The notes below the pieces were generated by a model that worked only from the letters and a program-made list of their open reading frames with translations, was not told the DNA's origin and searched no databases. The position numbers were made by a program, and so were the translations under genes. Positions 1 through 47,255 of a stretch of 47,255 nt of DNA are shown in pieces. This stretch comes from Prevotella sp. GTDB taxonomy: Bacteria > Bacteroidota > Bacteroidia > Bacteroidales > Bacteroidaceae. The stretch is from assembly GCA_017619275.1 (NCBI GenBank), contig JAFZSR010000064.1, positions 1 to 47,255 on the forward strand, written 5' to 3'. Numbering within the stretch: the stretch's first letter is position 1; each line of letters begins with the position of its first letter.

Positions 1-978
1 CACCTTCTCCGAGGCGCCGCTGATGCTGACGTCGTGCTGCTGGATGGGGGCGTTGTCGTTGAAGAGCAGCTCCTGCCAGTTGGTGCCGAAGCCGGTGATG
101 GCCTCGCCGTTGGCATCCTTCAGGTTGTAGGGGTCCATATAGAGCGGCGACAAGCCGTTCTGCACGCGGCGCTCGTTCTGCAGGATGGCATAGTCGGTAG
201 CGCCGGTCACGTCGCGCTTCTTCCAGGCGCTCTGCCAGCCCTGCGAGAAGTTGTAGTTGATTTGAGCCTTGCCCACCTTGCCTTTCTTCGTGGTGACGAG
301 GATGACGCCGTTGGCGGCGCGGGCTCCGTAGATGGCGCCCGAGGCAGCATCCTTCAGCACTTCGATCGACTCAATGTCGCCGGGGTTCACGCTCTCCATA
401 CCGTTCTGGTCGGTGGGCATGCCGTCGATGATGTAGAGTGGCTCGGTGTTGTTGATGGTTCCGACACCACGAATGCGAATCATCGATTTGGTGCCGGGCT
501 GACCGCTGGCCGAGGTCACCTGCACGCCGGCTGCCATACCCTTCAGGGCATCCTCGGCACGCAGACGCGTCTTGCCGTCGAGGTCGTCGGCGCTCACCTT
601 GGCAATGCTGGCGGTGACCACGCTCTTCTTCTGCACGCCGTAGCCGATGACCACCACGTCTTGCAGCGTCTGTGCATCCTCTTCCAGCGTGATGCTCATG
701 TTGGCTGTGGCCCTTACTTCTTGGCTCTTGTAGCCGATGTAGGATACTACGAGCGTGCTGCCTGGTGCGGCTGCCAGCGTGAACTGGCCGTCGTAGTTGG
801 TCACCACGCCCGTTTGGGTGCCTTTCACCATCACCGTGGCGCCGATGATGGGCTCACCCTGCGCATCTTTCACTTCGCCCGACACCTGGCCTTGTGCAAA
901 GGCGGTCGTCGACAGAAGCATGGCGACGAGTGCGACGAATAGTCGCCGCATCGCCGAAAGTCTTGTGTTTTCTTTCAT
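1..978 (-). CDS. SusC/RagA-family TonB-linked outer-membrane protein, N-terminal part (cut by window edge)
   Basis: The frame is open from ATG at 978 to base 1 (326 residues) with no stop, so the gene continues beyond the left edge. Residues 1-25 form a signal peptide ending TTAFAQ. A carboxypeptidase-like regulatory beta-sandwich follows (EPIIGATVMVKG, SYIGYKSQEV). Next comes a TonB-box-like segment (QDVVVIGYGVQKK), then the plug domain with IRIRGVGTINNTEPLYIIDG and the SusC hallmark SIEVLKDAASGAIYGARAAN. Members import oligosaccharides or peptides across the outer membrane with a SusD lipoprotein partner, normally encoded next; that partner and any substrate enzymes would lie outside the window, so the substrate cannot be judged. 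It is divergent from the acyl-CoA synthetase gene. The family call is firm. Confidence 0.96.
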   Translation of the reverse strand, partial: MKENTRLSAMRRLFVALVAMLLSTTAFAQGQVSGEVKDAQGEPIIGATVMVKGTQTGVVTNYDGQFTLAAAPGSTLVVSYIGYKSQEVRATANMSITLEEDAQTLQDVVVIGYGVQKKSVVTASIAKVSADDLDGKTRLRAEDALKGMAAGVQVTSASGQPGTKSMIRIRGVGTINNTEPLYIIDGMPTDQNGMESVNPGDIESIEVLKDAASGAIYGARAANGVILVTTKKGKVGKAQINYNFSQGWQSAWKKRDVTGATDYAILQNERRVQNGLSPLYMDPYNLKDANGEAITGFGTNWQELLFNDNAPIQQHDVSISGASEKV

Positions 979-1030
979 AAAGTTTGTTGTTAGTTATTAT
1001 TTAATGGTATATTAATTTGTTTTCCGTTGG

Positions 1031-1067
1031 CAAAATTAGCAAAAAAAATCGACATGGAAGAACAAAA
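1031..1067 (-). promoter_or_regulatory. Possible SusC promoter
   Basis: On the minus strand TAATTTTG (1038-1031) matches the Bacteroidota -7 consensus TAnnTTTG and lies about 50 nt before the SusC ATG. A TTTTG (1067-1063) could be the -33 element, but the 24-nt spacer is longer than the usual 19-21, so this is tentative. Confidence 0.45.
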
Positions 1068-1195
1068 TTAGGTCAAATATGCCATTATCTTGGCTACTTT
1101 TTCTTCAAAACACCATTTCTTCCTACGCCAATGTGCGCTCGATAACCCGAAAAACAAGTCCTGCAGATTTACAAAGCAAAAAGTTGGCCATTTCT

Positions 1196-1226
1196 TTTGT
1201 GCTTCGCGTCGAAATTCGTAACTTTG
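1196..1226 (+). promoter_or_regulatory. Promoter of the acyl-CoA synthetase gene
   Basis: TTTG (1196-1199), 19 nt, then TAACTTTG (1219-1226) is a textbook Bacteroidota promoter. It places transcription start near 1233, just before ATG 1254. It also rules out the upstream in-frame ATG at 1197, which lies inside the promoter. Confidence 0.8.
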
Positions 1227-1253
1227 CAAATCGTAACGAAAAGACTGAAAACT

Positions 1254-3317
1254 ATGATTAACCGACAACTTTTGGAGCCCGAGAGCATCGTCGTCATCGG
1301 CGGCTCCAACAATGTGCATAAGCCAGGCGGTGCCGTGGTGCGCAATCTGATGAGCGGCGGCTATAAGGGCGTGCTGCGCGTGGTGAACCCTAAGGAAGAC
1401 GAGGTGCAGGGCATCAAGGCTTTCCACGATGCCAAGGAGCTGCCGCCCACCGACTTGGCCATCCTGGTGGTGGCGGCCCGGTTCTGTCCGCAGTATGTGG
1501 AGTTCCTGGCAAAAGAAAAGAATGTACGCGCGTTCATTATTATATCGGCGGGCTTTAGCGAAGAAACCCACGAGGGCGCCCAGTTGGAGCAGCAGATATT
1601 GGATAGTTGCGAGCGCTACGGCTGCGCCCTGATAGGCCCCAACTGCATCGGTCTGCTCACGCGCCATCACCACAGCGTGTTCACCAAACCCATCCCCCAG
1701 CTCAACCCCAAGGGCGTCGACTTTATCAGCGGCAGCGGTGCCACCGCCGTGTTCATCTTGGAGAGTGCCGTGACCAAAGGCCTCCCCTTTAACTCTGTGT
1801 GGAGCGTAGGCAACGGCAAGCAGATAGGCATCGAGGCCGTGCTGGAGTATATGGACGAGAACTTCGATGCCGAGCGCGACTCATTGGTAAAACTGCTCTA
1901 TATCGAGAACATCGCCGACCCCGACAAGCTGCTCTACCACGCCACCTCGCTCATTCGCAAGGGTTGCCGCATCGCTGCCATCAAGGCTGGCTCGTCGGCC
2001 GCCGGCAGTCGTGCCGCCAGCAGCCACACTGGTGCCATCGCCAGCAGCGACTCGGCCGTTGAGGCTCTCTTCCGCAAGGCGGGCATCGTGCGCTGTTTCT
2101 CGCGCGAGGAGCTCACCACGGTGGGCTGCATCTTCACTTTGCCCCGCTTCGAGGGCAAGAACTTTGCCATTATCACCCATGCCGGCGGCCCCGGCGTGAT
2201 GCTCACCGATGCCCTGTCGAAAGGCGGCATGAACGTGCCACCTATCGACAGTGCTGTGGCCGAAGAGCTGAAGACCAAGCTGTTGCCGGGCAGTAGCGTG
2301 GCCAATCCCATCGACATCCTGGCTACAGGAACAGCCGAGCACCTGGGCATCGCCATCGACTATTGCGAGCAACAAATGCCCGACATCGACGCCATCATGG
2401 TCATCTTCGGCACGCCAGGCCTGGTGAAAATCTACGAGGTCTACGACGTGTTGCACAAGAGGATTCTGGAGTGCCGCAAGCCCATCTTCCCCATCCTGCC
2501 CAGCGTGAGCACGGCCGGCCCCGAGGTGCAGGAGTTCCTGAACCGCGGCCATGTGAACTTCAGCGACGAGGTGACGCTGGCCACTGCCCTCACCCAGGTG
2601 ATGAAGACCCCTGCGCCCGCCGACCAGAACGTGGTCATCAATGGCGTGGATGTGCCTCGAATCCGAAAGATTATCGACAGTCTGGGCGAAGGGGCCGGAT
2701 ACATCAGTCCCGACAAGGTGCACGACCTGCTTTCCGCCGCCGGCATCCCCACGGTGCCCGAGTTCGTCAGTGCCGATAAGGACGAAATCATAGCCTTTGC
2801 CGAGAAAGTGGGCTACCCCGTTGTGGCGAAGGTCGTAGGCCCTGTGCACAAGAGCGACGTGGGCGGCGTGGCGCTGAACATCCGCTCGAAGGAGGTGCTC
2901 AGTGCCGAGTTCGACCGTATGATGCAGATTACCGACGCCACGGCTGTGATGGTACAGAAGATGATACGTGGCACCGAGCTGTTCATCGGCGCGAAGTACG
3001 AGCCGCGCTTCGGCCACGTCGTGCTTTGCGGCCTTGGCGGCATCTTCGTCGAGGTGCTTAAAGATGTCAGCAGCGGTCTGGCACCGCTATCCTACGAGGA
3101 GGCATTCTCCATGATTCGCTCGCTGCGCAGCTACAAGATTCTGAAGGGCACGCGCGGGCAGAAGGGAATCAACGAGCGTAAGTATGCCGAAATCATCGTC
3201 CGCCTCAGCACCCTCCTCCGCTTCGCCACCGAAATCAAGGAGATGGATATCAATCCGCTGCTGGCCGACGAGAAGGATGTCATAGCCGTCGATGCCCGCA
3301 TCCTGGTGGAAAAATAA
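1254..3317 (+). CDS. ADP-forming acetate/acyl-CoA synthetase, fused alpha-beta type
   Basis: 687 residues, near the usual length for single-chain NDP-forming acyl-CoA synthetases. The expected reaction is acyl-CoA + ADP + Pi to acid + CoA + ATP, conserving energy during fermentation. Domain order: N-terminal CoA-binding Rossmann domain (PESIVVIGGSNN, then HKPGGAVVRNL), two succinyl-CoA-synthetase-like flavodoxin domains (LIGPNCIG; SGSGATAVFILE; SSHTGAIASSD, where His258 fits the phosphohistidine position), and a C-terminal ATP-grasp domain from about residue 470 (GYPVVAKVVGP.HKSDVGGV; EMDINPLL). The start was chosen because the promoter at 1196-1226 excludes the longer form. It appears monocistronic, with a palindromic repeat just downstream. 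Acetate is a guess as substrate; the family also takes propionate, branched-chain or aryl acids. Confidence 0.93.
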   Translation: MINRQLLEPESIVVIGGSNNVHKPGGAVVRNLMSGGYKGVLRVVNPKEDEVQGIKAFHDAKELPPTDLAILVVAARFCPQYVEFLAKEKNVRAFIIISAGFSEETHEGAQLEQQILDSCERYGCALIGPNCIGLLTRHHHSVFTKPIPQLNPKGVDFISGSGATAVFILESAVTKGLPFNSVWSVGNGKQIGIEAVLEYMDENFDAERDSLVKLLYIENIADPDKLLYHATSLIRKGCRIAAIKAGSSAAGSRAASSHTGAIASSDSAVEALFRKAGIVRCFSREELTTVGCIFTLPRFEGKNFAIITHAGGPGVMLTDALSKGGMNVPPIDSAVAEELKTKLLPGSSVANPIDILATGTAEHLGIAIDYCEQQMPDIDAIMVIFGTPGLVKIYEVYDVLHKRILECRKPIFPILPSVSTAGPEVQEFLNRGHVNFSDEVTLATALTQVMKTPAPADQNVVINGVDVPRIRKIIDSLGEGAGYISPDKVHDLLSAAGIPTVPEFVSADKDEIIAFAEKVGYPVVAKVVGPVHKSDVGGVALNIRSKEVLSAEFDRMMQITDATAVMVQKMIRGTELFIGAKYEPRFGHVVLCGLGGIFVEVLKDVSSGLAPLSYEEAFSMIRSLRSYKILKGTRGQKGINERKYAEIIVRLSTLLRFATEIKEMDINPLLADEKDVIAVDARILVEK

Positions 3318-3346
3318 AGGGAAAAATTAGTATTGAAAAATTGTGC

Positions 3347-3449
3347 GTTGACTTTCGAAAAATTCTCGTACGAGATTTTTTCAAAAGTCAACGACTTTTT
3401 TTAAAAAATCGTTACCAAAATTTTGGAGGTCGCCACTGGGTTTTCAGGC
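3347..3449 (-). repeat. Dispersed palindromic repeat, copy A (TCGTACGA family)
   Basis: Read on the minus strand, the order is GTGGCG, CAAAATTTTGGTAACGA, a short T/A-rich stretch, then a palindrome centred on CTCGTACGAG. The two 23-nt halves at 3347-3369 and 3370-3392 are reverse complements with two mismatches. The same order of blocks recurs at 27361-27432 and 46871-46965. It lies between the acyl-CoA synthetase stop and the GIN lipoprotein. No protein function is evident. Confidence 0.8.
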
Positions 3450-3562
3450 GATGTCCAAATGTTGGTGCCGCAACATCGTTTTTTTTGAAAAAAAGTCACT
3501 TTTTATGTCACAAATCGGTTATATGTGTGTACTATATATAGAAATTCTAACACACAAATAAA

Positions 3563-4369
3563 ATGAAAACGATGAAACTACTTTTTATGGCCTGCGGGCT
3601 GGCACTGGCACTCATGAACTGCCAGGCAGAGAAAAACATGGTGATCAACACTCCGAGCGGCGAGACCACTACCTACCAGCTGCGCGACTTCACCTGCATC
3701 GACGCAGGAGGTGTGGTGCGCGTACAGTTCACACAGGGACAGAACTACAGCGTGGAGGTGGTCGAGAGCGGCGACCCCAATCTTGAGACGAAGGTGGAAA
3801 AGAAGGGAAAAACGCTCCGTATCAGCACCAAGACGAAGACTCAAAATGCTAACAACAGCTCCAACGAATATCCCGTTGTGCGCATCACGGCACCACAGCT
3901 GGAGGGAATCGTCATGAGCGGAGTCGCACTTTTCAACGCTGCCACTGTTAACGGCAATCAGCTGAACATCGATGTCAGCGGTGCCTCGAAAATGGAAATA
4001 GGCCAACTGAAGTACAACCGCGTGACTCTTGATTGCTCGGGAGCCAGCAAGCTCACGGCTGCCATCAATGCCGACGACATGTACCTCGATTGCAGCGGTG
4101 CCTCGAAGCTGGCGCTCAACACCGAGGGCAAGACGATGAAAGTCAGCAACAGCGGCGCATCGAAGTGCGACATTACCTTCGTGGGCGGTAGCATCGACTT
4201 CGACAACAGCGGTGCCGGCAAGGTGGACCTGAAGCTGGTGGACTGCCAGGAATTGAAGGCGCATAACAGCGGAGCCTCGAAGTTCGTCATCAGCGGCAAC
4301 GCCGACAAGACCATGATTGACGCATCGGGCGTGTCCAAGATCGACACCTCGCACCTCAACCAGTATTAG
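3563..4369 (+). CDS. GIN-domain (DUF2807) putative auto-transporter lipoprotein
   Basis: 268 residues. The N-terminus is a lipoprotein signal (lipobox LMNC, Cys20), so the protein is predicted to be membrane-anchored. The rest matches the head GIN domain: RDFTCIDAGGVVRVQFTQG near residue 45, followed by a right-handed beta-helix with a recurring SGASK motif (DVSGASKMEI, DCSGASKL twice, NSGASKCD, NSGAGK, NSGASKFV, DASGVSKI). The family has no established biochemical role but often sits near sigma/anti-sigma or PspC genes in Bacteroidota, and a sigma-factor gene follows here. No good TAnnTTTG box is visible upstream, so its promoter may be alternative or sigma-dependent. Confidence 0.87.
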   Translation: MKTMKLLFMACGLALALMNCQAEKNMVINTPSGETTTYQLRDFTCIDAGGVVRVQFTQGQNYSVEVVESGDPNLETKVEKKGKTLRISTKTKTQNANNSSNEYPVVRITAPQLEGIVMSGVALFNAATVNGNQLNIDVSGASKMEIGQLKYNRVTLDCSGASKLTAAINADDMYLDCSGASKLALNTEGKTMKVSNSGASKCDITFVGGSIDFDNSGAGKVDLKLVDCQELKAHNSGASKFVISGNADKTMIDASGVSKIDTSHLNQY

Positions 4370-4446
4370 GCCCGGACTGACGCGGACTTACCAGACTATC
4401 CAATCAAACAATAATAGTAAAGTGTGTTCTTTCTATTGCAAAAACA

Positions 4447-4572
4447 TTGCGCAGCCCTTCCCCTCCCTTCAAGGGGAGGGGCGGGGGTGGGGTCTCTAAA
4501 AACCTGCCAATGAGGGATATACAGACCCCACCCCAAACCCCTCCCCTTAAGGGGAGGGGAGGGGCTGCGCAA
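4447..4572. repeat. Long inverted repeat (about 48-bp arms, GC-rich)
   Basis: The left arm starts TTGCGCAGCCC and ends GGGGTCT (4447-4496). The right arm runs AGACCCC to GGGCTGCGCAA (4522-4572). Each arm holds an internal CTCCCCTT/AAGGGGAG palindrome. The 126-base element fills most of the gap between the GIN lipoprotein and the sigma factor and could fold into one long hairpin or cruciform. Confidence 0.85.
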
Positions 4573-4601
4573 CAAAAAAATATAGAAATCACCTTATAAT
4601 A

Positions 4602-5366
4602 ATGGAACACAACAGGGACATCCAAAGCGAGCTGCAGCGCATCCGCCCGATGCTGCTCAGCACGGCACGCCGCATCATGGGCGAGAGCGACGAGGCCGAG
4701 GACGTGGTGCAAGATGCACTGCTAAAGCTTTGGACCCTGCGTGCCACCCTGCTACGCCCTATCGAGCCTTTCGCCACGGTGCTGGTTCGCAACTTGGCAC
4801 TCAACCATCTGCGCCGCCACAGTCGCAAAAATGTATCTCTCTCGGAAATAGAGCAGATGGAGGATGCCACGCCAACCAGCACCGACGACGAAAAGACGGC
4901 TCGCCTGATGAGCATGGTGGAGAAGCTGCCCGAGCGACAGCGTCTGGTGCTGCGTCTGCACGACATGGAGGGCATGGACTTCGAGCAGATTGCCAGCATC
5001 ACCGGCACGCCCGCAACCGCCCTGCGCCAACAGGCCAGTCGCACCCGCCGTCACTTGCGCCTGCGCTACCTCGCCGCCATCTCAGCCGCCGTGGCCCTGT
5101 TGCTCATCCCACTCTTTGCCCTGCGCGCCTGGCAGTATCGACAGCTGGAGGAGCGCTACGAGGGTTCCTACATCATTGTCAACGGACACCGCTACGACGA
5201 CCTGCGGCAGATTCAGCCACAGCTGCAGCAGGCATTGTTGCTGGCCGAGCAGATAGAGACCGACGTCAACCAGCAGACACTCATCCGCCAGGCCGAGGCC
5301 GACGTGCTGCAACGCATCAGCGACCCTGCCGAAAGAAAACACTTGGAACAGCTACTTAACGAATGA
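4602..5366 (+). CDS. ECF-type sigma-70 factor with fused C-terminal membrane segment
   Basis: 254 residues; ordinary ECF sigma factors are about 160-200. Region 2 spans about 10-80 (ESDEAEDVVQDALLKLW, then FATVLVRNLALNHLRR). Region 4 spans about 105-152 (LPERQRLVLRLHDMEGMDFEQIA as two segments; SITGTPATALRQQASRTRR). Immediately after region 4, residues 157-175 are hydrophobic (LAAISAAVALLLIPLFALR), followed by about 80 residues including GSYIIVNGHRYDDLRQI and a glutamine-rich helical tail. The likely reading is a sigma factor tethered to the membrane with a small extracytoplasmic sensor, in place of a separate anti-sigma gene. The open frame is continuous, so a simple frameshift fusion is not needed. 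It is followed after 7 bases by a small secreted-protein gene, probably co-transcribed. Confidence 0.9.
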   Translation: MEHNRDIQSELQRIRPMLLSTARRIMGESDEAEDVVQDALLKLWTLRATLLRPIEPFATVLVRNLALNHLRRHSRKNVSLSEIEQMEDATPTSTDDEKTARLMSMVEKLPERQRLVLRLHDMEGMDFEQIASITGTPATALRQQASRTRRHLRLRYLAAISAAVALLLIPLFALRAWQYRQLEERYEGSYIIVNGHRYDDLRQIQPQLQQALLLAEQIETDVNQQTLIRQAEADVLQRISDPAERKHLEQLLNE

Positions 5367-5373
5367 ACGAACT

Positions 5374-5778
5374 ATGAAAAATCCGCTACGACACTTCGTC
5401 ATGATACTCCTGCTCTGCCTGTCGGTCGCAACCACGGCCACCGCCCAAAACAAAATCGACAAGCAGATGGAGCAAATCTCCACCGTCGGCTCGGCCACCT
5501 TCACCTCGGCCGTGGAGCGCGACCCCGTCACGCGCCAAGTGCTGAAAGTGGTGAAGGTCCTGAAAATCAAGGGCAATGCTGCCGATAAACTGTACAAGGC
5601 TTTCATGGACGAGCGCGACAGTGGCAGCTTCACCGAACAGAAGACCAAGCAGGAGCGCACCCTGACACTCACTTGCGAGACCGAAGCCCAGGTGCGCATC
5701 TATATGCTGCGCCTCACAGGGCACAGCTACTTAGATGCCCAGTGCACCGTCATCATCAAAAACAAACCAAAGCGATAA
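5374..5778 (+). CDS. Small secreted protein, probable DUF5024 family
   Basis: 134 residues with a clear signal peptide (VMILLLCLSVATTATAQ, cleaved near residue 25). The mature part begins NKIDKQMEQISTVGSATFTS and ends in a short basic tail (KNKPKR). The pattern resembles the DUF5024 proteins found beside sigma factors in Bacteroidota; that family assignment is from memory of sequence style, not a search. It lies 7 bases after the sigma factor, so it is probably its operon partner. It may be the periplasmic element sensed by, or controlling, the membrane-tethered sigma factor. No catalytic motif is visible. Confidence 0.75.
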   Translation: MKNPLRHFVMILLLCLSVATTATAQNKIDKQMEQISTVGSATFTSAVERDPVTRQVLKVVKVLKIKGNAADKLYKAFMDERDSGSFTEQKTKQERTLTLTCETEAQVRIYMLRLTGHSYLDAQCTVIIKNKPKR

Positions 5779-5838
5779 CGCGCAGATTCTTCAATTTGTA
5801 GAAAAAAATAAATACCGTGAAAAAATAATTTGATTTGG

Positions 5839-5871
5839 TTGCCGTTGCATCAAACCTTTTTTGTATCTTTG
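5839..5871 (+). promoter_or_regulatory. Promoter of the aminotransferase gene
   Basis: TATCTTTG (5864-5871) is a good -7 box 30 bases before ATG 5902. A TTG at 5839-5841 lies 22 nt upstream. Because it overlaps the longer open frame, the start at 5902 is preferred over 5830. Confidence 0.65.
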
Positions 5872-5901
5872 TACCCACATTGCAAAAATACAAAGAACAC
5901 T

Positions 5902-7218
5902 ATGAAACCGACACCAATCAAACGTGAAATCGTCGACCAGCTCGTCAGCGAGCTGGGTATCCAAGACTTTGCAAAGGCCACCATCCGCGAGGTGAAGCAA
6001 GTGGCCGCCCGCGCCGAACAGGCTTCGGGTGTGGAGTATATCAAGATGGAGATGGGCATCCCTGGGCTGCCCGCCGCACAAGTGGGCGTCGACGCCCAGG
6101 TGAAAGCCCTGCAGGAGGGCATCGCCCACAGCTATCCCGACATACAAGGACTTCCCGAACTGAAGCGGCAGGCCTCGCGCTTTGTGAAGGCCTTCATCGG
6201 CGTGGATATCGCGCCAGAGGGCTGCGTGCCCGTCTGCGGCTCCATGCAGGGCACCTTCGCCAGCTTCCTCACCTGCTCGCAGGCACAGCCGGGCAAGGAC
6301 ACCGTGCTCTTCATCGACCCCGGCTTCCCTGTGCAGAAGATGCAGCTGCAGGTGCAGGGCGTGAAGTACGAGACTTTCGACGTCTACGATTTCCGCGGCC
6401 CCAAGCTCGGCCCGAAGATTGAGAGCTACCTGCAGAGTGAAAAGATCTGCGCCATCGTCTACAGCAACCCCAACAATCCTTCGTGGGTGTGCCTTACCGA
6501 AGACGAGCTGCAACAGATTGGCCAGCTGGCCACGCAATACGATGTCGTCGTGATGGAGGACCTGGCTTATTTCGCCATGGACTTCCGCCAGGACCTGAGC
6601 ATTCCTTTCCAGCCCCCCTATCAGCCCACCGTGGCCCGCTATACGCAGAACTATATGCTGCTCATCTCGGGCAGCAAGGCCTTCAGCTATGCTGGCGAGC
6701 GCATCGGTGTGACGTGCATCAGCGACCAGCTGTTCCACCGCCATTTCCCCCAGCTGGCCCAGCGCTACGAGGGATTGCCCTTCGGCCTTGTCTTCAGCAC
6801 CCGTATGCTCTACGCCCTGAGCAGCGGCACCAGCCATTCCGCACAGTATGCCATGGCCGCGATGATGCGCGCCGCATGCGACGGCGAGTATCGCTTCCGC
6901 GACGAAGTGAAGGTCTACGGCGACCGCGCCCATAAGCTGAAGGAAATCTTCTGCCGTCACGGCTTCCACATCGTCTACGACCGCGACATGGACCAGCCCA
7001 TCGCCGACGGCTTCTACTTCACCATCGGCTATCCAGGCATGACCAGCGGTCAGCTGGCCCGCGAGCTGATGTACTACGGTGTCTCGGCCATTTGTCTGGT
7101 CACCACGGGCAGCCACCAAGAGGGACTGCGCGTGTGCACCTCGTTCATCGAGGATCATCAGTACCAGCAGCTCGACGAGCGCATGGCCATCTTCGCCCAG
7201 AACCATCCATTAAATTGA
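5902..7218 (+). CDS. PLP-dependent class I/II aminotransferase
   Basis: 438 residues, starting MKPTPIKREIVDQL. Fold-type I aminotransferase features are in order: GIAHSYPDIQGLPELKRQAS (substrate side), PVCGSMQGTFASFL (cofactor phosphate region), YSNPNNPSWVC (NPNNP motif), MEDLAYFAMDF (Asp contacting the pyridine nitrogen), SGSKAFSYAGERIG with Lys259 as the Schiff-base lysine, and RVCTSF (Arg for the substrate carboxylate). The amino-acid specificity cannot be read from sequence. The stop codon overlaps the ATG of the next gene (TGATG), indicating translational coupling with the UmuD-like protein, an odd pairing functionally. Confidence 0.93.
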   Translation: MKPTPIKREIVDQLVSELGIQDFAKATIREVKQVAARAEQASGVEYIKMEMGIPGLPAAQVGVDAQVKALQEGIAHSYPDIQGLPELKRQASRFVKAFIGVDIAPEGCVPVCGSMQGTFASFLTCSQAQPGKDTVLFIDPGFPVQKMQLQVQGVKYETFDVYDFRGPKLGPKIESYLQSEKICAIVYSNPNNPSWVCLTEDELQQIGQLATQYDVVVMEDLAYFAMDFRQDLSIPFQPPYQPTVARYTQNYMLLISGSKAFSYAGERIGVTCISDQLFHRHFPQLAQRYEGLPFGLVFSTRMLYALSSGTSHSAQYAMAAMMRAACDGEYRFRDEVKVYGDRAHKLKEIFCRHGFHIVYDRDMDQPIADGFYFTIGYPGMTSGQLARELMYYGVSAICLVTTGSHQEGLRVCTSFIEDHQYQQLDERMAIFAQNHPLN

Positions 7219-8189
7219 TGACCGAAAAGGAGATACAGCAAGAACTGGAGCGCATGCGGACTGCGGGTCTGCGACCGATGCTCTGCGATGTCGCCGTACC
7301 TATGGCCGACGTGCCCGTAATGGCGGGCTATCCTGCCGAAGCCGGTGATGCCACCGCCAACCGCTATGTGCTGTTACCCCACCAGCTGGTGGGCCGCCAT
7401 CCAATGTTCCTTATCGAGGCCGAGGGCGACAGCATGCAGAACGTGGGCATCATGGCTGGCGACACGCTGGAGGTGCAGATGGACATGCAGGTGGCCGACG
7501 GCGAGGTGGTGGTGGCCGAGGTCGACGGCGCCTATACCGTGAAGACTTTCTATACCGACGACGAGGGCACCCAATGGCTGGTGCCCGAAAACGACAACTA
7601 CGACCCCATCCTGCTCACGGGCCACATCTGGCGTATTGTGGGCAAGGTGACGGGCTTGCGCCGTGGCAAGCCCCAGTCGTCGTTCAGCACCTGCGCCAAG
7701 GCCGTGATGCGCCTTCGACGCAAGACGGCCGAAGGCAGCGACATGGCAAATAGCAAGGCATTCGACAATCAACCCCGCAACCTGGTGTTCAAGCAGTTCG
7801 TCAATCGACAGCGCATCGACTTCGCCGCCGTGCGAAGTCAGGTGGAGCGAGTGGTGTTGAAGCAGATGAGGCATCACTATGAGTGGTATGCCGCCTACCG
7901 CGTTCTGCTCGACATGGGCTTGCTCGAAGAACTGCAGCTCACTAAGTTTGCCCAACAGATGCAAGTATGGTTTCCACAGGCTCCCATCGCTTGCAAAGCC
8001 GATTCCCTGGGCGACTACGCCGTCGGCCACACCAGCAAAGCCTTCACCTTGTGGAACATCGATGTATTCAGGCAGGAGCTCCGGCGCGGTCAGTCGGTGA
8101 CTGGCTTCAATGTGCTATACCATCGCTGCGAAGAGCTGCGTGCCACCCTCTTCCCCCTGCCAACGCTCGACCTGGCGCTGCCATTCTGA
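7218..8189 (+). CDS. UmuD/LexA-like S24 self-cleaving protease domain fused to an uncharacterised C-terminal domain
   Basis: 323 residues. Residues 30-145 match the UmuD/LexA C-terminal fold: EGDSMQNVGIMAGDTLEV with Ser72, and EVDGAYTVKTFY with Lys109. The Ser-Lys spacing of 37 equals that in UmuD (Ser60/Lys97). An Ala36-Gly37 bond (VPVMAGYPAEAGD) sits 36 residues before the serine, where UmuD has its Cys24-Gly25 cleavage site. There is no N-terminal DNA-binding HTH. Residues about 185-323 form an extra domain I do not recognise, probably helical (KQMRHHYEWYAAYRVLLDMG; YHRCEELRATLFPLP). No umuC/dinB gene is nearby. It may act in the SOS response or as a RecA-triggered regulator; that role is inference. 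Confidence 0.88.
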   Translation: MTEKEIQQELERMRTAGLRPMLCDVAVPMADVPVMAGYPAEAGDATANRYVLLPHQLVGRHPMFLIEAEGDSMQNVGIMAGDTLEVQMDMQVADGEVVVAEVDGAYTVKTFYTDDEGTQWLVPENDNYDPILLTGHIWRIVGKVTGLRRGKPQSSFSTCAKAVMRLRRKTAEGSDMANSKAFDNQPRNLVFKQFVNRQRIDFAAVRSQVERVVLKQMRHHYEWYAAYRVLLDMGLLEELQLTKFAQQMQVWFPQAPIACKADSLGDYAVGHTSKAFTLWNIDVFRQELRRGQSVTGFNVLYHRCEELRATLFPLPTLDLALPF

Positions 8190-8210
8190 GGTAAGAAAGA
8201 AGCAAAACGT

Positions 8211-9542
8211 ATGGACAAAGGAAGTTTATTGATTAAGAATATCGGGCTGATGGTGGTCGACCGCCATGGCAAGCCTTTCCTTTGTGGAAAGGAGATGAGC
8301 CAGCTCGACATTCTTCACGACGCTTGGCTGCTTGTTGAGGACGGCCGAATCAAGGACTTTGGGGAGGCCCCCTCCCACCTCCCCCAACTGGGGGAGGCTG
8401 TTTCACCACCCCATCCCTCCCACCTCCCCCAAGAGGGTGCGCATGAGGTGGCCGCAGGGCAAGCCTCCCCCAGTTGGGGGAGGTTGGAGGGGGCCGATGC
8501 CCATGGCGGAGCCGTGCTGCCCTCGTTTTGCGACAGCCACACCCACTTGGTTTATGCTGACAGCCGCGAGGGCGAGTTTGTCGATAAGATTCAGGGTCTG
8601 AGCTATGCCGAGATAGCCCGCCGTGGCGGTGGCATCCTGAACAGTGCCGACCGTCTGCACGAAATGCCTGAAGACGAGCTTTTCCGCAGGTCGATGCTTC
8701 GTATCAACGAAATCATCCGGAAAGGAACGGGTGCCGTGGAGATAAAGAGCGGCTACGGACTGAACACCGCCGACGAGCTGAAAATGCTGCGCGTGATTCG
8801 CCGCATCAAGGAAACTGCGCCCCTGAAGGTGATGGCCACCTTCCTCGGTGCCCATGCCGTGGCGCGCGGCTACTCGCAGGAGCGCTATGTGGACCTGGTG
8901 GTCAACGAAATGATTCCCGAGGTGGGCCGACAAAAACTGGCCGATTTCATCGATGTTTTTTGCGATGAAGGCTTCTTCACGCCCGCAGAAACGGCCCGCA
9001 TATTGGAGGCGGGTGCCAAATGGGGCATGCGCCCAAAGATTCATGGGCAGGAGCTGGCCGACTCTGGCGGCGTGGAGGTGGCTGTGAGCCACCAGGCCCT
9101 TAGCGTGGACCACTTGGAGAGCATGACCGACAAGGACATCCGCAGTCTCACCCACACCCCCTCTACAATCCCTACCGCCCTGCCCGGCACGTCGTTCTTC
9201 CTGAATATGCCGTTTGCCCCCGGTAGCAAAATGATTGAGGCAGGGCTACCGCTTGCCATCGCCAGCGACTACAACCCAGGCTCCACACCCTCGGGCGACA
9301 TGAAGTTCGCCATGTCTCTGGCCTGTATCAAGATGCGGCTGTTGCCCGCCGAGGCGCTGATTGCCGCCACGCTGAACTCGGCTGCCGCCATGGGGCTGAG
9401 CAGTGACTATGGCTCCATCGCCCGTGGCAAGGTGGCCAATTTCTTCATCACCGACCCCATCCCCTCCATCGATTTCCTGCCTTACGCCTATACCACACCC
9501 CTGATTCGCCACATCGTGCTACAAGGAAACATCATATACTAA
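8211..9542 (+). CDS. hutI: Imidazolonepropionase, with an in-frame repeat insertion
   Basis: 443 residues against about 410 usual. It hydrolyses 4-imidazolone-5-propanoate to N-formimino-L-glutamate in histidine degradation. Amidohydrolase signatures: SFCDSHTHLVYADSREGEF (metal-binding HTH), IEIKSGYGLN-type segment (VEIKSGYGLN), FLGAHAVARGY, KIHGQELADSGG, SVDHLESM, ASDYNPGSTPSGDM. Residues about 52-95 (APSHLPQLGEAV and following Pro/Gly-rich sequence) are not part of the fold and are encoded by an inverted repeat at 8366-8495, placed just before the strand leading to the metal site. The reading frame is kept. No hutH, hutU or ftcD is in the window. It starts 21 bases after the UmuD-like gene and may share its transcript. 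Confidence 0.94.
   Translation: MDKGSLLIKNIGLMVVDRHGKPFLCGKEMSQLDILHDAWLLVEDGRIKDFGEAPSHLPQLGEAVSPPHPSHLPQEGAHEVAAGQASPSWGRLEGADAHGGAVLPSFCDSHTHLVYADSREGEFVDKIQGLSYAEIARRGGGILNSADRLHEMPEDELFRRSMLRINEIIRKGTGAVEIKSGYGLNTADELKMLRVIRRIKETAPLKVMATFLGAHAVARGYSQERYVDLVVNEMIPEVGRQKLADFIDVFCDEGFFTPAETARILEAGAKWGMRPKIHGQELADSGGVEVAVSHQALSVDHLESMTDKDIRSLTHTPSTIPTALPGTSFFLNMPFAPGSKMIEAGLPLAIASDYNPGSTPSGDMKFAMSLACIKMRLLPAEALIAATLNSAAAMGLSSDYGSIARGKVANFFITDPIPSIDFLPYAYTTPLIRHIVLQGNIIY
8366..8495. repeat. 33-bp inverted repeat inserted in frame within hutI
   Basis: The arms at 8366-8398 and 8463-8495 are reverse complements with one mismatch; each contains the palindrome CCTCCCCCAACTGGGGGAGG. The spacer holds a third partial copy (CCCACCTCCCCCAAGAGGG, about 8428-8446). 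It is translated as part of hutI. Confidence 0.88.
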
Positions 9543-9563
9543 CCTCATCAACCAATTAATACT

Positions 9564-10751
<1,188 letters not shown>

Positions 10752-10797
10752 CACTGCTAGAATCAGCTTTTCCAGCGGATACAAACTTTCGAAAATA

Positions 10798-10840
10798 AGC
10801 GTAGGGAATTGGCATGTTGAACGCCAATTCCCTACGCTTT
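10798..10840. terminator. Convergent terminator between kbl and the DUF4468 gene
   Basis: A 16-bp perfect stem (AGCGTAGGGAATTGGC at 10798-10813 with its complement at 10823-10838), 9-nt loop, then TT. A-rich sequence on the other side suits both directions. Confidence 0.8.
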
Positions 10841-10859
10841 CAGTTTAGCAAGGACGAAA

Positions 10860-11597
10860 TCACCAGTCGTCGTCCTCGTTGCCTACGATGCCGTTCTTTA
10901 TGGCTTCCTCGACCTTGTCGATGATGGCGTTGCTGTAGGCGTGCGTCATTACGAGAGCCTTGGCGCAGGTGCGCTTCTGGGCGTCTTTCTCCACGAAGGG
11001 ATAGTGCTTGGCTATCTCCCACTGCTCGTCGTAGAGGCGGGCGTTGGTCTTGTCCTCCTTCTTACGTTTGGAGTCGCCGTAAGTACGCTCGTCGGGGTCG
11101 ACCAGGCTGAGCCATCCCCCGCTCACGTCGGCCAGGATGTCGTAGCTCTGCACGGTGTAGGTGACGCGGACCTTTCCGTCTTTGATGTCGAGGCGGATGA
11201 CGGGCGTGATGCTCACCGAGTATTTGTTCAGTGTGCCCGTGTGGTTGACGATGGCGGGAATGGTGGAAGTGATGATGATGCAGCCAGCCTCTTTGTCGTT
11301 GAGGGTGATGGCCTGCTTATCTTTAAAAGTGGCGGTGGCCCAGTAGTTCAGTGCCACGTAGAGCTGGTCGCGCGTCTTTCCCGGTGCTTCAATCACCTGC
11401 TGATAGGTGAGCGACTCGTTTTTGTCGAGTGGCAGCCCCGAGGCAAGGTTCTTGGCAGCGTCGAGCCACTTGTCGCCGTATCGCTCCTTGGCATATTTCT
11501 CCAGGTCGGCGGCTTTCATCACCTGTGCCTGCAAGCTCATTGTGCCGCAGAAGATGAGGATGGCGGCGAGCATCCATCGTAGTGACTGTCTTTTCAT
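10860..11597 (-). CDS. Secreted DUF4468-type protein
   Basis: 245 residues with a signal peptide (LRWMLAAILIFCGTMSLQAQ). The mature part has the DUF4468 pattern: YQQVIEAPGKTRDQLYVALNYW followed by the beta-strand CIIITSTIPAIVNH and an IRLDIKDGKVRVTYTVQSYD segment. The DUF4468 fold is described as TBP-like; no function is known. It is a common periplasmic protein of Bacteroidota. It lies 46 bases after sufD on the same strand, with no clear promoter between, so it may be the last gene of the long minus-strand unit. It ends in an acidic tail (NEDDDW). Confidence 0.78.
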   Translation of the reverse strand: MKRQSLRWMLAAILIFCGTMSLQAQVMKAADLEKYAKERYGDKWLDAAKNLASGLPLDKNESLTYQQVIEAPGKTRDQLYVALNYWATATFKDKQAITLNDKEAGCIIITSTIPAIVNHTGTLNKYSVSITPVIRLDIKDGKVRVTYTVQSYDILADVSGGWLSLVDPDERTYGDSKRKKEDKTNARLYDEQWEIAKHYPFVEKDAQKRTCAKALVMTHAYSNAIIDKVEEAIKNGIVGNEDDDW

Positions 11598-11643
11598 TGT
11601 TTTGTTCTTTAGTTATTTTATTGCTTGATAATCGTTCGTTTCC

Positions 11644-12981
11644 CTATTTGCAGAGGCGGCAGCCCTCGCACTTGCTCAATTCGCCACGGAAGCGTTTCTC
11701 CACGAGATAATGCAGACGGTCGCGCAGTGGGGCGAGCTGCATCTTATCGACCACCTCGTTGATAAATGCCTGTTGCAGCAGGATGCGCGCTTCGCGCTCG
11801 CTGATGCCGCGCTGTCGCATATAGAACAGTGCCTGGTCGCCCAGCTGTCCCACGGTGCTGCCGTGGGCGCACTTCACATCGTCGGCATAGATTTCGAGCA
11901 TGGGCTGTGTCAGCATGCGGGCCTGATGGCTGGCGCATAGGTTCTGGTTGGTCATTTGCGACGTGGTCTGCTGGGCACCCGGCTGCACCAGCACGCGCCC
12001 GGCAAAGGCTCCCAACGAGTCGCCATCGAGTGCGTATTTGTACACCTCGTTGCTGGTGCAATGGGGTGCCTGGTGGGTGATGAGCGTGTTGTTGTCGACG
12101 TGCTGCTGCTTGTCGGCGATAACACATCCATAGCAGCCGCACTCGGCGCCCTCGCCCTGCAGGGTCAGGTCGAGCTTGTTACGCGTGGTGCCATTGTGGA
12201 GGGTGATGACGTTGTGGGTGACACGGCTGTGGGCCTGCTGGTTGATATAGGCGTTGCTCACGCGTACATTTTTATAATGTGTCTCCTCCATGCAGTAGAG
12301 GTCGAGGCTGGCATGTTCGCCCACAAAGGCCTCGATGACCTGTGTGGCCAGGAAACTGCTGTCGCTGGCGGTGTGGTCGCAGAAGAGCATCTTCAGCTCG
12401 GCACCCTCCTCGAGCACGATGAGCACGCGGCGGTTCACCATCAGTCCACCCTGCAAGCGTGGTGGCGCCTGCAGGATGTTGATGACCTGCAGGGCGCGCT
12501 CTACCTTGACCCCTCGTGGCACATAGACAAAGAGTCCGTCCTGCGCCAGCATGGTGTTCAGACTGCTGACGGCATCGTCGTCCTCACCAGCCAGATGGTT
12601 GTAGAAGCTGCTGCTGACCATCTGGCTCAAGGGCTGCACGACGACCCCCTGGGGCAGCGACACATGGGGCTGCGCGTCGGCATAGAAGGCATCGTTGACC
12701 ACGAAGAATAGGCTGGTGGAGAGGTTGGGCACATCGCAGCTGAAGGCCTTATAGGGGTCGGCGGGAATGGTCAGCCGGTTCAGGTTCACGCCGTAGTTGG
12801 GTTCGAAGAGACGCTGCATGTCGGTGTACTTATAGTGCTCCACCTTCTGCGAGGGGAACCCCTTGGCGGCAAAGCGGCCGAAGGCCTCGTCGCGCACGGC
12901 GTTCATCACGTCGTTGCTGTGCGCGAAGATGATGTCGCGCTGCTGCTCGTACAACTCTATGTATTGTTGTTCGCTTTTCAT
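11644..12981 (-). CDS. sufD: Fe-S cluster assembly protein SufD
   Basis: 445 residues, usual length. The N-terminal half has the SufD-type DEAFGRFAAKGFPSQKVEHY and KYTDMQRLF segments. The beta-helical core follows (YVPRGVKVE; VLEEGAELKMLFCDHTA; LDLYCMEE; TLQGEGAECGCYGC; ITHQAPHCTSNEVYKYALDG; GAFAGRVLVQPGAQQTTSQM; EIYADDVKCAHGSTVGQL). It pairs with SufB and SufC as the scaffold for Fe-S assembly in the cytosol. The C-terminus carries a Cys-rich tail (CEGCRLCK). Only 7 bases separate it from sufC. SufB and SufS, usually adjacent, are absent from this window. Confidence 0.95.
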   Translation of the reverse strand: MKSEQQYIELYEQQRDIIFAHSNDVMNAVRDEAFGRFAAKGFPSQKVEHYKYTDMQRLFEPNYGVNLNRLTIPADPYKAFSCDVPNLSTSLFFVVNDAFYADAQPHVSLPQGVVVQPLSQMVSSSFYNHLAGEDDDAVSSLNTMLAQDGLFVYVPRGVKVERALQVINILQAPPRLQGGLMVNRRVLIVLEEGAELKMLFCDHTASDSSFLATQVIEAFVGEHASLDLYCMEETHYKNVRVSNAYINQQAHSRVTHNVITLHNGTTRNKLDLTLQGEGAECGCYGCVIADKQQHVDNNTLITHQAPHCTSNEVYKYALDGDSLGAFAGRVLVQPGAQQTTSQMTNQNLCASHQARMLTQPMLEIYADDVKCAHGSTVGQLGDQALFYMRQRGISEREARILLQQAFINEVVDKMQLAPLRDRLHYLVEKRFRGELSKCEGCRLCK

Positions 12982-12988
12982 GATATGC

Positions 12989-13744
<756 letters not shown>

Positions 13745-13763
13745 GTCGGTCTTCTGTTTTGTT

Positions 13764-14732
13764 TTATTTGGTGGGTGTCACGGGCAGTATGCGCCCGTCT
13801 TTGCTGAATTGCATGGGGTCGATGCACACCTCGCGGTGGAAGCCGGGACCATCCTTGCGGTCCATGTAGGCAGCGTTGATGCGGTGGTAGACGATGTACC
13901 AGCGGTCCTTGCCGGGAATCTTCAACACGCTGTTGTGGGCGGGGCCGAAGATTTTATCTTCCGGGCGCTGCTGCAGGATGATGGGGTCGTCGGCCACCTT
14001 GATGGGGCCAAGAGGCGAGGTGGCGGTGCCGTAGGCCACATGGTAGTTGGGCGAGCCGGTGTCGTCGACGCTCCAAAGGAAATAGTAGATGCCGTTGCGC
14101 TTGATGACGTAGGTGCCCTCGCGGTAGGCATAGTCCTGCAGGGTGCCGCCGCGCGGGGTGAGCACGGTGACGGTGGTGGTGTCGATAGAGGTCATGTCGG
14201 CGTTCAGCTTCGCCCCGGCCATGTAGCCATTGCCCCAATAGAGGTAGCTCTGCCCGTCGTCGTCGGTGAAGACATCGACGTCAATCTGCTGGCCTCCTCT
14301 CACACCGTGGGGGCGGCTGTCGATGATGGGACGGCCGAAGTCGACGAAAGGCCCGGTGGGCGAGTCGCTGATGGCGACGCCGATGGCTTTGCGCTCGCCC
14401 TGGTCGCCGCTGTAGTAGAAATAGTACTTGCCGTTTTTGTATTCAATGGCGGGTGCCCAGGCGTTTCCGCGAGCCCAGCGGGTATCCTTCTTCAGGTCGA
14501 GGATGATGCCCTCGTAGCGCCACTGCTTGAGGTCCTTCGACGAGTAGCAAGTGAAGTAGTAGCCTCCCCAGCCGGGTGCGCCGTCGGTGGTGGAGTAGAT
14601 GTAATAACGTCCGTCGGGAGCCGCCAGCACCTCGGGGTCGGCGTGCATCTCGGGCAGGATGGGGTTTTGCGCCCTTACGGGGCTAAACGCGAACTGACAG
14701 ATGAGAAATGACAGAATGAGTAAACGCTTCAT
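13764..14732 (-). CDS. Secreted glycoside hydrolase family 43 protein
   Basis: 322 residues with a signal peptide ending SPVRAQ, so it is periplasmic or surface-exposed. It has the five-bladed propeller pattern of GH43: EMHADPEVLAAPDGRYYIYST (Asp32 as likely catalytic base), NAWAPAIEYKNGKYYFYYSG, IDVDVFTDDDGQSYLYWGNG (second acidic residue), AYREGTYVIKRNGIYYFLWS (Glu likely general acid), FGPAHNSVLKI and WYIVYHRI. The family includes arabinofuranosidases, xylosidases and galactosidases; the subfamily cannot be fixed here. It sits between an M16 peptidase and sufC in a closely spaced run with no polysaccharide-utilisation partner, which is an unusual place for it. Confidence 0.9.
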   Translation of the reverse strand: MKRLLILSFLICQFAFSPVRAQNPILPEMHADPEVLAAPDGRYYIYSTTDGAPGWGGYYFTCYSSKDLKQWRYEGIILDLKKDTRWARGNAWAPAIEYKNGKYYFYYSGDQGERKAIGVAISDSPTGPFVDFGRPIIDSRPHGVRGGQQIDVDVFTDDDGQSYLYWGNGYMAGAKLNADMTSIDTTTVTVLTPRGGTLQDYAYREGTYVIKRNGIYYFLWSVDDTGSPNYHVAYGTATSPLGPIKVADDPIILQQRPEDKIFGPAHNSVLKIPGKDRWYIVYHRINAAYMDRKDGPGFHREVCIDPMQFSKDGRILPVTPTK

Positions 14733-14752
14733 AATGATAAATAGTTAAGTGG

Positions 14753-16093
14753 TTAATGGTAGATGAGTGTGGTAATGCGTTCTGGAGTGAAGAGTAGCTG
14801 GGCTACGTTGAGCAGGTCGTCGGGCGTAAGGCGGTCGATGTGGGCCATGATGTCGTTCAGACTGCGCCCTTTGCCTGTATGCAGGAACGTGCGGGCAGAA
14901 TCGATGGTGAACTGCTCGCGGTTCTCGCAAGCAATGGCCAGCTGACCCTGCAGCTGACGTTTGGCTTGGCGCAGAACGGTGGGTGAGAGCAGCTGCTGCG
15001 TGAAACGGTCGAGCTCGCGGCGCACCAATCGGCAGCAGCGGTCAACATCGTGTGGGTCACAACCGAAGTAGACGGCCCATAGCCCCGTATCACTATAGCA
15101 AGTCATCGAGCTGTCGACGGTGTACACTAGCCCGTGGCGCTCGCGCAGCGTCAGGTTGAGGCGTGAGTTCATGCTGGGGCCACCCAGGATGTTGTTCAGC
15201 AGGTAGAGCGCCCAGCGGCGGTCGTCGTTGGCAGCAAAGGCGCGGGTACCCAGCATGACATGAGCCTGATGAGTGCCGCGCTCGCGGATGGTAATCGGGG
15301 GGAGGGATGTATTTAAGGGGAGTGAAAGGGGAGTGAAGGAGGAGTGAAGGGGGAGTGAAGGAGGAGTGAAGGGGGAGTGAAGGGGGAGTGAAGGGGACAA
15401 TACTTCCCTCTGCTGGTCTATCGTCCCTTTCACTTCCCATTCACTCCCTTTCACTCCCTTTTCACTCCCTTTCACTCCCTTTTCACTCCCTTTCACTCCC
15501 CCTTCACTCCTTTTCACTCCCCTTTCACTCCCCGAAACAAACAGCACACAGTTTTCGGGCCTGTACCATTGCTGGGTGAAACGACGGGCGTCGTCGCTGG
15601 TGTAGGAGCGCACCTGCTGGCTGTTGCCCAGGATGTTATGACCCAACGGATGGTTGGGGAACAGCAAATTCTCGAACTCGTCGTAGATGAGTTCAGAAGG
15701 GGAGTCTTCGTAGCTCTCAATCTCATCGCACACCACCTCGCGTTCTTTCTCCACCTCATGCTGCGGGTATTGGCTGTTGAAGACAATGTCGCAGAGCACG
15801 TCGATGGCACGCTGCAGGTATTGGTGCTGCACCACGCAGTAGTAGACGGTGTCTTCCTTGTTGGTGAAGGCGTTGAGTTCACCTCCCACACCCTCGATGT
15901 CGTTGATGATTTTCCTGGCCGAGCGCCGACTGGTGCCCTTGAAGGCCAGGTGCTCGCAGAAATGAGCCAGTCCGTGTTCTCCAGGAGCTTCATTGCGGGT
16001 GCCGGCATGAACGGCAATGCCGCAATAGGCCACTTGTGAGGTGGATGGCAGTTGCAGTAGGCGCAAACCTGGAGGGAGGAGAGGGAGCTTCAT
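14753..16093 (-). CDS. M16-family zinc peptidase with a repeat-encoded linker
   Basis: 446 residues from ATG 16093, whose ATGA overlaps the stop of the helicase gene (an earlier in-frame ATG at 16126 would overlap it more). The inverted zincin motif is HFCEH (His44, Glu47, His48) within GEHGLAHFCEHLAFKG; the third ligand lies in EREVVCDEIESYEDSP. NAFTNKEDTVYYC and FPNHPLGHNILG are typical. The second half has HQAHVMLGTRAF, GGPSMNSRLNLTLRERHGLVY and YFGCDP. Between halves, residues about 186-258 consist of repeats (GVKGSEKGVKGSE, then SLPLHSPFTPPSLPLHS), encoded by the inverted repeat at 15319-15533. No signal peptide, so probably cytosolic processing peptidase. Confidence 0.92.
   Translation of the reverse strand: MKLPLLPPGLRLLQLPSTSQVAYCGIAVHAGTRNEAPGEHGLAHFCEHLAFKGTSRRSARKIINDIEGVGGELNAFTNKEDTVYYCVVQHQYLQRAIDVLCDIVFNSQYPQHEVEKEREVVCDEIESYEDSPSELIYDEFENLLFPNHPLGHNILGNSQQVRSYTSDDARRFTQQWYRPENCVLFVSGSERGVKRSEGGVKGSEKGVKGSEKGVKGSEWEVKGTIDQQREVLSPSLPLHSPFTPPSLPLHSSFTPLSLPLNTSLPPITIRERGTHQAHVMLGTRAFAANDDRRWALYLLNNILGGPSMNSRLNLTLRERHGLVYTVDSSMTCYSDTGLWAVYFGCDPHDVDRCCRLVRRELDRFTQQLLSPTVLRQAKRQLQGQLAIACENREQFTIDSARTFLHTGKGRSLNDIMAHIDRLTPDDLLNVAQLLFTPERITTLIYH
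15319..15533. repeat. Inverted arrays of an 11-nt unit inside the M16 peptidase gene
   Basis: From 15319 to about 15394 a unit like GGAGTGAAGGG repeats about seven times. From about 15437 to 15533 the complementary unit (CACTCCCTTTT) repeats about nine times with 10- to 11-nt spacing. The middle 40 bases are unique. The arms are reverse complements, so a hairpin of about 70 bp is possible. The frame is kept through the whole element. Confidence 0.9.
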
Positions 16094-18066
16094 GACGTCT
16101 TTCTTAAAGATTGTATGTATTGCCACAGCTTGCGATAGAAGGGATGGCGGGTGAGGGTGTGGCGGTCGCCAAGGATAATCACCTTCATGCGGGCTCGGGT
16201 GATGGCCACGTTCATGCGACGCAGGTCGCGAAGGAAGCCTATCTGTCCCTCGTCGTTGCTGCGCACGAGCGAGATGACGATGATGTCGCGCTCCTGTCCT
16301 TGGAAGCCATCGACGGTGTTCACCGTGATGAAACGTCGGAAGGGCTTGAAGAAATCGTTCTTGCGCAGCAGTTGGCGAAGGAGCTGCACCTGTGCACGAT
16401 AGGGCGAGATGATGCCCACGTCGAGCCGTTCCTCCATGATGCGCTCGCGGCCTATCAGTTCGAAGTAGGCCTGCAGGGAGAGAAGGGTGAGTTGGGCTTC
16501 GGTCTTGTTCAAAAGGGATGTGCCAGCGCCCCCCGAGGGGGCTTCATTGCCGTTTGTGTCACCCTCGGAGGGCGAAACGGGGGCTTCTATCCACGTCATG
16601 GGCAAATCCAAGTCGAGGATGCTGCGGTTTCTTACTTGCGGCGCGGCAATCATTTGGTTATGGTAGAACCAATCGCTACTGAAGCGCATAATGTCTTCGT
16701 GCATGCGGTATTGCATGCGGAGCAGCGTCACCACTTCGGGCTTCTCGTTGGCGATGCGCTCCATGAGTGTGCGTCCCAGCCCGCCCTTCAGGGCTTCGTA
16801 GCATTTCACCGTGGGCGGCAATTGGCAGTGGTCGCCGGCGAAGACGACACGTCCGGCGCGACGGATGGCAATCCAGCAGGCAGCCTCCAAGGCTTGTGCC
16901 GCCTCGTCGATGAACAGCGTGCCAAACTTCTGCCCGTCGAGCAGACGGTTGGCAGAACCGACGAGGGTGCTGGCGATGACGTGCGCCTGACTGAAGAGTT
17001 CCTGGTTGATGCGTATCTCCAACTCGGTGGCGCGGCTCTTCAGGCGGTCCATCTTCTGATGCCACTGTTCGCCGTGCTTCTTCTGGCTGCGCAAATCGCG
17101 GATGGCCTTGCGGATGGCCCACAGTTGCGGGTAGTCGGGATGAGCCTCGAAACGGCGCTCGTAGGTGAAGGAGAGCATCTTGTCGTTCACACGCGAGGGA
17201 TTGCCGATGCGCAGCACGTTCAGGCCACGGTCGACAAGCTTTTCACTAATCCAGTCAACGGCCATGTTGCTTTGGGCGCAGACGAGCACCTGTGGCTCGC
17301 GGCGCAGCGTTTCATAGATGGCCTCGACGAGTGTGGTGGTCTTGCCCGTGCCGGGAGGACCGTGGACGATGGACACGTCCTTGGCTCGCAGCACCTCGTT
17401 CACGGCATGTGCTTGCGTGGGGTTGAGGTAGTCGAAGCCCATGTCGGGGAAGGAGAAGGTCTCGGCCTTCTGTCGCGAATAAAACAAGTCGCGAAGGTAT
17501 CCCAGGCGGCCTTTGGCACGCATGGTGCGCTCCAGCGCCTCGAACATCAGGCGGTAGCTGGTTTCGTCGAAGAAGAGCTGCACGCCCAGCTGGGCGTCGT
17601 CGGTGAGCAAGAGGTCGCTGACGGGGAAACCATCGGGCACGGACACCACCATACGGTCGCCATCAACGTAGGAAACGGTGCCTGTGGAAGAGAAGATATG
17701 GGGCGATTGGGGTTGATGGGTTTGATGGGGTGACTGGGCTTGATGGGATTGCCCATTAGCCCCATTAGTCCCATTACTCCCATCAATCTTAAAGAACTGC
17801 ACAGGCCGCCCGAACTCAAAGTTATGCTCGGCAGGCTCCTCTTCCTCGGCAGACTGCCGGAACACCTCTACGCAGAATTGATTGAGCGAGTTATAGTAGC
17901 TTCGACCCACACGCACGGGCAGCCAGGCATCGCCACGAGCCACGAGGCGCTCAACGCCACGGGCCTGCTGAGCCTGCTGGAACTCCTCTTTCTCGGCTTC
18001 ATACTCCATTTGCAGCAACATGCGTTGTTGCTGAAGCTCCAGTATGGGTGATGTTACTTCGCTCAA
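16090..18066 (-). CDS. Superfamily 1 DNA/RNA helicase (Upf1/IGHMBP2-like)
   Basis: 658 residues. Motifs in order: NPTQAHAVNEVL (Q motif), VHGPPGTGKTTTLVEAIYE (motif I), VLVCAQSNMAVDWISEKL (Ia), TLFIDEAAQALEAACWIA (II, DEAA), VVFAGDHCQLPPTV (III), LLRMQYRMHEDIMRFSS (IV region), VNTVDGFQGQERDIIVISLVRS (V) and RRMNVAITRARMKVIILGD (VI). The N-terminus has a coiled-coil-like start and a beta-barrel. Two low-complexity segments look like repeat insertions: residues about 93-122 (DGSNGTNGANGQSHQAQ and following) and about 497-514. It acts on nucleic acid with 5'-3' polarity in studied relatives; the cellular role is unknown. It overlaps the M16 gene by four bases and follows the DUF3108 gene after 8 bases. 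Confidence 0.93.
   Translation of the reverse strand: MSEVTSPILELQQQRMLLQMEYEAEKEEFQQAQQARGVERLVARGDAWLPVRVGRSYYNSLNQFCVEVFRQSAEEEEPAEHNFEFGRPVQFFKIDGSNGTNGANGQSHQAQSPHQTHQPQSPHIFSSTGTVSYVDGDRMVVSVPDGFPVSDLLLTDDAQLGVQLFFDETSYRLMFEALERTMRAKGRLGYLRDLFYSRQKAETFSFPDMGFDYLNPTQAHAVNEVLRAKDVSIVHGPPGTGKTTTLVEAIYETLRREPQVLVCAQSNMAVDWISEKLVDRGLNVLRIGNPSRVNDKMLSFTYERRFEAHPDYPQLWAIRKAIRDLRSQKKHGEQWHQKMDRLKSRATELEIRINQELFSQAHVIASTLVGSANRLLDGQKFGTLFIDEAAQALEAACWIAIRRAGRVVFAGDHCQLPPTVKCYEALKGGLGRTLMERIANEKPEVVTLLRMQYRMHEDIMRFSSDWFYHNQMIAAPQVRNRSILDLDLPMTWIEAPVSPSEGDTNGNEAPSGGAGTSLLNKTEAQLTLLSLQAYFELIGRERIMEERLDVGIISPYRAQVQLLRQLLRKNDFFKPFRRFITVNTVDGFQGQERDIIVISLVRSNDEGQIGFLRDLRRMNVAITRARMKVIILGDRHTLTRHPFYRKLWQYIQSLRKTS
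17701..17788. repeat. 9-nt-unit inverted repeat inside the helicase gene
   Basis: On the plus strand TTGATGGG-like units run from 17701 to about 17753; the complement (CCCATTA/CCCATCAA, 9-nt period) runs from 17754 to 17788. It encodes a Gly/Asn/Gln/His/Pro-rich stretch before the helicase core. Confidence 0.75.
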
Positions 18067-18074
18067 TTGTATAT

Positions 18075-18899
18075 TTACTTCAGTTTTGCTTCCAATGGAT
18101 TGCGCACACCTTGATAGGAACGGAGGTAGGCTTTAGCCGATCCGAACGACAGGTGCATGTCGAGTCGCACGGGCATGTGGTTCTCGTCGTCGGTGACATA
18201 GAAGCGTATCAACTCACTTTCCTTCCCGTCCTCGCGTTCCATGAACGAGAAGACCAGGCAACGGAATTTCTCGCGCGAGTCCTCCACCTTATAGTTCTCC
18301 TTTCCCCGATAAACCATCCAGGAGTCAGCAAGGTGCTTGGCATCGGTGATGGGCAAGGGGATGATGTCGCCCTTCTTCATCTGCGAAGCGTCGAAGTTGC
18401 GAGCCCTCAGGAAGATGCTCATCATGTCGTAGACGCACTCCTGGTATTCTTTTTCCTGCCAGTTGTGCTCGCCATGACGGTTGATGCGGTGCATCTTCAC
18501 CTTGGAGAATCCATCGCCAGGATAAGTGTACCACAGCTCATCCACATAGTAGCGCTTGCCCTCAAGGGCACCCTTGCGATAATAGAGCGGCGAGAGGTCG
18601 CTGATAGAGCAGTAGGAGGTGAGCGTGTCGCGCATCACAAAGACACCATCGAGCTTGTCGTTGCCCTTGGTGATGAGGTTGGTGCGATAGCAGGGCATGC
18701 CATTGTAGGTAGACATCACCGTCGACATCGACGCTGCCCCCACCTTCACCCACACGAACTGCCAATTGAAATAGAGGTCATAGGCCAGGAATTCACCTGC
18801 CTTGAAAGCCTTATTCTCAATGCCACACTGGCTTTGTGCCTTTACGGGGCTTGCAAATAGAGAACAAAGTAGCGCAATTGCAATGATTATTCGTTTCAT
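18075..18899 (-). CDS. Secreted DUF3108 protein
   Basis: 274 residues with a signal peptide (IIIAIALLCSLFASPVKAQ). The mature part fits DUF3108: AFKAGEFLAYDLYFNWQFVW, VGAASMSTV, PCYRTNLITKG and MPVRLDMHLSFGSAKAYLRSYQG near the C-terminus. The family is periplasmic and beta-rich, without an established activity. It lies between the SbsA-Ig lipoprotein and the helicase in a tight same-strand run (25 and 8 bases), so co-expression is likely. No catalytic residues are evident. Confidence 0.82.
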   Translation of the reverse strand: MKRIIIAIALLCSLFASPVKAQSQCGIENKAFKAGEFLAYDLYFNWQFVWVKVGAASMSTVMSTYNGMPCYRTNLITKGNDKLDGVFVMRDTLTSYCSISDLSPLYYRKGALEGKRYYVDELWYTYPGDGFSKVKMHRINRHGEHNWQEKEYQECVYDMMSIFLRARNFDASQMKKGDIIPLPITDAKHLADSWMVYRGKENYKVEDSREKFRCLVFSFMEREDGKESELIRFYVTDDENHMPVRLDMHLSFGSAKAYLRSYQGVRNPLEAKLK

Positions 18900-18924
18900 C
18901 TTCTTAATTTTTCAAGTTAAACAA

Positions 18925-20943
18925 TTACATTTTCATTCCAGTTTTGTCCTGGATATATTCTTTACCCAGCTGTTTGGCTCGATCCAGATTGCGGTTCTTC
19001 AGTTTCTTGGCCTGGTCGGGCTTCTGCTTGATAATCTTTCCTGGTTTCTGTCGGTAGCGGGGCAGAGCCGTGAGGTTCCATCGTCGGCTCACATCCCACT
19101 TGGCCTTGCACTCCACCTCCTCGTTGAAATAGAAAACGGGTTCGGGCTGCAAGTCTTCGTCGTATTTGCCTGTATCCCATTGGCCATTGCCGTTCATGTC
19201 GCAATAGGCGCTGAGATAGTAGGTGCCTGGCTTCACATAGAGGAATTTTACTTTCCCGCTGGCATCGGCCACTTTTTGGTTCGTCATCTTTCCTGAACCG
19301 TCGAGCAGCTGCACGATGACGGTGGCTAGCGTGTCGGCAACGCTGATGGGCGCGCCGCTGACCGTCACCTCGAGCGTGCTGAAATCATCAGGGTTGCTCA
19401 CCTTTACGCCCATCTTAGTGGGTTTGCAGACGCGACCATAGATATTGACGAAGGCAGCCGAGTCGATTTCGAGACTATAATCGGTGCTGTCACGCCATTG
19501 GGCCGTGATTTCGTAGCTCCGCACCGACAGCTGGCGTATTTCGTGTGGCGCGTTAAACCAAAGCGTGTCCACTTTAAAGTAGAGGTGCACCATCGACGTG
19601 TCGCAGCTGAGCAGTGGCTCTTGCGATTCTATGTGTATCTTTTGCAGCGGGGTGATTTTCGAGCCTGGCGAAATCTTCAGATCGAGCATCTTGGGCGGCC
19701 TGACGCTGTCGTAGGGCAGTCCCCGCTTTTTCCTCTTCTCCTGTTCCTTTTGCCACTTCTCCAACTCCCTTTCAAGTTCTTTCTGGCGTTTTGCAAAGAG
19801 CACCTTGGGAACGTATGCCGTAGTGTCGGTCTGTTCCACCAGCATTCCCAGCGTGTCGGTCATCATGTAGCGAACCTCTAATGTGAGCGTGTCACGATTT
19901 ACCAGTGCGGTGTCGCGCAGCCAATAGTGCACGGTGTCGTTCTTCAGCGAGTGTTCCACCACGAAGGCGCTGTCGGCATTGAAGTCGATGCCCCTGATTT
20001 TTGGCAGCGAGTCATGGCCGTAGGTGAAGTAGAGGCTGATTTTCTCTGGCTCGGCCCGCTCGCTTTTCAGCAGGAATCGATCGGTTTGCGGTTCCTGGAA
20101 GCTGAGCAGGGTGATGTCGTCGGGCAGGAAATGGGTGTAGGGCGTTGGCACGATGTTGGCGATGTGGAGCGAGTCGCGCCAGATGGTGTCGTGGCGGGTG
20201 TCGGGTTTCCACGAGGGCATGATGCTGTCGCGCGAGTAGGCAATATGTTCGCTCTTCTGCCCGAAGATGTAGTCGCCATCGGCATCGTTCAGCGCGAAGG
20301 TGCGGTAGCTGCCGGGCGCCACGCCCTTGATGGTGAAGCGGCCGCTGCCATTGGTGCGCGAGACGCGCATCATGGGTTGGGTGTGGAAGACACTGTCGTG
20401 TGAGTTAAAGGGATAGAGTCCCACGAGCATGCCTTTCACGGGCTCTAGGTCTTCGGCGTTGAGCACATAGCCCGACACCTCCAGCGTGTCGATGTGGTCG
20501 CCAGTGCTGAAGCTGTAGGTATAGTTGCCCATGGGGTTACCCTCATTATTGTCGGTGATGGCGTCGCTGAAGTCGATGGTGTAGGTTGTATGCTCCTTTA
20601 GCGTGTCTTTCAGCTCGATGATGATGCGCTTGCCGGCAGCCTTGATGTCGGCTTGCTCTATCTGTGGCGGCGAGATGATGACTTTCTCGTTGGCGTTCTC
20701 CAGCTTGATGTATTCGTTGAAGTCGATGACCACCTTCTTTGCCTTCACTGCAGTGCCTCCGTCGGCGGGCGATGACCCCACCACACGGGGCGGTGTGTCG
20801 TCGTACCATCCACCGTCGGGGCTACCCATGCGGGCGCAAGCGCTAAACGACAAATGATAGATGATAAATGATAATGCCACCACCACCCAGCAAAGTCGAT
20901 GGCGGATACCATTCACCTTATTATCCTTTTGCGTCTTTATCAT
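18925..20943 (-). CDS. SbsA Ig-like domain lipoprotein
   Basis: 672 residues. The N-terminus has a hydrophobic stretch (VVVALSFIIYHLSFSAC) ending in a probable lipobox Cys36, so it is likely membrane-anchored. Residues about 50-145 form a bacterial Ig-like domain of the SbsA type (TPPRVVGSSPADGGTAVKAK; IDFNEYIKLEN; TYTIDFSDAITDNNEGN; YSFSTGD). A carboxypeptidase-regulatory-like repeat follows (VLNAEDLEPVKGMLVGLYP; GRFTIKGVAPGSYRTFALND), then long beta-rich and charged regions (LERELEKWQKEQEKRKKRG) and a second such repeat near the C-terminus (KVKFLYVKPGTYYLSAYCDMN). It probably has a structural or envelope role. A heptanucleotide repeat supplies part of the signal-peptide codons. Confidence 0.83.
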   Translation of the reverse strand: MIKTQKDNKVNGIRHRLCWVVVALSFIIYHLSFSACARMGSPDGGWYDDTPPRVVGSSPADGGTAVKAKKVVIDFNEYIKLENANEKVIISPPQIEQADIKAAGKRIIIELKDTLKEHTTYTIDFSDAITDNNEGNPMGNYTYSFSTGDHIDTLEVSGYVLNAEDLEPVKGMLVGLYPFNSHDSVFHTQPMMRVSRTNGSGRFTIKGVAPGSYRTFALNDADGDYIFGQKSEHIAYSRDSIMPSWKPDTRHDTIWRDSLHIANIVPTPYTHFLPDDITLLSFQEPQTDRFLLKSERAEPEKISLYFTYGHDSLPKIRGIDFNADSAFVVEHSLKNDTVHYWLRDTALVNRDTLTLEVRYMMTDTLGMLVEQTDTTAYVPKVLFAKRQKELERELEKWQKEQEKRKKRGLPYDSVRPPKMLDLKISPGSKITPLQKIHIESQEPLLSCDTSMVHLYFKVDTLWFNAPHEIRQLSVRSYEITAQWRDSTDYSLEIDSAAFVNIYGRVCKPTKMGVKVSNPDDFSTLEVTVSGAPISVADTLATVIVQLLDGSGKMTNQKVADASGKVKFLYVKPGTYYLSAYCDMNGNGQWDTGKYDEDLQPEPVFYFNEEVECKAKWDVSRRWNLTALPRYRQKPGKIIKQKPDQAKKLKNRNLDRAKQLGKEYIQDKTGMKM
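20852..20875. repeat. Heptad repeat AAATGAT in a signal-peptide region
   Basis: AAATGAT, AGATGAT, AAATGAT run in tandem on the plus strand. On the minus strand they encode the LSFIIYHLSF core of the lipoprotein signal peptide. Confidence 0.7.
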
Positions 20944-20946
20944 TTA

Positions 20947-22440
20947 TTAGTCATTTAATTGGAGCAGCTGCTCCATAATCTCCCTGCTGTTGCTCAAGCG
21001 TGGCACCTTGTGCTGTCCGCCCAACTTGCCTTTTGACTTCAGCCAGTCGTTGAACAGATTGGGACGCGCTTTTATGATTTCCAGATGCTGCAGGGTGATG
21101 TCTTTGTAGCGCTTGGCCTCGTAGTCGCTGTTCAGCTCCTGCAGATGGGTGTCGAGTAGATGGGCGAAACGCTGCAAGTCCTCCGGCGGGGTGGCAAATT
21201 CGATGAGCCACTGATGGCGACATTTGGCCTTGGCATCCATGAACACGGGGGCGGCGGTGTATTCCAGCACCTGGGCACCCGTCTGCTGGCAAGCGTAGGC
21301 CAGTCCCTGCTCGGCATTATCGACAATCAGCTCCTCGCCGAAAGCATTGATGAAGCTCTTCGTGCGCCCGCTGATGATGAACTTGTAGGGATTGGTGCTG
21401 GTGAACTGCACGGTGTCGCCAATCATGTAGCGCCACAGCCCGCACGAGGTGGTGATGAGCATGGCGTAGTTCTTGCCAGGCTGCACGCCCCAGAGCGGAA
21501 CGATCTCCTCTTTGCCCAGTTCCTGGAACTCGTAGAAACAGTCGTAGTCGAGCATCAGCAACATCGACTTGTCGTTTGGGTCGTCCTGTATGCCGAAGAA
21601 GCCCTCGCTGGCGTTGTAGGTCTCCATGTAGTGCATCTTCGGGCTGGTGATGAGCTGCTGATACTGCTCGCGATAGGGCGTGAAGGCCACTCCACCATGA
21701 AAGAACACTTCCAGGTTGGGCCACACCTCTTCCAGATGCGTCTTGCCACTCAGTTCCATCACGCGGTTCAGCACCGAGAGCATCCACGAGGGCACACCAC
21801 TGAGGTTCGTTACGTTCTTCGTCATGGCCTCACGGGCAATGCGGTCGCGCTTCACCTCGAAGTCGCTCAGCAGAGCCGTCTCTTTCTTGGGCACCCGGAA
21901 ACAGTTCACTACCGGGTTGATGTTCTCGATGAGGATGGCGCTGAGGTCGCCGACGAGGGAGCCCGGCAGGTTATAGTTCGACTGATGGCTACCGCCGAGG
22001 ATGAGTCCGCGCCCGTCGAACATGCGGCTCTGCGGATTGTTGCGCAGATACATCGCCACCACATCGCTGCCGCCCTTATAGTGCAGCCGCTTCAATCCAT
22101 CCTTGGAAACGGGGATGAACTTCGACTTGTCGTTGGTGGTGCCACTCGACTTGGCGTACCATTTCACACGTCCTGGCCACAGGATGTCGGCCTCGCCCCG
22201 CCGCATGCGGTCGATGCTCTCCTTCAGTTGTTCGTAGTCGGTGACGGGGTTGCAGCGCACGAAGTCGTCGTAGGTCTTCATGTCGGCAAAGTGGTGGTAG
22301 CGCCCCCACTCTGTGTCGCGGGCATGGCTCACTAAGCGTGAGAGCACCTCGCGCTGCAGGGCTTCCGCCTCGTTGTTGTGTCGTTCCAGTTCGCGCCATC
22401 GTGGAGCGAAGAACTTGCGTGCTATTCCTGTAATGCTCAC
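20947..22440 (-). CDS. GH3 auxin-responsive-promoter-family protein (acyl-adenylating)
   Basis: 497 residues. Adenylating GH3 motifs are visible: YAKSSGTTNDKSKFIPVS (ATP-binding motif 1), LILGGSHQSNYN, YNASEGFFGIQDDPN (motif 2 type), GLWRYMIGDTVQFTS (motif 3) and FINAFGEELIVDNAE. Plant members join amino acids to acyl acids such as auxin; bacterial members are widespread in Bacteroidota with unknown substrate. The start codon is GTG (22440-22438); the next in-frame ATG would remove more than 50 residues of conserved N-terminus. It is the first gene of the long minus-strand run, with only 3 bases to the next gene, and has its own promoter upstream. Confidence 0.9.
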   Translation of the reverse strand: MSITGIARKFFAPRWRELERHNNEAEALQREVLSRLVSHARDTEWGRYHHFADMKTYDDFVRCNPVTDYEQLKESIDRMRRGEADILWPGRVKWYAKSSGTTNDKSKFIPVSKDGLKRLHYKGGSDVVAMYLRNNPQSRMFDGRGLILGGSHQSNYNLPGSLVGDLSAILIENINPVVNCFRVPKKETALLSDFEVKRDRIAREAMTKNVTNLSGVPSWMLSVLNRVMELSGKTHLEEVWPNLEVFFHGGVAFTPYREQYQQLITSPKMHYMETYNASEGFFGIQDDPNDKSMLLMLDYDCFYEFQELGKEEIVPLWGVQPGKNYAMLITTSCGLWRYMIGDTVQFTSTNPYKFIISGRTKSFINAFGEELIVDNAEQGLAYACQQTGAQVLEYTAAPVFMDAKAKCRHQWLIEFATPPEDLQRFAHLLDTHLQELNSDYEAKRYKDITLQHLEIIKARPNLFNDWLKSKGKLGGQHKVPRLSNSREIMEQLLQLND

Positions 22441-22509
22441 CTTTGCTTTATTTCAGTTTTTATTAGTATAGCCAGCGCCTAAAGCGCCGGCTTCTTACCA
22501 TTTAGACTG

Positions 22510-22542
22510 CAAAGGTAGCCCAAAGTTTTGTAATAAGCGCAA
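22510..22542 (-). promoter_or_regulatory. Promoter of the GH3-led minus-strand gene run
   Basis: TACCTTTG (22517-22510, minus strand) is a -7 match; a TTG at 22542-22540 is 22 nt upstream. The leader to the GTG start is about 65 nt and holds a GC-rich hairpin (AGCCGGCGC, TTTAG loop, GCGCTGGCT; 22475-22498). Confidence 0.6.
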
Positions 22543-22574
22543 GTTTTACGTTTTTTAAACTAATTCTGCCGCCG

Positions 22575-23216
22575 TCAGAGCAGAATATCCCACACGGCAA
22601 TGATGTGGCAGATGCTGCCGGCAAGGACGAAGAAATGGAACACGGTGTGCATGAAGCGGTGCTTGGCACCAATGGAATAAAATAGGGCGCCCGTGATGTA
22701 GCACACGCCTTCGGCAATAATCCAGCTGACGACGATGGTGCTGACGGTGCTGACGAGTGGGCCGAAGGCCACGAGCACGCTGAGACCCATGAGCACGAAG
22801 CAGATTGTCTCAAGGTTGGAGTGCTCCTTCAGCCGCAAGAAGCTGACGATGGTTCCCGTGATGGCGCAGAGCCAAACAAAGGCGAAGAGTCCCCATCCCC
22901 ACAGTCCCTGGCTGCGCAATGCCACCAGCGTGACGGGCGAATAGCTGCCGGCAATATGCCAATAGATGGCGGCGTGGTCCCATCGGCGCAGTCGCTCTTT
23001 CCATGGCGAACTGCGGCGGAGCGAATGATAGGCGGTGCTGGCGGCATAGCTGGCAAGCATGCCGAATAGATAGAGCGCCACGCCCACGTCGGCCCAAGGC
23101 CCATGGGGCACGGCCAGCACTATCAGCACACTACCCAAAATGGCACCCAGCGCGAGACCGGCGGCATGCGACCACGCATTCCACTGTTCCTCGCGCCGGG
23201 TGTAGCGTATAGCCAT
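22575..23216 (-). CDS. Hemolysin III / PAQR-family membrane protein
   Basis: 213 residues with about seven membrane segments. Family motifs: EEQWNAWSHAAGLALG at the N-terminus, STAYHSLRR, RWDHAAIYWHIAGSYSPVTL, and FMHTVFHFFVLAGSICHIIAV with the conserved metal-binding histidines. Bacterial members (TrhA/YqfA) are linked to membrane-energy or lipid homeostasis; the hemolysin name is historical and does not imply toxicity. The gene stands alone between the GH3 promoter and a repeat-filled intergenic region. Symbol left blank because naming varies. Confidence 0.92.
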   Translation of the reverse strand: MAIRYTRREEQWNAWSHAAGLALGAILGSVLIVLAVPHGPWADVGVALYLFGMLASYAASTAYHSLRRSSPWKERLRRWDHAAIYWHIAGSYSPVTLVALRSQGLWGWGLFAFVWLCAITGTIVSFLRLKEHSNLETICFVLMGLSVLVAFGPLVSTVSTIVVSWIIAEGVCYITGALFYSIGAKHRFMHTVFHFFVLAGSICHIIAVWDILL

Positions 23217-23225
23217 TATTTATTC

Positions 23226-23386
23226 AATTTAGAATTTAGAGTTTAGAATTAAGAGTTATTCTCGCTTCGCTGCGATTAAGATTTTTTGAATTAAGAATTG
23301 GTGCTCGATATAATTCTTAACTTATAATTCTTACTCGCCATAGGCGATAACTCTAAATTCTTAATTCTAAACTCTAAATTCTTAAT
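23226..23386. repeat. AT-rich heptad inverted repeat between the hemolysin-III and WG-repeat genes
   Basis: The left arm (23226-23265) and right arm (23344-23386) both consist of TTTAGAAT/TTAGAGT-type heptads in opposite orientation. The right arm overlaps and supplies the TAA stop of the WG-repeat gene (23384-23382). The 160-base gap contains nothing else I recognise. Confidence 0.8.
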
Positions 23387-24611
23387 CCTCCTCTATATCT
23401 CCTTCGTCTTCTTCGTCGAAGCCTTGGTCTTCAAAGTCCTCTTCGCTGTAATCCTCGTCGTATTCCTCGCCATCGTCCATGAAGCCCCAGCTGTAGCCCA
23501 TGGCATAGTTGTGGATGTCCATCTCGGTTTTGAGAGTGTTGCCTTCGGAATCGCACAGCTCATAGCCCTCGTCGTAGTTGCCCACAAGCAAGCGCTTGTC
23601 GTAGTTCTTGTATTCGGGTTCGAAGAGGACGACATAGCCCTCTGGCAGCTTGGTCACCTTCTCGCCTTCCTTGTTCAGGATGAAGGGCTTCTTCTCGGAG
23701 GTGGAACCCACGATAAGCTTGCCGTTGTAGCTCAAGCCTTCGAACTTCGACTTCATCACCATCTCGCCGTTGACGTTCATCATGCCGAACTTCTCCATCT
23801 CGCCGTCGTACTGGGTGAACATGTTGTCGTAGATGGCACTCACATAGACGCCCTCCTTCAGTTTCTTCACCACTTCGCCCTTTCTGTTCAGGATGATGCT
23901 GCGGTCGTTCTTGTCGCTAGCCACTAGGTACTCGCCATAGAAGCGGAAGTTGCTTGGCCTGCACTCCTTGAATTTCTTGCTGAAGACCTCGTTGCCATTG
24001 GTGTCGATGACGCTCCATTTGTTGTCGGGTTCATCGTCGGCGCCAAGATAGACGATGGCCAGGTCCTCGGCGAAGTTCCACGCATCGTAGTACTTGATGG
24101 GTATGACGGGCTTGCCGCTCTCGTCGATATATCCCCACTTGCCGTCTTCAGTGCGCACCATGGCCCTGCCGCAGAAGAAGTTGAAGCCGGCGGTGACCGT
24201 CTTCTTGCTCACCTCTTTCATGCTGAAGGCGTCCTTGCCTTCCTTGTCGATGTACTTGATGTTGCCCTTCTTGTCTTTCACGGGGCAGTATTTGCCCGTG
24301 AACGATCCCACATTTTCGTACGAGCCTATCTTGCGGGGCTTTGCTTCAAGGGTGTAGATGGTATAGACTTCTAATTCGGGGTCGTAGACCGTGAAGCGGT
24401 CGCCCACAGCAGAGTTGGGCATATTGTCGAACCTGGGCTTGACTATCACCTTGCCGTCTAAGTCCATAATGCCCCAAGGCTCACCTTCATCCTCCTGGAA
24501 GGCAAAGGTGTTAATCTGATAACCCGCATCGGAGCCGCCTCCGAGCTTTTCACAACTTGCAAGCACCACTGCCATCACGAGCAGGAGGCTCATTTTCCAA
24601 ACTTTCTTCAT
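23382..24611 (-). CDS. WG-repeat lipoprotein
   Basis: 409 residues. A lipoprotein signal ends at VLASC (Cys20). At least four WG-type repeats are visible: PWGIMDLDGKVIVKPRFDNM, KWGYIDESGKPVIPIKYYDA, KWSVIDTNGNEVFSKKFKEC and KFGMMNVNGEMVMKSKFEGL. These form short beta-hairpins with no known catalytic role. The C-terminus is strongly acidic (EEYDEDYSEEDFEDQGFDEE). It lies downstream of RNase R on the same strand, separated by a heptad repeat array. Surface or periplasmic location is likely; function is unknown. Confidence 0.87.
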   Translation of the reverse strand: MKKVWKMSLLLVMAVVLASCEKLGGGSDAGYQINTFAFQEDEGEPWGIMDLDGKVIVKPRFDNMPNSAVGDRFTVYDPELEVYTIYTLEAKPRKIGSYENVGSFTGKYCPVKDKKGNIKYIDKEGKDAFSMKEVSKKTVTAGFNFFCGRAMVRTEDGKWGYIDESGKPVIPIKYYDAWNFAEDLAIVYLGADDEPDNKWSVIDTNGNEVFSKKFKECRPSNFRFYGEYLVASDKNDRSIILNRKGEVVKKLKEGVYVSAIYDNMFTQYDGEMEKFGMMNVNGEMVMKSKFEGLSYNGKLIVGSTSEKKPFILNKEGEKVTKLPEGYVVLFEPEYKNYDKRLLVGNYDEGYELCDSEGNTLKTEMDIHNYAMGYSWGFMDDGEEYDEDYSEEDFEDQGFDEEDEGDIEED

Positions 24612-24647
24612 TTTGTTCTGTTATAAGTGAATATCATTATTGTTTAT

Positions 24648-24722
24648 CAATGTTCAACGTTCATCGTTCAACGTTCAACGTTCAACGTTCATCGTTCAAT
24701 GTTCAACGTTCAACGTTCAACG
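24648..24722. repeat. Tandem CAACGTT heptad array
   Basis: About ten head-to-tail copies of CAACGTT (some CATCGTT or CAATGTT), starting 5 bases after the RNase R stop codon (24729-24727). Related arrays occur inside the RNase R gene (26056-26135) and the surface-protein gene (46556-46589). Confidence 0.9.
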
Positions 24723-24726
24723 TGTC

Positions 24727-26985
24727 TCAGTCTGCCAGTACGAAGTCCAGCTGACGGCGCTCGATGTTGGCGCGAGCCACCTTGATGCGAATGGCGTCGC
24801 CCAACTGGTATTTGCGATGGTGGCGTCGGCCCACCAGCTGGTAGTTGCGCTCGTCGAACTCGTAGTAGTCGCCGTCGAGGTCGTGCATGCCCACGAGTCC
24901 CTCGCAGTGGTTCTCGTCAATCTCGCAATAGAGGCCGTAGCTCTGCACGCCACTGATGTGTGCGTCGAACTCTTGTCCCACCTTGTCGGCCATGAACTCC
25001 ACCATCTTGTACTTGATGCTGTCGCGTTCGGCGTTGGCAGCCGTCTGCTCCATATTGCTGGAGTGCTCGCACAGCTCTTCGTAGTGTTCTTGGTTGGCAC
25101 TGCGGCCGCCCTCCTGATAGCGGGTAAGCAGGCGGTGCACCATGGTGTCGGGATAACGGCGTATGGGCGAGGTGAAGTGGGTGTAGAAGTCGAAGGCCAG
25201 TCCGTAGTGCCCAATGTTGTGGGTGGAGTATTTGGCCTTCATCATGGCCTTGAGGGTCAGTGCCTCCACCAACTTCTGCTCGCGGCGTCCCTGTGCTTCC
25301 TCCATCATTTTGTTCAGTCCGCGCGAGATGGCTCCGCGTGTGCCGCTGGTCTTCACCTTGTAGCCCAGTGGTGCCAACGCCACGCGCAGGTTTTCCAGTT
25401 TCTGGGGGTCGGGCTGGTCGTGGATGCGGTAGGGCAGGGTCTTTGCCTTTGTCCCTTTGGGTACGCGCCCTATCGATTCGGCCACAGTGCGATTGGCCAG
25501 TAGCATGAACTCCTCGATGAGCTGGGTGGCCAGCGTGGATTTCTTGAAAATACAGCGTGTGGGGTGCCCCTTCTCGTCGACTTCGAAATGCAGCTCCTCA
25601 CGGTCGAACTTCACGGCGCCGCCTTGGAAGCGCCGCTCGCGCAGCTTCTGCGCCATTTGGCTCAGCAGGCACAGCTCCTGGGCGTAGGGGTCGTTATTGT
25701 TGGCAGGGCTAGCTTTTCTAGATGAACTAGATTGGCTAGAAGAACTAGTTTTTCTAGAATCCAAGATGGCTTGCACCTCCTCGTAGGCATAGCGGCGGTT
25801 GCTCTTGATGACAGTATGTGCCAGGTGCCAGCGCTTGATATTGGCCTCCTCGTCGAGCTCGAAGATGACGCTGTAGCACAGCTTCTCTTCGTCGGGGCGC
25901 AGCGAGCAGATGAAATTACACAGCCGCTCGGGCAGCATGGGGATGGTACGGTCGACCAGGTAGACGCTGGTGGCACGTTGCTGGGCCTCCTTGTCGATGA
26001 TGCTGCCCTCGGTGACATAGTGCGACACGTCGGCAATGTGAACGCCAACCTCGTACAACGTTGAACGTTGAACGTTGGAAGTTGAACGTTTATTTTCACT
26101 ATCGTCGTTCAACGTTGAATGTTCAACGTTCAACGGACGTATGCTCAGTGCATCGTCGAAGTCCTTGGCATCGGCGGGGTCGATGGTGAAGGTGAGCACG
26201 TCGCGGAAGTCCTCGCGGCGGGCAATCTCCTCGGGAGTGATGCCCGGTTCAATCTTGTTGGCGGCATCCTCTACGCGCTTGGGATACTTATAGGGCAGGT
26301 CGTACTGTGCCAGGATGGCGTGCATCTCCGTGTCGTTATCGCCCTGCTGACCCAGCACGTCAATTACTTCGCCCACCAGGTTCTTCGACTCCTCGCTAGG
26401 CCACTGGGTGATGCGCACCACTGCCTTCTCGCCCGTCTTGCCACCCTTCAGCTTCTTCTTGGGTATCAGGATGTCGTGCACGAAGATGTTGCCCTCGGTC
26501 ACCAGGAAGGCGTAGTCTTTCTCCACTTGCAGGATGCCCACGGCCTGGTTGTGCTTGCGCTCCAGAATCTCAATGACCATGGCCTCCTTGATGTGGTTCT
26601 GCCTACGGGCCATCATGGCCACGCGCACGCGGTCGCCGCCCATGGCGCTCATGGAGTTGCGCTCGCTCACGAAGATGGGCTTGCCGCCATCGTCGGGCAA
26701 GAACGAGTTCTTGCCGTTGGTCTTGCGGATGAAAGTGCCCTCCTGCACCTGTGTCTTCAAGTTCAGTCGGAAGGTGGAATTGTCGACACGGCTCAGGACG
26801 TCGTCCCACGCCATCTCCTCCATCGCATCCACGGCCAACATCTTGGCTGGATGGGTGTTAAGGTGCAGTGCCTTGAATATCTGCTTGTAGCTCAGTGCCT
26901 CGTTGGGATGAGCTTGGAACAAGCTCTGCACGGCTTCGGCCACCATGCGCTTGTTCAGTCGTTTTCCTCCATTTCTTTGTCCCAT
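24727..26985 (-). CDS. rnr: Ribonuclease R, with two repeat-encoded insertions
   Basis: 752 residues from ATG 26985; the longer frame from 27087 starts upstream of the promoter. It degrades structured RNA 3'-5'. Order: N-terminal winged helix (MVAEAVQSLFQAHPNEALSY), cold-shock domains (VRVAMMARRQNHIKEAMVIE; YAFLVTEGNIFVHDILI), RNB domain with the metal-binding DPADAKDFDDALS, YEVGVHIADVSHYV, VDRTIPMLPERL, EEFMLLANRTVAE, HFTSPIRRYPD.MVHRLL, and C-terminal S1 (GVQSYGLYCEID). Two segments are foreign: residues about 282-310 (NVEHSTLNDDSENKRSTSN), directly after the catalytic aspartate cluster, and about 408-427 (SRKTSSSSQSSSSRKASPAN). Each maps to a short-period DNA repeat. Whether the enzyme stays fully active is open. 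Confidence 0.95.
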   Translation of the reverse strand: MGQRNGGKRLNKRMVAEAVQSLFQAHPNEALSYKQIFKALHLNTHPAKMLAVDAMEEMAWDDVLSRVDNSTFRLNLKTQVQEGTFIRKTNGKNSFLPDDGGKPIFVSERNSMSAMGGDRVRVAMMARRQNHIKEAMVIEILERKHNQAVGILQVEKDYAFLVTEGNIFVHDILIPKKKLKGGKTGEKAVVRITQWPSEESKNLVGEVIDVLGQQGDNDTEMHAILAQYDLPYKYPKRVEDAANKIEPGITPEEIARREDFRDVLTFTIDPADAKDFDDALSIRPLNVEHSTLNDDSENKRSTSNVQRSTLYEVGVHIADVSHYVTEGSIIDKEAQQRATSVYLVDRTIPMLPERLCNFICSLRPDEEKLCYSVIFELDEEANIKRWHLAHTVIKSNRRYAYEEVQAILDSRKTSSSSQSSSSRKASPANNNDPYAQELCLLSQMAQKLRERRFQGGAVKFDREELHFEVDEKGHPTRCIFKKSTLATQLIEEFMLLANRTVAESIGRVPKGTKAKTLPYRIHDQPDPQKLENLRVALAPLGYKVKTSGTRGAISRGLNKMMEEAQGRREQKLVEALTLKAMMKAKYSTHNIGHYGLAFDFYTHFTSPIRRYPDTMVHRLLTRYQEGGRSANQEHYEELCEHSSNMEQTAANAERDSIKYKMVEFMADKVGQEFDAHISGVQSYGLYCEIDENHCEGLVGMHDLDGDYYEFDERNYQLVGRRHHRKYQLGDAIRIKVARANIERRQLDFVLAD
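25709..25759. repeat. CTAG-rich repeat inside the RNase R gene
   Basis: Three imperfect 18-nt units built on TCTAGAAAAACTAG-like half-palindromes. On the coding strand they specify a Ser-rich stretch within the RNB domain. Confidence 0.7.
26056..26135. repeat. Inverted heptad repeat (CAACGTT) inside the RNase R gene
   Basis: CAACGTTGAACGTTGAACG at 26056-26074 and more units to about 26090, then a 20-base spacer, then CAACGTTGAATGTTCAACG at 26110-26128. The arms are in opposite orientation and the frame is preserved. Confidence 0.82.
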
Positions 26986-27020
26986 AATTAATAAAATAAT
27001 GTATGAATGACTATTAGGCG

Positions 27021-27051
27021 CAAAGTTACGAAATCTTTCTTTACCATGCAA
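27021..27051 (-). promoter_or_regulatory. RNase R promoter
   Basis: TTG (27051-27049), 20 nt, TAACTTTG (27028-27021) on the minus strand; the leader to ATG 26985 is about 30 nt. This settles the start choice. Confidence 0.75.
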
Positions 27052-27067
27052 GATTTTTGGCGAAAAG

Positions 27068-27099
27068 TTTGGAGGCTTCGGAAACATTTCCTATCTTTG
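27068..27099 (+). promoter_or_regulatory. Strong plus-strand promoter upstream of the AAA ATPase region
   Basis: TTTG (27068-27071), 20 nt, TATCTTTG (27092-27099). It is divergent from the RNase R promoter. The predicted start near 27106 is about 410 nt before the next plus-strand gene. Confidence 0.75.
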
Positions 27100-27360
27100 C
27101 ACCCGATTTCTAATACAACCTGACGAAAAGTCAAAAATGACAGCAAACCATCTTACGAAGCATTCCAAATGGCATCGGGCGGCGAGTTAGCGCGCTGAGC
27201 CTTTTTGCCAAGGAATGAACTATTCGTGTTCGCACCGCGCAAGGCGATGACGACGTTGTTTGGCGTCGTTATATCCTGGCAGGAGCGGAGATGGTGTGCT
27301 CTTTGACTTTTTGCTACATTTTGTTCTTGCGTCATGGTCAAAATCGGGTAGGCGATACCC

Positions 27361-27432
27361 TTCAAAATTTTGGTAACGACTTTTTGAAATTTGGTAACGC
27401 TTTTTTGAAAAATCTCATACGGTTTTTTTTTA
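27361..27432 (+). repeat. Dispersed palindromic repeat, copy B
   Basis: TTCAAAATTTTGGTAACG, then GAAATTTGGTAACG, then AAAAATCTCATACGG: the same block order as copies A and C, but the central palindrome has decayed (CTCATACGG for CTCGTACGAG). Confidence 0.8.
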
Positions 27433-27456
27433 GGACCGCATATACCCTCTCACGAG

Positions 27457-27481
27457 GTGCGCCTACGCGCGCACTTTTTTT
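27457..27481 (+). terminator. Rho-independent-like terminator before the AAA ATPase gene
   Basis: Stem GTGCGC/GCGCAC (27457-27462 with 27469-27474), 6-nt loop, then seven T. It sits 38 bases before the AAA gene ATG, a position suited to attenuation. Confidence 0.55.
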
Positions 27482-27518
27482 GCGTTGTATTGGAATTCTA
27501 TGATTAAACTTGTATCGC

Positions 27519-29651
27519 ATGACACAAATATTTGTTTCAATGATTATTGAAGGCGAGTATCAAAACTTGGCCTGCAACACTGGTGATGCCGTTGTGGTGG
27601 TGAAGCTCGACAAGAGCATGAAAGCCGACGAGCACTATTCCTTTTTCATCTATACCGACGACCTGATGCTGATGGCCGACGCCGAGACCGGACAAGACAC
27701 TGTGGAGCGCCGTGGACGCGTGCTCCAAGCACATTTGCACGGGCGTTGCCCATGGATGCCGGGCAACTATTTCCTGCTGCTGCGCTGGGCTCATGACGAT
27801 GTGCTGCGCTACGACCTACAACTCGACGAACACCACCAGTGGCACGTGGACGCGACCCCTACACGCTGCCAGTACATGAGCCGCGAGGACATACTCAGCG
27901 GCACTCTCATCATGCAGCGGGCAGCGTGGAGCAGGCTGAGCAGCCATCCCGGCGCCAGACAGCTGAAAGAGTGGTGCATCAACAGGGCCATGCAGAACCG
28001 CGTGAATGCCAGCCGCTGCAACGACCATTACAACCCGCTGGAGATGAACGACAATCTGCTGGTGGCCTACCGCTCGCGCATCTGGCGAACGATGGTGCCG
28101 CTGATGATGAAGAGAATTGGCAACATCGAAGGTGAACTGTGCCCCGTAGACTGCGCCATCCTCTTCGATCCCACGAGGAGCAATGCTTTCGAGGAGCTGC
28201 ATAGCATCTTCGGCGACAGCTCGGCTGCCAACAATCCTTTCGACATGTTTCAGTCGTGGGCCGACGATAGTAGATTGCGAATCTACTGTTTCCGCAACAT
28301 AGGCGCACTCGTCGATACTGGTGGCAAGAACCTCATGCGCGCCATCCTGCGCCACTGTCCCACGAAAAACAAAAAAGTCATCTTCATGGGCACACAGCAG
28401 GAGATCGACGCGTTGTTGGAACAAAACCCCACGCTGCAGCAATACTTCCCGCCGCAGAACCGTTTGAGCGAGGAACCCTATTCGTGCCAGGACATGTTGC
28501 GGCTATTCTTTAGCGAAGCCGATGGAGCCCACTTGCTGCTGTCGTGCAAGGCACGCGAGAAAGCTTGGCGCGTGGTGGGTAAGGCTTGGCGGCAAGGTAT
28601 CATCAGCAACTGGACTATGGAAGATATGCGCCAATGGGTGAACGACGAGCTGGTGCCAGCCAACATGAAAGGGCTCATCCAGCGGCGACAACAGCTACGC
28701 GACGACCAGTGTCCACACCTGATGCTGCCCGAAGACCTCGACGCGGCCACGTTGCTGCGGCAGCAGTCGTCTTTCGACGCGGCCATGCACGAACTGAACC
28801 AGATGGTGGGCCTCGACGAACTGAAGCAGAGCATCACCACGCTGGCCCGCCGCATGCGTTTCAATGTGGAGCGCCGACAGCTGGGGTTGCCCATCAACGA
28901 CATGGCCACCTACCACGCCGTCTTCACCGGTAATCCCGGCACGGGCAAGACCACCGTCGCCCGTCTGCTGGGCAAGATTTACCACTCGCTGGGACTGCTC
29001 TCGCGTGGCGAGGTGGTTTGCGCCGAACGCTCCACCATGGTGGGACGCTACATCGGCGAGACCGAAGAGAACATGAAGCATCTGTTGGAGGAGGCCCGTG
29101 GCAATGTGCTCTTCGTCGATGAGGCCTACACGCTCTACAACAAGAACGACGACAAGGATTTCGGCCGCCATGCCGTGGAGGCGCTGCTGGTGATGCTGTC
29201 GCGCCACAACCCCGACATGCTCATCGTCTTCGCCGGATACCAAAAGGAGATGGATAATCTGATGCAGATGAATCCCGGACTGGCGGGGCGCTTCCCCTAT
29301 AAGTTCCATTTCCTTGACTACAACGCGCCACAGCTGATGCAAATTGTGGAGCGCGTGTTGCAGCGCGATAGCTACGAGCTAACCGACGATGCCCGTCAGG
29401 CGCTGCAGCAGGGTATAGCCTTGACCGTGCAAAACCGCACCGACACCTTTGCCAATGCTCGATGGGCCGAGCAGCTGGTGATGAACGGCATCATACCCGC
29501 CATGGCCGACCGCATAGCATCGGCACCCCATGCCTACGACCGCGCCGTCTATCAGCGTATAGAGGCGGTCGACGTGGACGTGGCACTGGAGCGCTTCGGG
29601 GTCAAGGCACCGCAAACACGTCAGCGCAGAACCATCGGTTTCTGCGCCTGA
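27519..29651 (+). CDS. CbxX/CfxQ-type AAA ATPase with a degenerate first AAA domain
   Basis: 710 residues from ATG 27519 (a TTG at 27510 is also possible). The C-terminal AAA domain has GNPGTGKTT (471-479, Walker A), NVLFVDEAYTLYNKND (Walker B near 530-536), IVFAGYQKEMDNLMQMNPGL and AGRFPYKFHF (arginine finger region), matching the CbxX/CfxQ/SpoVK group. Residues about 208-350 align by eye with the same layout (CAILFDPTRSNAFEELHSIF; LRIYCFRNIGALVDTGGKNL; VIFMGTQQEIDALLEQNPTL; QQYFPPQNRL) but lack Walker A and B residues, suggesting an inactive AAA domain. Residues 1-200 are unrecognised. Relatives remodel protein complexes (Rubisco activase CbxX, EccA). The partner here is unknown. Confidence 0.88.
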   Translation: MTQIFVSMIIEGEYQNLACNTGDAVVVVKLDKSMKADEHYSFFIYTDDLMLMADAETGQDTVERRGRVLQAHLHGRCPWMPGNYFLLLRWAHDDVLRYDLQLDEHHQWHVDATPTRCQYMSREDILSGTLIMQRAAWSRLSSHPGARQLKEWCINRAMQNRVNASRCNDHYNPLEMNDNLLVAYRSRIWRTMVPLMMKRIGNIEGELCPVDCAILFDPTRSNAFEELHSIFGDSSAANNPFDMFQSWADDSRLRIYCFRNIGALVDTGGKNLMRAILRHCPTKNKKVIFMGTQQEIDALLEQNPTLQQYFPPQNRLSEEPYSCQDMLRLFFSEADGAHLLLSCKAREKAWRVVGKAWRQGIISNWTMEDMRQWVNDELVPANMKGLIQRRQQLRDDQCPHLMLPEDLDAATLLRQQSSFDAAMHELNQMVGLDELKQSITTLARRMRFNVERRQLGLPINDMATYHAVFTGNPGTGKTTVARLLGKIYHSLGLLSRGEVVCAERSTMVGRYIGETEENMKHLLEEARGNVLFVDEAYTLYNKNDDKDFGRHAVEALLVMLSRHNPDMLIVFAGYQKEMDNLMQMNPGLAGRFPYKFHFLDYNAPQLMQIVERVLQRDSYELTDDARQALQQGIALTVQNRTDTFANARWAEQLVMNGIIPAMADRIASAPHAYDRAVYQRIEAVDVDVALERFGVKAPQTRQRRTIGFCA

Positions 29652-29715
29652 CGGCTGCGGCCACAGCCAGCATCAAAAAAAGGGGAAAAAAAGATGTCGT
29701 TTCGCGGAAAATGAG

Positions 29716-29723
29716 TAACTTTG
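29716..29723 (+). promoter_or_regulatory. -7 box of the S46 peptidase gene
   Basis: TAACTTTG, followed by a leader of about 25 nt to ATG 29755. I do not see a good -33 element. Confidence 0.5.
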
Positions 29724-29754
29724 CACCCAATAAACCTATCAAAAGAAAGAACGT

Positions 29755-31881
29755 ATGAAAAAAACATTGTTGAGCCTCGTGGCTGCCTTGCCCTTCTGCG
29801 GAGCAATGGCCGACGAGGGCATGTGGACACTCTACGACCTGCCGCAGGCCGTCTACGAAAAAATGCAGCTGGAGGGCTACCAGCTGCCCTACGACAAACT
29901 CTACAAGGCCGACGACGCCATTATGAAGAGCGTGGTGAATTTCTCGGGCTATTGCTCGGGCGTCGTCGTCAGCCCCGACGGGCTTGTCTTCACCAATCAC
30001 CACTGCGGCTTCGAGGCCATCCGCAGCCACAGCACCGTGGAGCACGACTACATGCTCAACGGATTCATAGCCAAGAGCTACGAGGAGGAGCTGCCCAACG
30101 AGAATATGTTCGTGAGTTTCATGGTGGAGCAGAAGGACATCACCGATCAGGTGATTACGCCGCGATTCCAAGAGATGAGCATGATGGAACAGTCCATGTT
30201 CCTCGACAGCTTGGAGAACGCTCTCTCCAAGGAGGTCAAAGCCAAGGACAAAACCTTGCGCCTGGAGCTGAAACCCTTCTACGAGGGCAACCGCTACTAC
30301 GTCACCACCTATCGCGACTTCACCGACCTGCGCCTCGTCTTCGCCATCCCCAAGTCGATGGGAAAGTTTGGCGGCGAGACCGACAACTGGATGTGGCCGC
30401 GCCAGACGTGCGACTTCAGCGTGTTCCGCATCTATGCCGACCCGGAGACCAACGGTCCGGCAGCCTATAGCGAGAAGAACGTGCCCTATCACCCCCAGCA
30501 CTGGGCCAAGGTGAGCACCGAGGGCTACCGCGAAGGCGACTTCTCGATGACCATGGGCTATCCCGGCAGTACCAGCCGCTATCTGAGCAGCTACGGCATT
30601 GGCGAGCGCTATGCGCAAAACGCCACCAGGGCACAGGTGCGCGGCGTGAAGCAGGAGGTGATGAAGCGCCACATGGACAAGGCCGAGGGCGTGCGCATCA
30701 AGTACGACTCGAAATATGCCCAGTCGTCGAACTACTGGAAGAACTCCATCGGCATGAACAAGTGCATCGACAGCATTGGCCTCATCCAGCAGAAGGAGCA
30801 GTTCGAACAGCAGTTGCAGCGCTGGCAGGACAGCACGGGCTACCTGAAGGGTAAGCTCGACCTGCAGCGCATGCGGCAGCTCTACGAGCAGCGCATCGCC
30901 ATCAGCGAGGAACTCATGCTCTGGGGCGAGAGCTTCTCGCGCAACGAGGAACTCACGCAACGTGCTATGCGCGCCAACACCCCGAACACTCGCAGAGAGG
31001 GCAGCGGCAAACGTGCGCACATCAACTTCAAGGACAACAGCGACACTTGGGACTACGACACCGACCGCGAGATACTGGGCGCCATGCTGCAGAACTATCG
31101 CGAGCAGGTAAAGGACCAGAAATGGCTCCCTGAATTTTATACAAAGGTCATCGACCGCAAGTTCCATGGCGACTGCCAGGCATACGCCAACCACCTCTAC
31201 AAGAAGTCGGCACTCATCAAGAAGGGACGCGTGTATCCCAACAAAGGCTCGTTCATGAAAGACCTGGGCGTGAGCTACGGCTACGAGCTTACCCAGCTGC
31301 GCGATGCCTTGCGCAACCAGCTCGTGGGCGTATCGGCCGAGATTGAGAAGCAGGAGCAGTACCTCTGCGATGCCAAGCTGCGCATGGAACAGGACATGCC
31401 CCACTACAGCGACGCCAACTTCACCATGCGCATGAGCTACGGACAGGTAAAGGAATACAAGCTGGGCGGACGTCCGTCGGGCTACTACACCGATGCCGTC
31501 AGTCTGTTACGCAAGATGCAGGTGGCCGACCAGCAGGAAGACTACCGCGTGGAGCCTGAAATGATGGCTCTGATGAACGTGGCCAGCACACCAGCCCCCG
31601 GGACCGTGCCTCGCTACTTCGACAAACATACGAAGAAGTTGCAGCTTTGCTTCCTCACCACCAACGACATCACCGGCGGCAACAGCGGTTCGCCCATGTT
31701 CGACGGACAGAACCGCCTCATCGGACTGGCTTTCGACGGCAACTGGGACTCGCTGTCGAGCGACATCTTCTTCGACTCGCAGTTGGCACGCTGCATCGGC
31801 GTCGACATCCGCTTTGTGCTCTACATGATGGACTACTGGGGGAATGCCGACCGACTGCTGAAGGAAATCACAGGAAAATGA
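29755..31881 (+). CDS. S46-family dipeptidyl-peptidase (DPP7-like)
   Basis: 708 residues with a signal peptide (LLSLVAALPFCGAMA). It is a periplasmic serine exopeptidase removing N-terminal dipeptides, important in protein fermentation by Bacteroidota. The triad is visible: VFTNHHCGFEAI (His83), WMWPRQTCDFSVFRIY (Asp220) and TGGNSGSPMFDG (Ser644). The S1 specificity position, 18 residues after the serine, is Gly662 (AFDGNWDS) rather than Arg, which in characterised enzymes separates DPP7 (hydrophobic P1) from DPP11 (Asp/Glu P1); DPP7-type specificity is therefore inferred. It is followed by an aspartyl protease gene 15 bases away, suggesting a proteolytic pair. Confidence 0.95.
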   Translation: MKKTLLSLVAALPFCGAMADEGMWTLYDLPQAVYEKMQLEGYQLPYDKLYKADDAIMKSVVNFSGYCSGVVVSPDGLVFTNHHCGFEAIRSHSTVEHDYMLNGFIAKSYEEELPNENMFVSFMVEQKDITDQVITPRFQEMSMMEQSMFLDSLENALSKEVKAKDKTLRLELKPFYEGNRYYVTTYRDFTDLRLVFAIPKSMGKFGGETDNWMWPRQTCDFSVFRIYADPETNGPAAYSEKNVPYHPQHWAKVSTEGYREGDFSMTMGYPGSTSRYLSSYGIGERYAQNATRAQVRGVKQEVMKRHMDKAEGVRIKYDSKYAQSSNYWKNSIGMNKCIDSIGLIQQKEQFEQQLQRWQDSTGYLKGKLDLQRMRQLYEQRIAISEELMLWGESFSRNEELTQRAMRANTPNTRREGSGKRAHINFKDNSDTWDYDTDREILGAMLQNYREQVKDQKWLPEFYTKVIDRKFHGDCQAYANHLYKKSALIKKGRVYPNKGSFMKDLGVSYGYELTQLRDALRNQLVGVSAEIEKQEQYLCDAKLRMEQDMPHYSDANFTMRMSYGQVKEYKLGGRPSGYYTDAVSLLRKMQVADQQEDYRVEPEMMALMNVASTPAPGTVPRYFDKHTKKLQLCFLTTNDITGGNSGSPMFDGQNRLIGLAFDGNWDSLSSDIFFDSQLARCIGVDIRFVLYMMDYWGNADRLLKEITGK

Positions 31882-32000
31882 AAACGGAAATGAGAAATGA
31901 GAAAGGCTGAGAGGAAATATTGGCTTAACATGCAGACATGCCGCATGGCATTTCTCATCTTTTCTTTGCTCCTTTCTCCTTTCTCATTCCTCGTTTCTCA
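31882..32000. repeat. TTTCTCA heptad inverted repeat at the S46/aspartyl-protease junction
   Basis: The left arm (31882-31905, GGAAATGAGAAATGAG) starts immediately after the S46 stop. The right arm (31949-32000) has CCTTTCTCATT-type heptads in the opposite orientation and encodes the hydrophobic core of the next protein's signal peptide. Confidence 0.75.
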
Positions 32001-33168
32001 GGCTTTTGGCGGTTATCTTGTTGATTTCAAGACATCGGCCAAAAACTTCTCCGACACTATCGCCATTGAGTGGACGGGCCACCAAGTGTATGTCCCCGTC
32101 GTCATCAATGGCCAGCACATGCGCTTCCTGCTCGACACCGGTGCCGGGCAGAGCGTGGTGTATGAGGGCACGGAGCTGGCCAATGGACCATCGGCGGGTA
32201 GTATCGTCTCGCACGATGCCACAGGCGGTAGCAGTACGGTGAACATGGTGATGTTGCCGCCTATCACATTGGGCAACACCACCCTCACAGGATGCCGTGC
32301 CACCGTGCAGCCAGGACCAGCACCAAGGGGAGTGGACGGGCTGCTGGGCTTCGATTTGGTGAACGGCGGCCTTTCACTGACCATCGACGTGCCTCGGCAG
32401 CTGCTCATCATCACCGACCGCTTTCTGCCTTCCCCACCACGGGGTGGCAGTATCAGGTATCGTCTGAACTACCACGTGCCCTACATCGACATCTATCCCT
32501 TCGGGCGTCAGCGCGAGCGGGTGCTCATCGACACCGGCAGCCCTCGTTTCTTTGCCATGAACAAGCAGCACTTCGACGATGCGCTGCTCGACATGCTGCC
32601 CCGTCATGCCGACCCCGCCACCGTGAGTCGCTGGGGCGACCTCACCATCGAGGGGCGAGCCATCGGTCGCCATGCCATCGGCCATTACGGCGTGGAGCCG
32701 CTGGGTGAGGTGGCGTTCCTGTGCCTCAACCATTTGCAGATAGGCTCCAGCGTGTTCTCCGACTTGCACTGCATCACTACACAGGGCGGCTCACATCTGG
32801 GAGCGGCCCTGTTGCAGCATGCCGTAGTCACTTTCGATGCAAAGAGAAAAAGAGTAACCATCACGCCCTGTACGGATGGGGAAGGAGATGCCTCGGTTGG
32901 TATCCCCGTTGGCAACCGCCAACTGGAGATGGCCTTCGTGGCTAATAACGACGGACTGCCACAGGTAGGGCTGGTGTTGCCGCAGAGTGATCCCTACCGA
33001 CAGGGATTCCGGCAGGGCGACGTCATCGAGCAAATCGATGGCCGACCCGTGCTCAGCCTTGCACAATTCATGCGTTGGGGCTTTGAGGTGGGCCGTACCT
33101 ACACCTTTACCCTGCGCGCTACTGACGGCCAGCAACACACGGCCAACTGGGTGCGCATCGCCAAGTGA
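31897..33168 (+). CDS. Retropepsin-like aspartyl protease with C-terminal PDZ-like domain
   Basis: 423 residues from ATG 31897; ATGs at 31930 or 31945 give more typical signal peptides (MAFLIFSLLLSPFSFLVSQA). Two aspartyl half-sites are present: RFLLDTGAGQSVV (residues about 76-88) with LLGFDLVNGGLSLTID, and RVLIDTGSPRFFAMN (about 208-222). This matches single-chain clan AA proteases of Bacteroidota. Residues about 330-420 resemble a PDZ domain (VGLVLPQSDPYRQGFRQGDV; IEQIDGRPVLSLAQFM). It is likely periplasmic. It lies 15 bases after the S46 peptidase, so probably co-expressed. Substrate unknown. Confidence 0.88.
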   Translation: MRKAERKYWLNMQTCRMAFLIFSLLLSPFSFLVSQAFGGYLVDFKTSAKNFSDTIAIEWTGHQVYVPVVINGQHMRFLLDTGAGQSVVYEGTELANGPSAGSIVSHDATGGSSTVNMVMLPPITLGNTTLTGCRATVQPGPAPRGVDGLLGFDLVNGGLSLTIDVPRQLLIITDRFLPSPPRGGSIRYRLNYHVPYIDIYPFGRQRERVLIDTGSPRFFAMNKQHFDDALLDMLPRHADPATVSRWGDLTIEGRAIGRHAIGHYGVEPLGEVAFLCLNHLQIGSSVFSDLHCITTQGGSHLGAALLQHAVVTFDAKRKRVTITPCTDGEGDASVGIPVGNRQLEMAFVANNDGLPQVGLVLPQSDPYRQGFRQGDVIEQIDGRPVLSLAQFMRWGFEVGRTYTFTLRATDGQQHTANWVRIAK

Positions 33169-33172
33169 ACAA

Positions 33173-33208
33173 AAAAAGCGCTAACTTTGCAAAAAGTCAG
33201 CGCTTTTT
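33173..33208. terminator. Bidirectional terminator between convergent genes
   Basis: AAAAAGCGCT (33173-33182) pairs with AGCGCTTTTT (33199-33208), with further ACTT/AAGT pairing inside. The A and T tracts on the two sides suit termination in both directions. Confidence 0.8.
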
Positions 33209-33217
33209 AGAGAAAGC

Positions 33218-33997
33218 CTACATCTTCGAGATGATGCCGAGCTTGGTGGCGCGGATGAATTCGATGATGTGTCGAATCTGCGGACCGTCGGGCACCTGCT
33301 GCTCAATCTGCATCACAGCATCGAAGACGCTGGTCTGACCCATAAACACCAAGCGGTAGGCATTGGCGATGTGTTTCAGCGTCTTCTCGTCGACGCCGTA
33401 GAACTTGCCCATGGTGTAGTTTACGCCACCATACTCTGAGCGCTTGGTGCAAATGATGTAGGGGGGCACGTCCTTGGAGAAGGTGGTGCCGGCCTGGATC
33501 ATCGCTCCCTCGCCGACGCGCGTCTTGGCATTCTCAATGACGGAAGAGCTGAAGATGACGCCATCCTCAATCACACAGTCGCCGGCAATCTTCGTGCCAT
33601 AGCCAAAGACGCAGCGGTTGCCCACGACGGTGTCGTGGCTGATGTGTGCGCCCTCCATGAGCACGTTGTCGTTGCCCACGATGGTCTTGCCACCGGTGTG
33701 GGTGGCACGGTTGATGACCACGTTCTCGCGGATGATGTTGTTGTCGCCGATGATGCACTCCGACTTCTCGCCACGGAAATCGAAATCCTGCGGCAGCGCT
33801 CCGATGACGCTGCCTTGGTGCACCTTGTTATGGCCGCCCATGCGTGTGCCGTCGAGGATGCTCACGAAGGGGAAGATGATGCAGTTGTCGCCGATAACCA
33901 CGTCGTCCTCGATGTAGACGAAGGGGAATATCTTGCAGTTGTCGCCGATCTTCGCCTTGGGCGAGATCTCGGCTCTTGGACTTATTTCGCTTGCCAT
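33218..33997 (-). CDS. lpxA: LpxA-type UDP-N-acetylglucosamine acyltransferase
   Basis: 259 residues with left-handed beta-helix hexapeptides throughout (ISPRAEISPKAKIGDNCKIF, VVIGDNCIIFPFVSI). MEGAHISHDTVVGNRC contains both conserved histidines (His118 and His121; E. coli His122/His125). The C-terminal helical part (IANAYRLVFMG; IRATKLGI) fits LpxA, which starts lipid A synthesis by adding a 3-hydroxyacyl chain to UDP-GlcNAc. In Bacteroidota the main lpxA usually lies with lpxD and lpxC/fabZ; this copy lies at the end of an efflux cluster 15 bases from the TolC gene, so it may be a paralogue of somewhat different specificity. Confidence 0.85.
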   Translation of the reverse strand: MASEISPRAEISPKAKIGDNCKIFPFVYIEDDVVIGDNCIIFPFVSILDGTRMGGHNKVHQGSVIGALPQDFDFRGEKSECIIGDNNIIRENVVINRATHTGGKTIVGNDNVLMEGAHISHDTVVGNRCVFGYGTKIAGDCVIEDGVIFSSSVIENAKTRVGEGAMIQAGTTFSKDVPPYIICTKRSEYGGVNYTMGKFYGVDEKTLKHIANAYRLVFMGQTSVFDAVMQIEQQVPDGPQIRHIIEFIRATKLGIISKM

Positions 33998-34012
33998 AAT
34001 ACTTTCTTTTGT

Positions 34013-35395
34013 TTATTTACTTCCTCCGCCGAGTGCTTGGTAAAGGCTGACCACGGCCTGCATCTTGGCGAAGTCGTCGCTGACTTTCGAGATGCGGGCG
34101 TTGAGCAGCGAGCTTTGTGCCTGGATGACCTCCAGGTAGCTGCTGCCCTTCGAGGTGTATAGCTTGCGGGTGTCCTCAACGTTCTGATTGTACAAATCCA
34201 CCTGCTTCTGGTCGAGAAGGCTCTTTTCCTGACTGCTGTTGTAGGTGAGCAGGGCATTGCTCACCTCGTTTCCTGCCTTGAGGATGGTGTTCTGCCAGGT
34301 GTTGAAAGCCTGTTCCTGCTGTGCCTTGGCCACCTTGAGACCAGCCACTATCTGTCCGTGTTGGAAGATAGGCTGCGTGAGACTGCCAATGGCCGAGAGG
34401 AGCCACTTGCCGGGATTGACAATGGTACCAAGGTTGTTGGTGAAAGTGGCGTTGCCAGTGATGGTGAGGCTGGGATAGAAGCGCGAGCGGGCCGTCTCCA
34501 CGTCGTAGAAACACTGTGCCAATGCCATCTCGGCAGCGTGCACGTCGGCACGATTCGAGAGCAGCTGGATGCCCACGCCGGCAGAGAATTCCTCAGGCAG
34601 GTGCTGGTTATAGAACGAGCCACGGTCGATGCGGTGGCCAGCCTCGCCTAAAAGCAGTGAGAGCGAGTTCTCCATCTCGCGAATCTGCCGTTTCATGTCT
34701 ACGGTCTGTGCCTGAATCTGGTAGTAGCTGGCTTCGGCGCTCTGCACGCTGGTGCTGCGGGCGCGGCCCAGTTGCATCTGCAGCTTCATCATCTCCCACG
34801 TCTCTTTCACCAGACCTTCCATGTCGTTGAGGATGGCCAGTTGCTCGTCGAGCATCATCAGGGTGTAGTAGAGCGTAGCCACGCCGCAGATGATGCCTGT
34901 CTGTGCTGCCACCTGATAGTCCTTCATCATCAGCAGCTTCACCTGAGCAGAACGCTTCTGCGAGAGAATATTGCCGAAGAGGTCGACGTTCCACGAAGCG
35001 GAGATGGGCAGCTGGTAGGTCTTCGAGGTGGTGGCTCCGTCCATCTGCACACGGCTGATGGTGCCGCTGGGCGCAAAGGTTACGCCGGGCAGGAAAGCCA
35101 GCTTGGCCACCTTGAGCATGTCCTGCATCATCTGAACGTTCAGCGCTGCATTGAGCAGGTCGACGTTGTTCTCCAAGGCCGTCTCGATGAGTTGCTGCAA
35201 CTGTGGATCAGTAAACACCTCGCGCCAGGGCAGCTGACCAAAGTTCTCGTCGCTGTTCGTCATGAGGGTGTCCACGTCGCTCTGCACATCGCGTATCAGT
35301 CCCGTGGCGTTCACGTCGGGACGCTCATACTTATTGTAAAGACCGCAACTCACTATCATAAGCGAGCAAACGGTGAAAATCAGTATTTTCTTCAT
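34013..35395 (-). CDS. TolC/NodT-family outer-membrane efflux lipoprotein
   Basis: 460 residues from MKKILIFTVCSLMIVSC (ATG 35395; a start at 35407 is less typical). Lipobox ends at Cys17. The tandem OEP repeats are visible: LPWREVFTDPQLQQLIETAL and NNVDLLNAALNVQMMQD at the first, and NRADVHAAEMALAQCFYDVE, FYPSLTITGNATF, TQPIFQHGQIVAGLKVAKAQ at the second. It forms the outer-membrane channel of a tripartite pump together with the two genes upstream, which are read first. Substrate not predictable. Confidence 0.93.
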   Translation of the reverse strand: MKKILIFTVCSLMIVSCGLYNKYERPDVNATGLIRDVQSDVDTLMTNSDENFGQLPWREVFTDPQLQQLIETALENNVDLLNAALNVQMMQDMLKVAKLAFLPGVTFAPSGTISRVQMDGATTSKTYQLPISASWNVDLFGNILSQKRSAQVKLLMMKDYQVAAQTGIICGVATLYYTLMMLDEQLAILNDMEGLVKETWEMMKLQMQLGRARSTSVQSAEASYYQIQAQTVDMKRQIREMENSLSLLLGEAGHRIDRGSFYNQHLPEEFSAGVGIQLLSNRADVHAAEMALAQCFYDVETARSRFYPSLTITGNATFTNNLGTIVNPGKWLLSAIGSLTQPIFQHGQIVAGLKVAKAQQEQAFNTWQNTILKAGNEVSNALLTYNSSQEKSLLDQKQVDLYNQNVEDTRKLYTSKGSSYLEVIQAQSSLLNARISKVSDDFAKMQAVVSLYQALGGGSK

Positions 35396-35440
35396 AGTCA
35401 TAAACAAATCTACTTACTTCTTTACTCCTTTACTCGTTTA

Positions 35441-38400
35441 TTACTTTTGGATTTCATATTCCACAGGGCGCTTGGCATACTGCTGCAGCTCGGTGGCCAC
35501 GTCGGGGTTCTCCTCGTCGCCCTCGAACTTCATCGGGCGGAACTTCTCTTGCAGACCCTGGAAGATGACGAACAGGGCGGGCACCACAAAGATCTGGCAG
35601 AGCGTACCGATGAGCATGCCACCCACTGCGGCGGCGCCCAGCGTCTGGTTACCATTCTTGCCTACGCCGCTGGCGAACATCAGAGGCAGCAGACCCACCA
35701 CCATGGCGAGCGACGTCATGAGGATAGGACGCAGACGGGCGGCGGCACCCAACACGGCGCTCCACGAGATGGCCATACCCGTCTGGCGACGCTCCAAGGC
35801 GAACTGCACAATCAGGATGGCGTTCTTGGCCAACAGTCCAATCAGCATGATGAGCGAAATCTGCATGTAGATGTCGTTGGCATGTCCGAAGAGCATGGTG
35901 AAGAGGAAGCAGCCTGCCAGACCGAAAGGCACAGAGAGCAGCACGGCCCACGGCAGCAGGTAGCTCTCGTACTGTGCAGCCAGGATGAGGTAGATGAACA
36001 TGAAGCAGAGCAGGAAGATGATGGCCGTAGAGTTGGTGGCCTTCGCCTCCTCACGCGTCAGTCCGCTGTAGTCGTAGGTGTAGCCCGTGGGCAGCACGTC
36101 GGCGGCCACCTCTTGTGCTGCCTTGATGGCTTCACCAGTGGAGTAGCCGCTGGCCACCGTTCCCGTCACATTAATCGAGGTGAACAGGTTGAAGCGGTTG
36201 ATGTTCGTGGGGCCGTAGACGCGCTCAATGTGGCAGAACTCCTCGATGGGCGACATGCCCGCAGGCGTGCGCACATATATATTATTGAGACTCTCGGAGG
36301 TCATGCGCGACTCGGGTGTTCCCTGAATCATCACGCGGTAGAGCTTACCGTAGGCGTTGAAGTTAGAGGCATAGAGTCCGCCATAGTATCCCTGCAGGGT
36401 CGAGAGGATGGTGCTGGGCGAGATGTTGCTTTGCTTGCACTTGGCCACGTCGACATGCACCATGTATTGCGGGTACGAGGGGTTGTAGCTGGTTTGTGCG
36501 CGCTGTATCTCTGGGCGCTTGTTCAACTCGGCGATGAAGGTGGTGACAATCTCAAAGAAGCGCTCCAGCGAGCCGCCCGTGCGGTCCTGCATCACCAGCG
36601 ACAGTCCGCTGTTGGCCGAGAAGCCGGGAATCATAGGCGGCGAGAAAGCCAGAATGTTGGCATCCTTGATGTGGGCTGTCTTCAAGAAGATCTGCGCCAC
36701 GACACCACTGGCCTCCAGGGGATTGAGGAAGAAACGGTAGATGCCGTCGCCTTCCCACAAACCCTTCACCTTCCACCAGAAACCTTTCTGGCGCTCGCTG
36801 AAGGGTTTCAGTTTCAGGATGAACGTGGCCTGGTCTGAGCCAGCACCAGCGATGAAGTTGTAGCCCTGAATCTGCTCGCGGCTCTGTATGGCGGGGTCGG
36901 CAGCGAGGATGCTGTCCACCTCGTTGATGATTTGACGGGTGCGAGCCACGCTGGTGGCAGGGGGCATGCTGATGGTGCAGAACAGGGTGCCGGTGTCCTC
37001 GTCGGGCACCAGACCGGTCTTCGTGGTGAACATGGTTCCCACAAGGACTCCAATACCCACCAACACGGCGATGCCAATGAGCAACGGACGGCGCACTGTC
37101 TTTTCCACACGCTTCTTGTATTTGCCCAGAATCTTGTCATAGGCGGTGTTGAAAGCCAGGTGGAAGCGGTCCGCGCGGCTCATCTTCTTCTCCTTGCCGT
37201 CGGCATCGTGCGGTTTCAGGAAGATGGCGCAGAGTGCCGGCGAGAGCGTCAGGGCGTTCAAGGCTGAAATGAAGATAGAGACGGCCATGGTGATACCGAA
37301 CTCACGGTAGAACGTACCCGTGGTGCCGCCAAGGAAGCTCACGGGGATGAACACCGAGGCCATGACCAGCGTGATGGAGATGATGGCACCCGATATCTCG
37401 TTCATGGCATCGATACTGGCGGTGAGCGGACTCTTGTAGCCCTGGTCGAGCTTGGCGTGCACCGCCTCCACCACCACGATGGCGTCGTCGACCACGATGG
37501 CGATGGCCAGCAGCAAAGCGGATAGCGTGAGCAGGTTGATACTGAAGCCGAACACCTCGAGGAAGAAGAACGTACCGATGAGCGACACGGGCACGGCGAT
37601 GAGCGGGATGAGCGTGGAGCGCATATCCTGCAGGAAGATGTACACCACGAGGAACACCAGGACGAGCGTCATCAGCAGTGTGAACACCACCTCCTCGATA
37701 CTGGCGTAGAGGAACTCAGTAACGTCGTAGTTGATTTTATAGAACATGCCCGGCGGCATCAACTTCTGCTGCTCGGCCAGCTCGGCCTTCACCTGCTTGG
37801 CAATCTCGTTGGCGTTGGAACCAGCAATCTGCTGCACCATACCCATCACCGACGGGATGTTGTTGTTCTTCATCGACACCGAGTACTGCAGTCCGCCCAG
37901 CTCGATGCGTGCCACGTCTTTCAGGCGCAGCGTGTTACCGTCGGCATCGCTGCTGATGATGATGTTGCCAAACTCCTCGGCGGTCTTCAGACGACCCGTA
38001 TAGCGCATGGCATACTCGTAGGCCACGTCGGCCTCCTCGCCAAAGCGTCCAGGGGCGGCCTCCACGTTCTGCTCGGCCAGCACGGCACTGATGTCCGAGG
38101 GCATCAGGTTGTACTGCTTCATCACGTCGGGGTTGAGCCAGATGCGCATGGAGTAGGTCTTCACACCGGGGCTCTGCACGTCGCCCACACCTTGTATACG
38201 CTTGATGGCGGGGATGATGTTGATGTTCGAGTAGTTCGTCAGGAACTGGTCGTCGTAGCGGCCGTCGCTGGTCAGCGTGAACATCATCACCTGACTGGTC
38301 TGTCGCTTCATCACCGTCACGCCGATGCGAGTCACCTCGGCGGGCAGCAGTGCCTGTGCCTGCTGCACTCGGTTCTGCACGTTCACGGCGCACATGTCGG

Positions 38401-38698
38401 GGTTCATGCCTTGGCGGAAGAGGATGCTGATGTTGGCCGAGCCCGACGAGGCCGACGAGCTCATGTAGTCCATACCCTCCACACCGTTGATGCTCTCCTC
38501 CAAAGGCACAAGCACGGAATTCTTCACCGTCTCGGCATCGGCGCCAGGATAGCTGGTGAACACCACCACTGTGGGCGGGGCGATGTCGGGATACTGCTCG
38601 ATGGGCAGCGTGGTGAGTCCTATAAAGCCCAGGATGACGATGAGGATGGAGATCACCGTCGACAGTACCGGGCGCTTGATAAAGTTTGTAAAAGTCAT
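35441..38698 (-). CDS. RND multidrug efflux transporter (HAE1/AcrB type)
   Basis: 1085 residues, as expected. It starts MTFTNFIKRPVLSTVISIL with the first TM helix; LPIEQYPDIAPPTVVV and YPGADAETVKNSVLVPLEES are typical of AcrB porter domains. The proton-relay Asp pair is in LLAIAIVVDDAIVVVEAVH of TM4. GLTREEAKATN and QISLIMLIGLLAKNAILIV mark the second half, and the C-terminus is cytosolic (EKFRPMKFEGDEENP). It works with the adaptor gene (14 bases upstream) and the TolC-like gene (45 bases downstream). The drug or metabolite exported is unknown. Confidence 0.95.
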   Translation of the reverse strand: MTFTNFIKRPVLSTVISILIVILGFIGLTTLPIEQYPDIAPPTVVVFTSYPGADAETVKNSVLVPLEESINGVEGMDYMSSSASSGSANISILFRQGMNPDMCAVNVQNRVQQAQALLPAEVTRIGVTVMKRQTSQVMMFTLTSDGRYDDQFLTNYSNINIIPAIKRIQGVGDVQSPGVKTYSMRIWLNPDVMKQYNLMPSDISAVLAEQNVEAAPGRFGEEADVAYEYAMRYTGRLKTAEEFGNIIISSDADGNTLRLKDVARIELGGLQYSVSMKNNNIPSVMGMVQQIAGSNANEIAKQVKAELAEQQKLMPPGMFYKINYDVTEFLYASIEEVVFTLLMTLVLVFLVVYIFLQDMRSTLIPLIAVPVSLIGTFFFLEVFGFSINLLTLSALLLAIAIVVDDAIVVVEAVHAKLDQGYKSPLTASIDAMNEISGAIISITLVMASVFIPVSFLGGTTGTFYREFGITMAVSIFISALNALTLSPALCAIFLKPHDADGKEKKMSRADRFHLAFNTAYDKILGKYKKRVEKTVRRPLLIGIAVLVGIGVLVGTMFTTKTGLVPDEDTGTLFCTISMPPATSVARTRQIINEVDSILAADPAIQSREQIQGYNFIAGAGSDQATFILKLKPFSERQKGFWWKVKGLWEGDGIYRFFLNPLEASGVVAQIFLKTAHIKDANILAFSPPMIPGFSANSGLSLVMQDRTGGSLERFFEIVTTFIAELNKRPEIQRAQTSYNPSYPQYMVHVDVAKCKQSNISPSTILSTLQGYYGGLYASNFNAYGKLYRVMIQGTPESRMTSESLNNIYVRTPAGMSPIEEFCHIERVYGPTNINRFNLFTSINVTGTVASGYSTGEAIKAAQEVAADVLPTGYTYDYSGLTREEAKATNSTAIIFLLCFMFIYLILAAQYESYLLPWAVLLSVPFGLAGCFLFTMLFGHANDIYMQISLIMLIGLLAKNAILIVQFALERRQTGMAISWSAVLGAAARLRPILMTSLAMVVGLLPLMFASGVGKNGNQTLGAAAVGGMLIGTLCQIFVVPALFVIFQGLQEKFRPMKFEGDEENPDVATELQQYAKRPVEYEIQK

Positions 38699-38712
38699 TT
38701 TCTCCCCCTATT

Positions 38713-39888
38713 TTATTTCTTCATTGCATCCACAATGTCGCCGGCCGTCATGGCCTTGGCTTGTTCCTTGATTTTCTCTTCGTAGCGCTGGGGCGTGATG
38801 GGCACAATCTCCATCTGGTCCTGCAGCTTCGTGATGCCATTGGTCACATATTTGTCGCCTACTTTGAGGCCGCTGGTGACGATGAAGTTTTTGCCGTCGT
38901 CCTGCGGGTCGACGGTGATCTCGGTGTAGACCACCTTGTTGCTGTCGTTGAGCAGGTAGACGAATTTCTTGTTCTGCACCTCGCTGACCACGCGTTGGGG
39001 AATGACGATGGCGCCCTCCGACTCGCGTGGCACGATGATGGTGCCCGCGCCACCGCTCTTCAGCAGTCCGTCGGGGTTGGGGAAGCGGGCCTTCATCTGC
39101 ACCGAACCGGTGGCTTTGTCGATGACGCCGCTGATGGTGGCCACGTGGCCTTCATAACCATAAATGCTACCGTCGGCCAGCTGCAGCTGCAACTTTGGGA
39201 ACTGCTCGGTGGCGCCCTTCAGGCCGCCCTCGGCCTTGCTCATGGCGAGCATGTCCTTCTCCGTCACGCTGAAGTAGACGTCCATCTGACTGATGTCGCT
39301 CACGTGGGTGAGCACATTCGAGGCGCTCACCAGCGCACCCTTCTTCAGGGGCAGCGTGCCTACGACACCCCGGGCAGGGCTCTTCACATAGCAGAAGCTC
39401 AAGTTCTCCTTGGCCGAGGCCAGCATGGCCTGTGCCTGAGCCAGCTGTGCCTGTGCGCTTTGCAGCGAGTTGCCAGCCGTCTGCAGCTCATACTCGCCGA
39501 TGACATGGCTGTCGAAGAGTTGCTGCGAGTTCTCGTAGGTCAGCTTGGCGGTGTTCACCTGGCTCTGCGCCGTGTTCACGCTGGCTTGAGCCTGACGCAC
39601 GGCGGCCTGGTAGGTCTCGTTGTCGATGACGAAAAGCACCTGTCCGGCCTGCACCGTCTGACCTTCCGTCACGTTGATCTTCGTGAGGAATCCAGTCACC
39701 TTCGGGCGTATCTCCACGTCCTGGATACCATTGATCACGGCGGGATACGTCGTCTGCATAGCCGCTGCCGAGGTGGTCACCTCTTGCACCGGGTACTCAT
39801 TGTCGCCAAAATTGGGCATGCCACCACCGCCGCCACACGATGCCAGCATGGTGGTGAGGGCAGCGGCCAAAAACAATTTCTTTTTCAT
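38713..39888 (-). CDS. RND efflux periplasmic adaptor (MFP) lipoprotein
   Basis: 391 residues with a lipobox at LASCG (Cys18). The order is typical of AcrA/MexA: EIRPKVTGFLTKINVTEGQTV and AGQVLFVIDNETYQAAVRQA (lipoyl), a coiled-coil hairpin (QSQVNTAKLTYENSQQLFDS; LQSAQAQLAQAQAMLASAKE), YVKSPARGVVGTLPLKKGAL, then beta-barrel and membrane-proximal domains (SVTEKDMLAMSK; VQMKARFPNPDGLLKSGGAG). It couples the inner-membrane pump to the outer-membrane channel. First structural gene after the AraC regulator, with a -7 box upstream. Confidence 0.94.
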   Translation of the reverse strand: MKKKLFLAAALTTMLASCGGGGGMPNFGDNEYPVQEVTTSAAAMQTTYPAVINGIQDVEIRPKVTGFLTKINVTEGQTVQAGQVLFVIDNETYQAAVRQAQASVNTAQSQVNTAKLTYENSQQLFDSHVIGEYELQTAGNSLQSAQAQLAQAQAMLASAKENLSFCYVKSPARGVVGTLPLKKGALVSASNVLTHVSDISQMDVYFSVTEKDMLAMSKAEGGLKGATEQFPKLQLQLADGSIYGYEGHVATISGVIDKATGSVQMKARFPNPDGLLKSGGAGTIIVPRESEGAIVIPQRVVSEVQNKKFVYLLNDSNKVVYTEITVDPQDDGKNFIVTSGLKVGDKYVTNGITKLQDQMEIVPITPQRYEEKIKEQAKAMTAGDIVDAMKK

Positions 39889-39964
39889 ACCTGTTGTTTA
39901 TTTATTAGTTTTGTATTGCTTGTTTACGAAAACCCAAACGGCTTATTTAGGTTTTTTTGACGTG

Positions 39965-39972
39965 CAAAGTTA
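39965..39972 (-). promoter_or_regulatory. -7 box of the efflux operon
   Basis: TAACTTTG on the minus strand (39972-39965), about 75 nt before the adaptor ATG. No clear -33 TTG is seen; activation by a regulator would fit. The rest of the 39889-40100 gap is AT-rich with no gene. Confidence 0.5.
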
Positions 39973-40100
39973 CGAAAATATTATGTAAGCTACACACATT
40001 GCACGTGTTTTTTACACTTTATTAGCACAAAAACGATGCAGAAATAGCCACACACAGCGACTCGGAGGCTCATATATATAAAAGATGTGTGGATGCCAAG

Positions 40101-41252
40101 CTAATTGTTCTTCTGGAACTTGGCGGGCGTGGTGCCAGTGTGCTGCACAAAGATTTGGTGGAAATACTGTCGACTGCTGAAGCCGCAGTAGTCGGCCACG
40201 CTCTCTGTCGACCAGTCGGGATGCTCGCCCAGCACTTGCTTTGCGTCCTCCACGCGCAGGTGGTTCATCAGCGTGGCCAGCTTGTGGTATTCCGACTGGC
40301 GCAGCCACAGTTGAAGCAGCCTTACAGAGACGTGGATCTGCTTTGCCACGATGCCCAATGTGAGGTTGTGCTGGCGGAAAGCGCCTTCGGCCGTCCATTG
40401 TTCCAGCGCCTTTTCCACCTGCTGCCGTTCTTCATCGGTCATCGACAAGGCCTCCCCTTTTGCTGCTGTGGGAACGTCTGAAGGGGAAGTCTCCGTGGTC
40501 GTGGTCGCTTCATCCTCTTCCCCTTCTTCGGCTTCCTCCACGCGGTTGGCATCCTCGCTGATGCCATAGCTGTAGATGCTGATCACCGTATAGGAGATGC
40601 TGAAGAAGGTCACGACAGAGAAAATTATCAGCGCCACCCCCTCGAAGAAGATGCCCAAGGGCACCGCCAGGGCTATCAACGTCAGCAGGTGCACGCTCAG
40701 TCCCATCCACCTCAACAGGTCGTGACGCTCGCGGTCGAAGTATTCGTCCACGGCCAGCTGCAGACGTTTGTATTCACGTATTTGCAGGATGAAATAATAG
40801 CATTGCATGAGCATGAAGAACCCAGCTCCCACATATTCGGCGCTACGTAGTGGCTGCGACTCTCCGGGCAGCGGCACGCCGTCGAGGGCAACGGTGGCCA
40901 ACAGTCCCACCGCCACGATACCGCAAATCACCACTCCCACCGTCCATTCTTTAGGGCTTACACGCCCCCGCCGCTGCACATTGAGAATGGCCATGTTGAT
41001 GAACAACGCGGCGGGCATGAACAGTAGCAGGTTCAAAAACACGGCCTGCGTCACACCCATCTGGCGCAACCCCAACTGGTGCTGCACAAAGAACTGCACG
41101 GCGATGAGCAGCGTGCCGCTCACCAACAACCAGCGTGCCCTGGCGAAGCCGGCATGGCGCATGGCGCGTGGCGGAACACGCACCACCAGCATCATGGCCA
41201 GTATCGTCATTGCCAGCATGCCGCTGACCTGCATCTCTCCTGTCGTCATCAT
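40101..41252 (-). CDS. Membrane-anchored AraC-family regulator
   Basis: 383 residues. Residues about 10-235 hold six or seven hydrophobic helices (MLAMTILAMMLVV; FLNLLLFMPAALFINMAIL; VGVVICGIVAVGLLATVAL; LLTLIALAVPLGIFF; LIIFSVVTFFSISYTVISIY). A charged Glu/Thr linker follows (EEAEEGEEDEATTTTETSPS), then a C-terminal AraC HTH domain (residues about 290-380: RLLQLWLRQSEYHKLATLMN; SVADYCGFSSRQYFHQIFVQ; TGTTPAKFQ). It is probably a membrane sensor-regulator for the downstream efflux operon and/or the divergent surface-protein gene. A -7 box (41265-41258) lies only 6 bases before ATG 41252, so translation may begin at ATG 41234 instead. Confidence 0.88.
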   Translation of the reverse strand: MMTTGEMQVSGMLAMTILAMMLVVRVPPRAMRHAGFARARWLLVSGTLLIAVQFFVQHQLGLRQMGVTQAVFLNLLLFMPAALFINMAILNVQRRGRVSPKEWTVGVVICGIVAVGLLATVALDGVPLPGESQPLRSAEYVGAGFFMLMQCYYFILQIREYKRLQLAVDEYFDRERHDLLRWMGLSVHLLTLIALAVPLGIFFEGVALIIFSVVTFFSISYTVISIYSYGISEDANRVEEAEEGEEDEATTTTETSPSDVPTAAKGEALSMTDEERQQVEKALEQWTAEGAFRQHNLTLGIVAKQIHVSVRLLQLWLRQSEYHKLATLMNHLRVEDAKQVLGEHPDWSTESVADYCGFSSRQYFHQIFVQHTGTTPAKFQKNN

Positions 41253-41303
41253 TGCAGCAAAATTACGAAAAAAAATTCAGACGGCCATCAAAAAAGAGCA
41301 AAA

Positions 41304-41372
41304 TGTCAAAAAATCGCGATATTTTGACACCTGAAAGTCCGTTTTTTGACACTAACCGGTGTTTTTTGACAC
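41304..41372. promoter_or_regulatory. Operator-like TTTTGACA boxes between the AraC and surface-protein genes
   Basis: Four boxes: an inverted pair TGTCAAAA (41304-41311) and TTTTGACA (41322-41329) around TCGCGA, plus direct copies TTTTTTGACAC at 41342-41352 and 41362-41372. Direct copies start 20-22 bases apart (two helical turns), as expected for AraC-type half-sites. Confidence 0.55.
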
Positions 41373-41392
41373 CTTCTCACGACATTTCTGGC

Positions 41393-41421
41393 TATCTTTG
41401 CATATCTTATATATAAGATAT
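41393..41421 (+). promoter_or_regulatory. Surface-protein promoter with a 20-bp perfect palindrome at the start site
   Basis: The -7 box TATCTTTG (41393-41400) is followed directly by a perfect palindrome at 41402-41421 (ATATCTTATA and its complement). The predicted transcription start falls inside the palindrome. The nearest TTTG (41365-41368) is 24 nt upstream, within the last TTTTGACA box. Confidence 0.6.
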
Positions 41422-41488
41422 TCTTATGGTCAAGTATCGTTTTGTTTCATTCCGCGACAATAATGTAACACTATAAAACTATCGAATC

Positions 41489-44400
41489 ATGAAAAAAGGA
41501 AAAGTTAGAAAAAACCTGGCGAGGGCGGCCATGACGCTGCTCCTTGCCGCGCTCTGCTCCACAGGGGCATGGGCAGCAGGTGACATTTGTGTGGCTGGAG
41601 CGCGCTACACGTTGTTCAACGCGGGCTACAAATACATAGCCAGTAGCTTGCCTAACGCCTGGTATAACACCCCTAACGGCGAAAACGAAGAGGTTGTCTG
41701 TAAGAGACTCTTCGACGGCGACAAAAGCACGAAGTGGGTTTATGTGCCGTCGGGCACCAGCAATTCTTGTCCGACCCTGACCATCGACTTTCAAGTAGTT
41801 GCATCAAATAATTTTTATCCTGTGGTAAAGGGCTATATATTGGTCACTGGTGACGACACCGAGACTTATACCAACCGTAATCCCACAAAGTGGAAGCTTT
41901 ATGGTTCGAATGACATAAATGGCACGTGGACAAAGATTGACGAGCGCAACACCAGTAGCAACAGCGCCGACAAGCTCCCTCTGTCCAACTTGGCAGAAAA
42001 GTCATACATGACACCCAATAACAACACTGGCTACACGTACTATCGACTTGAGATTACAGACGTCAATGGAAGATTGAGCAGTGATGAGAGCAAATATAAA
42101 TGCCAGTTGAACGAATTGATACTTTTCGGAAACTCAGAATACTATAACAACAATACGCTCAACAACTACACCATAGGCGGTCTGGAGAATGCATTAACGT
42201 GGACTGGCAACGACCTCGCGCCCGACTACTACGTGCACCGCAACGGCACTCATCTGTCTCCTTCAAATTATAGAAGTGGCATTACTCCTTCACGCGTGAG
42301 GGATGCGGGCTTCTACACCTTGACCATTTATGAGAATTCTTCAAACTACCCCGGCGAGAAGAGCGTCATATTCCGCGTGGCGAAGCCCTTGGAAGGCGAG
42401 GGTACTGAAGAAAGCCCCTACCTTATCAACGACTACAACGACTGGAATGCTTTCGCCGAGAAGGTGACTTACGACAACGCCAACTACGGCGACAAGTACT
42501 ACAAGCTGACGTCAGACATCACCGTCACGACGATGGTGGGTTCGAGCGGCAGCCCCTTCAAAGGCCACTTCGACGGCGACGGCCACACGCTGACCCTCGA
42601 CCTGAGCGCCGCGGACTTCTTGAATAGCCACAACCTGAGTGCCGACGGCACATGTCGCGCCCCGTTCCGCTATGTATCCGGCACATCAAGTAGCCCCATC
42701 AGCATTCGACGTCTACACACCACCGGCACAGTGACGGCTGGCTCTGCAGTCCTCGACGACGTGAACATGCACCGTTCCGGCCTGATTGGCCAGTGCAACG
42801 GCTACGTTAACATCGACAATTGCTGGAGCAGCGTCAACATCACCAGCAGTCTTGCCCGTGAAGGCGGTCACTCTGGGTTCATTGGCAAATCCTATAGTAA
42901 TAGTGTTGTGAAAATCAACAACTGCCTCTTCGATGGCACCATCACCGGCAGCACAACTACCCGATGCGGTGGCTTTGTGGGTGGCGGCGCCTCCAATGTC
43001 ACCATCAAAAACTGTCTGATGGCAGGAACGCTTGATATCAGCATCGACCCTAATGACACGAAAAACAGTGCCACATTCAGCCGAATCACATTGTCAAGTG
43101 ACAGCAAAAAAAACTATTATGTTAATTCCTACGGCACCGTGCAGGGTACTGATGTCGGCGAGATGACCAACGACGAGCTGCTGGCTGCCCTCGGCAACCA
43201 ATGGGAGATATTGGGAGGCAAGGTGGTGCCCATCATCGACACCAAGAACCTGAAGCTCGGCACTGTGGAGTGCAGCACCAACTGGCCGTGGACGGGCGAG
43301 GAAATCAGCGTGGTGCCGACGATAAAGGACGTGGACGGCAACTTGGTCGATGCCGCCAACTACACTGTGAGCTTCTCACCCAGCCCCGTACAGGCTGCCG
43401 GCGACTACACCATGACTGTCACGGGCAGCGCCAATGGCTATCGTGGCACGCTCACCCATCTGTTCACTGTGAGCACCATCCCCAAGGGCATGTATCAAGA
43501 TGGGGAGACGCTTGCCATCAATATGCCGAAGAGCGACATAACTACGCTGGACCTTAGTCAGTTCAGTGTCAATTCGTTCAAGGTGTATGACGATGGCGGT
43601 AAGAATAACAACTACACCACATATTGCACTGGCAGCCTTAAGATTATTGCTCCCGAAGGCCGTCTGATTCGTATTTCAGGCAATGTGAAGTGTGCTAGTT
43701 CTGGATACTTGAAGATCTACGATGGTGGCACGAGGGTTGACAACATCATTATTGGAAAGAGCCGTTTCGGTTCCACGGAAGGTGAAAATATCGGCACGCT
43801 GACGTCCACGGGCCAGGAGATGCTCCTCTACTTCTATACCAGTTCGCCAAGGTACGAAGGCCTCGACCTGACCGTGACACTGATAGATGCCAGCACGGAG
43901 TATGACATCACTGTGGTCAATCTCAACACCGAAAGGGGCACGGTGAGCGTCAACCCCGCACTGGCTGCCGCCAATACCGACATCACCGTGTCCGTCGCAC
44001 CGGCCAGTGGCTACAGGCTCTGCGACCTGCAGGCTGCCGATGCCTTCGGCAACCGAATCGACCTCTCTCACCTGCTGTGGTACAACAACACCAGCACGGG
44101 TACGTTCAAGATGGCTTCGAGCGACGTGACCATCACGCCGACGTTCACCAACGTATGGACAGCCGAGGGCGGACTCTATGTCAACATGCCTAAATCGGGG
44201 GAGACGCTGACTGTCAACCTCGACACAGAGACCCCCTCAGTGAAAATCTACGACGACGGAGGCAAAGACCACAACAACAGCTACAATTGCGACGGCTATC
44301 TGCTGCTCACCGCTCCACAGGGTTACAGTGTGAAGCTGACAGGCACAATGGACACAGGGGCTTTGAAGGCGTACGACGGCAGCACCGCTGTAACGCAACT

Positions 44401-46693
44401 GATTAGCAGGAGCGCCAGCGGTGAGCCAAAAAGCATCGGCTCGGTTTTGACTACTGGCACCCAGATGCTCATTCGCTTCAATTCTACTGCCGACTATTAC
44501 GCCGGTATTGACCTGACGGCATCGATTTACAATCCTAATACTGAAAATAACATCACGGTGGTAAACCCCGTCACTGGCGGCACCGTTACCTCTTTGGTTG
44601 AAATAGCAAAGTATGGCGACGAGGTGGCGCTGAACATCACGCTTGATACTGGCTATGTGCTTGAAAGCATCGAGGTGAAGGATGCCGACAACAACATCAT
44701 CAGCACCGGCGACTGGACGTGGTACGACGTCGGCTCGACAGTCAAATTCACCATGCCTTCAAGCGATGTCACCGTCACACCCACGTTCACCGACTGCCCC
44801 AGCATCAATATTAAGAATACTGGATCCAATTTGAGCAATGCCATGGTTATGGACATCCCAGCCGGGCTGATGAGCTTCAAAGTGTATGACGACGGTGGCA
44901 AGGACGGTAACTACAGCCCGGGCACTTTTCATAGCTACACGCTGTTTAACGTTCCCCAAGGCTATTGTATGAAAGTGAAAGGAACAGTGAAAACCTATAA
45001 CTACAATGATGAGCTGAAAATCTATGACGACAATTCCACCAACTCACTGCTTGGCTCTTACGTTGGGACTAAGGATGTAGGCGAACTGTTCACGACCTCC
45101 AACCAGATGCTGCTCTATTTCAACGGTTTTGATAGTAATGTAGCAGAGGGCTTTGAGCTGACTGTGAACGTCTTCAACCCTGCCACGCTGGTCACCCTCA
45201 ATAACAACGCTACGAACAACAGCACAACCATCGCCAACAATGATGGCAATATGACGAGCGTGCAGCTCTCTAACCGCACATTCTATCAAAACGGCGACTG
45301 GAACACCATCTGTCTGCCCTTCGACATGACGCTGTCGGGCACCCCGCTGGCAGGAGCCAACGTCAAGACACTGACCGACGCCAGCTTCGAAGACGGCACG
45401 CTTAATCTGACCTTCGGCGACAACACAACGGAACTCACAGCCGGGACACCTTATATAATTAGGTGGGAGCCTGCCGACCTCGTCATAAATAATAAGACTG
45501 ACTGGGATAACTTCGTAGGAGCAGTGAATGGTCATGGCAACACGTTTGAGAATAAAGTAGTTCGCCTGGCCGCCGACATTGATGGTGTCACTTCAATGGT
45601 GGGCACAAGTTTAAGCTCATATAAGTTCAAGGGCACTTTCGATGGCAACGGCCACACGCTGACGCTCAACCTGCAGGCCAACGGCGATTACTGCGCTCCG
45701 TTCCGATATGTCGATGGTGCCACCATCAAAAACCTGCACACGGCGGGAACCGTTAATGCCGGTACATATAAGTTCGGTTCGGGTCTTGTAGGCGAGAGCA
45801 GAGGAACTGTCACTATCCAGAACTGCAGGAGCAGTGTTACCATCAACAGCAGCGTCGATGGCGATGGCACCCACGGTGGCTTCGTTGGCGTAGAGAATAG
45901 CGGCAGCGTCACCTTGACCAACTGCCTCTTCGATGGCACCATCAGCGGCAGTGCAACCACCAGCTGCGGCGGCTTCATGGGATGGCATGCCACTCAGAAC
46001 AACAACACCTACCCTGTGACCTTCGAAAACTGCTTGATGGCCGGCACATTGGATATCAGCATAGATGAGAATAGTGCCACCTTCACTCGCAATGGCGATG
46101 TTGGTACTACCATCATCAACTGTTATTACACAACGGCTTTGACCAACAACGGCGTCAACCAAGGTGATCCAGTCGTCAATATGAACAACGATGAACTGGC
46201 TAATGCGCTCGGTAGTGGCTGGCAGGTGAGCGCCGGCGGGGTGATGCCAAGAATTATCACCCTCGTCGACCCGACATTCTTAGGTGTGAAAATCAACAAA
46301 ACCGTAAACGACCAGGTCTTCGACCTTGGCAGCGGAAAGTCCATCACCTTCAAGGGCACCTATGACAAGCTGAGCTACGACGAAGACACACCCAGCATTC
46401 TCTTCTTGGGAGCCGCTAACACGCTCTATTATCCGCAGAACGGTGCCTCCATCGGTGCCTGCCGTGCCTACTTCGAGCTTGGCGGCATTACGGCTGGCGA
46501 TGTGTCGGGAGTCCGTATGTTCTTCGGTAACGGTTCCGAGGAGACTGGAATAGTTAACGTTGAACGTTCAACATTCAACGTTCAACGTTTAGCGTCCGAC
46601 GCTTGGTTCGACCTCAACGGTCGCAAGCTCAATGGCGTGCCCACCGCCAAGGGCGTCTACATCCACGGAGGCCACAAGGTGGTGGTGAAGTGA
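41489..46693 (+). CDS. Large modular surface protein (discoidin-like, GLUG-like, CUB-like and B-repeat modules)
   Basis: 1734 residues. A signal peptide (AAMTLLLAALCSTGAWA) is followed by a discoidin-like domain (about 40-215: FDGDKSTKWVY; KWKLYGSNDINGTWTKID; YYRLEITDVNG). Next are an Ig-like segment, a GLUG/beta-helix module (about 300-580: GHFDGDGHTLTLDL; CLFDGTITGSTTTRCGGFVG), another Ig-like segment, then three CUB-like units (FKVYDDGGKNNNY; VKIYDDGGKDHNN; FKVYDDGGKDGNY) separated by two B-repeat-like units (ITVVNLNTERGTVSVNP; ITVVNPVTGGTVTSL). A second GLUG module (about 1330-1588) closely copies the first. The tail WFDLNGRKLNGVPTAKGVYI resembles Prevotella C-terminal surface signals. 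An adhesion or host-glycan role is inferred. Confidence 0.82.
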   Translation: MKKGKVRKNLARAAMTLLLAALCSTGAWAAGDICVAGARYTLFNAGYKYIASSLPNAWYNTPNGENEEVVCKRLFDGDKSTKWVYVPSGTSNSCPTLTIDFQVVASNNFYPVVKGYILVTGDDTETYTNRNPTKWKLYGSNDINGTWTKIDERNTSSNSADKLPLSNLAEKSYMTPNNNTGYTYYRLEITDVNGRLSSDESKYKCQLNELILFGNSEYYNNNTLNNYTIGGLENALTWTGNDLAPDYYVHRNGTHLSPSNYRSGITPSRVRDAGFYTLTIYENSSNYPGEKSVIFRVAKPLEGEGTEESPYLINDYNDWNAFAEKVTYDNANYGDKYYKLTSDITVTTMVGSSGSPFKGHFDGDGHTLTLDLSAADFLNSHNLSADGTCRAPFRYVSGTSSSPISIRRLHTTGTVTAGSAVLDDVNMHRSGLIGQCNGYVNIDNCWSSVNITSSLAREGGHSGFIGKSYSNSVVKINNCLFDGTITGSTTTRCGGFVGGGASNVTIKNCLMAGTLDISIDPNDTKNSATFSRITLSSDSKKNYYVNSYGTVQGTDVGEMTNDELLAALGNQWEILGGKVVPIIDTKNLKLGTVECSTNWPWTGEEISVVPTIKDVDGNLVDAANYTVSFSPSPVQAAGDYTMTVTGSANGYRGTLTHLFTVSTIPKGMYQDGETLAINMPKSDITTLDLSQFSVNSFKVYDDGGKNNNYTTYCTGSLKIIAPEGRLIRISGNVKCASSGYLKIYDGGTRVDNIIIGKSRFGSTEGENIGTLTSTGQEMLLYFYTSSPRYEGLDLTVTLIDASTEYDITVVNLNTERGTVSVNPALAAANTDITVSVAPASGYRLCDLQAADAFGNRIDLSHLLWYNNTSTGTFKMASSDVTITPTFTNVWTAEGGLYVNMPKSGETLTVNLDTETPSVKIYDDGGKDHNNSYNCDGYLLLTAPQGYSVKLTGTMDTGALKAYDGSTAVTQLISRSASGEPKSIGSVLTTGTQMLIRFNSTADYYAGIDLTASIYNPNTENNITVVNPVTGGTVTSLVEIAKYGDEVALNITLDTGYVLESIEVKDADNNIISTGDWTWYDVGSTVKFTMPSSDVTVTPTFTDCPSINIKNTGSNLSNAMVMDIPAGLMSFKVYDDGGKDGNYSPGTFHSYTLFNVPQGYCMKVKGTVKTYNYNDELKIYDDNSTNSLLGSYVGTKDVGELFTTSNQMLLYFNGFDSNVAEGFELTVNVFNPATLVTLNNNATNNSTTIANNDGNMTSVQLSNRTFYQNGDWNTICLPFDMTLSGTPLAGANVKTLTDASFEDGTLNLTFGDNTTELTAGTPYIIRWEPADLVINNKTDWDNFVGAVNGHGNTFENKVVRLAADIDGVTSMVGTSLSSYKFKGTFDGNGHTLTLNLQANGDYCAPFRYVDGATIKNLHTAGTVNAGTYKFGSGLVGESRGTVTIQNCRSSVTINSSVDGDGTHGGFVGVENSGSVTLTNCLFDGTISGSATTSCGGFMGWHATQNNNTYPVTFENCLMAGTLDISIDENSATFTRNGDVGTTIINCYYTTALTNNGVNQGDPVVNMNNDELANALGSGWQVSAGGVMPRIITLVDPTFLGVKINKTVNDQVFDLGSGKSITFKGTYDKLSYDEDTPSILFLGAANTLYYPQNGASIGACRAYFELGGITAGDVSGVRMFFGNGSEETGIVNVERSTFNVQRLASDAWFDLNGRKLNGVPTAKGVYIHGGHKVVVK
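46556..46589. repeat. Heptad repeat within the surface-protein gene
   Basis: AACGTTGAACGTTCAACATTC and further CAACGTT units in frame, encoding VNVERSTFNVQR. It lies exactly between the body of the protein and the C-terminal tail, as a linker. Confidence 0.8.
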
Positions 46694-46719
46694 TGTAGTT
46701 TACTACGCCAGCGGCGCTA

Positions 46720-46780
46720 CGCGAATAATCGTAAATGTTGCGAAAATGTATCGTATAATTTGCGATTATTCGCGTTTTAT
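46720..46780 (+). terminator. Hairpin terminator after the surface-protein gene
   Basis: A 17-nt left arm starting CGCGAATAATCG (46720-46736) pairs with ATTTGCGATTATTCGCG (46758-46774) with one mismatch, followed by TTTTATTTT. It is related in sequence to the hairpin at 47014-47090. Confidence 0.65.
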
Positions 46781-46870
46781 TTTGCCCAGAACAGTCTTGT
46801 TGTTTTTGTTTGCTTGCTGAACGGCCAAAACATCTTGAAAATGAGATGCTTGTCCGCGGTTTTATGCGTT

Positions 46871-46965
46871 AGGCTGAAAAACGGTGGCGCCTTTCAAAAT
46901 TTTGGTAACGATTTTTTGAAATTTGGTAACGACTTTTGAAAAAATCTCGTACGAGATTTTTTGGA
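46871..46965 (+). repeat. Dispersed palindromic repeat, copy C
   Basis: Contains GTGGCG, CAAAATTTTGGTAACGA, AAATTTGGTAACGAC and a perfect 24-bp palindrome centred on TCTCGTACGAGA (46939-46962). It aligns over its whole length with the reverse complement of copy A. Confidence 0.85.
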
Positions 46966-47013
46966 GGGCTGTAGCTTTGCTTTTTTTCGCCTTCGGCGGT
47001 TACGCAAATTGAC

Positions 47014-47090
47014 GCGAATGACACGCGAATGATTCGTAAATGTTTTTGTTGAAGAAATAGATATTTACGAATCATTCGCGTGTCATTCGC
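47014..47090. repeat. Perfect 28-bp inverted repeat
   Basis: The arms 47014-47041 and 47063-47090 are exact reverse complements (starting GCGAATGACACGCGAATGAT), with a 21-nt loop. No T-run follows, so it is not a clear terminator. The 562-base gap after the surface gene (46694-47255) holds only repeats, operators and a promoter; I see no gene. Confidence 0.88.
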
Positions 47091-47122
47091 ATGGCGTCGC
47101 AGACAACCTTTTTTGGCGTATA

Positions 47123-47180
47123 GGTCAATTTGCAGGATAGTTTGACTGTACTATGTGTCAATGGGTCAAATTGCAGGATA
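47123..47180 (+). promoter_or_regulatory. Paired 17-bp direct repeats upstream of the last promoter
   Basis: GGTCAATTTGCAGGATA (47123-47139) and GGTCAAATTGCAGGATA (47164-47180) differ at one base and start 41 bases apart (about four helical turns), ending 18 bases before the -33 box. This looks like an activator site. Confidence 0.5.
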
Positions 47181-47197
47181 TCTTTTTGGCTGTTTTG

Positions 47198-47229
47198 TTT
47201 GGCTGTAATCTTCAGATTTCGTACCTTTG
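47198..47229 (+). promoter_or_regulatory. Promoter for a gene beyond the right edge
   Basis: TTTG (47198-47201), 20 nt, TACCTTTG (47222-47229). The transcript would start near 47236; no start codon with a frame is visible before the window ends. Confidence 0.7.
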
Positions 47230-47255
47230 CCGTGCAGTCTGAAGCATAGTGGGGC

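Follow-up and report, generated by a model that had tools for sequence, protein, structure and literature searches.

Short opposing repeats within bacterial enzyme genes as probable degraded copies of a small IVP-encoding mobile element

The window analysed in this study comprises 47,255 nucleotides of contig JAFZSR010000064.1 of a Prevotella sp. genome, a 127-contig draft that is 85% complete. Genes for an M16 peptidase, a helicase, RNase R and a large surface protein in this window carry short-unit repeat arrays (Table 1). The initial annotation had described opposing arrays of an 11-nt unit in the M16 peptidase gene, which still reads through, and both points were confirmed by the TRF arrays, the open ORF and the Pfam domains on either side. 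TRF scored the right arm 176 for the 21-nt row and 122 for the 11-nt row. With the right arm reverse-complemented, none of the 190 bases of the two arms is C. Folded as single-stranded DNA, positions 15311-15540 reached -78.7 kcal/mol (z = -11.7), and none of 200 shuffled sequences folded as well.

Table 1. Genes and repeat arrays of the window.
Feature	Position	Strand	Description
M16 peptidase gene	14753-16126	-	ORF open across the insert; Pfam M16 domains flank the insert
M16 insert, left arm	15317-15396	+	7.3 copies of GGGGAGTGAAG (11 nt; TRF); no C residues
M16 insert, spacer	15397-15423		27 nt; inner ends GGGACAATA...TATCGTCCC with the arm ends (by eye)
M16 insert, right arm	15424-15533	-	Inverted, roughly 10 copies; period of 21 nt (10+11)
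Helicase gene	16090-18066	-	Pfam AAA_11/AAA_12
Helicase-loop insert	17698-17783		9-nt G-rich array, then C-rich array
Opposing 7-nt pair AATTTAG / TCTAAAT	23226-23386		Intergenic; overlaps the stop end of a gene (23382) by 5 nt
AACGTT array, 11 units	24647-24723	+	Just downstream of the RNase R gene
RNase R gene	24727-27087	-	Pfam RNB, CSD2
RNase R insert	26057-26135		Opposing AACGTT arms, 26057-26090 and 26106-26135; unit is that of the C82 IVP element
Opposing 7-nt pair AAATGAG / CTTTCTC	31876-31999		Lies across the start of a gene (31897-33168)
Large surface protein gene	41489-46693		Contains the AACGTT array below
AACGTT array, surface protein	46556-46589	+	Orientation switch, no spacer; near the C terminus

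The M16 gene was not found beside the helicase gene in relatives, so its orthologs were searched separately. Among 29 orthologs from the same genus, the position of the insert is a variable loop, in which about four congeners (L172, L181, L170 and L192) carry other repeat peptides, as judged by eye. Different repeat peptides were also seen by eye in the helicase loop of 4-5 of 27 congeners. Thus, the protein comparison with relatives that had been proposed as a check found differing repeat peptides in some congeners at both loops.

The initial annotation had assigned a single architecture to all of its listed inserts. This holds for the M16 insert, the RNase R insert at 26057-26135 and the surface protein array, but not for two other members of the list. 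The RNase R insert, given previously as 26056-26135, was found by the array-pair scan to be an opposing pair with a 7-nt period. In the surface protein, the AACGTT units do switch orientation, but without a spacer; AACGTT arrays also lie 32-34 aa from the ORF ends in two further ORFs of this genome (L014 and L023). The helicase insert, listed before as 17701-17788, consists of two 9-nt arrays and has a like architecture, but the inverted match is partial by eye, and the array-pair scan did not pick a pair at 17698-17783. The hutI insert (8366-8495) was rejected as a member of this class: it is a 34-nt inverted repeat, 97% complementary, which is made of GC-rich palindromes and has no tandem array. 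Palindromes of this type occur at several other places in the genome and represent another class. The second RNase R insert on the list (25709-25759) also fell away, being a single 9-nt (codon-multiple) array in which no inverted partner was seen, so that simple codon repetition suffices to explain it.

The M16 insert was used as a query against the genome, and like sequence was found on contigs C68, C28, C55, C77, C22 and C123. On C28, two opposing 11-nt arrays surround a 127-aa ORF that matches PF05635 (23S_rRNA_IVP; E 6e-36), TIGR02436 (E 9e-34) and 2gsc (E 3e-19). This IVP gene, the piece that was missing from the initial annotation, lies outside the window. By eye, the inner ends of the arrays are alike at C28 (GGGACGATAG...CTATTGTCCC), C68 (GGGACGATAG...CTATTGTC) and the M16 insert. 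The genome contains nine PF05635 matches, five of which are above the Pfam cut-off. All five of these genes lie tightly between opposing arrays, each with a different unit (GGGGAGTGAAA, AACGTTC, GGAGTTA, AAATGAT and GAATTAA), whereas the four weak matches (L096-L099, ORFs of 224-257 aa) are not enclosed by a pair when 200 nt to either side are considered. The solved structures 2gsc and 2rld belong to relatives of IVP and cover the family. The Avd model NF033474 matched two IVPs with 30.2 and 29.8 bits (E 4e-7), below its cut-off of 80, and did not match a third.

A parent with matching ends, which is a MITE feature, is thus present in the genome both for the M16 insert (C28) and for the RNase R insert at 26057-26135 (C82). 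These two inserts appear to be IVP-less (MITE-like) kin of the respective IVP elements. By eye, the unit of the 23226-23386 pair resembles that in the C40 IVP arms, and a single base separates the unit of the 31876-31999 pair from that of the C77 IVP arms (AAATGAT). Several pairs have no counterpart among the five IVP units of this genome, namely AACGGATTT, CACAGAAAC and the helicase insert, and no IVP with the 9-nt helicase unit was seen here.

The C28 unit GGGGAGTGAAA brings TGA once per 11 codons in the sense reading and none in the antisense reading. In the M16 insert it is the right arm that is read in the stop-prone direction, and its period of 21 nt (10+11) locks the frame, whereas the C28 IVP element stays at 11 nt. 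Selection for the reading frame would be the simplest reason for this 21-nt period.

For the AACGTT unit, the first 15 of the 47 matches listed in this genome were inspected, and these represent 11 distinct sites. Ten of the 11 lie in ORFs judged credible, where the arrays are read in frame, and eight of the ten ORFs searched against Pfam match a family: UvrA-type, UvrD helicase, Dxs, DHODB Fe-S (PyrK-type), LytTR regulator, porin, M6 peptidase and lamin-tail protein. The N domain of the Dxs ORF matches in two stretches, the best of which ends at the start of the insert, and in the LytTR regulator the array lies between the two domains. AACGTT pairs passed at only 2 of the 11 sites, L015 (Dxs) and L016 (PyrK-type gene); the other sites are single arrays or short orientation switches. 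The previously proposed idea that repeats spread actively, with only in-frame copies at tolerated places surviving, fits the variable M16 and helicase loops, these in-frame arrays and the 21-nt period of the M16 arm.

An array census with a pair score of at least 30 was performed on 390,864 bases, namely the window and 20 contig-start stretches, which are not a random draw from the genome. It yielded 320 arrays and 15 opposing pairs, compared with 51 arrays and no pairs in one Markov-generated set, and thereby took up, for this sample, the earlier suggestion to search the genome for inverted arrays. Four of the 15 pairs fall within the window, and the initial annotation had mentioned neither 23226-23386 nor 31876-31999. 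As the largest gap inside any of the 15 pairs is at most 141 nt, none of them can contain an IVP gene. Among the dispersed arrays, single arrays are commoner than pairs, and they may be remnants of such pairs.

A flank test was used for the examination of IVP loci in other bacteria. For this, arrays had to lie on each side of the IVP match at a distance of at most 200 nt, with sequences matching in inverted orientation; a score of at least 20 was regarded as weak and of at least 30 as strong. The first set was drawn from 40 genomes, namely this one and 39 relatives, and comprised 74 loci: five own loci, 29 that were each the best locus of one relative and 40 more that were hand-picked from the matches listed, with the own weak hits L096-L099 left out. 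A score of at least 20 was reached by 65 of the 74. The second set comprised 80 named loci, the best 80 of at least 578 confirmed relatives, taken from 25 nt before to 60 nt after the tblastn match; 47 of them scored at least 20 and 39 at least 30. In the pooled sets, 112/154 true loci reached 20 and 94/154 reached 30, compared with 171/3059 and 38/3059 permuted left/right pairings and with 2/308 and 1/308 gene-like ORF controls. The random-window controls gave 0/600 and 1/600 (1/1200 in all at a score of at least 30). It should be noted that 42 of the 154 IVP loci remained below even a score of 20. Four loci (L103, L112, L145 and L162) showed no array pair, and L165 has its units in the same orientation.

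The strong passes among the named loci come from at least 10 bacterial phyla, which we take from the record titles, and include Xanthomonas, Flavobacterium, Clostridiaceae, Treponema, Planctomycetaceae, Acidobacteria, Nitrospirae, Thermomicrobiales and Verrucomicrobiia. One of three CPR records (L253, L254 and L278) and one of two Methanophagales archaeal records (L300) reached only a score of at least 20.

The arms were analysed at the 94 loci that scored at least 30. The period of the arrays is 7 in 59 of them and 8 in 22, and the median arm lengths are 34 and 33 nt (about 30-34 nt overall). C makes up 7.5% of the 5' arm and 25.7% of the flanks, and G exceeds C in 89 of the 94 loci. The order of units in one arm is mirrored in the other slightly more often than under permutation (46/83, P=0.002). 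On the sense strand, A.C mismatches between the arms outnumber G.U mismatches (92 and 56). This speaks against selection for a stem in the sense RNA, so that DNA or antisense RNA would be the remaining options; the wobble excess that would mark such a stem was replaced by the opposite bias, and this candidate was rejected. A universal inner motif was rejected as well, because GACRAT was present at only 13/188 inner and 3/188 outer ends. Repeats in the flanks were not above chance over 92 elements, so target-site duplication was rejected as a general rule. Rfam contains rRNA families, and the search of nine sources (the window and eight IVP loci, the five own ones included) gave no Rfam match.

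Occupied and empty sites were compared on cyanobacterial plasmids. Ten of 30 matches were examined, and L200, identical to L199 over 1701 bases, was left out. Eight of the nine remaining IVP loci reached a score of at least 20, one of these (L207) being doubtful. TCAGGAG/TCAGAAT-type heptamer arms were found at five of the nine loci, those of L203 are visibly alike and the remainder have other units. At the first site, L199 contains a 428-nt insert and L203 an insert that is 14 nt shorter (two units fewer), whereas L209, L210 and L211 are empty, with 97-98% identity to the occupied records over the compared region. Two variants occur at the same site: a truncated IVP in L212 (92%) and an IVP-less hairpin with like arms in L218 (81%). 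At the second site, L201, L202 and L205 carry the insertion, the IVP of L205 being interrupted, and L213-L217 are empty. L220 carries an unrelated insertion at this site, and in L214 a separate IVP element with a different unit lies between the next two genes.

The plasmid insertions lie at or right after a stop codon, ahead of the next start, and the IVP copies are located between annotated protein genes in records titled complete. By eye, two of the three resolved insertions have 5-nt end repeats (GTAAT and TTCTA), and the third has at most 3 nt. The IVP genes of L201 and L202 are identical at 365 of 366 nt and their flanking genes at 408 of 441 and 374 of 414, a pattern that would follow if exchange of the element postdated that of the DNA around it; gene conversion could also account for these figures.

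The array families accompany IVPs of the same unit. The AACGTT pattern AACGTTNAACGTTNAACGTT was found in 3 of 60 genomes, with 47 matches in this genome, seven in G033 and one in G019. An IVP with AACGTT arms is present in this genome and in G033, with neighbours that differ by eye; G019, which has a single AACGTT array, has six PF05635 matches, and the four examined have other arms, one of them (GAATGTT) being one base off. The 11-nt pattern occurs in 1 of the 60 genomes, namely this one, where the IVP with that unit was also read. GGGAATC arrays were present in all five genomes chosen for GGGAATC (four) or GGGATTC (one) IVP arms and in none of the five chosen for other IVP arms. The GGGAATC match counts were 95, 42, 52, 79 and 16, with matches overlapping within arrays; the 16 matches of G064 lie at three places. 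Among 59 period-7 elements, the similarity of units rises with IVP identity (Mantel r 0.25, reached by 0/1000 permutations).

IVP is under purifying selection. The dN/dS values were 0.10-0.15 in eight diverged cyanobacterial pairs and 0.06-0.22 in seven computable xanthomonad pairs; two near-identical cyanobacterial pairs gave 0.86 and 0, with too few changes to judge. In xanthomonads, the IVP element occupies one conserved place in all five loci (L221-L225), indicating that IVP is kept vertically there while the arrays are dispersed.

These results indicate that the arrays are, very probably, the ends of IVP elements or of their IVP-less kin. The short opposing repeats in enzymes would then be worn-down copies of a tiny element present in many bacterial phyla. 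A full element is about 430 nt long and consists of a 5' arm, in which a unit of 7 to 12 nt is repeated about 4-5 times in tandem, a gene for a four-helix-bundle protein of about 120 aa (PF05635/TIGR02436), distantly like the Avd of diversity-generating retroelements, and a 3' arm with inverted copies of the same unit. The arms would pair into one long hairpin, the C-poor 5' arm folding poorly on itself. A pentameric IVP would recognise the repeated units, as a ring bound to the repeats of either DNA or RNA, and IVP and host enzymes would copy the hairpin to another position or move it there. The number of units may change by slippage, and within genes only stop-free, frame-keeping copies at tolerant places would persist. 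We know of no catalytic activity of IVP, and its role as the mover of the array pairs is a somewhat favoured reading. The overall picture, in which IVP elements and their IVP-less kin in genes are hairpins moved by IVP and host enzymes, seems likely to us. Several observations weigh against it: the predominance of single arrays, with AACGTT pairs at only 2 of 11 sites; the missing target-site duplication signal; the 42 IVP loci below a score of 20; the slightness of the mirroring in unit order; the excess of A.C mismatches; the units of this genome without an IVP of their own; the fixed location in xanthomonads; the G019 array; and the scarcity of inverted pairs in the Nostoc and TAACTGA studies.

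Among the alternatives, the one that survives best, although it is unlikely, presents IVP as a regulator of the host that binds RNA or DNA. The arrays would be its binding sites, and their spread would have been selected for regulation and not be selfish. The purifying selection on IVP and its conserved place in xanthomonads agree with such a role, as does the proposal, made in passages of PMC4679880, that TAACTGA repeats are post-transcriptional sites. It is harder to reconcile with arrays inside enzyme coding sequences and with each element having its own unit even inside one genome, and regulation alone leaves the spread of whole elements, with their empty sites, unexplained.

We give rather little weight to the possibility that another enzyme acting in trans, a RAYT/Y1 transposase or a reverse transcriptase (RT), moves the pairs with IVP as a passenger or helper. 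In favour of it, IVP resembles the RT-serving Avd in the NF033474 match, which is below the cut-off. REPINs, which are inverted repeat doublets, are likewise thought to be moved in trans, according to passages of PMC3116915. The searches of the draft genomes point the other way. This genome gave no RVT_1 (PF00078) match and one marginal Y1_Tnp match (24.4 bits, cut-off 23), G008 (11 PF05635 matches; draft, 90% complete) had neither, and the draft G028, with 15 PF05635 matches, had no RVT_1 and one Y1_Tnp. A RAYT or a PF00078 RT as the mover is therefore unsupported, and the reverse-transcription route considered in the initial annotation fares no better in this 85%-complete draft, in so far as it needs a PF00078 enzyme. 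The near-absence of both families in IVP-rich drafts makes IVP together with host enzymes the leading candidate.

A separate local origin at each locus, where slippage makes an array and inversion or snap-back copying makes the opposing arm, is very improbable. Units do vary between loci, many arrays are unpaired and the copy number in the arms varies, as between L199 and L203; against this stand the 11-nt unit and like inner ends common to C28, C68 and M16, the complete 428-nt insertion beside empty sites, and the unit families that occur at many sites and track IVPs. Since such families are common to many loci and to an IVP element, the earlier suggestion of slippage plus inversion as the origin of new units at each locus was not sustained. 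An assembly artefact at the repeats can practically be dismissed, since, even though the window comes from a 127-contig draft, the reading frame is intact, a like architecture is present in plasmid records titled complete and the inner ends are common to distinct loci.

Returning to IVP elements moved by IVP and host enzymes, we would guess that 4-5 units of 7-8 nt, that is 28-40 nt, suit a five-fold ring. A wider version can be offered only tentatively. IVP elements might be mobile DNA without a transposase or reverse transcriptase, with a pentameric ring of four-helix bundles that drives copying templated by the hairpin. Each subunit of the ring would read one unit, so that 4-5 tandem units of 7-8 nt (about 35 nt) are recognised in a C-poor arm of three letters. 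Such elements, as a single class, might have given rise to the cyanobacterial STRRs, the Xanthomonas G4 heptamers and the FNVQRST-type peptides of Bacteroidetes and, by capture, to the rRNA IVSs and Avd.

Dispersed heptanucleotide repeats were reportedly described in cyanobacteria by Mazel in 1990. The source of such repeats in cyanobacteria, Xanthomonas and Beggiatoaceae is unstated in the parts of the literature examined here, and the question of how IVP-bearing rRNA inserts move dates back to the early 1990s. With arms and IVPs matched to each other, both questions receive one testable answer. It would also add a mobile element of about 430 nt without a recognised transposase and a route by which conserved enzymes acquire new in-frame loops. 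No link between IVP and tandem-array ends was found in the examined titles, abstract beginnings and passages of the open-access literature.

The STRR, TAACTGA and GGGAATC repeats all have a period of 7, as have most IVP arms, and were reported on their own, without a link to IVP. Passages of PMC4692102 describe the Xanthomonas GGGAATC heptamers as preferring four units, with 70 and 75 convergent pairs in two genomes, as generally not beside mobile elements, and with few inverted pairs in Nostoc; in the present data, this heptamer forms the arms of a Xanthomonas IVP. The TAACTGA repeats are known from Beggiatoaceae, cyanobacteria and Bacteroidetes, and of the 170 sets in the main genome 169 were direct and one was inverted; according to passages of that paper (PMC4679880), horizontal spread was suspected, but a transfer mechanism was not evident.

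A further likeness joins IVP to Avd, a similar four-helix-bundle protein by a weak model match below the cut-off, but no RT is tied to IVP elements. Avd of diversity-generating retroelements works with an RT. The palindromic elements of Rickettsia are small, palindromic and inserted in frame within protein genes, and in this respect they resemble the M16-type inserts; to our knowledge, they have neither tandem-array arms nor an IVP parent.

In their structure, IVP elements resemble the 23S rRNA IVSs, which share the S23p/IVP family, an ORF within terminal inverted repeats and a size of about 430 nt. Passages of PMC4990558 give 428 nt and a 28-bp stem for the Coxiella IVS, report a pentameric ring for a solved IVP relative and cite Burgin 1990 and Ralph & McClelland 1993 for the hypothesis of IVS mobility; 18 IVP genes in cas loci are mentioned in a passage of PMC3936711. 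The IVP elements described here differ from the IVSs in having tandem arrays as arms, IVP-less derivatives and in-frame inserts in protein genes, and no tested IVP locus lies within rRNA (eight loci by Rfam; the plasmid copies are between protein genes). As in the REPIN/RAYT system, a gene may be combined with dispersed inverted doublets that have matching ends, although most dispersed arrays here are single, and the unit families are specific to the gene copy; the xanthomonad IVPs stand to the dispersed arrays as RAYTs do to REPINs. However, the ends of IVP elements are tandem 7- to 12-nt units and those of REPINs are single palindromes, and the draft genomes argue that array pairs do not need a Y1 transposase. 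IVP elements are built like rRNA IVSs and behave like REPINs, while failing a defining feature of each.

The palindrome in hutI is a GC-rich nested palindrome that keeps the reading frame, and sequence of the same type is also carried by six other contigs of this genome. Peptides that look similar to its product occupy the loops that hold the repeat inserts in M16 (two loci of congeners) and in the helicase (one congener locus). The hutI-type palindromes are a second class of in-frame insert. One 21-nt double repeat lies upstream of the gene at 27510 and the other after the surface protein gene, and some of the further inverted repeats contain GCGAATGA units. By eye, the hydrophobic cores of the N-terminal signal peptides of three genes appear to be array-encoded.

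Repeat features of the window
Feature	Positions	Details
GC-rich nested palindromes	8366-8495 and 4447-4572	types CCTCCCCCAACTGGGGGAGG and CCCTCCCC...GGGGAGGG
21-nt double repeats	27369-27410 and 46901-46941	TTTGGTAACGACTTTTTGAAA; two copies near-identical
Further inverted repeats	47014-47090, 46719-46775, 3346-3393	28 nt perfect; 25 nt; 24 nt
Apparent array-derived signal-peptide cores	20844-20874, 31964-31999, 14691-14720	FIIYHLSF, SPFSFLVS, LSFLICQF (by eye)

In the arms flanking genes for the 23S rRNA intervening-sequence protein (IVP), A.C mismatches on the ORF-sense strand outnumbered G.U (92 vs 56; 94 IVP loci with an arm pair score of at least 30). The arms of a Planctomycetota locus, built of the heptamer CGGTGGA, are unusually long (~240 nt each). 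The IVP genes (1501-1866) of two cyanobacterial plasmid loci are identical at 365 of 366 positions, whereas their flanking genes differ by 7-10%, which suggests either that the element was exchanged recently or that gene conversion took place.

Two other plasmid loci have array-flanked IVP genes within CRISPR operons, between cas10 and cmr3 and between cas6 and cas4, respectively. Such genes may explain the IVP-containing cas loci described in PMC3936711.

Three Xanthomonas, a Luteimonas and a Dokdonella share one conserved place of the IVP element, immediately preceding (by eye) an accC-like start. The xanthomonad IVP is thus kept vertically alongside dispersed arrays, as RAYT is with REPINs.
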